A stretch of DNA of 64,000 nt, taken from contig NC_061794.1 in the NCBI RefSeq assembly GCF_021462225.1, positions 47,230,414 to 47,294,413 on the forward strand, read 5' to 3'. This document shows positions 1 to 64,000 of this stretch, in pieces. The position numbers and the translations under genes are program-made. Under the pieces are notes generated by a model. The model was not told the DNA's origin. It did not search any database and worked only from the letters and a program-made list of their open reading frames with translations. The stretch is from Girardinichthys multiradiatus (Eukaryota > Chordata > Actinopteri > Cyprinodontiformes > Goodeidae). Within the stretch, counting starts at the first letter, position 1; each line of letters begins with the position of its first letter.

Positions 1-1775
1 CCATCTCCACTGTCTTTAGAGCGTTGAGCTCAAGGTTGTTCTGGCTGCACCAGTCCAACAGATGGTCCACCTCCCATCTGTACGCAGACTCATCACCATC
101 AGAGATGAGTCCGATCAGGGTGGTGTCGTCCGCAAACTTCAGAAGCTTGACAGACTGGTGACTGGAGGTGCAGCTGTTGGTGTACAGGGAGAAGAGCAGA
201 GGAGAGAGAACACAGCCTTGGGGGGAACCGGTGCTGATGGTCAGGGAGTCAGAGACGTGCTTCCCCAGCCTCACGCGCTGCTTCCTGTCAGACAGGAAGT
301 CAGTTATCCACCTGCAGGTGGCACACTCAGCTGGGAGAGCTTCTCCTGTAGCAGAACTGGGACGATGGTGTTGAAGGCAGAGCTGAAATCCACAAACAGG
401 ATCCTGGCGTAGGTTCCTGTGGAGTCCAGGTGCCGGAGGATGAAGTGAAGGGCTAGGTTGACTGCATCATCTACAGACCTGTTGGCTCTGTAGGCAAACT
501 GCAGGGGGTCCAGGAGGGGGTCGGTGATGTCTTTTAGGTGTGAGAGCACAAGGCGCTCAAAGGACTTCATCACCACAGAGGTCAGGGCGACGGGTCTGAA
601 GTCATTAAGCCCTGTGGTCCTTGGCTTCTTGGGAACAGGGACGATGGTGGAGGACTTGAAGCAGGCTGGCACATGACATGTCTCCAGGGAGGTGTTAAAA
701 ATGTCTGTGAAGACTGGAGACAGCTGATCAGCGCAGTGCTTCAGGCTGGCTGGTGAGACAGAATCCGGACCAGCAGCTTTCCGGGGGTTCTGTCTCCTGA
801 AGAGTTTGTTGACATCCCTCTCCTGGATGGAAAGAGCCGTCCTCGGCGTGGGTAGGGGGCTGGTGGGGGAGAACTTCAGGGTGGGGGTTGGAGGTGCCAA
901 GGCCCCTCTTGAGGTTGGAGAGATGGGGGTGGTGGATTGTGGCTGCAGCTGTTGGGGGGCGTCGTGGGGGATGGTTGCAGGACTGTCCCTTTGTCTTTCA
1001 AAGCGGCAGTAGAACTCGTTCAGGTCGTTGGCGAGGCGTCGGTCGTTGATGGAGTGGGGGGCTTTCGGCTTGTCGTTGGTGATTTGCTTGAGCCCTTTCC
1101 AGACAGACGCAGAGTCGTTGGCTGAGAACTGGGTTTGGAGCTTCTCAGAGTACAGTCGTTTGGCCTCTTTCACTGCCTTGCCAAACTTGTACTTAGCCTC
1201 TCTGTATATGTCTTTGTCCCCACTCCTGAAGGCCTCTTCCTTATCCAGTCTTAACCTTCTGAGTTTAGCTGTGAACCAGGGTTTGTCGTTGTTGTAACTC
1301 ACCCTGGTTCATGATGGTACACAGCTGTCCTCACAGAAGCTGATGCAGGAAGTCACAGCCTCTGTGTACTCGTCCAGACTGTTGGTAGTAGTCCTGAACA
1401 CATCCCAGTCTGTACAGGCTAAACACGCCTGGAGATTCTCCACAGCCTCACTGCTCCACTTCCTTGTCGTCCTCACAACAGGTTTGCAGAGCTTTAGTTT
1501 CTGCCTGTATGCAGGAATCAGGTGGACCATGATGTGGTCGGATTGGCCCAGTGCAGCACGTGGGACGGCGTGATAAGCGTCTCTGATGGTGGTGTAACAG
1601 TGATCCAGAATGTTGTCCTCTCTGGTCGGACATTTTATAAACTGTCTATATTTGGGGAGTTCGTGGGTCAGATTACCTTTGTTAAAGTCGCCAACGACGA
1701 TAACTAAGGAGTCCGGGTTGGTCCGCTCCACACTCAGTATCTGGTCGGCGAGCATGCGCTGTGCGACCTGCTTCA
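1..1775 (-). mobile_element. Rex1-like LINE, 5'-truncated and mutated
   Basis: This is the middle of a non-LTR retrotransposon of the Rex1/L2 (CR1-group) type. On the minus strand the end of the apurinic-like endonuclease is read at about 1309-1775 (VVGDFN near 1685, [10 protein letters not shown] downstream). The reverse transcriptase follows at 304-1302, with the thumb-proximal KAAGPDSVSPASLKHC region and the catalytic FVDFSSAFNTI near 360-395. The remaining RT, including KFADDTTLIGL, is read in another frame below position 320 and runs off the window. A TGA at 1309-1311 and a one-base frameshift near 310-325 break the frame, so this copy is dead. The 5' end stops inside another dispersed repeat at about 1775, as expected of a truncated LINE insertion. 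Family placement rests on motif recognition, not a search. Confidence 0.85.
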
Positions 1776-1960
1776 CTGCTTCAGACACTTTAAGTTCACT
1801 AAAGGTCCTCCTCACTGCTCTGAACATCTCCTCACGTTAGGAGCTCTCTGAAGATGCTTCATGAATAACTTTTATCTAACTGAGGTCTAAGAAAAACCTT
1901 AGAATGACGCTACTAAGAGCTACTTTTAGTCTTGGGATTCTTTGTGAATACAGGTCTCCC
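1776..1960. repeat. Fragment of a dispersed repeat shared with 42190-42340
   Basis: About 70 bases (GCTTCAGACACT, then TCCTCCTCACTGCTCTGAAC, then TTAGGAGCTC) are nearly the same as at 42195-42268, and both copies continue to a TTCTTTGTGAA string. The Rex1-like LINE ends within this copy. Element class is unknown; a MITE is possible. Confidence 0.5.
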
Positions 1961-2385
1961 TTCTCCAGGGAAAACATACATTTGTTGTTTCACATGGTTT
2001 GCCAGATGGATACAGGTTATCGTTTTTTGTGTCTTTGTTTTTGGCTGATAAGTGCAGTGGGTAGTGTTCCTTCACTCCCACAGAAACCATTTCTCTCTTT
2101 TCATTTATTGTACCGTTACCCTCTGCAGTCACATTTCCAGTAGGTAAACTTCTGTAACAATGCTAATACTGATGCTTGTAGTTTGCTTGCCTATTGGAGC
2201 TCGCCTCTCAGCTGGGCGACTTGTTTAGCTGATAAAACAATATAATACAAGTACAAAAATAGAGGAAGTAGAAATATAAAAATGTGTAAATTAAAAGTAT
2301 TGAAAATGCCAGGAAAAAAAGCCATCAGAGCAGCTAAAGGGAGAAGAGCAGAGTAGCAGCCCCCCCCCCATCAGGAACAAGGAGC
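1961..2385. other. Intergenic, no gene seen
   Basis: AT-rich sequence with a ten-base C run near 2360. Nothing else recognised. Confidence 0.5.
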
Positions 2386-2442
2386 TTTATTGTTGTGACA
2401 GAATGATTGATTCAAGTATGGTTGAAAATCACGGCTTTTATT
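2386..2442 (-). terminator. Candidate poly(A) signals of the first zinc-finger gene
   Basis: AATAAA on the minus strand occurs at 2437-2442 and again at 2386-2391, about 400-450 bases past the stop codon of the zinc-finger gene. Position and strand fit; use of either site is inferred. Confidence 0.4.
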
Positions 2443-2840
2443 TTCACAACCGTAAACTCAGGTGTCTGGATCAGAGCAGTTCATTTAAAATCCTTTTAAG
2501 TTATACCTTTCCACACAGTTCAGAGCGACTGTACTTCGCTTTTAAACCATAACCGCTATGAAACTTCTGATATGAAGGATGTATAGGTGTATTTTCACTA
2601 TTTCTAATGGCATTCTGGACCCCGCTGCTGTGCTGGGAGTTGACCTGAATCCTCGGACCAATGGCACTGAGGCAACAGCCGTTCTGCAGTAGGACCCTCT
2701 CATGCAACTGGATGTAAGCGATGTGAGCGGTCCGGTTTGGGACCCCTAATGGCCAGGGTATGATTGCTTTCAGGAGATTAGGGTCCTGGGAAAGCACTCT
2801 TCAGGGTCTCCCGGCTGGAATAAGCTTTTAATGTCTACAT

Positions 2841-4543
2841 CTAAACTGCTTCCTCTCCTATGTGGATTCTCATGTGTCTGTTTAAATGAGGCTTTTGGTA
2901 AAATCTTTTCCCGCAATTATGACAACCGTAGGGTTTTTCTCCTGTATGGATCCTCATGTGCTTGTTTAAGTTTGATTTGTGGTTAAATCTTTGTCTGCAC
3001 ACGTGACAACCAAACGGTTTGTCTCCTGTGTGGATCCTCATGTGTATTTTTAAAGTTGACTTTTGGTTAAAACTTTGTCCACAAACATCACAACCAAATG
3101 GTTTGTCACCAGTATGGATCCGCATGTGCTTGTTTAAACTTGACTTTTGGTTAAATCCTTTTCCACAAACATCACAACCAAAAGGTTTGTCTCCTGTGTG
3201 GATCCTCATGTGTTTGTTTACAGCCGACTTATCACTGAATCTTTGACCGCAAACGTCACAAACAAATGGTTTTTCTCCAGTGTGGATTCTGACATGTATG
3301 TTTAAATGTGACCTTCTGTTAAATCTTTGTTCACAAAAGAGGCAACCGAACGGTTTGTCTCCTGTGTGAATCCTGATGTGTTTGTTTAAATTAGCCTTCA
3401 GGCTAAATGTTTGTCCACAAACATCACATCTGAAAGGTTTGTCTCCTGTGTGGACTCTTGTGTGCATGTTTAAATCAGTCTTTCGACTGAATCTTTTCCC
3501 ACAGACATCACAACCAAATGGTTTCTCGTCTAAGTGGATTCTCTTGTGTTTGTTTAAATCAGATTTTTTGTTGAATCTTTGCTCACAATCATCACAGCTA
3601 AATGGTTTCTCCTCTGAGTGGATTCTCATGTGTAAATTTAGGCTTGACTTTTGGTTAAATCTCAGTTCACACGCATCACAACCAAACGGTTTCTCTCCTG
3701 TGTGGATTCTCCTGTGAATTTTTAGGTGAGACTTTTGGTTGAATCTTTGCCCACAGACATCACAGCCAAATGGTTTCTCTCCTGTGTGGATTCTCAGGTG
3801 TCGATTCAGAGAGGTTTTTAAGTTAAAACTTTTACCACAGTCATCACAGGTAAAACATTTTAAACCAGTCTGGACTTTCAGTGAGTCAACATTTTTCTTC
3901 TTCTTAAAACCTGCTTTAGCTGAACAGTTTGAGGATCTTCTTCTTGAATTGCCCGTCACGTGTCTCTGAAGAGAGCGCTTGTTAACAAATTGTTGACCAC
4001 ACTCAGAGCAGCTCAAAGACTTGGTGACAGCGTGTCCTCCGGACTCGGCAGCTCTGCTCTCCTTCCAGTCATTCTCACTGTCCTCAGTTTCAGACCCAGA
4101 GTCTGACAGGTGATCCATCTGAAGCTCAGGATGGTTCACATCATCCTCCTCTTCATCATCACTGACATCAGTCTCTGAAGAGTTGGAAGTGTCTCTGTGA
4201 GTATTTAGATCTGGGTTCCTGCTGGACTCTGCTCCTCTACAGTCCTCTTCATCAGTTTCTGCTTTCATCAGATCAGCTGAGCTGATGGGTGGAAGATCTC
4301 TGCCTTTTGTTTGGTGTTCATGAAGTTGTGAGAACAGAGGTTTATCTTCCTCGTCCTCACTTTTCACAACTACAGTTAGTGGAAACCTGGTGGGGTCCAT
4401 CTCCGCCTTCACACTGAGCTGCTCTTCCTCCAGACTGGTCCAAGGTTCCTCCTTGATGTGAAGAAGCTCTGTGTCCTGCTCGCCACCACCAGGACTCTGT
4501 TGTTCAGGAGCTTCTTCTTTAACCAAATGAATCTGCTGAACAT
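2841..4543 (-). CDS. C2H2 zinc-finger protein 1, exon 2 (main coding exon)
   Basis: This exon encodes almost all of a nuclear DNA-binding C2H2 zinc-finger protein. The 3' splice site is the CTGCAG ending at 4544; exon 1 (7729-7771) contributes 43 nt, giving a predicted 581-residue protein. The amino-terminal third is acidic and contains repeated psi-K-x-E motifs (LVKEE, HIKEE, SVKAE, VVKSE, LMKAE), a PLFSQLHEHQ block and a Ser/Asp/Glu-rich stretch. A first finger (CSECGQQF) has lost its last histidine (RHVTGNS). Twelve canonical fingers follow with TGEKPF or TGDKPF linkers. Helix residues at -1, 3 and 6 differ between fingers while the KS and N framework is constant. It is the most 3' of four tandem paralogs. 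Target DNA cannot be read from the sequence. A probable transcriptional repressor or regulator. Confidence 0.93.
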
Positions 4544-4719
4544 CTGCAGACGACACAAAGAGAAGACACACCTCGTTAAAGAATTAATTATTTTAGTAAA
4601 ACACAATTAGTGAAGGAATCCGATCATCATCATCATCAGTTAATGAGACTGAGAGCATTTACACGTTGATTAATGAAACAACTGAGCCATGAAGAATTTA
4701 TCTGCCAACTTCTGACCAG
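4544..4719. other. Intron 1 of zinc-finger gene 1, proximal part
   Basis: Intronic sequence with a short (ATC)n run near 4625. The intron spans 4544-7728, with GT at 7728-7727 and AG at 4545-4544 on the minus strand. Confidence 0.6.
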
Positions 4720-4930
4720 AACCAGGAAGCATTACCTTATTACAGAGGTTTTGGACCAGCTGCCCATCTTCACCAAGATCTTCAACAGATCAGTGTCCAG
4801 AGACATCTTTCATTCAATGCTCCACCATCATGCCTGCAGCACATCCAGCATGAACCAGATCTTCCAGGCAGGTAGCGGTCAATCTTCTTCGTGGACTTTA
4901 GCTCTGATAGCAGCTCAGAGACTCGTGTGA
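4720..4930 (+). mobile_element. Eroded Rex1-like LINE fragment
   Basis: On the plus strand the translation contains DQLPIFTKIFNRSVS and then, after a jump, FVDFSSDSSS. These correspond to DQLSPVFTDIFNTSLE and FVDFSSAFNT of the better-preserved LINE at 1-1775. The copy is very short and has lost sequence between the two motifs. Confidence 0.45.
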
Positions 4931-6989
4931 CCTTAACGACCCTTTTGGGTGATTGTTTCAACTACCACTAATTAGCAGGGAACAAACCCAGGATCAGAAC
5001 TGAAGAAGACTTTTGGATTGGAAGTGAAATGTTGTTCGGGAAACTAGAGAAGAAGTCTAGCATTGTTCTATCCAAGCAGCTAGAACTACAGCTCTGTTTC
5101 CGTCCGTGTAATCCCACAAATCCTCCACAGATCCCCACAACCTGTTCAGCCACTGAGTGATGTTGGGAGACAGGGAAAAGAAGAAGACCCTCTTCGGACT
5201 TTACCTTAATCAAAGTTACTCCGAACTCTGTTAGGATGCAACTGTAAGATGTTTTAGATTCCAGCTTTCCACCTTCAGTCACAGCAGGCAGAGAAGAGAT
5301 GAGGCGGAGCTCGGATCACGACAACATTCTGGTGTTCTGATGCCCCCAACCTTAATTTCTGTTATTTTCACAGTGATAACCTTCTTAAACAGAGTTAAGA
5401 TCCTTTAACAGATGTTTAAAAAAATCAACCAGTGCTGCCCTTTACTACTTATCAAGACAGACCAAGATTAATAAAAATTAGGTTTTTAACAAAGTTTCCA
5501 ACGGTTTAAAGTGTTTCCAATAAAATGCTGGAAACGGCACTAAAGTCCTGGCTGTGTGCTGCAAAAAGAAAAGCTGTGCACTTCCAGTTAGCTGGCTGAA
5601 AGAAGGCTATAACACATTCCTTTTGCTAGCAAGACAGAGAAATTCATCTGGAAACATTTGTTTAAAACTACATTTAGCAGGATGCACATGTGATGTTAAG
5701 CAGCTGACTGCAGGCTGGTTCCCCAAGCAGACAGATGTGATAATTAAGCAGCTAATATTAACTTGATAGACTTATGTTATTTAAAGGGGTGGAAGAAAGA
5801 TCTGTTACTATGAAATAAGCAATCAAAAACTACTAGTATGTTTAGCAGGGATTCTATATTCTAGTTTGTTTTTTGTGTGTCAAAGATATCAATAAGTAAA
5901 TGTAAAAGGTAATAATATTATTATCTGTCATAAACAATATTTGGGATGGTTCAGAGATGAAAACTGACGTTGACATCAGCTGGCCATGTCAGGCTGACAT
6001 ATTTTCATCTATTGGCACATTTCCTCTGCACCATGTTTGTCAGAAAAGTATACTGGGAGTGCACCTTAAGCTCAACTGGAAGGGATGGGACCTCAGTGGG
6101 AGTGCCTGAATAGAGAAAGTTAAATGAAAAATGAAAAGTTACAAAACTGAATAACAGTTTTACAAGGTTTATAGTCTAAATGGTAATTTCATCGTGAAAC
6201 ACCACAAACACGAGGGTTGTTAACAGTTTCCAGTACAGGTCCTTTACTTACTAAAAGGTCTTTCTCAGGGGATTAAAATACTGTCAGACTAGTTCCAATC
6301 TGAAGTCAAATAATCTGATTTCCTGAAGGAAGCCTACAGCTAATCCACATCCAAATGAGCATTTAAGTTTTTAAGACTTTTATTTCCTTTTGAAGCCTAA
6401 ATAATTATCTTCAATTCATTAAAAGGTTCGAGCAACTATTTTCTGAACATATATTTTGTATAATTGTTCCATATGTGACACATAGAAGAAAAAAGGTTGT
6501 ACATAAAATGAGGTATAAACCTTCTGAGTCAACCCAACCAGTTGAAAGCAATGAAACTTAATGATTTGGTCATTCTTAAAACAATGCAAATTATCAAGAA
6601 AGCGTTTAATAAAAATCTGTCCTTAAATATCCAAAGACTGTTTAAAGTTACAGATGCAAAAAATGAACTGCAGTGAAAGACTATCTACATAAACCAATAT
6701 GTTTTAATGAAAAATGTCACACTTTGTCCAGAGAAAATAAAAACTGAAGCGCATATAAAAAAACAGATAAATTATATTATAGCTCAGTAGCGTGTTGGAC
6801 AGTTTGCTGCGTTGAAAACCGAACAAAAAGAAGATTTAGGTTTAAATCAATAACTCCTTACATGATATTTCTATGGCCTGTTTTTAGGCGGTAGTAACAG
6901 TGGATGGTGTTTAAATGAGCTTATTCACCCTGTTTCATATTTGTTTTCCTAAATTAATTGTTGCTGTTTAAATTGTCTGTTGAGTGTGA
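4931..6989. other. Intron sequence, no gene seen
   Basis: AT-rich intron of zinc-finger gene 1. A stretch at 4980-5100 (ACTGAAGAAGAC, then GAAGTGAAATGTTG) looks like a dispersed repeat, but I cannot assign it. Confidence 0.45.
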
Positions 6990-7370
6990 TCTCTTCTCCA
7001 TCATCTGCTGGGGAAGCAGCATCAGAACCAGGGACTTAAAAAAGCTCAACAGGCTGATAAAGAAGGCTGGTTCTGTTCTGGGGACTCCACTGGAACCTCT
7101 GGAGATCATTGTGGAAAGAAGGATTCTTCATAAAATGAAGAACATTATGGAGAACCCTGAGCATCCTCTTCATCAGACTGTCCTACAACAACAGAGTGTC
7201 TTCAGTCAGAGGCTTCTTCAGATCTGCTGTAAGATGGAGCTACAGGAGATCCTTCCTGCCCACAGCCATCAGCATCTACAACGGCTCTTTGAGGAAACCT
7301 TCATAATATGAGCTACAACAACATTTAATTTCCCTTCGGGATTAATAAAGTATTTTTCAATTGAATTGAA
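6990..7370 (+). mobile_element. 3' end of a LINE (Rex1/L2-type C-terminus and 3' UTR)
   Basis: The plus-strand translation reads ICWGSSIRTRDLKKLNRLIK, then LGTPLEPLEIIVERR and a Phe/Leu-rich end. This is the usual carboxyl end of fish Rex1/L2-type LINE polyproteins (ICWGSS, IKKAGSVLG). It ends in CCCTTCGGGATTAATAAAGT and an ATTGAATTGAATT tail, as expected for the 3' end of such an element. It may be the tail of the same insertion as 4720-4930. Confidence 0.75.
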
Positions 7371-7728
7371 TTTATTTTTTAATTCTTATGAAACGGATCA
7401 AAATAAAGATATCGCACATAAATAATAACTGTGATTGATGCATGTTTAAAAAGTAAACGGGGCAATATTCAAACCAATTCTGTAACTTTGCGCCATTTTG
7501 ATCAGGGATCGACGCAGAGCCCCTGTTCATGAAACCTGTGCCCTGCACAGAGACGGTCACCAGATAAACTGGACCCCAGCAGATCTGACACACCGTAACA
7601 AGTCGAACCACGGACGCAGACAACAGCTTCATGCATTCCTGACAAGATAGAATCTATCAGCCGCCTAATATCTGCTCCTAAACTGTAACTAAAGTCAGCA
7701 GCGACATGAAGAATGAAAACATACGAAC

Positions 7729-7771
7729 CGAATCTGTCCATCTGAACATCGGGGCTGAAAGCGGCGTCCAT
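7729..7771 (-). CDS. C2H2 zinc-finger protein 1, exon 1
   Basis: ATG at 7771 opens a 43-nt coding exon encoding MDAAFSPDVQMDRF plus the first base of the next codon. The splice donor GTTCGT starts at 7728. The leftover G joins AT GTT CAG of exon 2 (4543), giving Asp-Val-Gln in frame. The same peptide begins the two paralogous exons at 18122-18164 and 30708-30750, which is strong evidence that this tiny exon is real. Confidence 0.88.
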
Positions 7772-7899
7772 GTTTTGGTCTCTTTTCCTCTGCTGCCTCG
7801 AGTCGCTGTCGGAGCTGCTGTCTCTACATCTCTGTTGACTTTTCTCTCTCCAGAACTTCCTTTAACCGTTACTGAACAGTCAGAGCTCAGCTTTAAACC

Positions 7900-8035
7900 G
7901 TCTAACTACTAAAATCACAAGAGAAGCCTCCGACTGCCGCTGCTGTAGAAGGAGAGGCCTCAACTTACGTCATCGAAACGAGACCCGGAAGTCACGCCCA
8001 CACAGGGCACTGACATTCATCCGCCATATTGGCAG
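7900..8035 (-). promoter_or_regulatory. Promoter region of zinc-finger gene 1
   Basis: Upstream of exon 1 on the minus strand is a CpG-richer block with CGCCATATTGG (YY1-like, 8022-8032), CCGGAAGT (ETS-like, 7985-7992) and TTACGTCA (CRE-like, 7965-7972). The same set recurs before exon 1 of the paralogs. TATA-less housekeeping-type promoter; binding is inferred from motifs. Confidence 0.6.
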
Positions 8036-10639
8036 GGGATGGGCGGGCCAGGTAAATCTGAGAAACACGATGTTTTAACTGGTTGAAAAACAATTTACCA
8101 TGAAAAAAAATTGATTGCTTCAAATTTTACAGGGTTTTTTATTTGGCTCGTAGGAAAAATATTCTATTATTTGCTGAATTGAAAGTTGAGCTTTAACATA
8201 AAAGTGAGAAAATCTGTTATTGTTGGAAAATATAACAAGACTACATAGGTCATAGGAAGTTGTTTATATACAATTTAATTTGTTTTTTATATAGGCTATA
8301 TAGATATTAGTAAATATATAGAAATATGATCAACACAGAATCTGTAAGCAGGATCTGTGTTTTTGTTACTTTAGTTTTATTTGTTCATTGTAGTTTGGCT
8401 CAGCTGATTTGATTATTTTATAATGCTCAACTCTTTTCTTTTGTATTATTTTTTATCCAATAATTGTTATTTAGGCAAATTTTAATGTTGTTAAATAATT
8501 TATGTAATTTCTTCTTGCGAGGAGGTGGAGGATGATCTGGGTCATGGTTTCTCTGTGTTGTTGGTGACAGGTTCCCTTCACTATCGAATGCAGGGTCACA
8601 AGTCAGTTTTTTATTTGTGGGGTCTGTCCACCCTCCCTGTTTGGACCATAGAGAAGTGTTTATGATCTAATCTAAAATATATTAGACGACACAGCTAAGG
8701 GCATTTTTTTTATTATTATGGGAGCTATATCAAGGCAGCAAGTTGTACATTTTAAGGCATGAACAGTTTATATCAGAGAAGAAATCAATGATTTAATATA
8801 ATCTAGATGTTTTGTGTGGATTTTCCAGAACATGGAGGAAATTATGATTTGAACTAAAAGAAGTGATCAATCTCTAGAAAAGGTCCATGCTTATAAATGA
8901 TCCTTCTCTGAGCATGAATCAAAGTATCACTTCTCCTCATTATGCATCTGTTATTTCAGGTTTAGAATAGTTGTCTTTTGTTCAGTGGTCCAAATAGCTC
9001 ACTGTCTGAAATCTATCAAGTTTACAAGACATGTTTATTTCTTTTGAAAAAGCTGATTTACTTTTTATGTTGACCATTAAATGCTGCAGAGAACCTTCAT
9101 GTTGAAAGAGCCACAAAGCTCGTACAGTACTGCCTCCCAACAGGGAGCATTTTCTGGGGCAAATGCTGGTAGATGCTGGGGAACACAGGTCCAAAAAGAG
9201 TCTCCAAACATCTACCCTGGTTCCTGGAAAAGGTTCATGCAGTGGAAACACACCTAAAGAGTTTGGTTTTGCCTCTTTCCTGAGTTATTAAACTAAAATA
9301 TATAAAAAGCATCAGTCTTGAATTATCAAGCTGCTGCTCACATTAACCCTTGTTGATATGAACAGAATAAATTAATATCAGTATGTCCATCAGAATGTGC
9401 TAAGATTTGTTTACATTGACTGAATTCAGGTCAGCGCAGGTTTTTCTTCAGATCCAACTAAATCAAAGGAAAAGCGAGGATAAAAATGCATAAAGTCAGC
9501 AACATGGCGAGTATTTAAAAAAATTAAGTGAAACCTATATTTCTCTAAATCAAAAGATTTAGGACAACTAATGGATGGACAGTTAAAACCAGCTTTTTTA
9601 AAACCCAAAACTGTAATATAAAGCTGGATCAATAAGAAGCGTTATAATAAAGTTCACTTTTTATCATATTCTGATACACTTCTTTGTGTCACTGTATCTT
9701 TCCATCAACAGTAGAAGGTAGTGACATATTTTATCTTTAGGATTTCACAAAATAAAATAAATATAAAAATATGTTTCTGATCATATTGCAACATCTGAAC
9801 TCTGTAACAGAACATATGTTGCATTCATGCCATGTTATTCTTACACTATTTTATTTTGTGATGCATTAGGGCTGCATCCTTTTAGAAAGAGGAAGTTGGA
9901 ACATTATTGTTAAATGTTGCAATGAGGACACACCGTGATTAAATGAATATTTTCCTCTGTTCATCAGTCTTTCCCAGCACTCCGAGCTTCCAGGATCGTG
10001 GTCCAATGGATCTGTTTCATTATTGGCGAACAGAAACAGATTAAAATGGACGATTTTGATTTGATATGTTTGATCATTTTCATCACAGAACTGACATAAA
10101 AATGTGTCATTTATCACAAATAAATCAGACATATGTTACTATGTCAAAGTTACAATAGTGCTTCCACTTGAAAAATGTTCTTTTATGTCTTACCTTTACA
10201 CAGGTACTAAAAGTTTGCATGTAGACATAACTGTGGAGCTATACTTGATTTATTTCAGGTATGTAATTTCAGGCAGAAATTGATTTTAAAACCCTTAAGG
10301 CTTAACAGGTTATTCCCTAGTCGGGTTTAATGGCCTTTAATACCACCATCTTTTCTTTTTGTCTTTTCAAAGCTACGAGGCAAGTTAGCTCTTCCTCCTT
10401 GTCAAATGACGCCGTGGCAGAAAGTATAGGAAATTGGTCCGTTCGACTATGAAACCTCCAACGTCGGTAGAATGAGCAGATTTCACGCCACTTCCAGTAC
10501 ATCGGACTCTGTGGGAGCCTTCAGTCCTGCACATAAACATTCTGCATGTGTTCACCACTCACGCTCTATTTGTTTGGCACACATGGACACCAAACTGAAA
10601 ACCCATGGTAAAGTGTTGGTGCACCATTAGACCTCTATC
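8036..10639. other. Intergenic, no gene recognised
   Basis: AT-rich spacer between the promoter of zinc-finger gene 1 and the 3' side of gene 2. Open frames here are short and unlike any family I know. Confidence 0.5.
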
Positions 10640-11150
10640 ATCTTTCTAAGGAATAACAGCATCGAGTCCGTATTGCCCCTAGGGGGCGGCACCACAAGTA
10701 ACAGCAAATTTCAGAAACTAATATTTTCAGCTGTTAAATTGTTTTCATTGGGCTTATTGTCAATATGACTGCTATAGCAAGCTAGCATTAGTTAGCGTTA
10801 GCCTACCCTCTCACTGCCTCTAGGTCATATCTTTCCGTTTGACACCGGATGGCTTCCCTCTCTCCCCTGTACTGATCCGCAGTGCTTCGGGTCTCGCTGC
10901 ACAGAACCTTCTCTGGTTCTCTTCTTTCACTCTGACAGCAACCATAAACGGAGCAGCAGTCTAGGCTCGTATGTTTTTTCTTGTTTGGATCCGACCCAGA
11001 TAGATCATGTGCTAATGGAAAAGAGGCATAAGAGTGTTCATCTGCTGTGACTTCCCTAATCTGAATCCACTGGATAGAGAGAATGGGCCACAAATTCAAT
11101 GTGAAGACTTCTTTTCCGTGGTACCATGAATTATTACACATTGAAAAGAG
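10640..11150. repeat. Dispersed repeat, copy A (same family as 15617-16155 and 36905-37300)
   Basis: Shares with the other two copies TTCAGCTGT, GGGCTTATTGT, GCAAGCTAGCA, TTAGCGTTAGC and TGGCTTCCCTCTCTC in the same order. Likely a non-autonomous DNA transposon; ends of this copy are not clear. Confidence 0.5.
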
Positions 11151-11678
11151 ACGAGGTGTTTAAACCTAATTCTAACCACTAATTTGCTTTTGGAAAGAAC
11201 ATGTCATCCAAACCCTATAAGAAAAATCACCAGGAACTATTAGTTGATTTAAAGTGACAATTTAATTAAAACAAAAAACATGCAAATCTATTATTTTAGG
11301 CATTCACTGATGAGAGATGGTCACAAACTGGACAAATATAAAAGACAAGACTTATTTTGTTGCCGACTGTCTCAGTGACCAGCAAAGAATGTCAGCTGGG
11401 TCTCTCCTCCGTTCCGAGTTCACCCCCGTCTCTCAAGGCTGGGAAGTACTGGAACAAAGTCCCTTGAGTCAGCCTTGGGGGCCAGCCTTTAGAGGGCCAC
11501 TCTACCCTTTTTGCATTTCCTAAAAACCAGATTAGACATTTAACGCAAATTATTTCATTCCAAAGTTTTGAATATTTAAAGTTAAAGTAATTGCGCTTTA
11601 CAAACATTAATACCAATTTTCAAGGATGTAGGAGTAGATAGCCGTGTTTTACTTCCACAGTTGTCTTTAAATCCACAT
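11151..11678. other. 3' flank of zinc-finger gene 2
   Basis: AT-rich; likely contains the 3' UTR of the gene ending at 11679. No clear AATAAA seen on the minus strand close to the stop. Confidence 0.4.
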
Positions 11679-13405
11679 CTAAACAGTTCCCCCTCCTGTG
11701 TGGATTCTCATGTGTCTGTTTAAAGCTGACTTTTGGTTAAATCTCCAGCTACAAACATCACAAGCGAAGGGTTTGTCTCCTGTGTGGATTCTCATGTGTC
11801 TGTTTAAAGCTGACTTTTGGTTAAATCTCCGGCTACAAACATCACAAGCGAAGGGTTTGTCTCCTGTGTGGATTCTCATGTGTTTGTTTAAATTTGACTT
11901 TTGGGGAAATTTTTGACCACAAACATGACAACCAAATGGTTTGTCTCCTGTGTGAATCTTCATGTGTTTATTTAAGTTTGACTTCACGCTAAACCTTTGT
12001 CCACATAGACTACAACTAAAGGGTTTCTCGCCTGTGTGAATTACCATGTGTATGTTTAAAGCGGACTTATCACTACATCTTTGTCCGCAAGCAACACAAC
12101 TAAATTGTTGGTTTCCTGTGTGGATTCTGATGTGTTTGTTTAAATTTGATTTTTGGTGAAATTTATGTCCACAAATTTGACAGCTAAATGGTTTGACACC
12201 TGTGTGGATCCTCAGGTGCTTGTTTAAGTTGGACTTCACGCTAAACCTCTGTCCACAAGCATTGCAGAGAAAGGGTTTCTCTCCTGTGTGGGTTCTCATG
12301 TGCAAGTTAAAATGCGACTTGTCTGAAAACCTTTGTCCACAGGTTTCACAACCAAATGGTTTCTCACCAGTGTGGATTCTCATGTGTATGTCCAAATAGG
12401 ACTTTTGATGAAAACTTCGGCCACATACGTCACAAACAAATGCTTTTTCCATAGTGTGGATTCTCATGTGTCGGTTTAAAGCTGACCTATAACTAAAGGT
12501 TTGTCCACAAACATCACACCCAATTTGTATCTGCCCTGTGTGGATTTTCATGTGTCTCTTTAAAGCTGATTTATACCCAAACTTCTGCCCACAGTCATCA
12601 CAACCAAAAGGTTTCTCTCCTTTGTGGATTCTCATGTGGGTGTTTAAATATGATTTAAGGTTAAATCTTTGGCCACATACGTCACAAACAACTGCTTTAT
12701 CTCCATGGATTCTCATGTGTATGTTTAAATACTTCTGTGTGTTAAAACACTTTCCGCAGTCATCACAGCTCAAACATTTTAGACTTGTCAGGTCTTTCTC
12801 TCTGGAACCTTCCTTATTAACCAAACAGCTTGTAGATCTTTTTTTGGACCTGCCCCTTATGTGTCTCTGAAGGGAGCACTTGTTAACTAGTTTATCACAT
12901 TCAGAGCAGCTAGATTTGTTGACTTGCTCGGCCTTCCACTCATTCTCACGCTCTTCAGTTTTGGACCAAGAGTCTGACAAGTGTTCCAGCTGAGATTCTG
13001 GGTGGTTCAGATCATCCTCCTCCCTCTCTTGATCATCACTGACTTCAGTCTCTGATGAGCTAGCAAGTTCTGCTCGAGCACACAGATCTGGGTTCCTGCT
13101 GGACTCTGCTCCTCCACAGTCCTCATCAGTTTTTGCTTTCATCTGGTCAGTTGAGTTGCTGGGTGAAAGGTCTCTGTGTTCTAGTTGGTGCTGATGAACC
13201 TGTGAGAACAGAGGTTTATCTTCATCATCTTCACTCTTCACAAGAACTACAGTTAGTGGAAACCTGGTGCTAGTCTCCTCCTTCAGACTGGTCCAGAATT
13301 CCTCCCGTTTCTCCTTGATGTGAAGGTGCTCTTGGTCCTGCTGGTCATCACCAGGAATCTGCTCTTGAGGCACCTCTTCCTTTAGCACCAATGTTTGCAC
13401 GACAT
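11679..13405 (-). CDS. C2H2 zinc-finger protein 2, exon 2 (main coding exon)
   Basis: Second zinc-finger paralog. The acceptor CCTGCAG ends at 13406 and joins exon 1 (18122-18164) in frame as Leu-Asp-Val-Val, giving a predicted 589-residue protein. The acidic amino-terminal region keeps KEE, LVKSED, PLFSQVHQHQ and QMKAK blocks. The first finger (CSECDKLV) is degenerate and lacks its last histidine. Thirteen canonical fingers follow; several linkers are unusual (TGQIQIG, TMEKAFV, TGNQQFS). One finger has Cys in place of the core Phe (GQRCSDKSAL). The last two fingers are a near-perfect 84-nt tandem duplication. A nuclear DNA-binding regulator; target unknown. Start and splice agree with the three other paralogs. 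Confidence 0.92.
11701..11868 (-). repeat. 84-nt tandem duplication of one zinc finger
   Basis: Bases 11701-11784 and 11785-11868 are identical except one position (A at 11747, G at 11831). Each unit encodes one finger plus linker. The single change makes Trp versus Arg just before the conserved Arg-Phe of the finger (SWRF versus SRRF). Confidence 0.95.
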
Positions 13406-13529
13406 CTGCAGGCAACAGTGGAAGATACATTATAAACCATAAAAATATTCAGCAACCCTGTGGTTTAAATGAATAATAAACCAACTCTAAACTGAGAAGA
13501 ATGTAGCTGCCAGAATTCTATGATGGGGT
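13406..13529. other. Intron 1 of zinc-finger gene 2, proximal part
   Basis: The intron spans 13406-18121 and holds all repeats listed between those points. Confidence 0.6.
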
Positions 13530-14073
13530 ATCGGTGCACGGGGGGCACGGTGTGGTCCCCTGGCTCCCAGGGGGATGACCTGGGAGTCTCTGACTATGCC
13601 AAAGGGGGGCCCTGCAGGGGTTTCCCACATTAGTGGGGTGTTGTCTGTGTGGGTGCTCGTGCCATGTCCTGGAGTGGTGGGCCCCCATCTGGTGGCCTAT
13701 GGTTGCTGGAGGTGTTGGGCTGGTTGAGGGCTTCCCTGGGCTCTTGTGGGGATTCTTCCCTCTAGACCTCTCGGGGACTGCCCCCCCAGGGTGATGTACA
13801 ATGTGCCCATCCTACCTTAGTCCCTCTGGATTCCGATGGCTGCGGTGACCTGGTGCCTGACTCACGTGTTGGGGACTCTGAAAGGTCTCCCATGCTTGGT
13901 GTGGGGCAGTCTTGCTGCCGGGGCTTGGGGCAGGCACTGGGCCACCAGGGGGGACTGGTTCCCAGGCTTGGCCTGCGCCAGGGGGGCTCGGTGCCCTACG
14001 TCTCACCCTGTGCCTCTTTGGCCCGGGGGCTGTTGCCCCTGTGCCTTGCTGGCAACCTACTTTGCAGGGCTTA
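13530..14073. repeat. GC-rich dispersed repeat, interrupted by a Tc1 element
   Basis: Markedly GC-rich compared with its surroundings (GGTGGGCCCCCATCTGGTGG and similar). It stops at a TA where the Tc1-like element begins and appears to resume at 15412. Several overlapping open frames arise only from base composition. Class unknown. Confidence 0.45.
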
Positions 14074-15411
14074 TACAGGTCCTTCTCAAAAAATTAGCAT
14101 ATTGTGATAAAGTTCATTATTTTCCATAATGTCATGATGAAAATTTAACATTCATATATTTTAGATTCATTGCACACTAACTGAAATATTTCAGGTCTTT
14201 TATTGTCTTAATACGGATGATTTTGGCATACAGCTCATGAAAACCCAAAATTCCTATCTCACAAAATTAGCATATCATTAAAAGGGTCTCTAAACGAGCT
14301 ATGAACCTAATCATCTGAATCAACAAGTTAACTCTAAACACCTGCAAAAGATTCCTGAGGCCTTTAAAACTCCCAGCCTGGTTCATCACTCAAAACCCCA
14401 ATCATGGGTAAGACTGCCGACCTGACTGCTGTCCAGAAGGCCACTATTGACACCCTCAAGCAAGAGGGTAAGACACAGAAAGACATTTCTGAACGAATAG
14501 GCTGTTCCCAGAGTGCTGTATCAAGGCACCTCAGTGGGAAGTCTGTGGGAAGGAAAAAGTGTGGCAGAAAACGCTGCAAATTCTGCATGTCATTCAGAAA
14601 TCAAGGTGCCGGAGTCTGGAGGAAGACTGGGGAGAAGGAAATGCCAAAATGCCAGAAGTCCAGTGTCAAGTACCCACAGTCAGTGATGGTCTGGGGTGCC
14701 GTGTCAGCTGCTGGTGTTGGTCCACTGTGTTTTATCAAGGGCAGGGTCAATGCAGCTAGCTATCAGGAGATTTTGGAGCACTTCATGCTTCCATCTGCTG
14801 AAAAGCTTTATGGAGATGAAGATTTCATTTTTCAGCACGACCTGGCACCTGCTCACAGTGCCAAAACCACTGGTAAATGGTTTACTGACCATGGTATCAC
14901 TGTGCTCAATTGGCCTGCCAACTCTCCTGACCTGAACCCCATAGAGAATCTGTGGGATATTGTGAAGAGAACGTTGAGAGACTCAAGACCCAACACTCTG
15001 GATGAGCTAAAGGCCGCTATCGAAACATCCTGGGCCTCCATAAGACCTCAGCAGTGCCACAGGCTGATTGCCTCCATGCCACGCCGCATTGAAGCAGTCA
15101 TTTCTGCAAAAGGATTCCCGACCAAGTATTGAGTGCATAACTGTACATGATTATTTGAAGGTTGACGTTTTTTGTATTAAAAACACTTTTCTTTCATTGG
15201 TCGGAAGAAATATGCTAATTTTGTGAGATAGGAATTTTGGGTTTTCATGAGCTGTATGCCAAAATCATCCGTATTAAGACAATAAAAGACCTGAAATATT
15301 TCAGTTAGTGTGCAATGAATCTAAAATATATGAATGTTAAATTTTCATCATTACATTATAGAAAATAATGAACTTTATCACAATATGCTAATATTTTGAG
15401 AAGGACCTGTA
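14074..15411 (+). mobile_element. Tc1-like transposon, copy 1 (internally deleted)
   Basis: The element is bounded by TA dinucleotides (14074-14075 and 15410-15411) and starts CAGGTCCTTCTCAAAA. Terminal inverted repeats are about 200 bp each. AAAATTAGCATAT occurs near both the outer and the inner end of each repeat, the IR/DR layout of Tc1-type transposons. It is 234 bp (78 codons) shorter than the sister copy at 34108-35679. Confidence 0.93.
14404..15132 (+). pseudogene. Tc1 transposase missing its first catalytic Asp
   Basis: An open frame of 242 residues encodes a DD34E-type transposase of the Tc1/mariner superfamily. The amino-terminal paired-like helix-turn-helix region (MGKTADLTAVQKATIDTLKQ to GRKKCGRKRC) is intact, as are the second Asp (FQHDLAPAHS) and the Glu (SPDLNPIENLWD). 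Comparison with the copy at 34387-35349 shows that 78 codons are missing between RKRC and KFCMSF. These carried the second DNA-binding subdomain and the first catalytic Asp (FSDES). The deletion is exactly in frame, so the reading frame stays open, but the protein should be catalytically inactive. It could still bind element ends. Confidence 0.9.
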
Positions 15412-15600
15412 GCTGCCTTGGGGTTATGTCTGGCTGCCTGGGACTGCTGCAGCCTTCTGAAGCCGGGTCTACCTGTCCTTTGTTGCACTTAGGTGCTGTG
15501 AATTGCCTTCTACCGTTCTCACCACACTTACTAATGTACACTTCCAGGTGACAAACTCGCACTCACATACACCCACTCAACACAAACACAATTGTTTTCT
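15412..15600. repeat. Continuation of the GC-rich repeat after the Tc1 insertion
   Basis: Sequence of the same character as 13530-14073 resumes directly after the TA duplication. It grades into CA-rich sequence with many CACACTC-like words. Confidence 0.35.
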
Positions 15601-15616
15601 ACACAGATGCTCACAA

Positions 15617-16155
15617 TAATGCCCCCTTTCCACTAGTAACAACTCAGGGCGGTTTGCTACTGGTTGACTCACTTTTTCGACTTTTCCATTAGTAATGGTT
15701 AAGTGGAAACATACATACTATTTTCAGTACCTCCTTGCTTGTGTTCCAACCATCCTGACCCACAATGAAAACGCAAGGTCAAACGTCTGTCAGTCACTGA
15801 TTGGGTAGCATCGCTAGTCACAGCATATTTCATTAACTAATGTCTTCAGCTGTCTAATCATTTTACGCTGGGCTTATTGTGCAAATGAGCACTATTATGG
15901 CAAGCTAGCAATAGGTAGCGTTAGCTTACCCTCAGAGGTCCTCTAGTTTGGCATGGCTTCCCCCTCTCGCTCTCCTGTACTTAGCAGCAGCCTAGGCCGT
16001 CGTGTTTGTCCCTACAATTCACAACTTCGGACCGTGGGCCCGCTTTACCATTAATGATCCCGCTCCCATTGAGATGGTACTCAATTTTAATGGAAAATAA
16101 ATCAAACTGTGTTAAACTGACCCGACCTGAATAGATTAGGGAGCATTAAGGGGCA
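15617..16155. repeat. Dispersed repeat, copy B (candidate MITE)
   Basis: Begins near TGCCCCCTTTCCACTAGTAA and ends near AGCATTAAGGGGCA, giving short imperfect inverted ends. The interior shares GGGCTTATTGTG, GCAAGCTAGCA and TGGCTTCCCCCTCTC with copies at 10640-11150 and 36905-37300. Confidence 0.5.
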
Positions 16156-18121
16156 ATATAACATCAATGTGGCCTGCCTACAATGATGGAAGATGGATTA
16201 AATCTGGAATTGATAAATTCAATCATGCAATTTGAAAACTGTCTTGAGATATCCTTTTGTAGAACAAAACGGCGATGGCACATGAAGGCAACGTTTTGCT
16301 CTATATGGTACGAAAGTCAGTGATGAAATGTATGCTATTGACTTTGAATCTATCTAAATGGCTGGATATGAGAATATATATTCTTAACGCTCTTACAAAT
16401 CACACGCAACTGAGTCACTGTTGTCAAATGATTAATAAACTTAGTACACCGTGAACGTGTATTTTATTCATTGCAAACTTAAGTTGACTTTATTGTTGTG
16501 TTAAAACATCACCTGGACAATCTGACTCTAACCTGCAGAAATGTGGACAGCTCAGTTGCTCCACAAATTTAATTTTTGCAAACACTGGACCAACATAATA
16601 ATAATATAGTCTTAATTAAAACATGAATAAATGTTTGCTTTTTACAATAACTCAACAAAACTCTTCTTTGTAGCCAAATTTCTAAACTTAAACCTATTTA
16701 CTTATCCAACTGCCAACATTACAAAGATCACATTTGGTTTTGTAATCTTTAAAAACAATATGCAAGATTTAGATTCTTTTGTAATGCTAAAATGCTTGTA
16801 TTAAATGTGACTTTGAACCTCCCATATATACATAAAAAAAATCAAGTAATTGAACCTAAAATGCATTGATCATCGCTTATTTTCTTTTACTGCAGCAGGG
16901 TCATCATTCTTCACAAAATGAAATAAATGTACAAGAGTTTTCATACTTTAAACTTGAAGTCTAGTGTAATATCTGTAAAAGGCAGTGTTTACCAATATGC
17001 CTAAATCATTTTTAAGTCAATATGAAATGTTTTATTTCTCATCTGTTTTTGCACTTTAGAAAAAGAACAAGATTTTTTTCATATTTCAGACTTAAAACTA
17101 AAGGTGATTTTTAAAACTAAACTGTATGTTTACTTGCATTTTCTTTTTCATATATTTCTACACCCTCAAGTTGCTACAGCAAAACAGAATTTGTTTTTGG
17201 ATTACTCGATTGATCGTCAGAATAATTGATAGAATACTCGATTACTAAAATAATCGTTTACAACAGCCGTACATTGATCATTTACAAAATCTTGGAAAAA
17301 GTCCTAGTGTCCTGACTCTTTATATGAGCACATGCTTTTCTAGTGCTGTGCAAAATCCAAAACCAACCAAACAAATCTAAAATCATTTTTATCTTTATTT
17401 CAGATTTATAATTTAAACAAAATGTCTTTTTGTTTCAAAACAGAAATATTCTCTGTTGACATTAGTGGCTATATAAGAAATGTTTATGTCATTATTCTTT
17501 GTGATTGAATAAATAACCATGCAGTTTTACATTAAGTCACTGTATTAGTGATTATGCTACTGTCTGCCATAATTTCAGGAATTTCCAAGGCTAACATAAA
17601 ATAATCACACCCATACAGAAATTTGCCTTTTTCTTGGCTTTTAAAATGTTCCAGCTGTTTATTTATTTGAACCCAAAAGACTTTGTTATCATCTACACAT
17701 TCTTTAAATGCTCTTTCAGCTGAAATCTGAAGAGAAATATTCAGAAAACCTACCTAACACCATAGTTCAACATGTTTGGGTGGAGAGGTACGAGCAGGAA
17801 TTTATTCAGGGTTAACCTGGGTGACCTCAACCTGAAAATTCAACATTTCCCCATCCTAAATTTTCTTTGGACCATAAATTTCCAGACCTAAAAAATAGGA
17901 ACAATGTACCTGAGTTCCTGCACCTTTTTTACTCACCTGGACTCACCTTGTGTGGGCGGAGCTAAATTCCAGCTGCTGGTTTGATTTTAAATGTCCATGT
18001 TCTGGGTCAAAGCCTAACCACTAGAAGCTAATCTACAAACAGCTAGAATGGTTCTACATAAAAGCTGTTCTAAACTGACTTTAAGCCACAAAGCTAACAG
18101 GAGGAATAAACACATACAAAC
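16156..18121. other. Intron sequence, no gene seen
   Basis: AT-rich remainder of intron 1 of zinc-finger gene 2. No open frame above 60 codons and no recognisable repeat family. Confidence 0.5.
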
Positions 18122-18164
18122 CTAATCTGTCCATCTGAACATCGGGGCTGAACTCAGCATCCAT
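18122..18164 (-). CDS. C2H2 zinc-finger protein 2, exon 1
   Basis: ATG at 18164; encodes MDAEFSPDVQMDRL plus G. The donor GTTTGT begins at 18121. It joins exon 2 at 13405 in phase 1. Nearly the same peptide and position as the other exon 1 copies in this array. Confidence 0.88.
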
Positions 18165-18299
18165 GTTCATGTGTTTTTCTTCTTCTCCTCATCCTGTCGC
18201 TGTTTGACCTGCTGTCTTTACATCCCCGTTAGCTTTTCTCTCTCCAAACCTTCCTTTAACGGTTACCGAGCCGTTACATCTCAGCTTTGAGCCGTTTAC

Positions 18300-18465
18300 C
18301 GAAGAAAACCCGGAGGGAACACGAACAACGGGCTCCAACTACCGCCACGGAAGTGAAACGAAGCAGGAGTCTGCGCAACAGTGATCAGAGGTCGAAACCC
18401 GCGGAAACAAATACCCGGAAGTCCCGCCCTCCATGATTATACGTCAACGTGGCCGCCATATTGTA
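18300..18465 (-). promoter_or_regulatory. Promoter region of zinc-finger gene 2
   Basis: Contains CCGGAAGT (18415-18422) directly followed by CCCGCCC (18423-18429), TACGTCA (18440-18446) and GCCGCCATATT (18452-18462). The last matches the YY1 consensus well. Same motif set and order as the promoter before 30750. Confidence 0.62.
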
Positions 18466-18689
18466 AATGGCATTTTGTTGTAAGTTTGCTGCAACACTGA
18501 GGCCTTAGTTGCAAAAATCTTTGATGTTTCATATTAGTGAAAGAAAAATATCTAAATAAAATATCATCCAAAAATAAACAGTGAATAAAGAATAAATAAA
18601 TAAATGGCACAATTATCCCCTAAAAATGACTTTTTGTGATTTCTATTTGCATCCTGTTGTTTTATGGAAGGTGTTTTTCTCTGATTGAC

Positions 18690-19440
18690 ATTCTGCTGAA
18701 CATTTAGCACAAGTAACAGAAATGCTCATGTCAGAGTGGGGATTTAGAAACAAAGTTACACGACATGGTGGAGTAAATATGTGCCATGGGGCTTTGCTAT
18801 ACTTTAAATTTACTCATAAGGCTCTTGATCAAAACAATGTGCTGTCTGACATCTGGACAAACTGTAGGAAGATAGTGGGCTAATGAAGGGCAAAGGTTAG
18901 TTCCTTTATTCTTTTGCAATATTTTAAATGACGCTGTTTTGTATAAATTACTGCTGCAGTGATGCTTGAATTAATACATTTCTGTTGGATAATTGCGTTG
19001 GACAGGCTGACAGAGGTGCAGGAGCAAATGGGCCGGTCTGCACTGAAGCCAATTCAAGAGGTGCAAACACATTGGAACAGCCCATACCTAATGCTCCAAC
19101 GTCTTTGAGACCTCGGGGAACCTGCAGGAGCTGCTTTGGAGCAGGCCTACGCACTGACTTTAGACCTCTCATCAAATCAATATGAAATGATTGTCTAAAA
19201 GCTGCTGACCCTGTTCAATGCCACATTTGAGCTGTCAGAGGAAAAGATAGTGTCAGGATCAAAATGTATCCCCTTCTATCAGTGCTACACCTTGGGAATT
19301 GTCCTAACTCCAGAGGACAGCAGTGGATGAGCCTGAGTAAACAGTTAAGGGAGAAGCTATATACTTTGCAGTCAATAAACATGTCACTGTTGACAATGCT
19401 CGATCCTAGGTTTAAACAATCAGGCTCATCAATTCATGTA
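18690..19440 (+). mobile_element. hAT (ZBED-like) transposase remnant
   Basis: Translating the plus strand in shifting frames gives KALDQNNVLSDIW, then LTEVQEQMGRSALKPIQEVQ followed by THWNSPYLMLQRL, then FNATFELSEEKIVSGSKCIP and SLLTMLDPRFK. In order these are typical central-domain blocks of hAT/ZBED transposases (QTRWNST, SEKYVTASKVIP, TLLDPRFK). Many stops and shifts; the termini are not identified. Confidence 0.7.
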
Positions 19441-19629
19441 AATTCAAAATGTATTTATATAGCATAATCAATAACAACCTCAGCAGACCAAAGTGCTGCT
19501 CCGCAGTCACTGCATCCAAATCATTTCAAAGAAAGAGAAACCGCCCAAAGTGAAACTGTGGAAAAGTCCTTTTTAAATTAAAATAAATGAAAATCTTGTC
19601 CCTGGTAACATACAAAGTAACACAAACAT

Positions 19630-20784
19630 TCACACTCCAACCCTCTCTGCTATTTGTTTCCACTTTGATCCAGGCTCTGTATCATAAATAGAGATTATAT
19701 ATTGACCATATTCAGAATGTACAGGGGTTGGACAATGAAACAAACACCTGGTTTTACCTGGTGTAGGGCCTCCTTTTGCGGCCAATACAGCATCAATTCG
19801 TCTTGGGAATGACATATACAAGTCCTGCACAGTGGTCAGAGGGATTTTAAGCCATTCTTCTTGCAGGATAGTGGCCAGGTCACTACGTGATACTGGTGGA
19901 GGAAAACGTTTCCTGACTCGCTCCTCCAAAACACCCCAAAGTGGCTCAATAATATTTAGATCTGGTGACTGTGCAGGCCATGGGAGATGTTCAACTTCAC
20001 TTTCATGTTCATCAAACCAATCTTTCACCAGTCTTGCTGTGTGTATTGGTGCATTGTCATCCTGATACACGGCACCGCCTTCAGGATACAATGTTTGAAC
20101 CATTGGATGCACATGGTCCTCAAGAATGGTTCGGTAGTCCTTGGCAGTGACGCGCCCATCTAGCAAAAGTATTGGGCCAAGGGAATGCCATGATATGGCA
20201 GCCCAAACCATCACTGATCCACCCCCATGCTTCACTCTGGGCATGCAACAGTCTGGGTGGTACGCTTCTTTGGGGCTTCTCCACACCGTAACTCTCCTGG
20301 ATGTGGGGAAAACAGTAAAGGTGGACTCATCAGAGAACAATACATGTTTCACATTGTCCACAGCCCAAGATTTGCGTTCCTTGCACCATTGAAACCAACG
20401 TTTGGCATTGGCATGAGTGACCAAAGGTTTGGTTATAGCAGCCCGGCCGTGTATATTGACCCTGTGGAGCTCCCGACGGACAGTTCTGGTGGAAACAGGA
20501 GAGTTGAGGTGCACATTTAATTCTGCCGTGATTTGGGCAGCCGTGGTTTTATGTTTTTTGGATACAATTCGGGTTAGCACCCGAACATCCCTTTCAGACA
20601 GCTTCCTCTTGCGTCCACAGTTAATCCTGTTGGATGTGGTTGGTCCTTCTTGGTGGTATGCTGACATTACCCTGGATACCGTGGCTCTTGATACATCACA
20701 AAGACTTGCTGTCTTGGTCACAGATGCGCCAGCAAGACGTGCACCAACAATTTGTCCTCTTTTGAACTCTGGTATGTCACCCAT
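19630..20784 (-). CDS. Tc1-like transposase, intact open frame
   Basis: A 384-codon frame encodes a full DD34E transposase that cuts and pastes its own element through the flanking inverted repeats. Visible parts are an amino-terminal helix-turn-helix (MGDIPEFKRGQIVGARLAGA), a second DNA-binding subdomain with GRKRKLSERDVR, and the catalytic residues in FSDEST, YQDDNAPIHTA and SPDLNIIEPLW. No internal stop or frameshift is seen. The last residues (from about CLFHCPTPV on) translate the terminal repeat and then flanking host DNA, so the native stop has probably been lost or lies in the other frame. It lies in the intergenic space between zinc-finger genes 2 and 3. Activity is not shown by the sequence. 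Confidence 0.93.
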   Translation of the reverse strand: MGDIPEFKRGQIVGARLAGASVTKTASLCDVSRATVSRVMSAYHQEGPTTSNRINCGRKRKLSERDVRVLTRIVSKKHKTTAAQITAELNVHLNSPVSTRTVRRELHRVNIHGRAAITKPLVTHANAKRWFQWCKERKSWAVDNVKHVLFSDESTFTVFPTSRRVTVWRSPKEAYHPDCCMPRVKHGGGSVMVWAAISWHSLGPILLLDGRVTAKDYRTILEDHVHPMVQTLYPEGGAVYQDDNAPIHTARLVKDWFDEHESEVEHLPWPAQSPDLNIIEPLWGVLEERVRKRFPPPVSRSDLATILQEEWLKIPLTTVQDLYMSFPRRIDAVLAAKGGPTPGKTRCLFHCPTPVHSEYGQYIISIYDTEPGSKWKQIAERVGV

Positions 20785-20972
20785 AATGTTGTGTGCATTT
20801 CAATATTTTGAGCAAAACTGTGCTCTTACCCTGCTAATTGAACCTTCACACTCTGCTCTTACTGGTGCAATGTGCAATCAATGAAGACTGGCTACCAGGC
20901 TGGTCCAATTTAGCCATGAAACCTCCCACACTAAAATGACAGGTGTTTCTGTTTCATTGTCCAACCCCTGTA
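19720..20972 (-). mobile_element. Complete Tc1-like transposon
   Basis: Flanked by TA (19720-19721 and 20971-20972) with short inverted ends beginning CAGGGGTTGGACAATGAAAC. The match extends to about 30 bp with one indel. Total core length is about 1,249 bp, normal for Tc1-like elements. Different family from the 14 kb and 34 kb copies. Confidence 0.95.
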
Positions 20973-21250
20973 AGTATGAGCGTCAAAACTATCATTCATG
21001 TATTTGTTCAATTTAAAGCTTCACACACCGATGTCATCTCATAATCACTCTGCCAGTTTTACATTTATTGTCCACTTGATGGCAAAGTAGAGCAAATGAA
21101 GCATCATGAAACTTCGGCTCAGTGGACCAACAAGAAAGCTTCAATGCTTCATCATTATGTGTGGCAGCAGGAAAACACCTAAAAGATGAAGGACAGTGAG
21201 TCCCGAGGAGCAGGGTTAGGGACCTCTGACTTAGGGGAGCCACTCGAACA

Positions 21251-21413
21251 CAGGTGTCAAACTCCAGTCCCAGAGAGCCGGTGTCCCACATCCTGAACAC
21301 ACCTTAATCACCTATTTAGGTCATTAGTCTTTTTGATTCTGGTGTGTTGAACTTGGAAAACATTCAAAGGTTGCAGCATATCGGTCCTCAAGGACTGAAG
21401 TTTGACACCCCTG
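21251..21413. repeat. Short hAT-like MITE
   Basis: Starts CAGGTGTCAAACTCCAGTCC and ends GGACTGAAGTTTGACACCCCTG, an imperfect terminal inverted repeat. The interior resembles the common fish non-autonomous hAT type (GAGAGCCGGTGTCC, ACACACCTTAATCACC). Confidence 0.65.
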
Positions 21414-21727
21414 CACTAGAGGATCACAGATAATTACTAGATAACCATGTGGTGAACACAGTGCAACAAAATAAAAGTGATAACATCTCCCTTCTTTTCA
21501 GCAGGCAGTTTCTTCTTTAATACATCCATGTCAAACAGGAATTTTATTGTATTGTGTTGGTTTATTTGTCATATGCAGGTTAACACACAGTCAACAATGC
21601 AATGGGATAAGAAGAACCGTTCAACTCACTATAAAAATAAAAGTACTAATGGTGTGCAATAAAAAAGTACACATTGTGCATCAGCAATAACTAATAAACT
21701 GTCACAAATGTGGTTTGGTGCAGTATT

Positions 21728-21865
21728 ATTGTCCAGAGTTCAGTAGTCTGATAGCTTGTGGATAATAACTGACTTTAAGTCTTTTTGTACACGCTGGCAG
21801 GCATGTGTACCGCCTGCCAGAAGGTAGCAGACAGAAAAGTCCTTTTGCTGGAAGGAAGGAAGTGA
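21728..21865 (-). mobile_element. Carboxyl-terminal scrap of a Rex1-like LINE
   Basis: Minus-strand translation reads LLPSGRRYTCLPACTKRLKV then SYYPQAIRLLNSG and a stop. This is the usual end of Rex1-type LINE proteins (LPSGRRYR ... FFPQAI.LMN). Confidence 0.65.
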
Positions 21866-22014
21866 CACAGCTTGCACCACCAGCAGGTCTGGTATCTGTC
21901 ACCCAGATACCTGAAGCTCGCCAGAGCAAACTTCCTGATACTGCATCTAAAAGGAAAGCTTTTGTTGTTTCAGTTGGAAACATTGGTGCTCATTCTGCTT
22001 CCTCATACACCCTC

Positions 22015-22140
22015 CCTGATGGTGGGCAACTCCGGGCCTCTACAGCTAACACCAACGTTTAGACGCATCCCTGCTCCAACACACCTGAAACAAATTTCTT
22101 CATCAGGTTTAGCAGCAGTTCAAGTGCTTTGGTGAGTTAT
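22015..22140. repeat. hAT-like MITE fragment
   Basis: GGTGGGCAACTCCGGGCCTC and CATCCCTGCTCCAACACACC are words of the same broad fish MITE group as 21251-21413. Only part is present. Confidence 0.45.
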
Positions 22141-22234
22141 AGTTGGAGAAAGGATATATTGGTCGATTCATTTGGCCCATGTCTGCTATAATGTGGGTGT
22201 TACTCCTGTTTATCACAGTGAACAAGGAACTAGA

Positions 22235-22560
22235 TGCTGGATACAGGCAGCCTAAATAAACGTCCTCCATAGGCTGACAAAGTTCAGCCTTAGAAATAGG
22301 ATGAGGAGCTCTATCATCTGGGGGGAACCCACGCATCAAAAGCAGTCAGTTGAGATGTTTTAAGAAAACCGATAAGGATCCTTCCTGGGCATCTCACTTT
22401 GGGATGTTCAGTGAATGTCCTACTGACAGGACACACGGGCAAGGACCGTCGCATTTCCCTTCTGACACCCCCGATTAGCCTGAAGAGTGTTCCAGGGGAG
22501 AAGGATGTCTGGGTGCTTTTCCTCGACCTTTTACTAGAGATGGAAACTCGAGTAAGAGAC
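22235..22560 (+). mobile_element. Highly decayed Rex3 3' end
   Basis: Matches by eye the well-preserved Rex3 end at 41268-41600 in the same order: GATACAGGCAGCC, GGATGAGGAGCTC, ATCATCTGGGGGGAA, GATCCTTCCTGGGCATCTC and GGAGAAGGATGTCTGGGTG. Many substitutions and indels; no open frame survives. Confidence 0.65.
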
Positions 22561-24004
22561 TCCAACTTGAGTTTCAAAAAGAAGACTTCTGACTTGACTT
22601 AGACTTGTGCTCTAAAGACTCAAGGCTTTGTACCAGTTTTTATCTCCTGTATTGAAGAGTAAAAAGAAGCAGGATGTGAGCTCCAGACTGCAGCTCCAGC
22701 AGGTTTTACTGTGAAAGGATGAGCTTGATTATTGGCCAGTGACTTTGGTGGATTATTATGGGATGTTAATGGATGATAATCTGTTCATGTTAGTTGTAGC
22801 TTCATAATGATGACCACATGAATGTTTCTCCATCTAGACGCTGAATTAAGTTACTTTGGATCATTTCAGAACAAATTAAACATAACTGACCTCTGACATT
22901 CTTTCACTTTTAATCTAGCTGCTACATTACAAAGACACTTCCTGCTGGAAATATCAAAATAAAAGCACTTCCTGTTCTGTTCATCTCATTCATAATGTTG
23001 TAATTTATACCTCAAATTTCAACATCTTTACTATTTAGAAGTAAAAATAAAAGCTTTAAATGTGGATTTATTAATTAAAACATATCTTTATATAGTATAC
23101 AGTGTATACAAACATCAGATTTTAGCCACTGGAATGGATTCTTCTCTGTGTTTCATAATATTCACCAAGGGGCCAACGAAGGAGGTAAAATTCATTAAAG
23201 TATTTCGTTATTGATGAAAACGGAGAGTCTGTGACAGCTATACCAAATGTGCAGCAGGTCAAAATGAGAAAGTGTTTGTGTCCAGACCACAAGGGGGTGC
23301 TCCAGAGAGGGTATAACAAAGGCAAGTTTTTAAAAGAAGCACGGCTGCTAAGTGCAGAAGGGAGAGGGACATTAACAAATTAACGCCGTCTTCATTGTGT
23401 TGAATAAGCAATCTAAAATTTGCTTCGAAGACTTGCATGGTAATCATGTATGGATGGTGGAAATGATAGATGACAGACTGCGACTGTGGGGCGGCCACAT
23501 TTTGCAGACAATACTCACAATGGCCTAAACTGCAATCAATATAAAGTTTTTTGGGTGAAACGTGTCACTATATCTTTGCCAACATTTGTTTACCATCTGA
23601 CAGAGAAAACAAATCTTTGTTCGTTACAACACACCAACAAATACAAACGTTACAGAAATGCAAAACGCTCAAGGATGGTATTTCAGTAGGAACAGATGTA
23701 TACACAAAATGCATTTGTATTTTTTTATAACAGCCTTTGACTGGCTGCAGCAGTCATACAGTTTTATTTCAAGTGTAAAGGGAGCCATAACCTGATCGAT
23801 TAATGAAGAGATGTGTACTGTAACTTATGAGGTGGTTTTAGAAACCAAAAGTGTATTTCTATGCAAACAGGGAGATCACCACAACACATAAAATACATTT
23901 TAAATATTTTAAGGTAAAACAAGCATGATTTAAAACAAGCATGATTACTTCTATGGTGAATTTTCTAATGTTCCCTGCTTTAACAGTTGTCCTAACATTT
24001 AAAG
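22561..24004. other. 3' flank of zinc-finger gene 3
   Basis: AT-rich, no gene recognised. A minus-strand AATAAA at 23763-23768 lies about 240 bases past the stop and is a plausible poly(A) signal. Confidence 0.45.
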
Positions 24005-25917
24005 CTAAACTCTTTCTCCATCTGTGTGAATTTTTGTGTGTCTCATTAAATGTGACTTTAGGTTGAATCCTAGCCCACAAACATCACACCCAAATGGTTT
24101 GGCTCCAGTGTGAATTGTCATGTGTTTATTTAGGTGTGCTTTTTGGTTAAATTTTTGCCCACAAACATCACAACCAAAGGGTTTGTCACCTGTGTGGATT
24201 CTCAGGTGTCTTTTTAAAGCCGACTTCTGGTTAAATCGTCGTCCACAAACGTCACAGTCAAACGATTTTATTTCAGAGTGGATTTTCATGTGTTTCTTTA
24301 AAGCTGACTTTTGCATTAACCGTTGTCCACAAACATCACAAGCAAATGGTTTCTCTCCTGAATGGATTATCTTGTGCAAGTTTAAATGTGACTTTAGGTT
24401 AAATCTTTGCTCACAAACATCACATCTAAAAGGTTTCTCCCCTGTGTGGACTCTTACATGTTTGTTTAAATATGACTTTAGATTAAATCTTTGCCCACAG
24501 AAATCACAACTAAATGGTTTTCCTCCTGTGTGGATTTTGGCATGTTTGTTTAGATTTGATTTTTGGTTAAATCTTTGCCCACAAACATCACAACCAAATG
24601 GTTTCTCTCCTGTGTGAATTCGCATATGTATGTGTAAATATGACTTCAGATTAAATCTTTGACCACAAACATCACAACCAAAGGGTTTTCCCCCTGTGTG
24701 AATTCTCATGTGTTTGTTTAAATTTGAATTTTGGTTAAACCTTTGTCCACAAACTTCACAGCTAAACGGTTTCTCGCCTGTGTGGATTCTCATGTGCCTG
24801 CTTAGATGATTTTTCCAATGGAACGTTTTACCACAGTCATCACAGGTAAAACATTTAACACCAGCCTGGACTTTCTTCAGTACACGGATATTTTTCTTCC
24901 CTCTCTTCTTATTAACAGGCCTGCGTGAAGACCTTGCAGTGGAATGACATGTCATGTGTCTCTGAAGAGAGCGCTTGTTAACAAACTGTTGACCACACTC
25001 AAAGCAGCTCAAAGACTTGGTGACAGCGTGTCCTCCTGACTCGGCAGCTCTGCTCTCCTTCCAGCCATTCTCACTGTCCTCAGTTTCAGACCCAGAGTCT
25101 GAAAGCTGTTTCAGCTGAGAGTCCGGATGGTTCACATTATCAAAATCATCATTATCATCGTCGTCGTCGTCATCATCATCATCATCATCACTGACATCAG
25201 TCTCTGAAGAGTTGGAAGTGTCTTCAACAGTATTTAGATCCGGGTTCCTGCTGGACTCTGCTCCTCCACACTCCTCTTCTTTAGTTTCCGCTTTCATCTG
25301 GTCAGCTGAGCTGATGGGTGGAAGATCTCTGTCTCTTTTTTGGAGCTGATGAAGCTGTGAGAACAGTGGTTTTTCGTCATCATCCTCACTTTTCACAAGA
25401 ACTACAGTTAGTGGAAACTTGGTGGGATCGGTCTCCTCCTTCACATTGAGCTGCTCTCCCTCCAGACTGGTCCAAGGTTCCTCTTCTTCCTGCTTGATTT
25501 GGAGGAGCTCTAGATCCTGCTGGTCACCACCAGGATTCTTTTCTTTAGGAGCATCTTCTTTTTGAATGTCTTTATGAGTATTAAGATCTGTGTTCTCGCT
25601 GGATTCTGCTCCTCTAAAGTCCTCCTCATCAGTTTTTGTTTTCATCTGGTCAGCTGAGCTGCTGGGTGGAAGATCTCTGTCTTCTGTTTGGTGCTGATGA
25701 AGCACTGAGAACAGAGGTTTATCTTTATCACCACTCTTTATAAGAGCCACAGTTAGTGGAAACCTAATGGCATCAGTCTCCTTCTTCACATTGAGCGGTT
25801 TGTCCGGGTCCTCCTTGATGTGAAGCGCCTCTGGCTCGTGGTGGTCCACACGAAAACTCTGCTCTTCAAGAGCCTCTTCTTTAACCACCAGAATCTGCTG
25901 AAAATCTTCGGGTAACA
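24005..25917 (-). CDS. C2H2 zinc-finger protein 3, exon 2 (main coding exon)
   Basis: Third paralog and the longest. Two acceptors are possible and both keep frame: TTTCAG ending at 25918 (651 residues) or GAAG ending at 25906 (647 residues). The former has the better pyrimidine context. The acidic amino-terminal module is present twice in tandem. Each copy runs from a KEE/KED start through FPLTV, PLFS.LHQ, DLPP.SSADQMK and GAESS to DLNT. A run of Asp (about 12) follows, from a (GAT/GAC)n tract. The first finger (CFECGQQF...RHMTCH) is complete here, unlike in paralogs 1 and 2. Ten canonical fingers follow, several nearly the same (FNLKSYL occurs twice). Nuclear DNA-binding regulator; target unknown. 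Confidence 0.92.
25145..25190 (-). repeat. (ATC/GTC)n microsatellite coding a poly-Asp run
   Basis: Trinucleotide tract inside exon 2 of zinc-finger gene 3, read as GAT/GAC codons on the minus strand. The paralogs have only short DDEEED runs here. Confidence 0.85.
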
Positions 25918-26074
25918 CTGAAACACAATATGTACATTATAGACAACTGTAACATGTCAATATCTCAGTTCATTACAATTCAGCTTATTAATATAGTCAT
26001 GACTGATTCTGGCTTTGAGAAGACACAGCAGACTGGTCCAGGAAATCTTTCTATGCCAAACCTGTTAGAAGCAA
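25918..26074. other. Intron 1 of zinc-finger gene 3, proximal part
   Basis: The intron runs from 25918 to 30707. No feature in this stretch. Confidence 0.5.
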
Positions 26075-26189
26075 ATATATAGTAAAGAGAATAGTCCCAA
26101 GCACTGAACCCTGTGGTACTCCACAAGTAACCCTGGAGTTTGAAGGTGATTTATCATTTACATAAATAAACTGGAATCTGTCAGAAAAA

Positions 26190-27082
26190 TAGGGATGGGT
26201 ATCTGTCACATTTGAACCAATACGGCATCAATGCCCGGTACCTGGGAATCAGTATCGGTATTCAACGGGACTAATTTTCAGTACTTTTGTGTGTGTTTAT
26301 GCGGTAATAAATGCTAATTCGTTTATAATAAAATCTCATATTTTTTACAAATTTATTTATCAATATATAATCTTTAATGAATATACCAAAACAACAATAG
26401 ATGTCGCTAACGGATGCAGACGTGCTAACGGATGCAGACGTGCTAACGGATGCAGGCGTGCTAATGGATGTAGACGTGCTAACGGATGCAGACGTGCTAA
26501 CGGATGCAGGCGTGCTAACGGATGCAGGCGTGCTAATGGATGCAGACGTGCTAACGGATGCAGGCGTGCTAACGGATGCAGGCGTGCTAATGGATGCAGA
26601 CATGCTAACGGATGCAGACGTGCTAACGGATGCAGGCATGCTAACGGTGCCAAATGCAGGAGTTGTAGCCGTGGATCTGCGGCAGGAAAAAATTGTGTCT
26701 CTTCAACCTTGAGAAAATCAGGTGCTGAACCTGGTGCTTCCTCAGACTGGCCTTGCACTTTGCATCACAAATATTGCAGCGAGCGTAACCTGCCTGGTAT
26801 TTTGAAAAGTGGAGCCGTACCTTCGAGCACTTTCTATTAGCAATGCTTTGTTGACAATACCAGCGGCTACTGACATCATTACGCTCTTGTCCGTGCAATG
26901 CTGTGTTGATGTACGGCGTGGAAAATCGTCCCACTCTTCCACTCCCTGAGCGTCACAATAATGTGTATAGGTACCAAAACAAAGTATGATTTTATGTGAA
27001 TCGGTACTCGGTAGTACCGATGGAATTCAGTTGGTACCTATAAAAGTACCCAATTCGGTACCTGCTGTTCCCCTGATCCCTA
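26190..27082. mobile_element. Non-autonomous hAT-type element with BED-finger remnant
   Basis: Ends are TAGGGATGGG and (inverted) TAGGGATCAG, sharing seven terminal bases. GGTACC-rich subterminal sequence lies at both ends (GCCCGGTACC, TTGGTACC, TTCGGTACC). On the minus strand at about 26690-26830 the translation SKVRLHFSKYQAGYARCNIC with RKHQVQH resembles the BED zinc finger of hAT transposases with its middle deleted. It interrupts a LINE. A clean 8-bp target duplication is not seen (CAGAAAAA versus CAGCATAT). Confidence 0.55.
26402..26645. repeat. 18-bp minisatellite, about 13-14 units
   Basis: Consensus GTGCTAACGGATGCAGAC. Units vary at three sites (ACGG/ATGG, CAGAC/CAGGC, CGTG/CATG) and the variants recur in groups of three or four units, suggesting higher-order copying. 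As 18 is divisible by 3 and the unit lacks stops in several frames, long spurious reading frames appear on both strands. Confidence 0.93.
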
Positions 27083-27960
27083 CAGCATATTCCAGCCTTT
27101 CTAAGAGAATATTATGATCGACTGTATCAAATGCAGCACTGAGATCTAACAGAACCAGAACAGACACAAGTCCATTATCTGAAGCCATAAGAATATCATT
27201 AGTGACTTTCAGCAGAGCTGTTTTAGTGCTATGATGAGCTCTGAAACCTGACTGAAACTCTTCAAACAGGTCATTGCTGTATAAATGTTCACACATTTGA
27301 TTAGCAACTATTTTCTCAAGAATTTTAGATAAGAATGGAAGATTGGATATAGGTCTGTAATTTTTCAAGTCATCTCGATCAAGCGAAGGTTTCTTAAGTA
27401 AAGGTTTAATTACAGCTACCTTAAAAGCCTGTGGTACATATCCATTTACTAAGGATAGATTAATCATATCTAAAATGGGGCTGGAAATCAGAGGGAACAC
27501 TTCCTTAAATACTTTGGTTGGGATTGGGTCTAACATACAAGTTGAAGGTTTAGATGAAGCTAATATTTCTGATAACTCAGGAAGCTCCACAGGATCAGAA
27601 CAGTCCAAACACAGATCAGGTTCTGCAGTTATTTCCAACGTTGTCTCACTTGCTGAGGATGAAGTAATCATCTTCAGGAGTATGTCAACGATTTTATTTA
27701 AGAAGAATCCCATAAAGCCATGACTGCTGAGAGCTAAGGGAATGGACTGTTTTTTCCACATTAAGTAGGACTCCTCTAGATGTGCAGAGCATGTTTTCCT
27801 CCCTAATTTTCTTGAGGTCTGTTGTAAAGTATACAGCTCTGAATTAAACCAGGGAGCCAGCCTCCTATGAATTACCTTTTTTTCCAAGGCGCTACATTGT
27901 CTATTGCAATGAGGAAATAACACTATGAACAAGAGAATCTACTAGTGAAAGAGAAATTGA

Positions 27961-30707
27961 ATTGCTCTCCTCCTCAGTATGCAGTCACGTTCTGCACAGG
28001 CCTGGTAAAAAGGCATACATGAAGCAGATCTAAAACAGGTGTTGCCCTCCCGTGGCTTACGATAATCGATAAATCGGATTTCAAGATGGTTGCTGCTACT
28101 CCTCATCAGTCAATACTTCCAGGAATGTAAAAAATTAAAATATTTAGTTAATTTATACTAAAATAACCAATAAGGCAAAATACATCTTAAACTAACAAAG
28201 TGCTTGAAGAGAGAGATTTCATGTTCAATGAGCTACACTTTTTGGTCATTCAAGGTGGTGTTTATTTTGCCTTCTGCTCTGGACCCTGGGTTGTATGGAG
28301 CACTAATAAATTCAGCCAGATTCCTAGAAAGAAGAGCTGTTCCATCCAAAGTAGGATGAATGCCATCTCTCAATGCAGCCCACGCTGTTTAGGGTCCGAC
28401 ATCGTTTCTGCAAAGTTATAAAGCAAAGCAATACTTATTTTGTGACATTTGATTGGTGTGACTGAATGTCCTTGTGAATAACAATTGTACTGTATTTACT
28501 CTTATCCGTTAACATATCTGCTACCATCGGTGGGTATGGTGGCAGACAATCTGATATTCTAGTTCTTTCAGTTTTTTTACTCGTTTTTTTCCTCCTATGT
28601 ATAGATTGTGATGTAAGTTTTCATGTTTCCTCTAATTCATAGACTAACCGTAACATTTTTGACCACAATTACCCGTCTACAAAATGGGATCAAAATTTCC
28701 AGCTACCTACAACAGCAACTCTACAACCCAGCTCTGAAGAAAACCAGTAAAGACCTAAATTATTTATCTGGCAGTTCAGCTATTTTTCTCAACCAATAAG
28801 TTTGCTTTTGATAGGATATGAAACGGACATCCCTCAAGATAATAGTAAAACAATGTAAAATGAATAAATAAATAAAATAAAGAATGTTTTAATTTATATT
28901 AAAATAAAAACCGCATGTTAAAAAATATTTAAACTCTATTAATAAATAGAAAAATCTTTATTGGGATTACAGTAAATAGGTCAGATTCAAATCAGGATTA
29001 TTTAAACCTAAATCTGCTGCAGTGTAAAAAATTCAGGGTTGACAACTCAAAAAAATAAAACCACAATCCACTCCTTACTAGGGTAAGAAGATTTAAAAAG
29101 GGTTTCAAAAAGTCGCTGTTCCTGCACAGAAAGGATTATGGCCAGTTAGAACTGCAGACCTATAATAAACTCCTGGTACCCGTCCTTAGTGCTGGTCTGC
29201 CACATCTCACCGTCACCCCAACTGTTTACAGCTTATCAAATAATATCCTACATAACACATCCCATAATAGTCTTTATGTTTCCATAGTCATCACCAAAAA
29301 ACTCAGTCCCTGTCAAACTTTGGAAGAATGTGTTAATTTAATACAACTTTTGAAAATGTTCTGCACAAACTAAATAAACTAAACGAAAAAGTCTGGAAAC
29401 TATTCAATCAGTGAATGCAAAATTATAGATTATTTTCCCACAGAATTTCTCAATATTATGATTGTTACTAAAGAAATATTCTTCAAAACAGTTCATATTA
29501 AAACTACTCTGTCTGCTCCTCTATTGCCACCCTCATTCATTTCTTCTCCTTTAAGAAACATCAGCATTTCTTCTACCTAATCCCAGGGGGGTGCGCCGCC
29601 CCGCCAACAAGACCGCCTACCCCCTCAAAAAAATCATGACAAGTAATAAATTATTTAACGCCTACATGTGTTCACAAGTTACCAATTCCCTGCAGCAGGA
29701 GAGGAACTATATTGTTTCCAACTTATGGTGGAGGAACACGCCTATTTAAGTCTTGATGTAAGGCTGCAGGGAGGGGGAGAACATGAAGAAACGTCAGGGT
29801 TCCCCTCGTAGTTTTACTGGAGGTGCAGCGCAGACCTCCTTTCTCCAACAGCAAATAACATTTTTCGCCACACTGCAGTAATTCAAGCCAAAGGAGCCCA
29901 GACCAGTATTGAGAACATAAAAATGAACCTGCATTTCAGAAGCCTGACATTTCTGTTCAAATATATCATTTTTAATTGATCTTATGTATCATTACAAGCC
30001 TAAATCGGAACTCACCTACAGCATGACAGCATTTTTCCTGAGTCCTCTTCACTTCAGTAATGATCGGCCAGATTATCAAAACTATTAATATAGATAGTGG
30101 TGGTGGTCATGTTGGCAATAGCATTTGGTGTTATGGAGGAGGTGGTGCTATGAGCAGAAAGAGCATGGATTTTTGACTAACCATTTAATTATGTTATTTA
30201 ATTATGCATTTTATATAGAACTCTTTTTATCACAATTGTACATTGAATGAATCAGATGGACAGACCACACTAGGTAATCTGTAATCACATTGTTCTACAA
30301 TACATGTATTTATTTTAATTTCTGTCCATTTATTTGTAAAGTCTGATCATTCTGTCCTTGTCCTCTTTTATTAATAACAACCCTCACATGTTATAAATGT
30401 TGTAAATAGTTAACACATTTAGTAAGAAACCATGGAGATTTCGTCTCTTTTTGGAGCTTTTTAAATAAACGACCAACACTGAAATACTAACTTGAGGAAT
30501 AAGAAGGAGTTTTCCGAACTTTATTGTAATAAACTGTGTTTGGGTGGAGCTAGAGTCCAGCTTCTGGTTTAAACAAATTGCGATATTTGGATCAAAACGT
30601 ACAACCCTAGAAGCTAGGCTAAGCTACAAAATCAGACAATAGTTTTACAAATCCTACCTAAGCTGTTCCTAAACTGCAGCTGATATAAAGAATAGAAACA
30701 TACGAAC
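27961..30707. other. Intron 1 of zinc-finger gene 3, distal part
   Basis: No gene recognised. 28200-28430 contains a stretch (GGATGAATGCCATCTCTCAATG) that resembles the 5' part of fish LINEs, but I cannot assign it firmly. The rest is AT-rich. Confidence 0.4.
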
Positions 30708-30750
30708 CTAATCTGTCCATCTGAACATCGGGGCTGAAAACAGCATCCAT
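30708..30750 (-). CDS. C2H2 zinc-finger protein 3, exon 1
   Basis: ATG at 30750; encodes MDAVFSPDVQMDRL plus G. The donor GTTCGT begins at 30707. Joins exon 2 (25917 or 25905) in phase 1. Confidence 0.88.
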
Positions 30751-30959
30751 GTTTCTGTCTCCTCTCCTCTGCTGAGTCCAGTCGCTGTTGGAAACGCTAT
30801 CTCTACATCTCTGTTGGCTTTTCTTTCTCCAAACCTTCCTTTAGCCCTTACTGAACAGTTAGAGCTCAGTTTTAGCTGTTTCCACCAACAAAACCTAAAG
30901 AAAACACGACGAACGAGGCTTCAAATACCCCCTCTGTGCTAAACAGAAGCAGGCGTCTG

Positions 30960-31065
30960 CGCACTGGCGATTAGGCTGAACCCGGAAGTCCCGCCCAGGA
31001 TCCCTGCTCTGAGGGAGCTGATCGCATGCGCGTCGGGGACTTACGTCATCTTCGACGCCATATTT
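30960..31065 (-). promoter_or_regulatory. Promoter region of zinc-finger gene 3
   Basis: CCGGAAGT (30982-30989) followed directly by CCCGCCC (30990-30996), an NRF1-like GCATGCGC (31024-31031), TTACGTCA (31041-31048) and CGCCATATT (31056-31064). The layout mirrors the promoter at 18415-18462. Confidence 0.62.
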
Positions 31066-31372
31066 CAAGTGGCATTTTTTTGTTTAAAGATTAATATACA
31101 ATAAAACAAGGCACATTTCACAGCAAAACGATGTGCAGAATTAATACGATAGCCTGAGCAAAAAGTACAAATACAGGTCTTAAATAAAATACAACAACAT
31201 ATTGTGTAAAAATGAAAAATAAAAACATTTCCATTACAACAGGGCAGAAAATTCTCATATTAAATCATTGACACATTAACATAATAATTGGGCTTTTATG
31301 TTGTTACCACGACTTAGCACTTTCTTAAATAAAATAAATTAAAACTGTTGAAAAGGGGAGTGAATTTTATAT

Positions 31373-32272
31373 GGGGTAAGAACGCTGTCAAAAACAACGT
31401 GTAGGTAAAGACGGAAATGTGTGCATATTAGTCAATAGTTGTGCATAAGTAAAATCCAAAAGAGGTATTGTATATTTTTTCTATAAGAATACAAAATAAA
31501 ATGTTACAGCTTCAAGAAATTACAAACACAAAGTTCAAGTTTACAGTTGTGGTTTATTCTTTATGAATACAATATGCTATAACAGTTTGTGAATACGATT
31601 TATTTTCTATGAGAATATGAATTTACATCAACGACTTGGTGTCACGTGATCTCAGGCTCAGAATATAGTGGGTGGAGTTATACAATGATGTACAGTAGGT
31701 GGCGGTATGCACCTCTGAATTTGTTGCGAACCGCCACCAGAAGAAGAGAAGAAGAAGCAGCAGCACTAGCGCCAATATGACGGACCAAGAGCATATATTA
31801 ACGACATTAAGACATATATAAATTTTTTAACATTACCTGACTTTGTACCGTAGTTTCTTGGTCCGTTCTTTTGGCGCTAGTGCTGCTGCTTCTTCTTCGT
31901 CTCTTCTGCTGGCGGATCGCAACAAATTCAGAGGTGCATAGCGCCACCTACTGTACATCATTGTATAACTCCACCCACTATATCCTGAGCCTGAGATCAC
32001 GTGACACTAAGTCGTTGATGTAAATTCGTATTCTCATAGAAAATAAATCGTATTCACAAACTGTTATAGCATATTGTATTCATAAAGAATAAACCACAAC
32101 TGTAAACTTGAACCTTATATTTGTAATTTCTTGAATCTGTAACATTTTATTTTGTATTCTTATAGCGAAAATATACAAACCTCTTTTGGATTTTACTTAT
32201 GCACAACTATTGACTAATATGCACACATTTCCATCTTTACAGACACGTTGTTTTTGACAGCGTTCTTACCCC
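31373..32272. repeat. 900-bp foldback palindrome
   Basis: Left arm 31373-31791 and right arm 31856-32272 are inverted copies about 417-419 bases long, roughly 95 % alike by eye, separated by a 64-base AT-rich spacer. The outer ends are GGGGTAAGAACGCTGTCAAA and its complement. The inner ends contain GCAGCAGCACTAGCGCCAA. No coding capacity. Probably a foldback or long-inverted-repeat MITE; no clear target duplication. It starts about 300 bases upstream of the zinc-finger gene 3 promoter block. Confidence 0.93.
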
Positions 32273-32289
32273 AAAATTTTAAGAAACGA

Positions 32290-33970
32290 CACTTATGAAT
32301 ACAAAATTTAGCCTAAATTGTTATCAGCATAGAGTAATACTTCATCCCATTAGAATAATTTTTTTATGAAAATTTAAAAGCGGAATCAACTTTTTACACA
32401 AGATCCAATTTTTTAAATCTTTCCAAAAACATTTACGACATTGCAATAATAAAAAAAAAGTGTTCTGCTGCCTCAATATCTGAGTCACAAAACACACAGA
32501 AGTTGGGATTAATTGTAAATTCATTTTACAAAAAGTCATTATGTTGTTAGTCTTATAAACATATTATTACATTTTCTGTCTAAGTCACACACATTTACAA
32601 TAAAAGATTATTCTATTGGAGTAATTTCTGAATTATCATGCCTTTAATTAGTTCCATCATAGCAGGAGGGATTGCCTTAAACTTTATTGAACTGATTGCT
32701 AGTACATGTTAATGTGTATATGTTGATAAAAACATCATACAATAAAAGGTTTCCGTCTTCCTCCATAAGGTGTAGGACTGACCAAATACCTTTCTCCAAC
32801 CAGTCAGTGTAAAAGAATGAATTTTGTTTTATCAGGATGCATCTGTTATTCCAAATCGAGACAGAGTATGGCGAAAAGTGTTCAGAAATAAGTTTCCAAT
32901 ATCACAAAACCTGTTTATGAAAGTCTGATAGTTTTATCGGTAATTTAGAGATTTCAAAGTCAAATCTCTTCAAGAATGTAAACCCAGTTTTGTATCCATT
33001 TGAGTTTGATGGTGCCATTCATTGGATCAAAATTTATCATTTTCAAACTTTCTTCCTCTAAAGATTTAACTACACCACTTCACCTGATGTAATGGCATCT
33101 GTTTCTCCAAATGAAATTAAAGTCGTCTTGGTTGAATTTTTTAATCATTTTATCAGAAATACCCAGAAGACACTGGGTAAATAAACCGAGATAAACTTTC
33201 CATTTTAGTGAGAAAAATCTGAACAAAATTAGATACATTTTTCTGGAGCCAACCGCTGAGAATAACTTTACTTTTCTATGTTGGATGACTCTCTTAATTT
33301 TCTATCTTTTGAAATATTAATACCTAAATACTTCACCTCTTTTCTAATTGGGACATTACAAACAGCATCAAGGGGATGATTGTGAATAGTCATTATTTCA
33401 TATTTTTTAATATTAAAATGCAGACCAGAGCACTTTGAAATGTGTGTTCTATCTTTGAGAGAAGGGTCGTGTCATATGCTAGTTGAATAATTATCAGGGA
33501 GTTTCCCATCACATTTAACGTTTTGATACTTGAATTATTTTTTATAAAAATTGCTGAAAGTTCTGCCACAGTAATAAACAACAAAGGCAAAGTAGGACAA
33601 CCTTGACGGATTCCTCTTTTAACATCAAAATGTTTAGAAGTTCCTGAAGACATGTCTGCGTGAAGCAACTGAATCATTTTAAATCTGAAAAAACCAAAAT
33701 ACTCCAATGCTTTTAGAATAAAGGGGTGTTCGACCATTTTGAAAGCTTTATAAAGATCTAAAAAGAAAATAACTCCATCATCCTCCACCAAATGTTTGTA
33801 GTCCAAAAGAATCAGTCTCAGATTGTTGTGATTGATCTTTCTTTAAGAAAACCAGACTGTGTATCTCTTATGACCTGAGATAAATCATCGTTTAACCTGT
33901 CCTGGGGATGTATGTAAGGCCTGAGTGGTAACTGTCTTTTCAGAGTGCCATTGTACAGCTGATGGTTTTG
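32290..33970 (-). mobile_element. L1/Tx1-type LINE fragment
   Basis: Minus-strand 33393-33806 encodes VIFFLDLYKAFKMVEHPFIL, FDVKRGIRQGCPTLPLLF and LAYDTTLLSK. This is L1-clade (Tx1-like) reverse transcriptase; the catalytic FADD has become LAYDTT. Past a stop, the translation continues with FNIKKYEIMTIHNHPLD and VKYLGINISKD (33290-33420). Near 32350-32540 it gives a carboxyl-terminal CVFCDSDIEAAEHFFFLLQC-like segment (in part read in another frame). Many stops; 5' end lost. Confidence 0.75.
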
Positions 33971-34107
33971 GTCTATCACTCTCCTGTTGCAACAGAGATT
34001 AAATATTTAATCTTACTATAACCGACTGGTTGTCTCGGAGGATTATCTAAAGGTTTTAATTTCCACCACAATGAGGTTCCAGAGTATTTGAATTTTAAGA
34101 CAACATG

Positions 34108-35679
34108 TACAGGTCCTTCTCAAAAAATTAGCATATTGTGATAAAGTTCATTATTTTCTATAATGTAATGATGAAAATTTAACATTCATATATTTTAGAT
34201 TCATTGCACACTAACTGAAATATTTCAGGTCTTTTATTGTCTTAATACGGATGATTTTGGCATACAGCTCATGAAAACCCAAAATTCCTATCTCACAAAA
34301 TTAGCATATTTCATCCGACCAATAAAATAAAAGTGTTTTTAATACAAAAAACGTCAACCTTCAAATAATCATGTACAGTTATGCACTCAATACTTGGTCG
34401 GGAATCCTTTTGCAGAAATGACTGCTTCAATGCGGCGTGGCATGGAGGCAATCAGCCTGTGGCACTGCTGAGGTCTTATGGAGGCCCAGGATGCTTCGAT
34501 AGCGGCCTTTAGCTCATCCAGAGTGTTGGGTCTTGAGTCTCTCAACGTTCTCTTCACAATATCGCACAGATTCTCTATGGGGTTCAGGTCAGGAGAGTTG
34601 GCAGGCCAATTGAGCACAGTGATACCATGGTCAGTAAACCATTTACCAGTGGTTTTGGCACTGTGAGCAGGTGCCAGGTCGTGCTGAAAAAGGAAATCTT
34701 AATCTCCATAAAGCTTTTCAGCAGATGGAAGCATGAAGTGCTCCAAAATCTCCTGATAGCTAGCTGCATTGACCCTGCCCTTGATAAAACACAGTGGACC
34801 AACACCAGCAGCTGACACGGCACCCCAGACCATCACTGACTGTGGGTACTTGACACTGGACTTCTGGCATTTTGGCATTTCCTTCTCCCCAGTCTTCCTC
34901 CAGACTCTGGCACCTTGATTTCCGAATGACATGCAGAATTTGCTTTCATCCGAAAAAAGTACTTTGGACCACTGAGCAACAGTCCAGTGCTGCTTCTCTG
35001 TAGCCCAGGTCTGGGGAATGCGGCACCTGTAGCCCATTTCCTGCACACGCCTGTGCACGGTGGCTCTGGATGTTTCTACTCCAGACTCAGTCCACTGCTT
35101 CCGCAGGTCCCCCAAGGTCTGGAATCGGCCCTTCTCCACAATCTTCCTCAGGGTCCGGTCACCTCTTCTCGTTGTGCAGCGTTTTCTGCCACACATTTTC
35201 CTTCCCACAGACTTCCCACTGAGGTGCCTTGATACAGCACTCTGGGAACAGCCTATTCGTTCAGAAATGTCTTTCTGTGTCTTACCCTCTTGCTTGAGGG
35301 TGTCAATAGTGGCCTTCTGGACAGCAGTCAGGTCGGCAGTCTTACCCATGATTGGGGTTTTGAGTGATGAACCAGGCTGGGAGTTTTAAAGGCCTCAGGA
35401 ATCTTTTGCAGGTGTTTAGAGTTAACTCGTTGATTCAGATGATTAGGTTCATAGCTCGTTTAGAGACCCTTTTAATGATATGCTAATTTTGTGAGATAGG
35501 AATTTTGGGTTTTCATGAGCTGTATGCCAAAATCATCTGTATTAAGACAATAAAAGACCTGAAATATTTCAGTTAGTGTGCAATGAATCTAAAATATATG
35601 AATGTTACATTTTCATCATGACATTATGGAAAATAATGAACTTTATCATAATATGCTAATGTTTTGAGAAGGACCTGTA
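34108..35679 (-). mobile_element. Tc1-like transposon, copy 2 (full length)
   Basis: Same family as 14074-15411. TA-bounded (34108-34109 and 35678-35679), with ends CAGGTCCTTCTCAAAA and about 200-bp inverted repeats with internal AAAATTAGCATAT direct repeats. Core 1,568 bp. Inserted next to the L1/Tx1 fragment. Confidence 0.95.
34387..35349 (-). pseudogene. Tc1 transposase with one nonsense codon
   Basis: The frame opens at 35349 (MGKTADLTAVQKATIDTLKQ) and runs 216 codons through both DNA-binding subdomains and the first catalytic Asp (FSDESKF). It then stops at KLYGD, where copy 1 has KLYGDED. The change is a GAA-to-TAA type substitution. After it the same frame continues with FQHDLAPAHS-equivalent residues and SPDLNPIENLCD to the natural stop at 34387. 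A single substitution therefore accounts for loss of the frame. ENLCD in place of ENLWD is a further change next to the catalytic Glu. Confidence 0.9.
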
Positions 35680-36798
35680 AAATATCTCTGCTCCAGAGTA
35701 CAGCCCCAGAGCTAAAAGAACTAAAAAACAAAGACTCCACACCACATTGAACACATTTAAGCCAATTAATATGCAAGAAATATAGAAAATTCAATATCAC
35801 AATCTAATACAAAAATTTACACTGAGCTCGTTTAAGGACGCCATGGTTTTCATCTGCCTCTTTAAATGTTTCCGATTATAAACAAATTCCTCTAAGTGTC
35901 ACGTTGTGGTTTTAGGGTGGACTGAAGCGTAGGCAAGAGCTTGGCAGCAGCATTTTCATCATGATCTTAAGCTTTATTCACAAGTCATGAACAAGCAAAA
36001 CATAGCAGAACTCACTGCAGGTGCAAGGCATGAGCACAATCGAAACGTCTGCGTTGTACTGCAGGAACGTAGCAAACACTGAGCAAAATTAGGTAATGTG
36101 ATCGGAGGAACCAGCAAAGGACAAAGAAACAAAACCAACTAATATACTGAGGGAGAACAAAGGCAGGTAATCAAAGGAACTAAGAACAGGTGAGACAAGG
36201 AGGCAGGAAGGCAGAGGGAGTAGATGAACCTAATAGAACTAACTGAGGAAAAGGACTAAAGACAAGATAATGAGCAGACCCTAAAAGAAACTATAAACCA
36301 AAACTGAAAGAACAAACTGTGAATGAGGCAGAGGAAGCGAGGACAAGAATAAAAGTAAACAATAATAAAAGCTAACCTATAAAGAGGGACTGGAGAATTA
36401 AGATAAAGAGAACCAGACTGGGAGGACTAGGAAACAAGGACCAAATACAGTATAACTGAAGAGTAACAGAAAAAGAAACTAATAAGCAGAAGAGTGCAAA
36501 GGGGAAGAAACAAATACCTAACCACAATTAAAAAACAGAGAAACCAGATGGAGAACTTATTAAAGAACCCAAGGAAAACAGAGAACAATCATAATAATAA
36601 TGACAACAATGACAACAAAGAGAAAACCATACTAAGTCATAAGAAAAACAACAGTAACTAAAGGAGCTACGAACGAGGGGAGAAGAAACAACCAAACACT
36701 CAAAATAACACTGTGGGTGGTGCAGGGGAACGTCTGGTTGATCCAGTAGTTTTGATGGAAAATGGGTGGTCCAAGAGAGGTTATTGCAAGCGTTAGCT
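35680..36798. other. Intergenic, strongly purine-rich on the plus strand
   Basis: 36100-36700 is dominated by A and G with runs like GGAGGCAGGAAGGCAGAGGG. Its vocabulary resembles a common fish dispersed repeat but I cannot name it. No gene. Confidence 0.45.
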
Positions 36799-36881
36799 GC
36801 AGAGGAGGAGACTGTGGTTGCAGAGGAGGAGACTGTGGTTGCAGAGGAGGAGACTGTGGTTGCAGAGGAGGAGACTGTGGT
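36799..36881. repeat. 21-bp tandem repeat, four units
   Basis: GCAGAGGAGGAGACTGTGGT plus T is repeated four times without a difference until the last base. The AEEETVV/TTVSSSA frames over it are by-products. Confidence 0.95.
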
Positions 36882-36904
36882 GGTACTGTTCTGCTTATGT
36901 GTCT

Positions 36905-37300
36905 TATGCCCCTTTTCCATTAGTAATTATTATACTCAACTTAGGTCGGGTTGGTCCTTCACGGTTTGAATACCATGTCAATGTGGCCGGGTCTGTCAAT
37001 AGCAAGGCGGCCCAACAGTCTAAAGTGTAACGAGGTGTGATTTGTTGTGGCAAAAACAGAAAAACAGCTAAGACTGCATGCTTAGTTTATACCTGCAGTG
37101 AGACTCAGAGTTAAAGAAGAGCCAGAGAAGGCTGCGGGCGGCAAGACAAAGCACTCTGGATCAGTACAGGAGAGAGAGGGAAGCCATGTAGCGATATCAA
37201 ACTGAAAGTTACGAGCTAGAGAACATAAGAAGGGAAGCTATTGATACCTAATGCTAGCTTGCTGTTCTATTCATTTACACAATAAGCCTTGCCTACAACG
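36905..37300. repeat. Dispersed repeat, copy C (inverted)
   Basis: Begins TGCCCCTTTTCCATTAGTAA like copy B. The complement of 37200-37300 contains GGCTTATTGTG and GCAAGCTAGCATT as in copies A and B. Confidence 0.5.
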
Positions 37301-37345
37301 ATTTAACGATTAAAGATATTAGTTATTAATATTTTGTGACTAATG

Positions 37346-37387
37346 ACACCGTGTGTCATTATAATGATGACTAATGACACACGGTGT
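37346..37387. repeat. 15-bp perfect inverted repeat
   Basis: ACACCGTGTGTCATT at 37346-37360 is the exact complement of AATGACACACGGTGT at 37373-37387, with a 12-base spacer. Confidence 0.85.
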
Positions 37388-37442
37388 GTTTTTGGCACGG
37401 GTGGGCTAGAACCCGTGGGTTGGAACCACAAGCAAGCATGTA

Positions 37443-38050
37443 CTAAAAGTAGTATGGAAAGAGTAAAAAGTGAGTAGAGCCCAGAGGGTCATCTAATGAT
37501 GATCCTGAGCCTTGATCTTTGGCTGAAGCAGGAGCTTCAGAGGCTGCAGAAGGAGTAAGAGTCTGACCAAGTGAGACTTTAGTTGAAGTCAGTTTTTTAC
37601 TCATGTTTTCTGTGTCCTTTAGATATGGACTGAGTGCAGACAGTGATGTGATTGTACTGTTGTTCAGTGGAAGGTTTTTTAACAGAAATTCTACTGCTTT
37701 TATATATCCTCCTGTGACGCTATTGTAGACAGTCAAGACCCAATACCTTCTTTCCGAGTGTTCTTTGTTTATTTTATAAAAACAGTATTATCCAACACAC
37801 AACCTCTTGTCCAGTGCAAGTCTCTACAATGCACATCTGTTTTCAAGATCTCCGTTGCACTCAGTCCAATAGAGTCTTAGACTTTTGGAGTAGCTCCTTG
37901 ACCACAGCCAACATCTCAACATGCAGTAAATGCACCACTGGATTTTCATGCTGCAGCTTCTTGAGAAATCTCTGGAAGGACATCAGCAGGAAAAAATATA
38001 ATATAATGTCCATCAAGTCATTGACATCACATATTATGTGCCACAACTAC
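37443..38050 (-). pseudogene. Decayed DNA-transposon coding fragment (uncertain)
   Basis: Minus-strand pieces SFQRFLKKLQHENPVVHLLH with EMLAVVKELLQK (near 37870-38000) and AVEFLLKNLPLNNSTITSLS (near 37630-37700) resemble blocks in the central and C-terminal part of fish hAT-like transposase-derived proteins. Frames are short and broken. Assignment is tentative. Confidence 0.35.
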
Positions 38051-38321
38051 ATGTTTCAATTTATTTGACTCAATAATGAACCGATCCATTAAAATAATAG
38101 TACATAATCATACTGTTGATTACTACCACTACTAAAGTATCACTAAATTATTCTACCTTTTAAGATGAGTTAAAAACAGAGTTACATATCATTTGTGATG
38201 GTATCAGAAGTGCCCAACCCATGTGAGGGAAAAACACACATACAAGGCCTGTGATCTCATATTTTACTACAAATCTTCAAGAGCTCAAGTTGGAAATTTG
38301 ATTTTAATGCTGCAGATAAAC

Positions 38322-41300
38322 CCTCCTTGAACCGCCACCTTAACTTGGTGGAGGGGTTTGAGTGCTCAAATGATCCTAGAGGCTATGTTGTCTGGGGCAT
38401 AAATGCCCCTGGTAGGGTCTCCCATGGAAAACAGGCTCTAGGTGACGGGTCAGACAAAGAGCGGTTTGAGAATCCCTCATGACGACTACAGAATCGAGGC
38501 ACGTGACGTCGCCCGGTACGGCGGAGCCGGGGTCCCACCCTGGAGCCAGGCCTGGGGTCGGGACTTGTCGGAGAGCGCCTGGTGGCCGGGTTGCTCCTTG
38601 CGGTACCCGGCCGGGACAAGCCCGAACAAGAGACGCGAGACCATCACCCAGTGGGCCCACCACCTGCAGGGGAACCGTGAGGGACCGGTGCAAAGAGTAT
38701 TGGGCGGCAGACGAAGGTGGAGACCTCAGCGGCCCGATCCCCGGATGCTTAGGCTGGCTCTAGGGATGTGGAATGTCACCTCGCTGGGGGGGAAGGAGCC
38801 TGAGCTGGTGCAGGAGGTCGAGAGATATTGAGCCCACCTCCACGCACAGCGTGGGCTCTGGAACCCATCTCCTCGAGAGGGGCTGGACTCTCTTCTACTC
38901 TGGAGTGGCCCACGGGGAGAGGCGGCGGGCTGGGGTGGGTTTGCTTGTTGCCCCCCAGCTCAGCTGTCTCGTGTTGGGGTTTACCCCAGTGGATGAGAGG
39001 GTCGTATCCCTGCGCCTTGGGGTTGGGGAGAGGTCTCTGACTATCATTTCGGCCTATGGGCCAAGTGGTAGTGCGGTGTACCCGGCCTTCTTGGCGTCCC
39101 TGTCGGGGGTGCTGGATAGTGCCCCTCTCGGGGACTCCATTATTCTGCTGGGGGACTTTAACGCCCACGTGGGAAACGACAATGACACCTGGAGAGGCGT
39201 GATTGGGAGGAATGGCCTCCCCGATCTGAATCCGAGCGGTGTTTTGTTATTGGACTTCTGTGCTAGTCACGGATTGTCCATAACGAACACCATGTTCAAA
39301 CATAAGGGTGTCCATCAGTGCACTTGGCACCAGGACACCCTAGGCAGGAGGTCGATGATCGACTTTGTTGTCGTATCATCAGACCTTCGGCCGCATGTTT
39401 TGGACACTCGAGTGAAGAGAGGGGCTGAGCTGTCCACTGATCATCACCTGGTGGTGAGTTGGATCCACTGGAGGAGGAGAAAGCCGGACAGACTTGGCAG
39501 GCCCAAGCGCATAGTGAGGGTCTGCTGGGAGCGTCTGGCGGACCCATTGGCCAGGGATGTATTCAACTCTCACCTCCGGGAGAGCTTTGACCAGATTCCG
39601 AGGGATGTTGGAGACATAGAGTCCGAATGGACCATGTTCTCCACATCTATTGTCAATGCTGCTGCCCGTAGCTGCGGCCGTAAGGTCTGCGGTGCCTGTC
39701 GCGGCGGCAATCCCCGAACCCGGTGGTGGACACCGGCAGTAAGGGACGCTGTCAAGCTGACGAAGGAGTCCTATCGGCTGTGGTTGGCTTGTGGGACTCC
39801 TGAGGCAGCTGACGGGTACCGTGGGGCCAAGCGTGCCGCGGCCCGGGCGGTGGCATAGGCAAAAGCTCGGGCCTGGGAGGAGTTCGGTGAGGCCATGGAG
39901 AAGGACTACCGGTTGATTCTGTTTGCCAGCGATTCTGGCAAACCGTCCGGCGCCTCAGAAGGGGGAAGCAGCGCTTCGCCAACACTGTTTACAGTGGGGG
40001 TGGGGAGCTGCTGACCTCGACTGGGGACATTATCGGCCGGTGGAAGGAGTACTTCGAGGATCTCCTCAATCCTGCCATCACGCATTCCCTGGTGGAAACA
40101 GAGTCTGGGGACTCGGGGTTGGACTCTTTCATCACCCAGGCTGAAGTCACCGAGGTGGTTAAAAGGCTCCGCGGTGGCAAGGCTTCGGGTTGGATGAGAT
40201 CCGCCCTGAGTACCTCAAGTCTTTGGATGTTGTGGGGCTGTCATGGTTGACACGCCTCTTCAACATTGCGTGGCGGTCGGGGACAGTGCCTCTGGACTGG
40301 CAGACTGGGGTGGTGGTCCCCCTTTATAAGAAGGGTGACCGGAGGGTGTGTTCCAACGACAGGGGGATCACACTCCTCAGCCTCCCTGGTAAGGCCTACG
40401 CCACGGAATTGGAGAGGAGAGTCCGGCCGATAGTCGAACCTCGGCTTCAGGAGGAACAGTGTGGTTTTCGTCCCGGCCGTGGAACACTGGACCAGCTCTA
40501 TACCCTCTACAGGGTACTCGAGGGTTCATGGGAGTTTGCCCAACCGGTCCACATGTGTTTTGTGGACCTGGAGAAAGCATTCGACTGTGTCCCTCGTGAT
40601 GCCTTGTGGGTGGTGCTCCAGGAGTATGGAATCGGTGGCTCTTTACTAGGGGCCATCCGATCTCTGTACAAGCGGAGCAGGAGTTTGGTTCGCATTGCCG
40701 GCACTAAGTCGGACCTGTTCCCAGTGCATGTTGGACTCCGGCAGGGCTGTCCTTTGTCACCGGTCCTGTTCATAACTTTTATGGACAGGATTTCTAGGCG
40801 CCGCCAAGGGCCGGAGGGGGTCTGGTTTGGGGACCAGAGGATTTCGTCTCTTCTTTTTGCAGATGACCTGATCCTGCTGGCCCCATCTAGCCAAGACCTA
40901 CAGCATGCACTGGGGCGGTTCGCAGCCGAGTGTGAAGCGGCTGGGATGAAGATCAGCTCCTCCAAGTCCGAGGCCATGGTTCTCGACCAGAAAAGGGTGG
41001 CTTGTCCTCTTCAGGTTGGAGGGGAGTTCCTGCCTCAAGTGGAGGAGTATCTCGGGGTCTTGTTCACGAGTGAGGGAAGAATGGAGCGGGAGATCAACAG
41101 ACGGATCGGTGCGGCTGCCGCAGTAATGGGGGCGCTGTGCCGGTCCGTTGTGGTGAAGAGAGAGCTGAGCTGAAAAGCTACGCTCTCGATTTACTGGTCG
41201 GTCTACGTTCCTACCCTCACCTATGGCCATGAACTTTGGGTCATGACCGAAAGAACGAGATCCCGGATACAAGCGGCTGAAATGAGCTTCCTCTGTAGGG

Positions 41301-41665
41301 TGGCCGGGCGCTCCCTTAGAGATAGGGTGAGGAGCTCGGCCATCCGGGAGGGGCTTGGAGTAGAGCTGCTGCTTCTCTACATCGAAAGGAGCCAGTTGAG
41401 GTGGCTTGGGCATCTACACCGGATGCCTCCTGGACGCCTTCCTCGGGAGGTGTTCCAGGCATGTCTCACCGGGAGGAGGCCCAGGACACGCTGGAGGGAC
41501 TATATCTCTCGGATGGCCTGGGAACGCCTTGGGCTCCCCCCGGAGGAGCTGGAAGAGGTGTCTGGGGAGAGGGACGTCTGGGCGTCTCTGCTGAGTCTGC
41601 TGCCCCCGCGTCCCGGTCCCGGATAAAGCGGAAGACGACGAGTACAAATACGAGCTGCAGATAAA
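38322..41665 (+). mobile_element. Rex3 LINE (RTE clade), near complete
   Basis: Starts about CCCTCCTTGAACCGCCACCT and ends after the coding region near GGAAGACGACGAGTACAAAT. Two strings that I recall as the standard Rex3 PCR primer sites are present: TGGCAGACTGGGGTGGTGGT at 40298-40317 and the complement of the other at 40742-40762 with one mismatch. GC-rich compared with its surroundings. Plus strand, between zinc-finger genes 3 and 4. Confidence 0.93.
38773..41626 (+). pseudogene. Rex3 endonuclease-reverse transcriptase, disrupted
   Basis: The single polyprotein nicks target DNA and reverse-transcribes the element. The endonuclease is read at 38773-39858: [16 protein letters not shown] near 39148, [13 protein letters not shown] and [14 protein letters not shown] at 39856-39858 interrupts it and a frameshift lies near 39935-40180. 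The reverse transcriptase follows at 40190-41173: CGFRPGRGTLDQL, CFVDLEKAFDCVPRDAL, GLRQGCPLSPVLF and the catalytic FADD at about 40856. A TGA at 41171 interrupts the frame before YVPTLTYGHELWVMTERTRS. The carboxyl domain ends at 41626 (MPPGRLPREVFQ, RTRWRDYISRMAWERLG). All hallmark residues remain, so inactivation looks fairly recent. Confidence 0.92.
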
Positions 41666-42189
41666 AAATAACTCATAAAAATAACAAATTTCATATTAGA
41701 AGATTATTATTTCTGATAATCAATAACATCTGTGTAGATGTCCATCACAACTATCAGTCTTTGATATTCTGGGAATAGCACTGTGGTAGTAATAAATGAC
41801 CAAAACATCAAACAACTCATCCATCCCGGTTCACATGTCCAGCATCCGTGGGAATCTGCTACTCACCGGACGTACCCAGCTCTTCTTTGGCAGATGCAGC
41901 AAACAGAAAATCTCCGTTTTGGAGATCTGTCAACGTCATAATGATTGTCTGAGCAGAAATCCTGTATTTCTGAGCCACATGGATTCAAAAGGTGTAATTT
42001 TCTCCTAGGGGGATGATAAAGTTAATCTTCTCTCTATATTAATAATTGTATAATTGTTTTAGAAGTTTCTGTTCTCATTGACTCGACTGTTTAGGAGGTG
42101 GATCTCCGCGCCATGGAGCTGGTAGCGTTTTATTCATTCACTGTTGTTCATTGGAGGAGAAGATCTCTCCTTTCTCTCTGTCTTTCCTC
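41666..42189. other. Intergenic, no gene seen
   Basis: Nothing recognised. Confidence 0.5.
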
Positions 42190-42340
42190 CATCTTCTCTG
42201 CTTCAGACACTCTTAGGCTCACTAAAAGTCCTCCTCACTGCTCTGAACATCTCTTCATGTTAGGAGCTCCTGGTGACGTCATTCAAGTCAGGAAACTTGA
42301 ATGACGTCACCAGGCGCTAGGATTTAGGGTTCTTTGTGAA
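42190..42340. repeat. Dispersed repeat copy containing a 44-bp CRE palindrome
   Basis: Shares about 70 bases with 1785-1850. It continues into a perfect inverted repeat, 42270-42288 (CTGGTGACGTCATTCAAGT) and 42295-42313 (its exact complement), with a 6-base loop. Each arm contains TGACGTCA. Confidence 0.8.
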
Positions 42341-42989
42341 AATGGGCCCTGGTGGTGATTGAATGAGTCTGTGGTTAAACCCAGAATGGAGTTTTCATTT
42401 GCCTTTGATTCCTGCATAAGAACTGGATCAAACAAAACTGGGAAAGAGTGAAACTGAACTTTAACTGGAAATAATATTTCAATCTGAAGTTAAATTACTG
42501 TTTTTCTTAGGTGCTTTATTTTAATGCTGCTGTGAATATCATGTGTAACTCAATAGCTATGGGTGCTTCAAAGGACTAATCTGCAATAATCTAAACAGAA
42601 ATTATACTGACTGCAACCTAAAAGAAAGAGCTAAACCTCTACAACATGAACCCACTCTGCTTAAGCTTCAATCGCTTTATTGAAAATTTACTTATTAGAA
42701 TAAAAAACACCACAATAAAACTGAACCATTTTTAATGATTTGAAGCCTGTTTATACAGTCTTTCAGATGGAAACCTGGACCAACCTGCTTGAAATCATTT
42801 TTTTGTAAAGTGTCTTAAGATAACATTTGCTTGGATTTGGTGCATCATAAATAAACTGAATTAAAACACAGAGCTTATCACATGAGGAATATACATTTTA
42901 AACAGTGTAAAGTAAAACATTTACAAAAAACCTGTAATTTAGGTTGGAACTCTTCTGTGTTACTTAAACAGTTGCTTTAATATTCTCCT
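42341..42989. other. 3' flank of zinc-finger gene 4
   Basis: No gene. A minus-strand AATAAA at 42676-42681 is a plausible poly(A) signal about 310 bases after the stop. Confidence 0.45.
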
Positions 42990-44371
42990 CTAAGCATTTT
43001 CCCCTCCTGTGTGGATTCTCATATGTCTGTTAAAATGTGACGTTTGGGTAAATGTTTCTCCACAAACAGCGCAGCCAAATGGTTTCTCTCCTGTGTGAAT
43101 TCTGGTGTGTGCGTTTAAATTAGACAGTTGGCGAAACGTCTGCCCACAAACATCACAACCGAAGGGTTTTTCTCCCGTGTGGATTCTCAAGTGTGTTTTT
43201 AAACTTCCTTTCAGGCTAAATTTCTTCCCGCAAGCATAACAACTAAAAGGCTTTTCTCCTGTGTGGATCCTAGCATGTTTTTTTAGGGTTGACTTATCAC
43301 TGAACCTTTGTCCACAAACATCACAACCAAACGGTTTATCACCTGTGTGGATTCTCATGTGTCTGTTCAAACTTGTCTTTTCCCCAAACCTTTGCCCACA
43401 GACATCACAACCTAAAGGTTTGTCTCCTGTGTGGATTCTTACGTGTTTGTTTAAATGGGACTTATCACTAAATCTTTGTTCACAAACATCACAACCAAAC
43501 GGTTTCTCTCCTGTGTGAATTCTGGTGTGAATGTTTAAATGTGACTTCTGGCTGAATCTTCGGCCACAAACATCACAACTGAACGGTTTCTCACCTGAGT
43601 GGATTCTCATGTGAACATTTATATTATTTTTCCAGTTAAAGCTTTTTCCACAGTCATCACAGGTAAAACATTTAACACTTGTTTGGACTTTCCTCAGCGA
43701 CTCAAGATTTTTCTTTTCTCTAACACTTTTCTTGTTAAGCAAACAGCCGACAGACCTTGCTGTTGAGTGACATGCCATGACGTGTCTCTGTTGGGAGCAC
43801 CTGTTAAACTGTTGACCACACTCAGAGCAGCCCAAAGACTTGGTGACAGCATGTCCTCCTGACTCGGCAGCTCTGCTCTCCTTCCAGTCATTCTCACTGT
43901 CCTCAGTTTCAGACCCAGAATCTGAAAGCTGTTTCAGCTGAGAGTCCGGAAGGTTCACATCATCCTCCTCTTCATCATCACTGACATCAGTTTCTGACGA
44001 GTTAGAAGTGTCTCTGTGAGTATTTAGATCTGGGTTCCTGCTGGACTCTGCTCTTCTACAGTCCTCTTCATCAGTTTCTGCTTTCATCTGCTCAGCTGAG
44101 CTGCTATTTGGAAGATATCCATCTTCTGTTTGGTGTTCATGAAGTTGTGAGAACAGAGGTTTATCTTCCTCATCCTCTTTCTTCACAAGAACTATGGTCA
44201 GTGGAAACCTGGTGGGATCCGTCTCCTCCTTCACATTGAGCTGCTCTTCCTCCAGGCTCCAGATTTCCTCCTGTTCCTTCTTGAAGTGAAGAAGCTCTGG
44301 GTCCTGCTGGTCCACACCAAGACTCTGTTCTGCAGGAGCTTCTTCTTTAACCAAAAGGCTCTTCTGAACAT
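42990..44371 (-). CDS. C2H2 zinc-finger protein 4, exon 2 (main coding exon)
   Basis: Fourth and shortest paralog, 474 residues after splicing. The acceptor CTGCAG ends at 44372 and joins exon 1 (55136-55178) in phase 1 as Leu-Asp-Val-Gln. The amino-terminal region is close to that of paralog 1 (LVKEEAPAEQS, NVKEETDPTRFPLT, PLFSQLHEHQTED, NSSETDVSDDEEEDDV), including the Ser/Glu block SDSGSETEDSEN. The first finger (CSECGQQFNRCSQQRHVMAC) has lost one residue before the Cys-Ser and has H-x4-H spacing. Eight canonical fingers follow with varied helices (SQKSHL, SDKSHL, GEKTSL, SDKSTL, SLKGSL, RQLSNL, TQTSHF). Its intron is the longest of the array because it took up a LINE, a P-like element and other repeats. 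Probable DNA-binding regulator. Confidence 0.92.
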
Positions 44372-44454
44372 CTGCAGATGACACAAAGACAACTTCAGTC
44401 AAAAAAACTGAAGAACTCAGCTGTCAGGCTTCAAACCAACATCAGTAAGTAGAA
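44372..44454. other. Intron 1 of zinc-finger gene 4, proximal end
   Basis: The intron spans 44372-55135, about 10.8 kb. Confidence 0.6.
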
Positions 44455-44890
44455 CCTTATTTATAAAGCACCTTCTAAGACACACATCACAAGGTGCTGC
44501 ACAGAAGACATCTAGAAACATTAAACATCAACGCATCCAGATCGTTAATCAGAAGCATCTGTAAAAAGCTGTGTTTAGCTGCTTTTTAAAAGGCTAAACA
44601 GAGTCCATAGACCTCAAATTAAAGAGTCCTGGTGCTGCTGAGAAGGTTCTGTCACCTTTAGGTCTGAGCCTCGTACGTGGCAGAACCAGCAGACCTTGAT
44701 CACAAAACCTTAGGGACCTGGTAGGGACATACAGAAGTTCTGGGATGTGTGCTGGTTCTGGATCATTCAAAGCCCTACAAGAGAGAATCAAGATGTTTAA
44801 GTGTACTCTGGGCTGGCTGCGGAGCCAATGGAGCTACAGGAGCAGCAGCGTTCTGTAGAACCAGCAGAGGATCCAGTGATGGTCTGCTTT
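44455..44890. repeat. Probable dispersed repeat of unknown class
   Basis: Words such as TTATAAAGCACCTTCTAAGA, CAAAGCCCTACAAGAGAGAA and CGGAGCCAATGGAGCTACAG recall repeats widespread in fish genomes. No second copy in this window, so this is recognition only. Confidence 0.3.
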
Positions 44891-45299
44891 AGCAGGTAAA
44901 CAATGAGTTGCAATATTCCACTTTCTAAGAAATAAATACATGAATAACAATTTCCTGTTCTGTTTGTGAGATATTGACACTTACCGTAGCAATATTTCTT
45001 AAGGTATAAAAATATGAGCGAACCAGAGACTGAACATGACCATCTAATGACCTGGCACAAGGGATCAGGAGTTTTCATCTCTAGAGTTACTTCCGCCTCT
45101 CTGCCTGCTCAGACGCTTTTCTCCTGAGCTCCCAGCTTGCTTACATTCTTTTACTCCTAACTTTTTATCTCTTAGCCAAAATGACGGAAATATTGGGACT
45201 AAAACTACTTCTTACCAGCGACTCCCAAGGATTATTTTTATTTTATTTTTTTCTAAAGGGTTTTGATGTTTTCATAATCGAACTCGAAAGCAGGACAAG

Positions 45300-46214
45300 T
45301 TGACGCCAGCTAATCAGCACAAAATGCCTCCCTTCACCACAGAGGACTTCAACAAACTTTTACAGAAATTGGCTGTTTTGGAGATGAAACTCCATGGACT
45401 AGAAGTGAATGTGGAGGTGAATATGAGGTACAACGATGATTCAACTCTGCCTGTGATCCCAAACAGTGACAGCCAGCTCAACAACTCAGCCGGCAATCAG
45501 AACATTGAGAATAAACCTACCAAAACAGTTTTCTCTTAAGCTGCCAGAGAAAAAGCGCCCCAACCGGACCAAGAACCCTAATAGTGGGCAACACAGCTGT
45601 GGATGGGATTAAAAACTTCTGCAACAAGAAAAACATAGAAGTTATGATTGGTACCAGTAACGCGGTGTCAGATATCTAAGAGAATATTCTTGCAATTACA
45701 GAAAAGCGCCCGTCTCTAGAAAACCTTATTATACACTGTGGAGCCATGGATGACGTGGCTGAATATTGTTGGAGGTCTCAATATCAAGGTGTTTCTCAGT
45801 GCACCCTTTGCACCACTTTTCTGTGGAGATGAGATTTTTTCAAGACTTCTGATGATTAATAAGTGGTTGAAAAAAACATGTGCCACTACATCTGTGAACT
45901 TCATCCACAACTTTAATATTTTTTGGGAAAAAAGACAACTCTTCAAGCAAGATGGTTTCTGTTTGAACAAGCCAGGAGCCAGACGTCTCACATCTAATCT
46001 CTTCTATTCAGTAAATAATCCACCAGCAGCTTCGACCTTCAGCAGAGAACATGGAGTATCAACAACAATGATAACGCTGCCTCTAACAGCTCCAGCAGAG
46101 ACAACCGGCCAGTTGGCTGAGAAAGAGGGGTCATCACAAAAGGTCTCCCCGTCGAAATCCACAGGAGAAGTGGACCCCCCCATTATACCCACCTCATCCC
46201 AGACCCCGACCTGA
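45300..46214 (+). pseudogene. LINE ORF1 with SGNH-hydrolase-like domain, disrupted
   Basis: Begins MPPFTTEDFNKLLQKLAVLE, a likely coiled-coil segment. After a stop near 45539 the shifted frames give TLIVGNTAVDGIKNFCNKKN, NLIIHCGAMDD, VNFIHNFNIFWEKRQLFKQD and CLNKPGARRL. CR1/L2-type LINE ORF1 proteins often carry an SGNH esterase-like domain ending NWNLFWER...DGLHPN..G, and this is a recognisable decayed version. The DGLHP catalytic stretch here reads DGFCLNKPG, so the catalytic His appears lost. Confidence 0.65.
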
Positions 46215-46742
46215 CCGACACCGCCGGTAAACCCCCCTCACCCAGACCCAGACCATAATAGAACTCTCCCATCTCCCCACTGAGCCCGCTTTTTGCTTTA
46301 CTGGATTCTGATAACATGAAAGGAGCTCTTAAGATCGGGACCCAAATGGCTCTGACATCTTCTCCATTCAACACCCCCCGTGGCCGAGGCCCTGCTACTA
46401 AACCAACATCTTCCAAATACCGCAGACCTCGACCACCTCCTAATCAGCGCCGTAGAAAGAGAGAGTTACGACACTCTTTGAACTCGCCAATAGGCGGTCA
46501 CGTGGTTCATGTAGCTCTCAATAGTTCCAAACATCTCAGCGGTGTCAGTCAGGTTGAACGGCTTCAGGCGCGACATAACGCAAAAAGCGGATTTTTTCAC
46601 TCTTTCCTGTGACTTTTGGTAATTAAATAATAATGAACTGATTACTGGCTACTAAATCATAATTTGAAAATCCAAACAGAAGTAACAATACCTAATATAA
46701 ATGCTCTTTCTGATCTCCTCCGCATGCTAGCACATGCTAGCC

Positions 46743-46802
46743 GAATACAGTTATAGCATCCCATGCTAGCATGTGCTAGCATGGGATGCTATAACTGTAT
46801 TC
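46743..46802. repeat. 60-bp perfect palindrome inside the P-like element
   Basis: Arms 46743-46771 and 46774-46802 are exact complements (29 bp) around a 2-base centre. ATGCTAGCA words continue just upstream (46720-46740). It could form a cruciform or hairpin. Confidence 0.95.
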
Positions 46803-47525
46803 TGTGCCAGCGGTTAAGAGCTCCGATCAAACTTACCTTCGGATCTACATCCTATACTACGTGGAAAGATCTATTGCTTATGTATTTAAAAAAAAAAAAA
46901 AAATCCAAATATTACAGATGGAAAATGAGCAGAATTAAAATTTTATAATTTTTAAATGAATGAGGAAAATATGTAGCTGTATGAAAATATGACTGAAGAC
47001 CTGGGATGAATTCTTAATTTTTGAAGAAGACATAATTATACTATTTTTGGCTGTCATGTGAACTGAGTACTTGTATCTATAACAGAGTTGATTGTGACCG
47101 TAGTCTGACAACTGTTGTAAAATTGTAATTCATTGACTAAAATGTTCATTTAATTCAAAATGTAGTTAAAATCATATTAGATGACAAAACAACTGAATTG
47201 TGCAAAAATAAATGACCAAACAATTTATTGTAAGATATGTAAAATGCAAAACTAGCTTTAATAAATAAGTACTTGCACTACCATTTATACAGTTTATTGA
47301 TTACATCTGCACCAATAAACTGTATCTGATCAAATCTGGACAAGGTAGAAATGTGCCCAAGTCCGAATGAGGGTTCATCCTTCTTGGCATCATTGGCAGC
47401 AGCTCCTTTTGAAGTCAGTCACCACATCTGCTGACCTCCCAGAAAACAATACAGAAACAATCAATATCATAGCTAGAAGGCAAAAAAAAAGTAAATGTGT
47501 TCCTCTGTAGGTTCAGCAGGTTACC

Positions 47526-48454
47526 ATGGTTGGGTGTGCTGCATTTGGATGCACCAATCGATCAGAGAAAGGAATCCATATGTACGGCTTCCCAAAAGAT
47601 CCTGAAAGAAGGAAAAAATGGTTGGTTCAAGTCAGTAGAAGCAACCTCACCATCACCAGAGGTCACAACAACAGGAAATTATGTGCTGTACGTTCAATCT
47701 GCACACTGCACTGGAAAATGCACAAGGGCCTAATGAAATGTGCAAGAAAATAAATAAATAAATCACTTTACAGGCACACTTTGAAAAAGGACAGTTTGTG
47801 AGGGTACAGTCAGGCCAAGTGAGACTGAGGGCTGATGCCGTTCCAACCCTTTTTCTTCATCAACCAGAACCAAAGACGAGGAAGGATCCTGCAATGAGAA
47901 GTCCAGCAGAACTTCCACTGCATGTTGATCCACTGACTAGTGATTACACATATAGTTCTAAAGTAAACTTTTACGTTTCAAATTTTTTACCTAATCTTTA
48001 TGCTAACAGTGCCATTATAATTTCAGAGATGAAGGAAGGAAGAAACAGAAATGAGGCAAGTGAGATGAGGGAAAGTGAAGGGGAAAAAGAATATGAAGAG
48101 GACAGGGACATGCCAGGAACTGATGCGCCAGGGTCAACAGGGCAAGACGTATGCATCAACAGGGAATACAATCAGGAAACCGAGGTGAAAAAGCTAAGGG
48201 AGGAATTAGAAAACCAAATAATTCACATAAGAACAATAGAAGGAGAACTTCACAGACAGAAGAAAATTAATGCAGTCCTACGAAAGAAAAAATTAACAAT
48301 GGAAAAGAACTTTGGCAGCATTTTCACAAAAGATCAAATGAAAGCTATTGGTATGAAGAGTAAGAGAGGCATTAGATGGAGCAAAAACACATTATTAAAT
48401 AACCACCAGATTCATCAGGCTGAGACTAAGAATAGCAGCAAAACATTTCTTTAA
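47526..48454 (+). CDS. THAP-domain protein of the P-like element (truncated transposase)
   Basis: Exon 1 is 47526-47687 (ATG, 54 codons). The donor GTACGT starts at 47688 and the acceptor TTTACAG ends at 47773, an 86-bp intron; exon 2 is 47774-48454. The spliced 280-residue product has a complete THAP zinc finger: C4, C9, C53 and H56 (KLCAAHF), with P23, W32, F57 and the AVPTLF box at 76-81. A Lys/Glu-rich coiled coil follows at about 188-232. Then comes FTKDQMKAIGMKSKRGIRWS, resembling the segment that follows the leucine zipper in P/THAP9 transposases. The frame ends soon after in unrelated-looking residues, and no RNase-H-like catalytic domain follows. A further 87-bp intron (47940-48026) is possible; it keeps frame either way. 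The THAP domain should bind DNA sequence-specifically in the nucleus. Confidence 0.85.
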
Positions 48455-49392
48455 TGAAAGAAAAAAAATTCTGGCCAATGCTGGACATCTTGGAAGTAAA
48501 AGCCAGGCGAAAAACACAAAGAAAAAACAATGTCAAACCTCATCTTGCACCCCAACAAACAAGCCCTAAGCAAACACCTTGACTGTTACCACGGACCTTT
48601 GATTGTTTAAAGGTATTTTTTGTTACTGTTCTACTGTGTATTGATGCTGATATGTTCCAGTAATAATTCTTAATTTATTTTTCTGTCTTGAGATAGATTC
48701 TAATATCTACTTCAACTTCATCCATGACTGTAAATACCAACTTTGTGAAGGTCTTAAAATGTTAAAATCATTTTGTTCAGACATCTTGATTCAGCTCTTA
48801 TTATTTTTAAGGACAGAAATTTTGTTACCTTTCTGGTGCTTTGTTTGCAACATGGTTCAGCAGTTCCTTTAAGCCATTCTCGTGTGGTTTACCTGGAAAA
48901 GAATAATAAAAAATGACTCATCTTCACAATCACGTTTAATGATAATGTCCCTATTTATGTTGCCGTCGTTGACAAACAATCTATAACTTTAACTAAATTA
49001 ACCATCCCAATATCACAGTATTTTTCAAGATGTGCTAGTTCAGTAGCTGGAAATACAATAAAAATTAGAAAATTATCAACGTTAAGAATGTAACCTGTAA
49101 TGGACATTTTAAAATGCTGAATCAGACACAATGAGATAAACTCGTCTAAAACCCGCCATGCTTACAATGAACTAGCTGCAGTTAAAATACAACAAGTGAG
49201 TTAACATGCTTAATTAACTAAACCTGGCGATATAAAATATTATTGCTAAACTGCGATTCAGAACAGTAAATTAAAGCCTCACAATATCAATATAATGTTG
49301 TATTTTCATCAACTTACCGTAAAAAATCCTTACGAAGCACCGAGAATGAACTACGTCCAATGCTGGAGCTGCTGGTGTTTGGACCTATTAGC
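48455..49392. other. 3' half of the P-like element, no coding domain left
   Basis: Just after the stop, a shifted frame gives FNERKKILANAGHLGSKSQ, possibly decayed transposase. The rest is AT-rich with no open frame. The catalytic region appears deleted. Confidence 0.5.
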
Positions 49393-49746
49393 AGCTCCAT
49401 GAACCACGTGACTTCCCTTCTTTCTATAGAGGTCAATGGGAGTGTCGTAACTCTCTCTTTCTACGGCGCTGCTCCTAATCTATCTCCTCCTAATCAGGAC
49501 CTTCAAATCACTTCTCTGTGATACAGTCTGGGCCCCAGTGGTAACTCTATCAGAAATGATCATGTCCAGGAAAAACTTGGGCCCCTAATAGGAGATAGTT
49601 GTAAAATCTCTGTGTTTATACGTGACAGAAAGAAGAAAGCTAAAAGGATAAGAGACAGTAATAAACAATCAAAAAAAGCCATAAACTGTCAGGTACAACC
49701 AGACACAGAGTTAATATAAACAACTAAGTCATATAAACTGACTTTA

Positions 49747-52700
49747 TTGAACATTAGATCTCTGTCAGGAAAATCATTTTTAATCATTGACTTCATTACT
49801 GACCACGATCTTGATGTTATGTTTTTAACAGAAACATGGTTACATGAATTTAATGAAGCTCCCATTCTGATAGAGGCGACGCCTCCAAACTACTATTTTA
49901 TTTGTGAGAGCAGACAGCAAAGAAAAGGTGGAGGGGTGACTTTGTTTAAAGATTTATTAGAGTGTAAAAAAGTATTTCTGGGCAAATTTGACTCTTTTGA
50001 ATATTTGGGTCTCCGGGTAAAGAGCCCGGTCCGAACCATGTTCTTGAATATTTACAGGCCTCCTAAGTCCAAAACAAACTTTATCAATGATTTTAATGAA
50101 CTTTTATCTGTAAAAAGTGTTGATTATGACTTCTCCACGCACTTCTCCATGGAGAAGTGCTCCACCAGTCAGAAGTGGAAAAAAGGAGTGTTGAAAAGCT
50201 GAAGGCAGGTGGAGAAAGACTGGACTCCAGGTTCACTATATTATCTATAAAGAGAGATTATACAGATATAACCTACAACTGAAAAATGCAAGATAATTTT
50301 TCTTTTCTGAGATCATCAGTAAAAACATTAACAATACTGGTCCATTATTTGCCACGGTCGACCGGTTAACAAACCCTCCTGTAACTGTAGCATCTGAACT
50401 CCACTCTACCAGGACCTGTAATGAATTTGTTAACTTCTTCACTGAAAAAATCCAATAGATCAGAGGGGCAGTCAGAACATCCACATCAACTCCAGGACCA
50501 ATGTTGTCTCCAACTAGAACTGATTTTGACAAAATTTCCCAATTTCACCAAATAAACTATAAAAACTTAGAAGAAATCGTGCAGCAACTAAGCTCTTCTT
50601 CCTGCTGTCTCGATGTTTTACCTACAGCTTTCCTTCAGAAAGCTTTGCCTGTAATAACATCTGATTTAACACAAATAATAAACACGTCCCTTTTGTCAGG
50701 TGTTTTCCTCCAGGCCCTAAAAACAGCAATTATCAAACCTCTATTGAAAAAGAGCAACTTGGACAAGCTGCTACTACAGAACTACAGGCCTATATCAAAC
50801 CTCCTCTTCATCAGTAAGATTATTGAAAAATCTGTATTTCAACAGTTAAACAACTTCCTAACAACGACCAACCGCTTCGATGTCTTCCAGTCAGGCTTCC
50901 TGTTCACCACAGTACAGAGACTGCTCTTGTCAAGGTGTTCAATGACATCCGTATAAATGCAGACTGTGGAAGAACCACAGTGCTGGTATTATTGGACCTT
51001 AGTGCAGCATTCAACACTGTTGATCACTCCATTTTATTAGAGCGCCTGGAAAACCGGGTCGGCCTTTCTGGTACAGCACTCAACTGGTTTAAATCCTACT
51101 TGAAGGACAGGGACTTTTTTGTGTCAGTAGGTAACTTTACATCAGAGACCACAAAAATCACATGTGGCGTTCCCCAAGGGTCCATCTTAAGGCCCCTCCT
51201 ATTCAATATCTACATGCTCCCCTAACTCAGATTATAATAAACAACTACGTAAGTTATTATAACTATGCAGACGACACACAGCTATACGATACGATGTCAC
51301 CAGGTGACCATGAACCCATTCAAACGCTGGGTAAAAGCTGCTGGAGGACATAACGACCACTTTCACCCTCTTCGCTACATTCTCACACTACTCTCCAATT
51401 TTGCATTGTTTGCTGTTATTTCAGTTTTTAACCTTGTTCTCTCTTTTCTCTTCCTAGAAGCTACACCTGGCCTGACTCTGTGTCTACCTGTGACACCTTT
51501 CTGGAGAGGGGAATCGTCCGAGCTGCTGCTGGCAACAACTTAATGCTCACCTTCTACAGATGATCCACATGGCCCTGTCTTTTAGTGTTTAACCCTTTCT
51601 CTCTCCTAGACATGGCTACTGAGTGAGCTTCTATTGTGACTAACTCTATGTTCTCTCTTTCAGACTCTAACCTTGAAAACTGGCTCAGAGTTTATCTGTT
51701 CTTTCTTTCTAGATGAAACAACTAAAGGAGCTACATCCATTAACATTTACTTTTCCTTCCCATAGAAAGTACTCCTGGATCAGTGCTTCTGTGTTCTCTT
51801 TGTGTCTCTGCTCTGTTCTCTCTAACCTCCAGTCGGTCGTGGCAGATGGCCGCTCACACTGAGCCTGGTTCTGGTTCTGCTGGAGGTTTCTTCCTGTTAA
51901 AAGGGAGTTTTTCCTCTCCACTGTCTCTACATGCTGCAAGTCACTGACTGGATGCAATCTGCTGGGTTTCCTTAGATAGAAAAACATTTTATCCAATTTG
52001 AATAAATAACTAACTCCGACTGCATTGTTCAATTGTTAGGATTAATTGGAATGTATGAACCTGACTGTTGTGAAGAGCCTTGAGACAACATGTGTTGTGA
52101 ATTGGCGCTATATAAATAAAACTGAATTGAATTGAAAATAAATCAATGCATGGATGGGCCAAAATTTTCTTCAGCTGAATCAAAACAAAACTGAAGTAAT
52201 AATCTTTGGACCAAAGGAAGAGCGTTTAAAAGTTAGCACACAGCTTCATTTAATACAGCTAGAAACCACCAGTCAGGCTGGAAACCTGGGTGTAGTGATG
52301 GACTCAGACCTGAACCTTCAGAGGAACATAAAGACAGTAACAAGGTCGGCCTTCTATCACCTAAAGAACATCTCCAGGATTAAAGGACTAATGTCTCAGC
52401 AGGACCTTGAAAAACTAATTCATGCGTTCATCTTTAGTAGAATTGATTACTGCAACGGTGTCTTCACAGGTCTGCCTAAAAAGTGGATCAGACAGATGCA
52501 GTTGATCCAGAACACTGCTGCCCACGTCCTCACTAGAACTAAGAAAGTGGAGCACATCGGCCCGGTTCTAAAGTCCCTACACTGGTTCCCTGTAGCTCAG
52601 AGAATAGACTTTAAAATACTTCTGTTAGTCTATAAATCACTGAATGGCTTAGCACCAAAATACATTACAGACTTGTTGTCAGTGTATCAACCACCCAGAC

Positions 52701-52891
52701 CTCTCAGGTCTTCTGGCTCAAATCTACTCTGCAGAACCAGAACCAAACACGGAGAATCAGCTTTTAGTTCTTATGCTCCACTAATCTGGAATAAACTCAC
52801 AGAAAACTGGAAAAGCGCCAAAACCCTAAGTTGCTTTAAATCAAGACTAAAAACTTATTTGTTTAGAGTGGCCTTTGAATGTATTATCTAA
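49747..52891 (+). pseudogene. LINE ORF2 (endonuclease-RT), disrupted
   Basis: 49747-50202 encodes the start of the endonuclease (LNIRSLSGKSFLIIDFITDH, FLTETWLHEF, RKGGGVTLF, IYRPPKSKTNFINDF). The second half, with GDFN and SDH, is deleted near 50120. RT blocks follow in changing frames: LKTAIIKPLLKKSNLDKLLL with QNYRPISNLLFISKI (50501-50956), LVLLDLSAAFNTVDHSILLE and CGVPQGSILRPLLFNIY (50935-51225), then YADDTQLY at about 51265. After the insertion, 52154-52891 gives the thumb and carboxyl end ([49 protein letters not shown]). Not functional. Confidence 0.88.
51334..52138 (+). repeat. Repeat inserted in the LINE ORF2
   Basis: Splits the LINE between IQTLGK and [16 protein letters not shown]. 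It contains GGGAGTTTTTCCTCTCCACT, TGCAATCTGCTGGGTTTCCT and ends GGCGCTATATAAATAAAACT with an AATTGAATTGAA tail. These words are abundant in fish genomes and look like a LINE/SINE 3' end. Boundaries are approximate. Confidence 0.6.
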
Positions 52892-53084
52892 ACATTATTA
52901 GTTAAGTTTTCAGTCCAATTTTCCTTTTGTTTTCTTATCATTCTATTCTCTTTATTTGATTAAATTACCTCTGTTGTTTGATTTTCTGAATCATTGTAAT
53001 GTTTTTCCTTATGTACAGCGCCTTGAGTGCCTTGTTGCTGAAAAACGCTATATAAATAAACTTGACTTGACTTGAGTTGTATGC

Positions 53085-53570
53085 TTTTCTGGAGCACATT
53101 CATAAATTTCAGTTGTTTCTTTGGTAAATCAGAATATCATCTGCATAGAAATGATATGAAACATCTTTAAAGTGCTCAGAATGTGCTGGAGGGGGGAAAT
53201 ATTAAGGGCCCTAAAACAGAACCCTGAGGTACACCAAAATAAAGAAGACTAAGTGAAGACCTAAAAATTTGAAGGAGTCACACAGAATGAAAAATCAGAA
53301 AGATATGAAGAAAACCCCTGTAAGGCAGACCCTGATACTCCGGCCCAATACCTCAACCTGTCAAGCAAGATCTGGTGAACTATATCAAAGGCTGAGATTA
53401 AATCCAATATAAGGAGTACAGAACAATTTCTCTTCAGTAAATATGACCTTATTACAATGGTTTCAGAGTGGGAGACCTTAACAACCACCACCCTCATCTG
53501 TAATGGAAACATGGCTGATAAATAAAAAAGGACCGACCAATCGGTTAAAATCTTTCTATAAAGATGATCT
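53085..53570 (-). mobile_element. Small L2/CR1-type RT fragment
   Basis: Minus-strand pieces CSVLLILDLISAFDIVHQIL, WAGVSGSALQGFSSYLSDFS and an adjacent VY.FWCTSGFCF (from a VPQGS block) are RT motifs with many changes. Both ends lost. Confidence 0.65.
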
Positions 53571-54745
53571 TATTGATTACTGACTGAACTTAGTTTGACT
53601 CAATTTGAAAAAATTTGTTTGACATCTGCTCTGTCTCTGTAGGGCTGAAGCTATTAAATATTTAGTATCAGATACATTTAATTTCCTTTCCTGGTGAATA
53701 TGTTAATGACAATAATAATAATATTTTTTGAACTGAATTGAATCAGGCATTCAGAAAAACTTGAACTATGTCAGAGTTTGTGTTGTATTCAGTTTTACAG
53801 AAACAGGCTTTTCTCACAGACACCAGCAGAAGACAAAAAACTTCTGTTATTTTAACCTTCTCCAGAAATGCTTTCATTTCAGTCTATAGGATTCACTTTC
53901 ATGAACACATTCATTTTATACCTAATCTCCCATAAGAACAGAAGAGACTATAAATGTTATTTGATAGGAGTGAATTCTTTAAATTTAACACGTTGAGGGA
54001 CAGCAGACAGACGCTGTCCAGCAGATGAGACAACAGGAATGTTTCTCCACCAATCTGGACAGGCCTTGCATCAAGAAATGGGACAGCTGCACTACAGTGC
54101 TAGAGGAAGACCTTTCTTTCTTTTAAACTGTCGTCACCTGTGGACGGGCTCATTTATCTCAATCTCAAATCTGATAAAGGTTTTAATTAAGGCAATGTAT
54201 CATTTGTTTGTTGTTGACATTTAATGAAATTTCTATATCTCCACATCTTTTTTCTGGACTGAAAGCAAAGGGGAAAAGACGTTATGGCCGAAATCTGTTA
54301 AGCTTTTTAATAAACTTGTATTTGCTTTATAAAGCATGTTCTACTACACCTGAGAGGGACGAGGAACTCAAGCTAGAACTGGCTGGTCTGGGGAAACGTT
54401 CTGTTAACAAGAACATTGCTCATTCAGAGGTTTGTGTAGGTTTACACATTTTAGTATGTTAACGTTTTTATTTGTTGGTAAGATCAGTGAAAATAAAATA
54501 CTTTTGAAATGTGATAATTCATATATTGTATCGTTTAGTATCATTTCAGATCTGTTCTATAAGCTGTCAGGTTTGCTCCATAATCTTCTATGAGGAGCTG
54601 GTTGCTTCACAAGGCTGCAGGTAAGTATTATTAAGTGTGTTAATTATCATTTTTCAGTTTATAATTCTTACACACACACAGTTACATGTAGATTACACTG
54701 AATCGTATAGCTCTGATTTTTGTATGTTTATATATAGATGTGATG

Positions 54746-54777
<32 letters not shown>

Positions 54778-55135
54778 AACCTGAAGTGCCACCTGATGTA
54801 AGATATTGTTTCCTAGACTCAGATAACCACATTTCCTTGCAGTAGAATATAGACAGATTGCTGTGAATCGTCGGATGTGAAAGCGGGTACGAAACGTCCT
54901 ACTGACGGGTTCGAAATGACGCATGGTAGGGTCGACATGTCCCGCGGAAAATGGTCCATTTCGTACCCCCAACAGTTGGGAGTTAAAACGGCTACGAGAG
55001 GGCGAAGGTGCGAAATGACCAGCACCAACACCTGCAGAAGCCGGGCTGACTTGAGCTACTAACACAACCAATGGTCTGAAAGGTCAAACTATAATGAAGC
55101 TCCACAGCTGGTGGGAAGAATGAAAACACACCAAC
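53571..55135. other. Intron 1 of zinc-finger gene 4, distal part
   Basis: A (TG)n microsatellite lies at 54751-54777. 54870-55040 is unusually CpG-rich for this region, with two CGAAATGAC copies. No gene recognised. Confidence 0.45.
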
Positions 55136-55178
55136 CTAACGTGTGCGCTGGGGAATCAGGACTGAGAACAGGATCCAT
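55136..55178 (-). CDS. C2H2 zinc-finger protein 4, exon 1
   Basis: ATG at 55178; encodes MDPVLSPDSPAHTL plus G. The donor GTTGGT begins at 55135. Joins exon 2 at 44371 in phase 1. More diverged than the other three exon 1 copies, but length, phase and the MD...SPD start agree. Confidence 0.8.
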
Positions 55179-55379
55179 GTTTCTGTGTCTCCGCTCTGCT
55201 GCATCCTGAGGCTGCTGGACCTGCTGTCTCCACATTTCTGGTAGCTTTTCTTTCTCCAAACTCTCAACTCAGCTGCGAACCGCCGGACTTCTTCCAGAGT
55301 CCACCAGCCACCGATGTTCCTCTCTTTCAGCTTTATTAACGCTTCCAGAACCGAACAAAACAGACGGACGAGGTTCTGA

Positions 55380-55460
55380 CTGTGCTGATGAGATGGAGTC
55401 TGCGCACTAGGGATTCATGAGACCTGCAGGCCGAAAGACCCGGAAATCCCGCCTACACAG
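55380..55460 (-). promoter_or_regulatory. Promoter region of zinc-finger gene 4
   Basis: CCGGAAAT (55440-55447) next to CCCGCCT, followed by ACACAGGGCACC. The last also follows the ETS/GC block before gene 1. TCTGCGCACTAG nearby recurs as TCTGCGCA before genes 2 and 3. The CRE and YY1 motifs of the other promoters are not seen. Confidence 0.5.
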
Positions 55461-56790
55461 GGCACCAATCATAGTACTAAAATAAAAGTAGCAAAATGTA
55501 TGATCAGCTGATCTTGTTCAATACTTTTTTAGAAACGCATCTTAAATGTTTCAAATGTATTTTAACTCACTAATGTCCTCTGATCTCAGCATTGAACAGG
55601 TTCTGCTGATATTTGAGCTCAGCCACATGCTTTTATTTAGACATTTTCTCAATAACAAGCTGCACTTTGGGTCAAATGATCCAATTTCACCTAAAATTTC
55701 ACCGATACAGAACCTTTTACTCTTTTTTTCCACATTTCATTATTATTTGTGTTTCCATTGAACTCACTTAGCTGAAAATTAATCTTAATACACATTATTT
55801 TGCTGCAGCTTTCATGCCAGTACATTTTCCGTTTTGCGCTGCTTGTTCTTTTTATTGCAACGTACGGCGTCCTTAAACGTTGTATTAATGTTCTGGTGCT
55901 CTTATTCCAGTTTTTGGGTTTCCTGCATCAGCCTAGATGCTGCCCTGGACTCATCATGCAGGTCAGACACAGATCCAGCCCAACTTGGTCTTAACGCATC
56001 AAAACTGATCGAGCTACTTTCTCATTACTGTGTTCCTCGTTGTCAGAATTACCATTGTGACATAACATCCTGCTGTGCATTAATGTTTCTCAAACTAATA
56101 TCAATCTACAAACTGCCAGCAAGAATCCAGAGTTTCATGTTGAAGTTTGTGGGCGCGGCTGGACCTCCAAGTTTGTGTTCTCGCCATAAAACCAGAAGTA
56201 GAGAACATCTGAGCCCCAAAAACACTGATTATTGTAAGTCTGGTGGTTAACAGGAGTAAAGGGCTATATTATGAAATCCCCCTACTGAGAACAGAAAGTC
56301 ATCATTTATTGGTTGATTTATTTCTGCGAAGCTCTTTATTATATTAAGTTCAAACTGTGTGAGAAAACATTGAAAACAAATGAAGATGACGATGATAAAT
56401 TATGATCTGAAATCCATTTGTGTGTTTTTCATCTGCAGGGGATTTTCCATCAATATTAGTACAGCGATAAACATATGTATGTTGTTATCTGCATCTTTAA
56501 GCAGTAAAATATATTGAAATAAGAATATTTAAGAGAGCCTAAAGCGTGATTATAAAATGAATGCTCCTCTCTGACTTTCAAGTCTTCAAGCTGCCATTGT
56601 TCTTACAAGGAGGTGTCAGTGATGCTAAAAAGCTGAATTAAAACAGATACTCTTATTATGAAGGTAAACGAAGAAAACATGGTTCTCTTTTGGTGCTCCA
56701 GCGCCATCATGTAGTCTAAAACACCCAGGTTGGTTTAGCTGATAGCTCTAAATTTCCCTCAGGTGTGTGTGTGTGTGTGTGGTTATTTGT
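55461..56790. other. Intergenic, no gene recognised
   Basis: The open frame at 55834-56250 (138 codons) has no family I recognise and no supporting splice pattern. A short (GT)n run lies near 56766. Confidence 0.45.
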
Positions 56791-56796
56791 TTTCAG

Positions 56797-57290
56797 AGGT
56801 GGGCAGTCAAAATTTGTACTCAAGTAAGAGTAAAAAGAATTTGGAAAAAAGGCTATTCAACCTCTGACTAGAGTTTTTATCATAACATCTGATTAAATTT
56901 GCAAAAATTATGTAATCAGACAACAATTTTAAGTTATCTGTGAATTCTGGTAATTTAAAGGATAAAAGAAAGATATAAGTACAGACCAATAACATAATTA
57001 CAACACAATAAAGTCAAGCAGAAGAAACACGCATTTCCAAATTCTATCATAAATAGATAGAAACATAAACCCTGTTTACAACTTAGAAGTTTCACTTTAA
57101 CATAAACTGTGTGTTTGTTTCTGGTGCATTTGCAGTTAAACATGTAGGGTAGCCAGAAATTGTACTCAAGTAAGAGTAGTGATAGTTCATAACAATATTA
57201 CTGAATTAGAAGTAAAAAGTATGGTGCAGTAAAACTAATCCTAGAAGTATGTTTTTTTCAAAATGTTACTCAAGTAAATCTAACTAGTTA
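56797..57290. repeat. Dispersed repeat with TACTCAAGTAAGAGTA words
   Basis: TTGTACTCAAGTAAGAGTA occurs at about 56815 and again at 57160, followed by AGAAGTAAAAAGTA and TTACTCAAGTAA. This vocabulary is typical of an abundant fish MITE. The two parts may be the ends of one element. Confidence 0.5.
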
Positions 57291-57582
57291 GTAGTTTGTT
57301 TATTAGTGTTTGTCAAACTCGACATCATCAATCAGTGATGGTCATTGGTTAATCAACTCTGACAGGGTTGAAACATTACACTAATAATAAACCATCACTA
57401 ATATCAATATAACTCACCACACTTCCATCTACTTAAGATCTGCCTTTCATTTCAAATCACAAACCTACTTTAGGTAGTTAATGTCAACACTGGCTCTATT
57501 ATTATGCTAATAAAATCAAACAGACATCTAAGTAACATGTTCCTGTTTATTCATCATTTCTATATCATAGAGGATTATATTT

Positions 57583-57650
57583 AGCTAAACTAACTAACTT
57601 AACCTAAACTAAACTAAACTAACTTAAACTAAACTAAACTAAACTAAACA
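57583..57650. repeat. (CTAAA)n tandem repeat
   Basis: Imperfect pentanucleotide tract ending in six near-perfect units. Confidence 0.9.
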
Positions 57651-58359
57651 GAAAGAAAAAACTGCAGAAAGCAGGCTTATTCATAATAAAACTAGACAGT
57701 TAAAACATGTCAATACAGAATAAAGTGTAAAAATAATCTGACAGAGAACAAAATACAGAAACAGGTGTAGAAATTGACCAGGTAGGCATGTACATTTTAA
57801 AATAGTTTGAAAATAGAAATACAAAAAAGGAAATGATGAAAACAGCTTCCACAAGATGGCAGTAAAGCACCTGCTGAAGACCACTATTCAACTCATAAAG
57901 CTCAGAGAGATGAGGGTCTCTGAGCTTGTGTCCAGGGACAGACGGGACATTAATCCAGGCCGGGAATTTGATATCATCCCAGGCCACCATCAGTGAATTA
58001 AGGCAAACCACCAAGACTGAGTTAAATTGAGCACACTCTGTATGCACAAAGTCTGCACGCTTTTTCAACTGAATACCTACAAAATGAACGTTTCTGCTGT
58101 GGTGCAATATTATGTATTCAAATCACATAAACTAAAATGTTCACCTACATCATGCCATGTATAAACCTCAATAAATAACAGTTAATCGTAGTATCATACA
58201 ACAAATGGGAGGTGCAGGTGGTGCACTGCAGATGTGTCTGTTAGTTCTCTATGACAAACACATTTTCACATGAAACAACATTTAACATTAACATTAAACA
58301 AAACAATATTTTCTCAAGTTGTGTAAAAAAAAACTTAGAACCAGTAATGAATTGTCAGC
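57651..58359. other. Intergenic, unassigned
   Basis: A minus-strand frame of 135 codons (57700-58107) contains AWDDIKFPAWINVPSVPGHK but matches nothing I know. Possibly 3' flank of the adjacent hAT pseudogene. Confidence 0.35.
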
Positions 58360-60470
58360 ACTGCTACTAGTACACCAGCAGGTGGCGCAGTCGTTCACTG
58401 CTTTCAGCTATTCTATCACTAATATCCTCCTTGTCCATTCCCACCAGAATCTCTTTCTCTGTTGCCATCAAACAAAATGCTTCAATATTTTCTTGGCTAA
58501 GGGAGGTTCTTAGGTGGTTCTTCACCATCTTTAGGGTAGAGAAAATCCTCTCAAAGGCAACCTGAGTGATGGATAGTGTGAGGAGGAACTTGTAGCCCCA
58601 ACAGATGATATATGCATCGGTGAGCAGACTGTCTTGTGAATGGAGTATGTAACAACATATTAGTTTCTGCTCAACAACACCACACTTTCATCAGTGTCCT
58701 CCATGTCTTCGCCCGTTTCATCGCTGGTGGCAGCGGTCCTGGTGTTGTAGTCATCCAGTGGTGACTGGTTTAATCTGTCCCACTGCTGTGCAAAGCTGAT
58801 CAGATCAGCCTGGATTCTAGCAGCACTGGCAAGTCCATCAAATTCCAGCAGGCATTTCCTGAGCTCTCTCATGGCAGGAAGGCCTTTCTCCCTGATTTCT
58901 GGGAAACGTTGTGGATTCATGCAGGACACATCTGGACACAGCACTGAATTTGCTGCATAACAACGATGAACACTTTCAATTACAGTATCCAGAATCAAGC
59001 TGTGAACGTGGATTTTATAATGTTTCAGCATCAGCAATGGTTTCATCTTCTGGTTTCCTCTTCACTCTTTTATTTCTCTTCATTGGGAGGACAGTCTGAG
59101 CTTCTGCATCACTGTCCTGCCGTTTCTCCAGCAAGCAATTAGCCCACTCAACAATAGTATCTGCCGACCTTTTGACACCTTCAAAGTCTGAAACTTTTTC
59201 AAACAACCCTCTGTTCCTTTATCAAGCTCTGTGCAGTTGTAAGGTCCATACCACCTGTCTGCAGGTTTGTAGATAGAGAAGATGTCCTCAGAAAAACGTC
59301 AGCTGTAAGTATGGTTTCATACTTCAGAGGAACATCCTTGTAAGCGTGGGCCTTGCTTGGGATGAGAGGTTTTATGGTCACATCCTTCTGAATCCTTTAA
59401 TAATGTGATGACTGGATCTGTGTACAATGCATGGTCAGGCTTTGTAAGGCTTTTCTCAAGGCCCCGTCTTCACCCCACCAGCGGGTTTCACAGAACTTAC
59501 CAAGCTGTCGGTGTCTCTTGTCTTCATTGGTTTCTTCCCATAGCTTCATGCGCTTGTTGGAATCTCTAATAAATATTGCAATGTCATTTAGCTGTGAGAA
59601 AAGATTCACTGGCTACAGTGTCCATATTCTCAAGTGTCTGTTTCACAAGGTCTATAAAGTACTGGCTAGTTGATGACTCACAGTCAATGACAGCACTGAG
59701 TCTCTTGTGGACAGCATCAGTAACGTATTGCAGAGCCAACGCACACTGATCTGTGGATGTTAAATCTTGTGTGGTGTCCATTTGTTCTGAGAACATCCCT
59801 GCATTTCTCACTTCAGCTGCAATTTTGTGCTGAATTAATTTTTAATTGACTTCATCATTGTTCCTTACTATAGTTTTAGAAAACGCAGTTACAAATTACC
59901 CTCTTCCTTTACTTCCCATCAGCTTTTTTACTTTTTTCAATGCAATTTGTGACATCCTCTTCTAAGCATATTCCATACTTGGTTAGCAACAGTAAAAGCT
60001 CCATAAAGTTGCCATAGTTGACAAAGTTATATGCAGCTTCATGGTGGCGCCCTCTGTAGCTAATAGCTGTAACACTATCAATAACCTGTTCCAGGGCCTG
60101 CCTCCTCTTTCTGACCTGGTCTCGCTGAGCTGACATTTGCTTGTCACATAACAGAATATGAAGGTCTGATTTGCTGTCTCTGAGGAAAAAGGCTTCTGCA
60201 TTTTCTCTATCACCATTACTTTTCTCATGCTCTTGTATTTGCTGATCGACATGTTTCCATGCATGCATGCCTCTATTGACAAATGCGTTGTCAGAAGCTG
60301 GAGGCTTTGCAATTGCAAGACATACTGAACAGAAGAGGGAGTGATTGCTTGTCAGGCATTTTCTGTTTGTGCTTTTGAGTTGAATACACTTGGAATTATT
60401 CTTACACTGATTTTGGTGGGGCTGGAAAATTATATCCAAATCCTTAGATAGATATTGGCTTACTGGTGTA
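58360..60470 (-). pseudogene. Decayed hAT/ZMYM-like transposase
   Basis: Read on the minus strand from high to low coordinates, broken frames give the order of a full hAT-family protein. First is a TTF-type zinc-finger region (SLFCSVCLAIAKP, NRGMHAWKHVDQQIQEHEKS, 59909-60439). Next is a central DUF4371/RNase-H-like part (TSTDQCALALQYVTDAVHKR, 59584-59811) and LGKFCETRWWGEDGALRKAL (59397-59609). Then come FKIHV-like and FPEIREKGLPAMRELRKCLL (58660-59046). Last is the dimerisation domain LLTLSITQVAFERIFSTLKM with VKNHLRTSLAKENIEAF (58365-58640). At least five stops or shifts separate the blocks. Either an old transposon or a dead domesticated copy. Terminal repeats were not found. Confidence 0.82.
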
Positions 60471-60706
60471 TATCTACAGAAGCTGCTAAAACTGTCTGCT
60501 GTGTCCTGATTTTGAAATGCAACTGAATAATATTGACTTTATAAAAAGCCCAGAGGATACATGTAGAAAATGCCTTATACTCTACAACAGGTAACGTCTG
60601 TATGTGTGTTGGCTAAAAGAGAAGATCCAGCAGCTGTTATCATGTGCAGTGGTGGATCTGAGCTGCATATAGTTTAACTCTCTGATGGTCTCCAGCTCCT
60701 CTTTCA

Positions 60707-60768
60707 GGATGTTGTACAGGAGCTTGATGGTCAGACTTCACTTTGTTCTAATCACCGTTTATTACTCA
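60707..60768 (+). other. Candidate isolated exon (signal-peptide-like)
   Basis: Bounded by TCCTCTTTCAG and CAG-GTATGT, matching splice signals on the plus strand. It contains an ATG followed by hydrophobic residues (LHFVLITVYYS). No partner exon is recognised. Could be chance. Confidence 0.2.
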
Positions 60769-61558
60769 GGTATGTATAAATGTTCACTCTTCATCCTCGT
60801 GCGTTCTGTTTTAACACAGAAATGGTTTGTTGTCACACCAACACTATTTGAGATGCCGTTTATATTGTGTTGTCAAAGAACATAATATGGACTCACTATG
60901 AAATGTGTGAATGGCTTTAACTCATTATTTTCTGCGTGCACACTAACAGTATAAGCATGTACACAGTGCATCTACTTCATGTGTTAAAGTGGAGGCCGCA
61001 GACCTAAAACACAGCAGGTACATTTTCAGATTTAGGTAGTTTTCCCTAAAATAAACTTTTATAGTTAAATTAATGCTCTCATTGGCAGCATCTAACCTGC
61101 TGGAGATTTATATTTGAATCTACATTTTAAACAAAAAAATTTCAAAGAATGTGAAAACCTGAACTCAAATTGATCTGTCCCTAATATTTAAACACTTTTC
61201 TCTTGTAAACCTAGTAGCAAAGAAAGTCAAAAATCTATTTTAATAATTCCCGTTAAACATAAAAACAGAAGGACTGAAGTTCATTTCAGTTGGTTTATAT
61301 AGCATCAATTAACAACACATCCCACCTCAAGGCTCTTTACAAAGTCAGTTCAGTCCAATCATACAGATTCCAAGTCAGGTACATTCCAGCTGATCCTAAT
61401 TATGAAACAACGCAGTCAAATTAAGTTTATTATTCAAATTAGTTTAAATGTTTCCTATCTGAGGAATTAGTTTTTCCTTCAGGTACTTATCATCTTTGAG
61501 GAGCAGAACCAGAATTCAGGTGGGAATCCAAGGTCTTGTGCGGGCTATGTGAGCACAT
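60769..61558. other. Intergenic, no gene seen
   Basis: AT-rich. The word TTTATATAGCATCAATTAAC near 61290 may belong to a repeat. Confidence 0.4.
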
Positions 61559-62035
61559 ACAGGTACATATTAAAAAATGTGAATATTATGAAAAAGCCAA
61601 ACTTTTTTGCCCCAGATTTCAGAAAGTGAAAGTTATGTTATAAAGATTAATGACACAAAGTGAAATATTTATTTCTTTTATTTTTTGTATGGCTTACAGA
61701 TTCTTAAAATGAGAAATTCAAAACTCCTGGTGTTGCACCCTAATCAGCTAATTAACTCAAACACCTGCAAAGGTTTCCTGAGCCTCTAAACGGTCTCAGT
61801 CTGGGTCATAGGTGACACAACCATGGCGAAGAGTGGACAGATGTCCAGAAGACAATGATGGACACCCTCCAGAAGGAGAGTAAGCCCCAGAAGGTCATTG
61901 CTGAAGAAGCTGGTTGTTGACAGAGAGCTGTATCCAAGCATAAATCATAGAAAGTTGAGTGGAAGGAAGAAGTGTGGTAGAAAAAGGTTCACCAGCAACA
62001 GGGAGAACTGCAGCCTTGAGAGGAGCAAAACTATT
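61559..62035 (+). mobile_element. 5' fragment of a third Tc1-like family
   Basis: Starts at TACAGGTACATATTAAAAAA, followed by a typical Tc1 leader and a start region ATGGCGAAGAGTGGACAG. Then come KKLVVDRELYPSINHRKLSG and RKKCGRKRFTSNRENCSLER, the decayed helix-turn-helix part of a Tc1 transposase. The catalytic part is missing. TIR of the other end not seen. Confidence 0.8.
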
Positions 62036-62658
62036 AAACCATTTTACAATTGTTTAAGATGTTCTACTTCTGGTTCTTGCTGTCAGGTTTTATGTTCTGG
62101 TAAATCAGGTCTCCAGAGGTGCTCTGCTCAAAGACCACACTCTAAAAACAATAATGAAACACACATTAAACTCAGCCTTCATAAGCCAGATGAAACATTA
62201 TTTTCTTGTGTTATTACAATAAGTTACCTCCATTTGTTTGTCGCTGAAGCTGTCTGCAATCCCCAAACCTGTGGAATAAAGTGTTCTTTATGTGATGAAT
62301 TAATAAAATCAGATTAGATCAACTAGTCAATATTTCCAAAACAAAAAGTGAATCTGCAGGTATGTTAGTTTTTACAGGTGCTTATTGTACATGAGCCAAG
62401 TTAAAACTATGGTGGACTTTTACTTCCTGTTCATCTCTTCTTCTGCTGCTGTTCTTGCTTGGGCGCTGTAATGTTCCCTCGGTAGTGAAACGCTTGATGT
62501 ACAGTTACGTCTTGGTTCCATCCTTCTCCTGGTGGACATGAGATGTGGACCAGAACCATGGACGGGACAGATTTTTGAATCCCGCTTTCAGTTAATTTCC
62601 AACCAATCCGACTCAAACTCATCACTTTAACTGGTCCACTGTTTGATTCAGCTAAATG
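62036..62658. other. Intergenic, no gene seen
   Basis: No clear coding signal. The minus-strand open frame at 62431-62682 overlaps the 3' UTR of the receptor-like gene. Confidence 0.4.
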
Positions 62659-62664
62659 TTTATT
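62659..62664 (-). terminator. Poly(A) signal of the receptor-like gene
   Basis: AATAAA on the minus strand about 70 bases after the stop codon at 62733-62735. Confidence 0.6.
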
Positions 62665-62732
62665 GCATTTAAAGAAGAGCAAAATAAATGAAATGTATAA
62701 AATGCTGAGACTCTGGTCTCTGTAGTTTCTTC

Positions 62733-62887
62733 CTATAAATGTGCACTAGAGCTCTCTGATGGTGAACTGAATGCACACTCTAAATGAGTGCAGCTGTGTG
62801 AAGTATCCTCACATGGGTTTGGGACTGGACTGTCAGGCGGTCGACCACTGAGGTTTTCTGTTATTTCTTCATTGATGCACTTTGGGC
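62733..62887 (-). CDS. Type I membrane receptor, last exon (cytoplasmic tail)
   Basis: Acceptor TTTCATCTAAG ends at 62888. Two bases complete a Gly codon from the previous exon, then 50 codons (PKCINEEITENLSGRPPDSP ... SPSESSSAHL) to TAG at 62733-62735. The tail is rich in Ser, Pro and Glu. No ITIM or ITAM tyrosine motif is present; it contains no Tyr at all. The frame agrees exactly with the transmembrane exon at 63326-63421, which supports the model. Confidence 0.65.
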
Positions 62888-63325
62888 CTTAGATGAAAGA
62901 AGAATCTTCTTCTTCCCCAAAGTGGTGGAGTTTTTTGTTTGTTTGGCTGATGGTGGTGCATCAAAGCTCATGTTCTGAATGATTTGTTTTGCATCTTTTG
63001 ATGAAATTGGGCTTATTTTAATTCATAAAGAGATTTAAGCTGCTATTTATCTGTTTTTCATTTGAATAATTTTTCATTTTAATGATTTAATTGTTCATCC
63101 ATCCATTGTCGTCTAATTATAGGGCAAAAAGTAACAGGCAATCCAGGTTTGTCCCACAGGCAGGAGGACCTGGGAAAGACCCAGAACTGTAGGGACCTTT
63201 GGAGGGAAGTCTGGCTTTCTCCCTTTTCCTGTTTCACAACTCAACATCAGATTCATAGACAACTATTATACCTTTACTTGTTTAATAAAGAGAAAAAAGC
63301 ATCAGTGTGTTGGTGGTTTTCTCAC

Positions 63326-63421
63326 CTTGCAGAGATCTCCTCCTGCAGGAAACTAGAAGAGCTGCTGATAACAGGATGACTGTGACTGCCAGAGCCACAA
63401 CAATCACAATCAGAGGAAGAT
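63326..63421 (-). CDS. Type I membrane receptor, transmembrane exon
   Basis: Acceptor CTCTGCAG ends at 63422 and donor GTGAGA starts at 63325. The exon is 96 nt in phase 1 at both ends. It encodes LPLIVIVVALAVTVILLSAA then LLVSCRRRSLQ: a single hydrophobic span of about 24 residues followed by a CRRR stop-transfer signal. Phase-1 borders are typical of immunoglobulin-superfamily and similar receptors. Which family is unknown, as the ectodomain lies outside. Confidence 0.8.
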
Positions 63422-63803
63422 CTGCAGAGATTAACAAACTGGTTTTTACCGACACCTACTGGTATATCAGGGTATTAATAATAGACACGTCATAGGAAAT
63501 TAATTTCTATAAAAACTCCAACAGGTAGTGGTAGGCTTCTTGAAGAGAATCTGTAAAACACTGGACAGAAAAACTAATTTAAAAATAGCACAAAACAATT
63601 CAGTGTTCAAACACTATCATCAGTATGGGATCATGTGTCAAAGACTTTTCCTGTTTGCACATCCAACTGATTGTGGTATTTAGATGAGCACTGAATCATT
63701 TTACACCCTTTTTTTAAATGGTTTTTATGCCCAGCGTTTTTCAGATGACACTTTTTAAAGACTTCAAGCGAGCTAACAATCTCATGACAGCCTTGATATT
63801 TAC

Positions 63804-63893
63804 CCCACGGTGGAAAAGTTTTTACTGATGTTCCTCCTGATGTTGCTCCATTATTCTGATAGAGACGTGACTGATATGTGGTTCCAGACGTGA
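63804..63893 (-). CDS. Type I membrane receptor, stalk exon
   Basis: Acceptor TTTTTCTCACAG ends at 63894 and donor GTAAAT starts at 63803. 90 nt, phase 1 at both ends. Encodes TSGTTYQSRLYQNNGATSGG then TSVKTFPPW, a Ser/Thr/Gly-rich connecting peptide likely to be O-glycosylated. Its last G and the AT of the next exon make the Asp before the membrane span. Confidence 0.7.
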
Positions 63894-63911
63894 CTGTGAG
63901 AAAAAAATACA

Positions 63912-63917
<6 letters not shown>

Positions 63918-63953
<36 letters not shown>
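63918..63953. repeat. (AC)n microsatellite in the receptor intron
   Basis: About 18 AC units, followed after a short gap by a (TG)n run at 63960-63970. Confidence 0.95.
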
Positions 63954-63955
<2 letters not shown>

Positions 63956-63989
63956 CTAAGTGTGTGTGTGCGTTTTCATTAAAACTCAC

Positions 63990-64000
63990 CATCTGAGACG
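63990..64000 (-). CDS. Type I membrane receptor, end of an upstream exon (partial)
   Basis: CGTCTCAGATG is followed on the minus strand by the consensus donor GTGAGT (63989 on). Read as VSD plus G it joins the stalk exon in phase 1. The rest of the exon is outside the window. Confidence 0.55.

Follow-up and report, generated by a model that had tools for sequence, protein, structure and literature searches.

The locus considered here raises the question of whether a fish genome has preserved a P-element-like transposon with its ends, insertion site and gene together, and, if so, how the unit arose and whether its gene could still act. The window, that is, the whole 64,000-nucleotide stretch of Girardinichthys multiradiatus DNA that was analysed, contains a unit that we assign, with a probability of roughly 0.92 for identity and deletion origin taken together, to a P-element family as an internally deleted copy.

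The unit spans positions 46445–49471 of the window (3,027 bp), and its features are collected in Table 1. The terminal inverted repeats are complementary at 32 of 32 positions and are separated by 2,963 bp, with a 37-bp inner inverted repeat of 86% located inside them. A search with the outermost 21 bases, at up to three mismatches, hit the window solely at the two ends of the unit and none of 100 shuffles. The sequence CTCCTAAT flanks the unit on both sides as an exact 8-bp target-site duplication. A 31-base pattern made of the joined flanks with one CTCCTAAT had 659 matches in the host genome (320 forward and 339 reverse, with at most three mismatches), compared with zero on both strands for the reversed pattern under the same threshold; an abundant repeat was thus interrupted by the insertion, and 8 bp of it were duplicated. 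These empty sites, together with the endonuclease domain PF03372 in the frame behind the insertion (49720–50199; E 1.3e-05, score 25.5 bits, cut-off 24.5), support a LINE-like nature for the interrupted repeat; two further frames beside the insertion had no family match in Pfam. The initial annotation had described perfect 32-bp terminal repeats, an exact 8-bp duplication, a subterminal inverted repeat and an interrupted LINE, and each was recovered here. The ends, 32 bp long and starting CAGCG, have the form of the P superfamily, with terminal repeats of about 30 bp and 5'-YARNG at the ends (a rule for P elements as cited in PMC2820524), and terminal repeats of 27–31 bp are given for Anopheles P elements (PMC1562414). 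Within the unit, the perfect hairpin has a 2-base loop and adjoins a second nested repeat (46723–46741); in other copies it is only partly there, as a self-complementary stretch.

Table 1. Features of the P-element unit and its insertion site, in window coordinates.
Feature	Position	Strand	Basis or remark
Left target-site duplication, CTCCTAAT	46437..46444	.	Flank reading and empty sites
Left 32-bp terminal inverted repeat, starts CAGCG	46445..46476	+	Repeat pairing and end search
Inner inverted repeat, left arm	46497..46533	+	Contains CACGTGGTTCATG, 22 bp off the terminal repeat
Perfect 29-bp hairpin	46743..46802	.	Present in part in other copies
Predicted exon 1, coding for the first part of the THAP domain	47526..47687	+	Length 162 bp in 13 of the 14 distinct copies whose borders were all recognised
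Predicted intron 1, 86 bp, donor GTACGT	47688..47773	+	GTAAGT in the other 13 of 14 copies
Predicted exon 2, remainder of THAP domain	47774..47962	+	189 bp in 10 of 14 copies
Possible intron 2, 66 bp	47963..48028	+	84 or 87 bp in the other 13 copies; frame also open if retained
Predicted exon 3: zipper-like region, helix-turn-helix start, short new tail, stop	48029..48454	+
Stretch corresponding to the part of L078 that aligns with the zipper of Drosophila P	48182..48292	+	Alignment of L078 with 6p5a
Internal deletion junction	48394..48397	.	1,750 bp gone relative to L078; 2-bp filler, in an A-run
Inner inverted repeat, right arm	49376..49412	-	Motif lies 29 bp from its terminal repeat, against 36 bp in most measured copies
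Right 32-bp terminal inverted repeat	49440..49471	-
Right target-site duplication, CTCCTAAT	49472..49479	.	Flank reading and empty sites

The host genome (1.15 Gb in 72 contigs) was searched with the 21-base end, which yielded 244 matches at up to three mismatches (124 forward, 120 reverse), whereas the reversed control gave 22 (13 and 9). From about 100 of the 244 end matches, which were listed, 17 further facing-end pairs were taken; two more paired copies, L062 and L078, came from later searches. Across the 20 distinct paired copies, the window copy included, the 8-bp duplication is exact in 15, off by one base in four (L041, L042, L046 and L047) and off by two in one (L040), which together with the empty sites agrees with the 8-bp duplication of the P superfamily. 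Past mobility, and past mobility only, is shown by these duplications and empty sites. The many copies with 8-bp duplications that the initial annotation had proposed to seek were thus present, and the two outcomes it had named as speaking against a P element, namely ends lacking such duplications or a non-P transposase in full-length relatives, did not appear in these analyses. Target preference was assessed on 33 8-mers, comprising the 15 exact pairs (two of which are GGTGTACC) and 18 single ends, with L053 and L059 set aside as duplicate loci, along with five imperfect pairs and 12 single-end loci of paired copies. The set leans palindromic (G1, T2, A7, C8), with a mean of 1.58 out of four complementary pairs versus 1.0 after shuffling, a value as high in three of 20,000 shuffles; the 15 exact pairs alone averaged 1.6 versus 1.01 (P 0.009). 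The fly P target motif is given as GTCCGGAC (PMC3276498). The window copy's own site fits the target motif in part. The copies are of recent age, with pairwise dS values against L078 of 0.008 to 0.062 for 14 other copies. A further copy, L031, is 8.9 kb long and has other transposons nested inside, with a 346-codon open frame and a second frame that we take to be Tc1-like and LINE-like, respectively; its outer 8-bp duplication, GGTGTACC, is intact.

Uninterrupted copies that retain both ends reach about 4.8 kb at most, and L078 (also recorded as L050, on contig C15; 4,769 bp, both ends, duplication ATCTGGTC) served for comparison. The window copy lacks positions 1939–3688 of L078 (1,750 bp) and is otherwise collinear with it. 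When the genome was searched with a 130-base query covering the junction, 85 candidates were returned at first and 40 matches were scored, of which a single one, the window copy itself, spans the junction, while 37 contain the right part alone and two the left part alone; in 80 fetched loci, many of them overlapping or without the region, the junction matched once. The deletion has therefore not been multiplied in the host genome, and an amplified deletion class for the window copy was not supported, the junction being private to it. L034 carries a deletion from 1940 to 3344 (L078 numbering), with almost the same left point, and retains the THAP exons; L037 is deleted from 1832 to 3257, starting roughly where the zipper region ends, and retains exon 1 and part of exon 2. 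The THAP and zipper parts were thus spared by separate deletions in the window copy and L034, with L037 perhaps a third case. Four other copies (L035, L040, L046 and L047) have in common a larger deletion, 969 to 3887, which is filled with other sequence and takes out the THAP gene entirely, so that they resemble a non-coding class that has been amplified. At their ends, the short copies mostly carry CAGCGCCATAG, not CAGCGCCGTAG. In flies, full P copies are described alongside internally deleted ones, of which some are mobilised and others repress (PMC7776569, PMC12393704). The window copy likely entered the LINE by cut-and-paste, with transposase that longer copies would have supplied in trans, and the 2-bp filler at the A-run suggests that its deletion may stem from failed copying repair after an excision.

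The gene left by the deletion was examined in unspliced and predicted spliced form. In the unspliced frame, the THAP family PF05485 was matched at E 3.3e-10 over model positions 1–59 of 87, and removal of the predicted 86-bp intron gave a complete match (E 7.2e-18, model positions 1–87). The exon layout is shared among 14 distinct copies, although splice borders were sought with patterns allowing three or four mismatches, so that part of this exon likeness is built in. The predicted spliced product has 258 residues, with the whole THAP domain at its N-terminus, as in the P superfamily, followed by the zipper-like region, a short tail and a stop. The window zipper region matched no Pfam family above cut-off (Spc29 E 0.022, Fez1 E 0.75), and the exon 2–3 frame searched against solved structures gave nothing of note (one match, E 2.9); the zipper reading of the window copy derives from the alignment of L078 with the fly P transposase. 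The THAP-domain protein that the initial annotation had proposed was thus borne out in its domain, but it requires splicing, and its gene ends just past the deletion junction.

Whether such a protein works is a separate matter, and it is rather probable that the window copy, with the same origin, is a plain dead deletion derivative with a leftover THAP frame and no working protein. The frame is without clear constraint, since dN/dS against five copies ranges from 0.42 to 0.94, each comparison resting on 5 to 8.5 silent changes (other copy pairs reach 2.35), which on so few changes gives no sign of selection keeping the predicted protein. The deletion, as noted, is private, and the intron 1 donor, GTACGT, is weaker than GTAAGT. 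Against a dead derivative, 258 codons stay open after predicted splicing with the THAP domain complete, and spliced open frames longer than this occur in four of the 14 distinct copies with all borders recognised, namely L055 (422 codons, the longest), L034 (390), L057 (280) and L031 (263). Splicing might instead yield a 258-residue THAP-plus-zipper protein acting as a KP-type repressor; in our analysis, such action is doubtful because clear constraint is missing and the deletion is private, unlike the spread KP of flies.

The superfamily is evident from the longer copies, in which the Pfam families RNaseH_N and GTP-binding insertion (GBD) were found above cut-off. RNaseH_C of the P transposase type exceeded its threshold in L032 and fell slightly short of it in L033, L049 and L078. 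An open frame of 782 codons in L078 aligned with residues 95–561 of the Drosophila P transposase (6p5a; E 2.3e-32), from the zipper to the RNase H. Counted along the alignments, a D, a D and an E in the longer copies face fly D230, D303 and E531, which are the catalytic residues. The longer copies thus hold what distinguishes the P superfamily, an RNase H split by a GTP-binding insertion and carrying DDE residues. A search with a 426-aa core query returned 108 matches in the host genome (98 of 170 candidates scored), and two of the 30 loci fetched had an open frame of more than 500 codons on the match strand. L049 (C6:3532815-3533933 and flanks) has an 880-codon open frame and keeps a 5' end (L079), but lacks both THAP exon 1 and the 3' end. 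Domestication of L049 was considered and rejected, because its dN/dS (0.55 versus L078, 0.45 to 0.85 versus 13 others) resembles that of L078 itself (0.47 to 1.26) and so bears no mark of L049 being kept. The predicted spliced frame of L078 stops after 73 codons because exon 2 is out of frame. The longer copy with an RNase-H-like and GTP-binding transposase that had been proposed for a search was accordingly found, and P-element identity, as first claimed, is supported by the duplicated copies and by this transposase. Of the suggested autonomous partner, the P transposase coding stands, but none of the copies examined has a transposase gene that is intact throughout.

The same domains decide against a hAT element that acquired a THAP domain. 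hAT elements often have CAG ends. The duplication length fails to separate hAT from P, with 8 bp reported for the hAT element hobo (PMC3276498), and a Leuciscus homologue (P0005) is labelled PF05699 (hAT) beside P domains, a label that probably reflects a fused gene prediction. This explanation was rejected and retains almost no probability, given that the longer copies have an RNase H divided by a GTP-binding insertion of the P type, that L078 matches P transposase, and that no hAT domain was listed for the longer-copy frames (Pfam, E up to 0.1 in one scan and 0.01 in another). Host-derived THAP genes are common in vertebrates, but a domesticated host gene next to chance repeats is contradicted by the perfect ends, the duplication, the empty sites and the many dispersed copies and end matches, and was dismissed as barely credible.

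The P-element family also has a constant end architecture. The motif CACGTGGTTCATG starts at base 55 of the gene-left end and base 69 of the gene-right end in nine of the 11 copies measurable at both, which leaves gaps to the terminal repeat of 22 bp on one side and 36 bp on the other. The exceptions are the window copy (55 and 62) and L062 (53 and 69). Nine of the 20 copies had a recognisable motif at just one end; its start was base 55 or 69 in seven of these, base 41 in L043 and base 48 in L047. The end asymmetry is fixed, as in the fly, where gaps of 9 and 21 bp have been likened to the 12/23 spacing of V(D)J signals (PMC7776569). Since all copies descend from one another's common source, this constant spacing represents conservation within one family and not independent origin. 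A P control plan older than the split between flies and fish would comprise unequal end spacing in which a short end must pair with a long one, recurrent repressors from deletions sparing THAP and zipper, and the window copy as a young vertebrate KP; we regard this as an unlikely reading, weakened because the window deletion is private.

Elsewhere in the window, three frames (19630–20799, with 389 codons open, 14368–15132 and 34699–35385) presumably encode Tc1-like transposases, judging by motifs. Four long minus-strand frames (2841–4583, 11679–13448, 24005–25936 and 42990–44423) form a C2H2 zinc-finger cluster; the first 330 residues of frame 24005–25936 had a Characodon lateralis protein as best match (92% over 95%), with other goodeids and killifishes ranking below. 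The open frame 26193–26840 is mostly a short tandem repeat of NGCRRA units.

Vertebrate relatives had been held to be few, a view that does not stand: homologues were found in at least ten other named fish among the matches listed, in addition to Pdre2 (PMC10983969) and Izanagi (PMC2820524), so fish P elements are not rare. Fifty-six transposases were placed in a midpoint-rooted tree (that of the host together with 55 drawn from 197 homologues, 120 of which were listed; zebrafish and human THAP9 are not among them), in which the host family and all named fish rows form one group (100/100), with the host near Paramisgurnus and Gymnothorax and the arthropod rows apart. P elements are already known in zebrafish, medaka and other fish; what is new here is the family, fly-like ends in a vertebrate and the KP-like derivative. 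No goodeid P element is named in the titles or abstract openings of the literature searched in one library. With its fly-like ends, many recent copies, transposase frames that are almost open and internally deleted derivatives in which the DNA-binding part survives, the family would make it possible to ask in a vertebrate whether pairing of the ends depends on their unequal spacing and whether shortened copies repress the elements they came from.

Among known systems, P0001 of Paramisgurnus dabryanus ('Transposable element P transposase'), with 75% identity over 87% of the 426-aa core query, belongs to the same supported fish clade; it is a deposited protein in which no THAP domain was found. 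Medaka Izanagi is described as non-autonomous (PMC2820524); it is bounded by terminal repeats of 27 bp, duplicates 8 bp of its target and retains THAP coding remnants spread over three putative exons. Unlike the window copy, it has the end CAATGAGTTATATC..., a degenerate THAP and, as reported there, no transposase gene in the element (PMC2820524), and the window ends differ from its 27-bp CAATGAGTTATATCACTAGAGGAGACA. Zebrafish Pdre2 (zfTHAP9) resembles our family as a vertebrate P element with 8-bp duplications, a THAP transposase and internally deleted copies (PMC10983969). The window ends differ from its 13-bp terminal repeats, CATACCTGTCAAC, which are accompanied by distant 12-bp inner repeats (PMC10983969), and these short ends and far-off inner repeats make its plan different from that of the fly element. 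Fly KP lacks positions 809–2561 and encodes a 207-residue repressor with 199 residues from the transposase (PMC4938643). A KP-type repressor element is defined by an interrupted transposase and a retained DNA-binding domain (PMC12393704), and the window copy has both in predicted spliced form, with the zipper region kept. The two are alike in layout, known here from sequence prediction, in that an internal deletion spares THAP and zipper. KP is widespread and has shown repressor activity, whereas the window protein is predicted and its deletion private; spread as a deletion class of its own, a KP trait outside that definition, is contradicted by the one in 40 scored matches. The window copy is at most KP-like in working and is not classed as KP. 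The family as a whole departs from Drosophila melanogaster P in end sequence, inner spacing (22/36 versus 9/21) and length (4.77 kb versus 2.9 kb), and shares with it 8-bp duplications, terminal repeats of 31–32 bp, unequally spaced inner sites, a palindromic target preference with a GT start and an AC end, and a protein plan of THAP, zipper and RNase H with a GTP-binding insertion.
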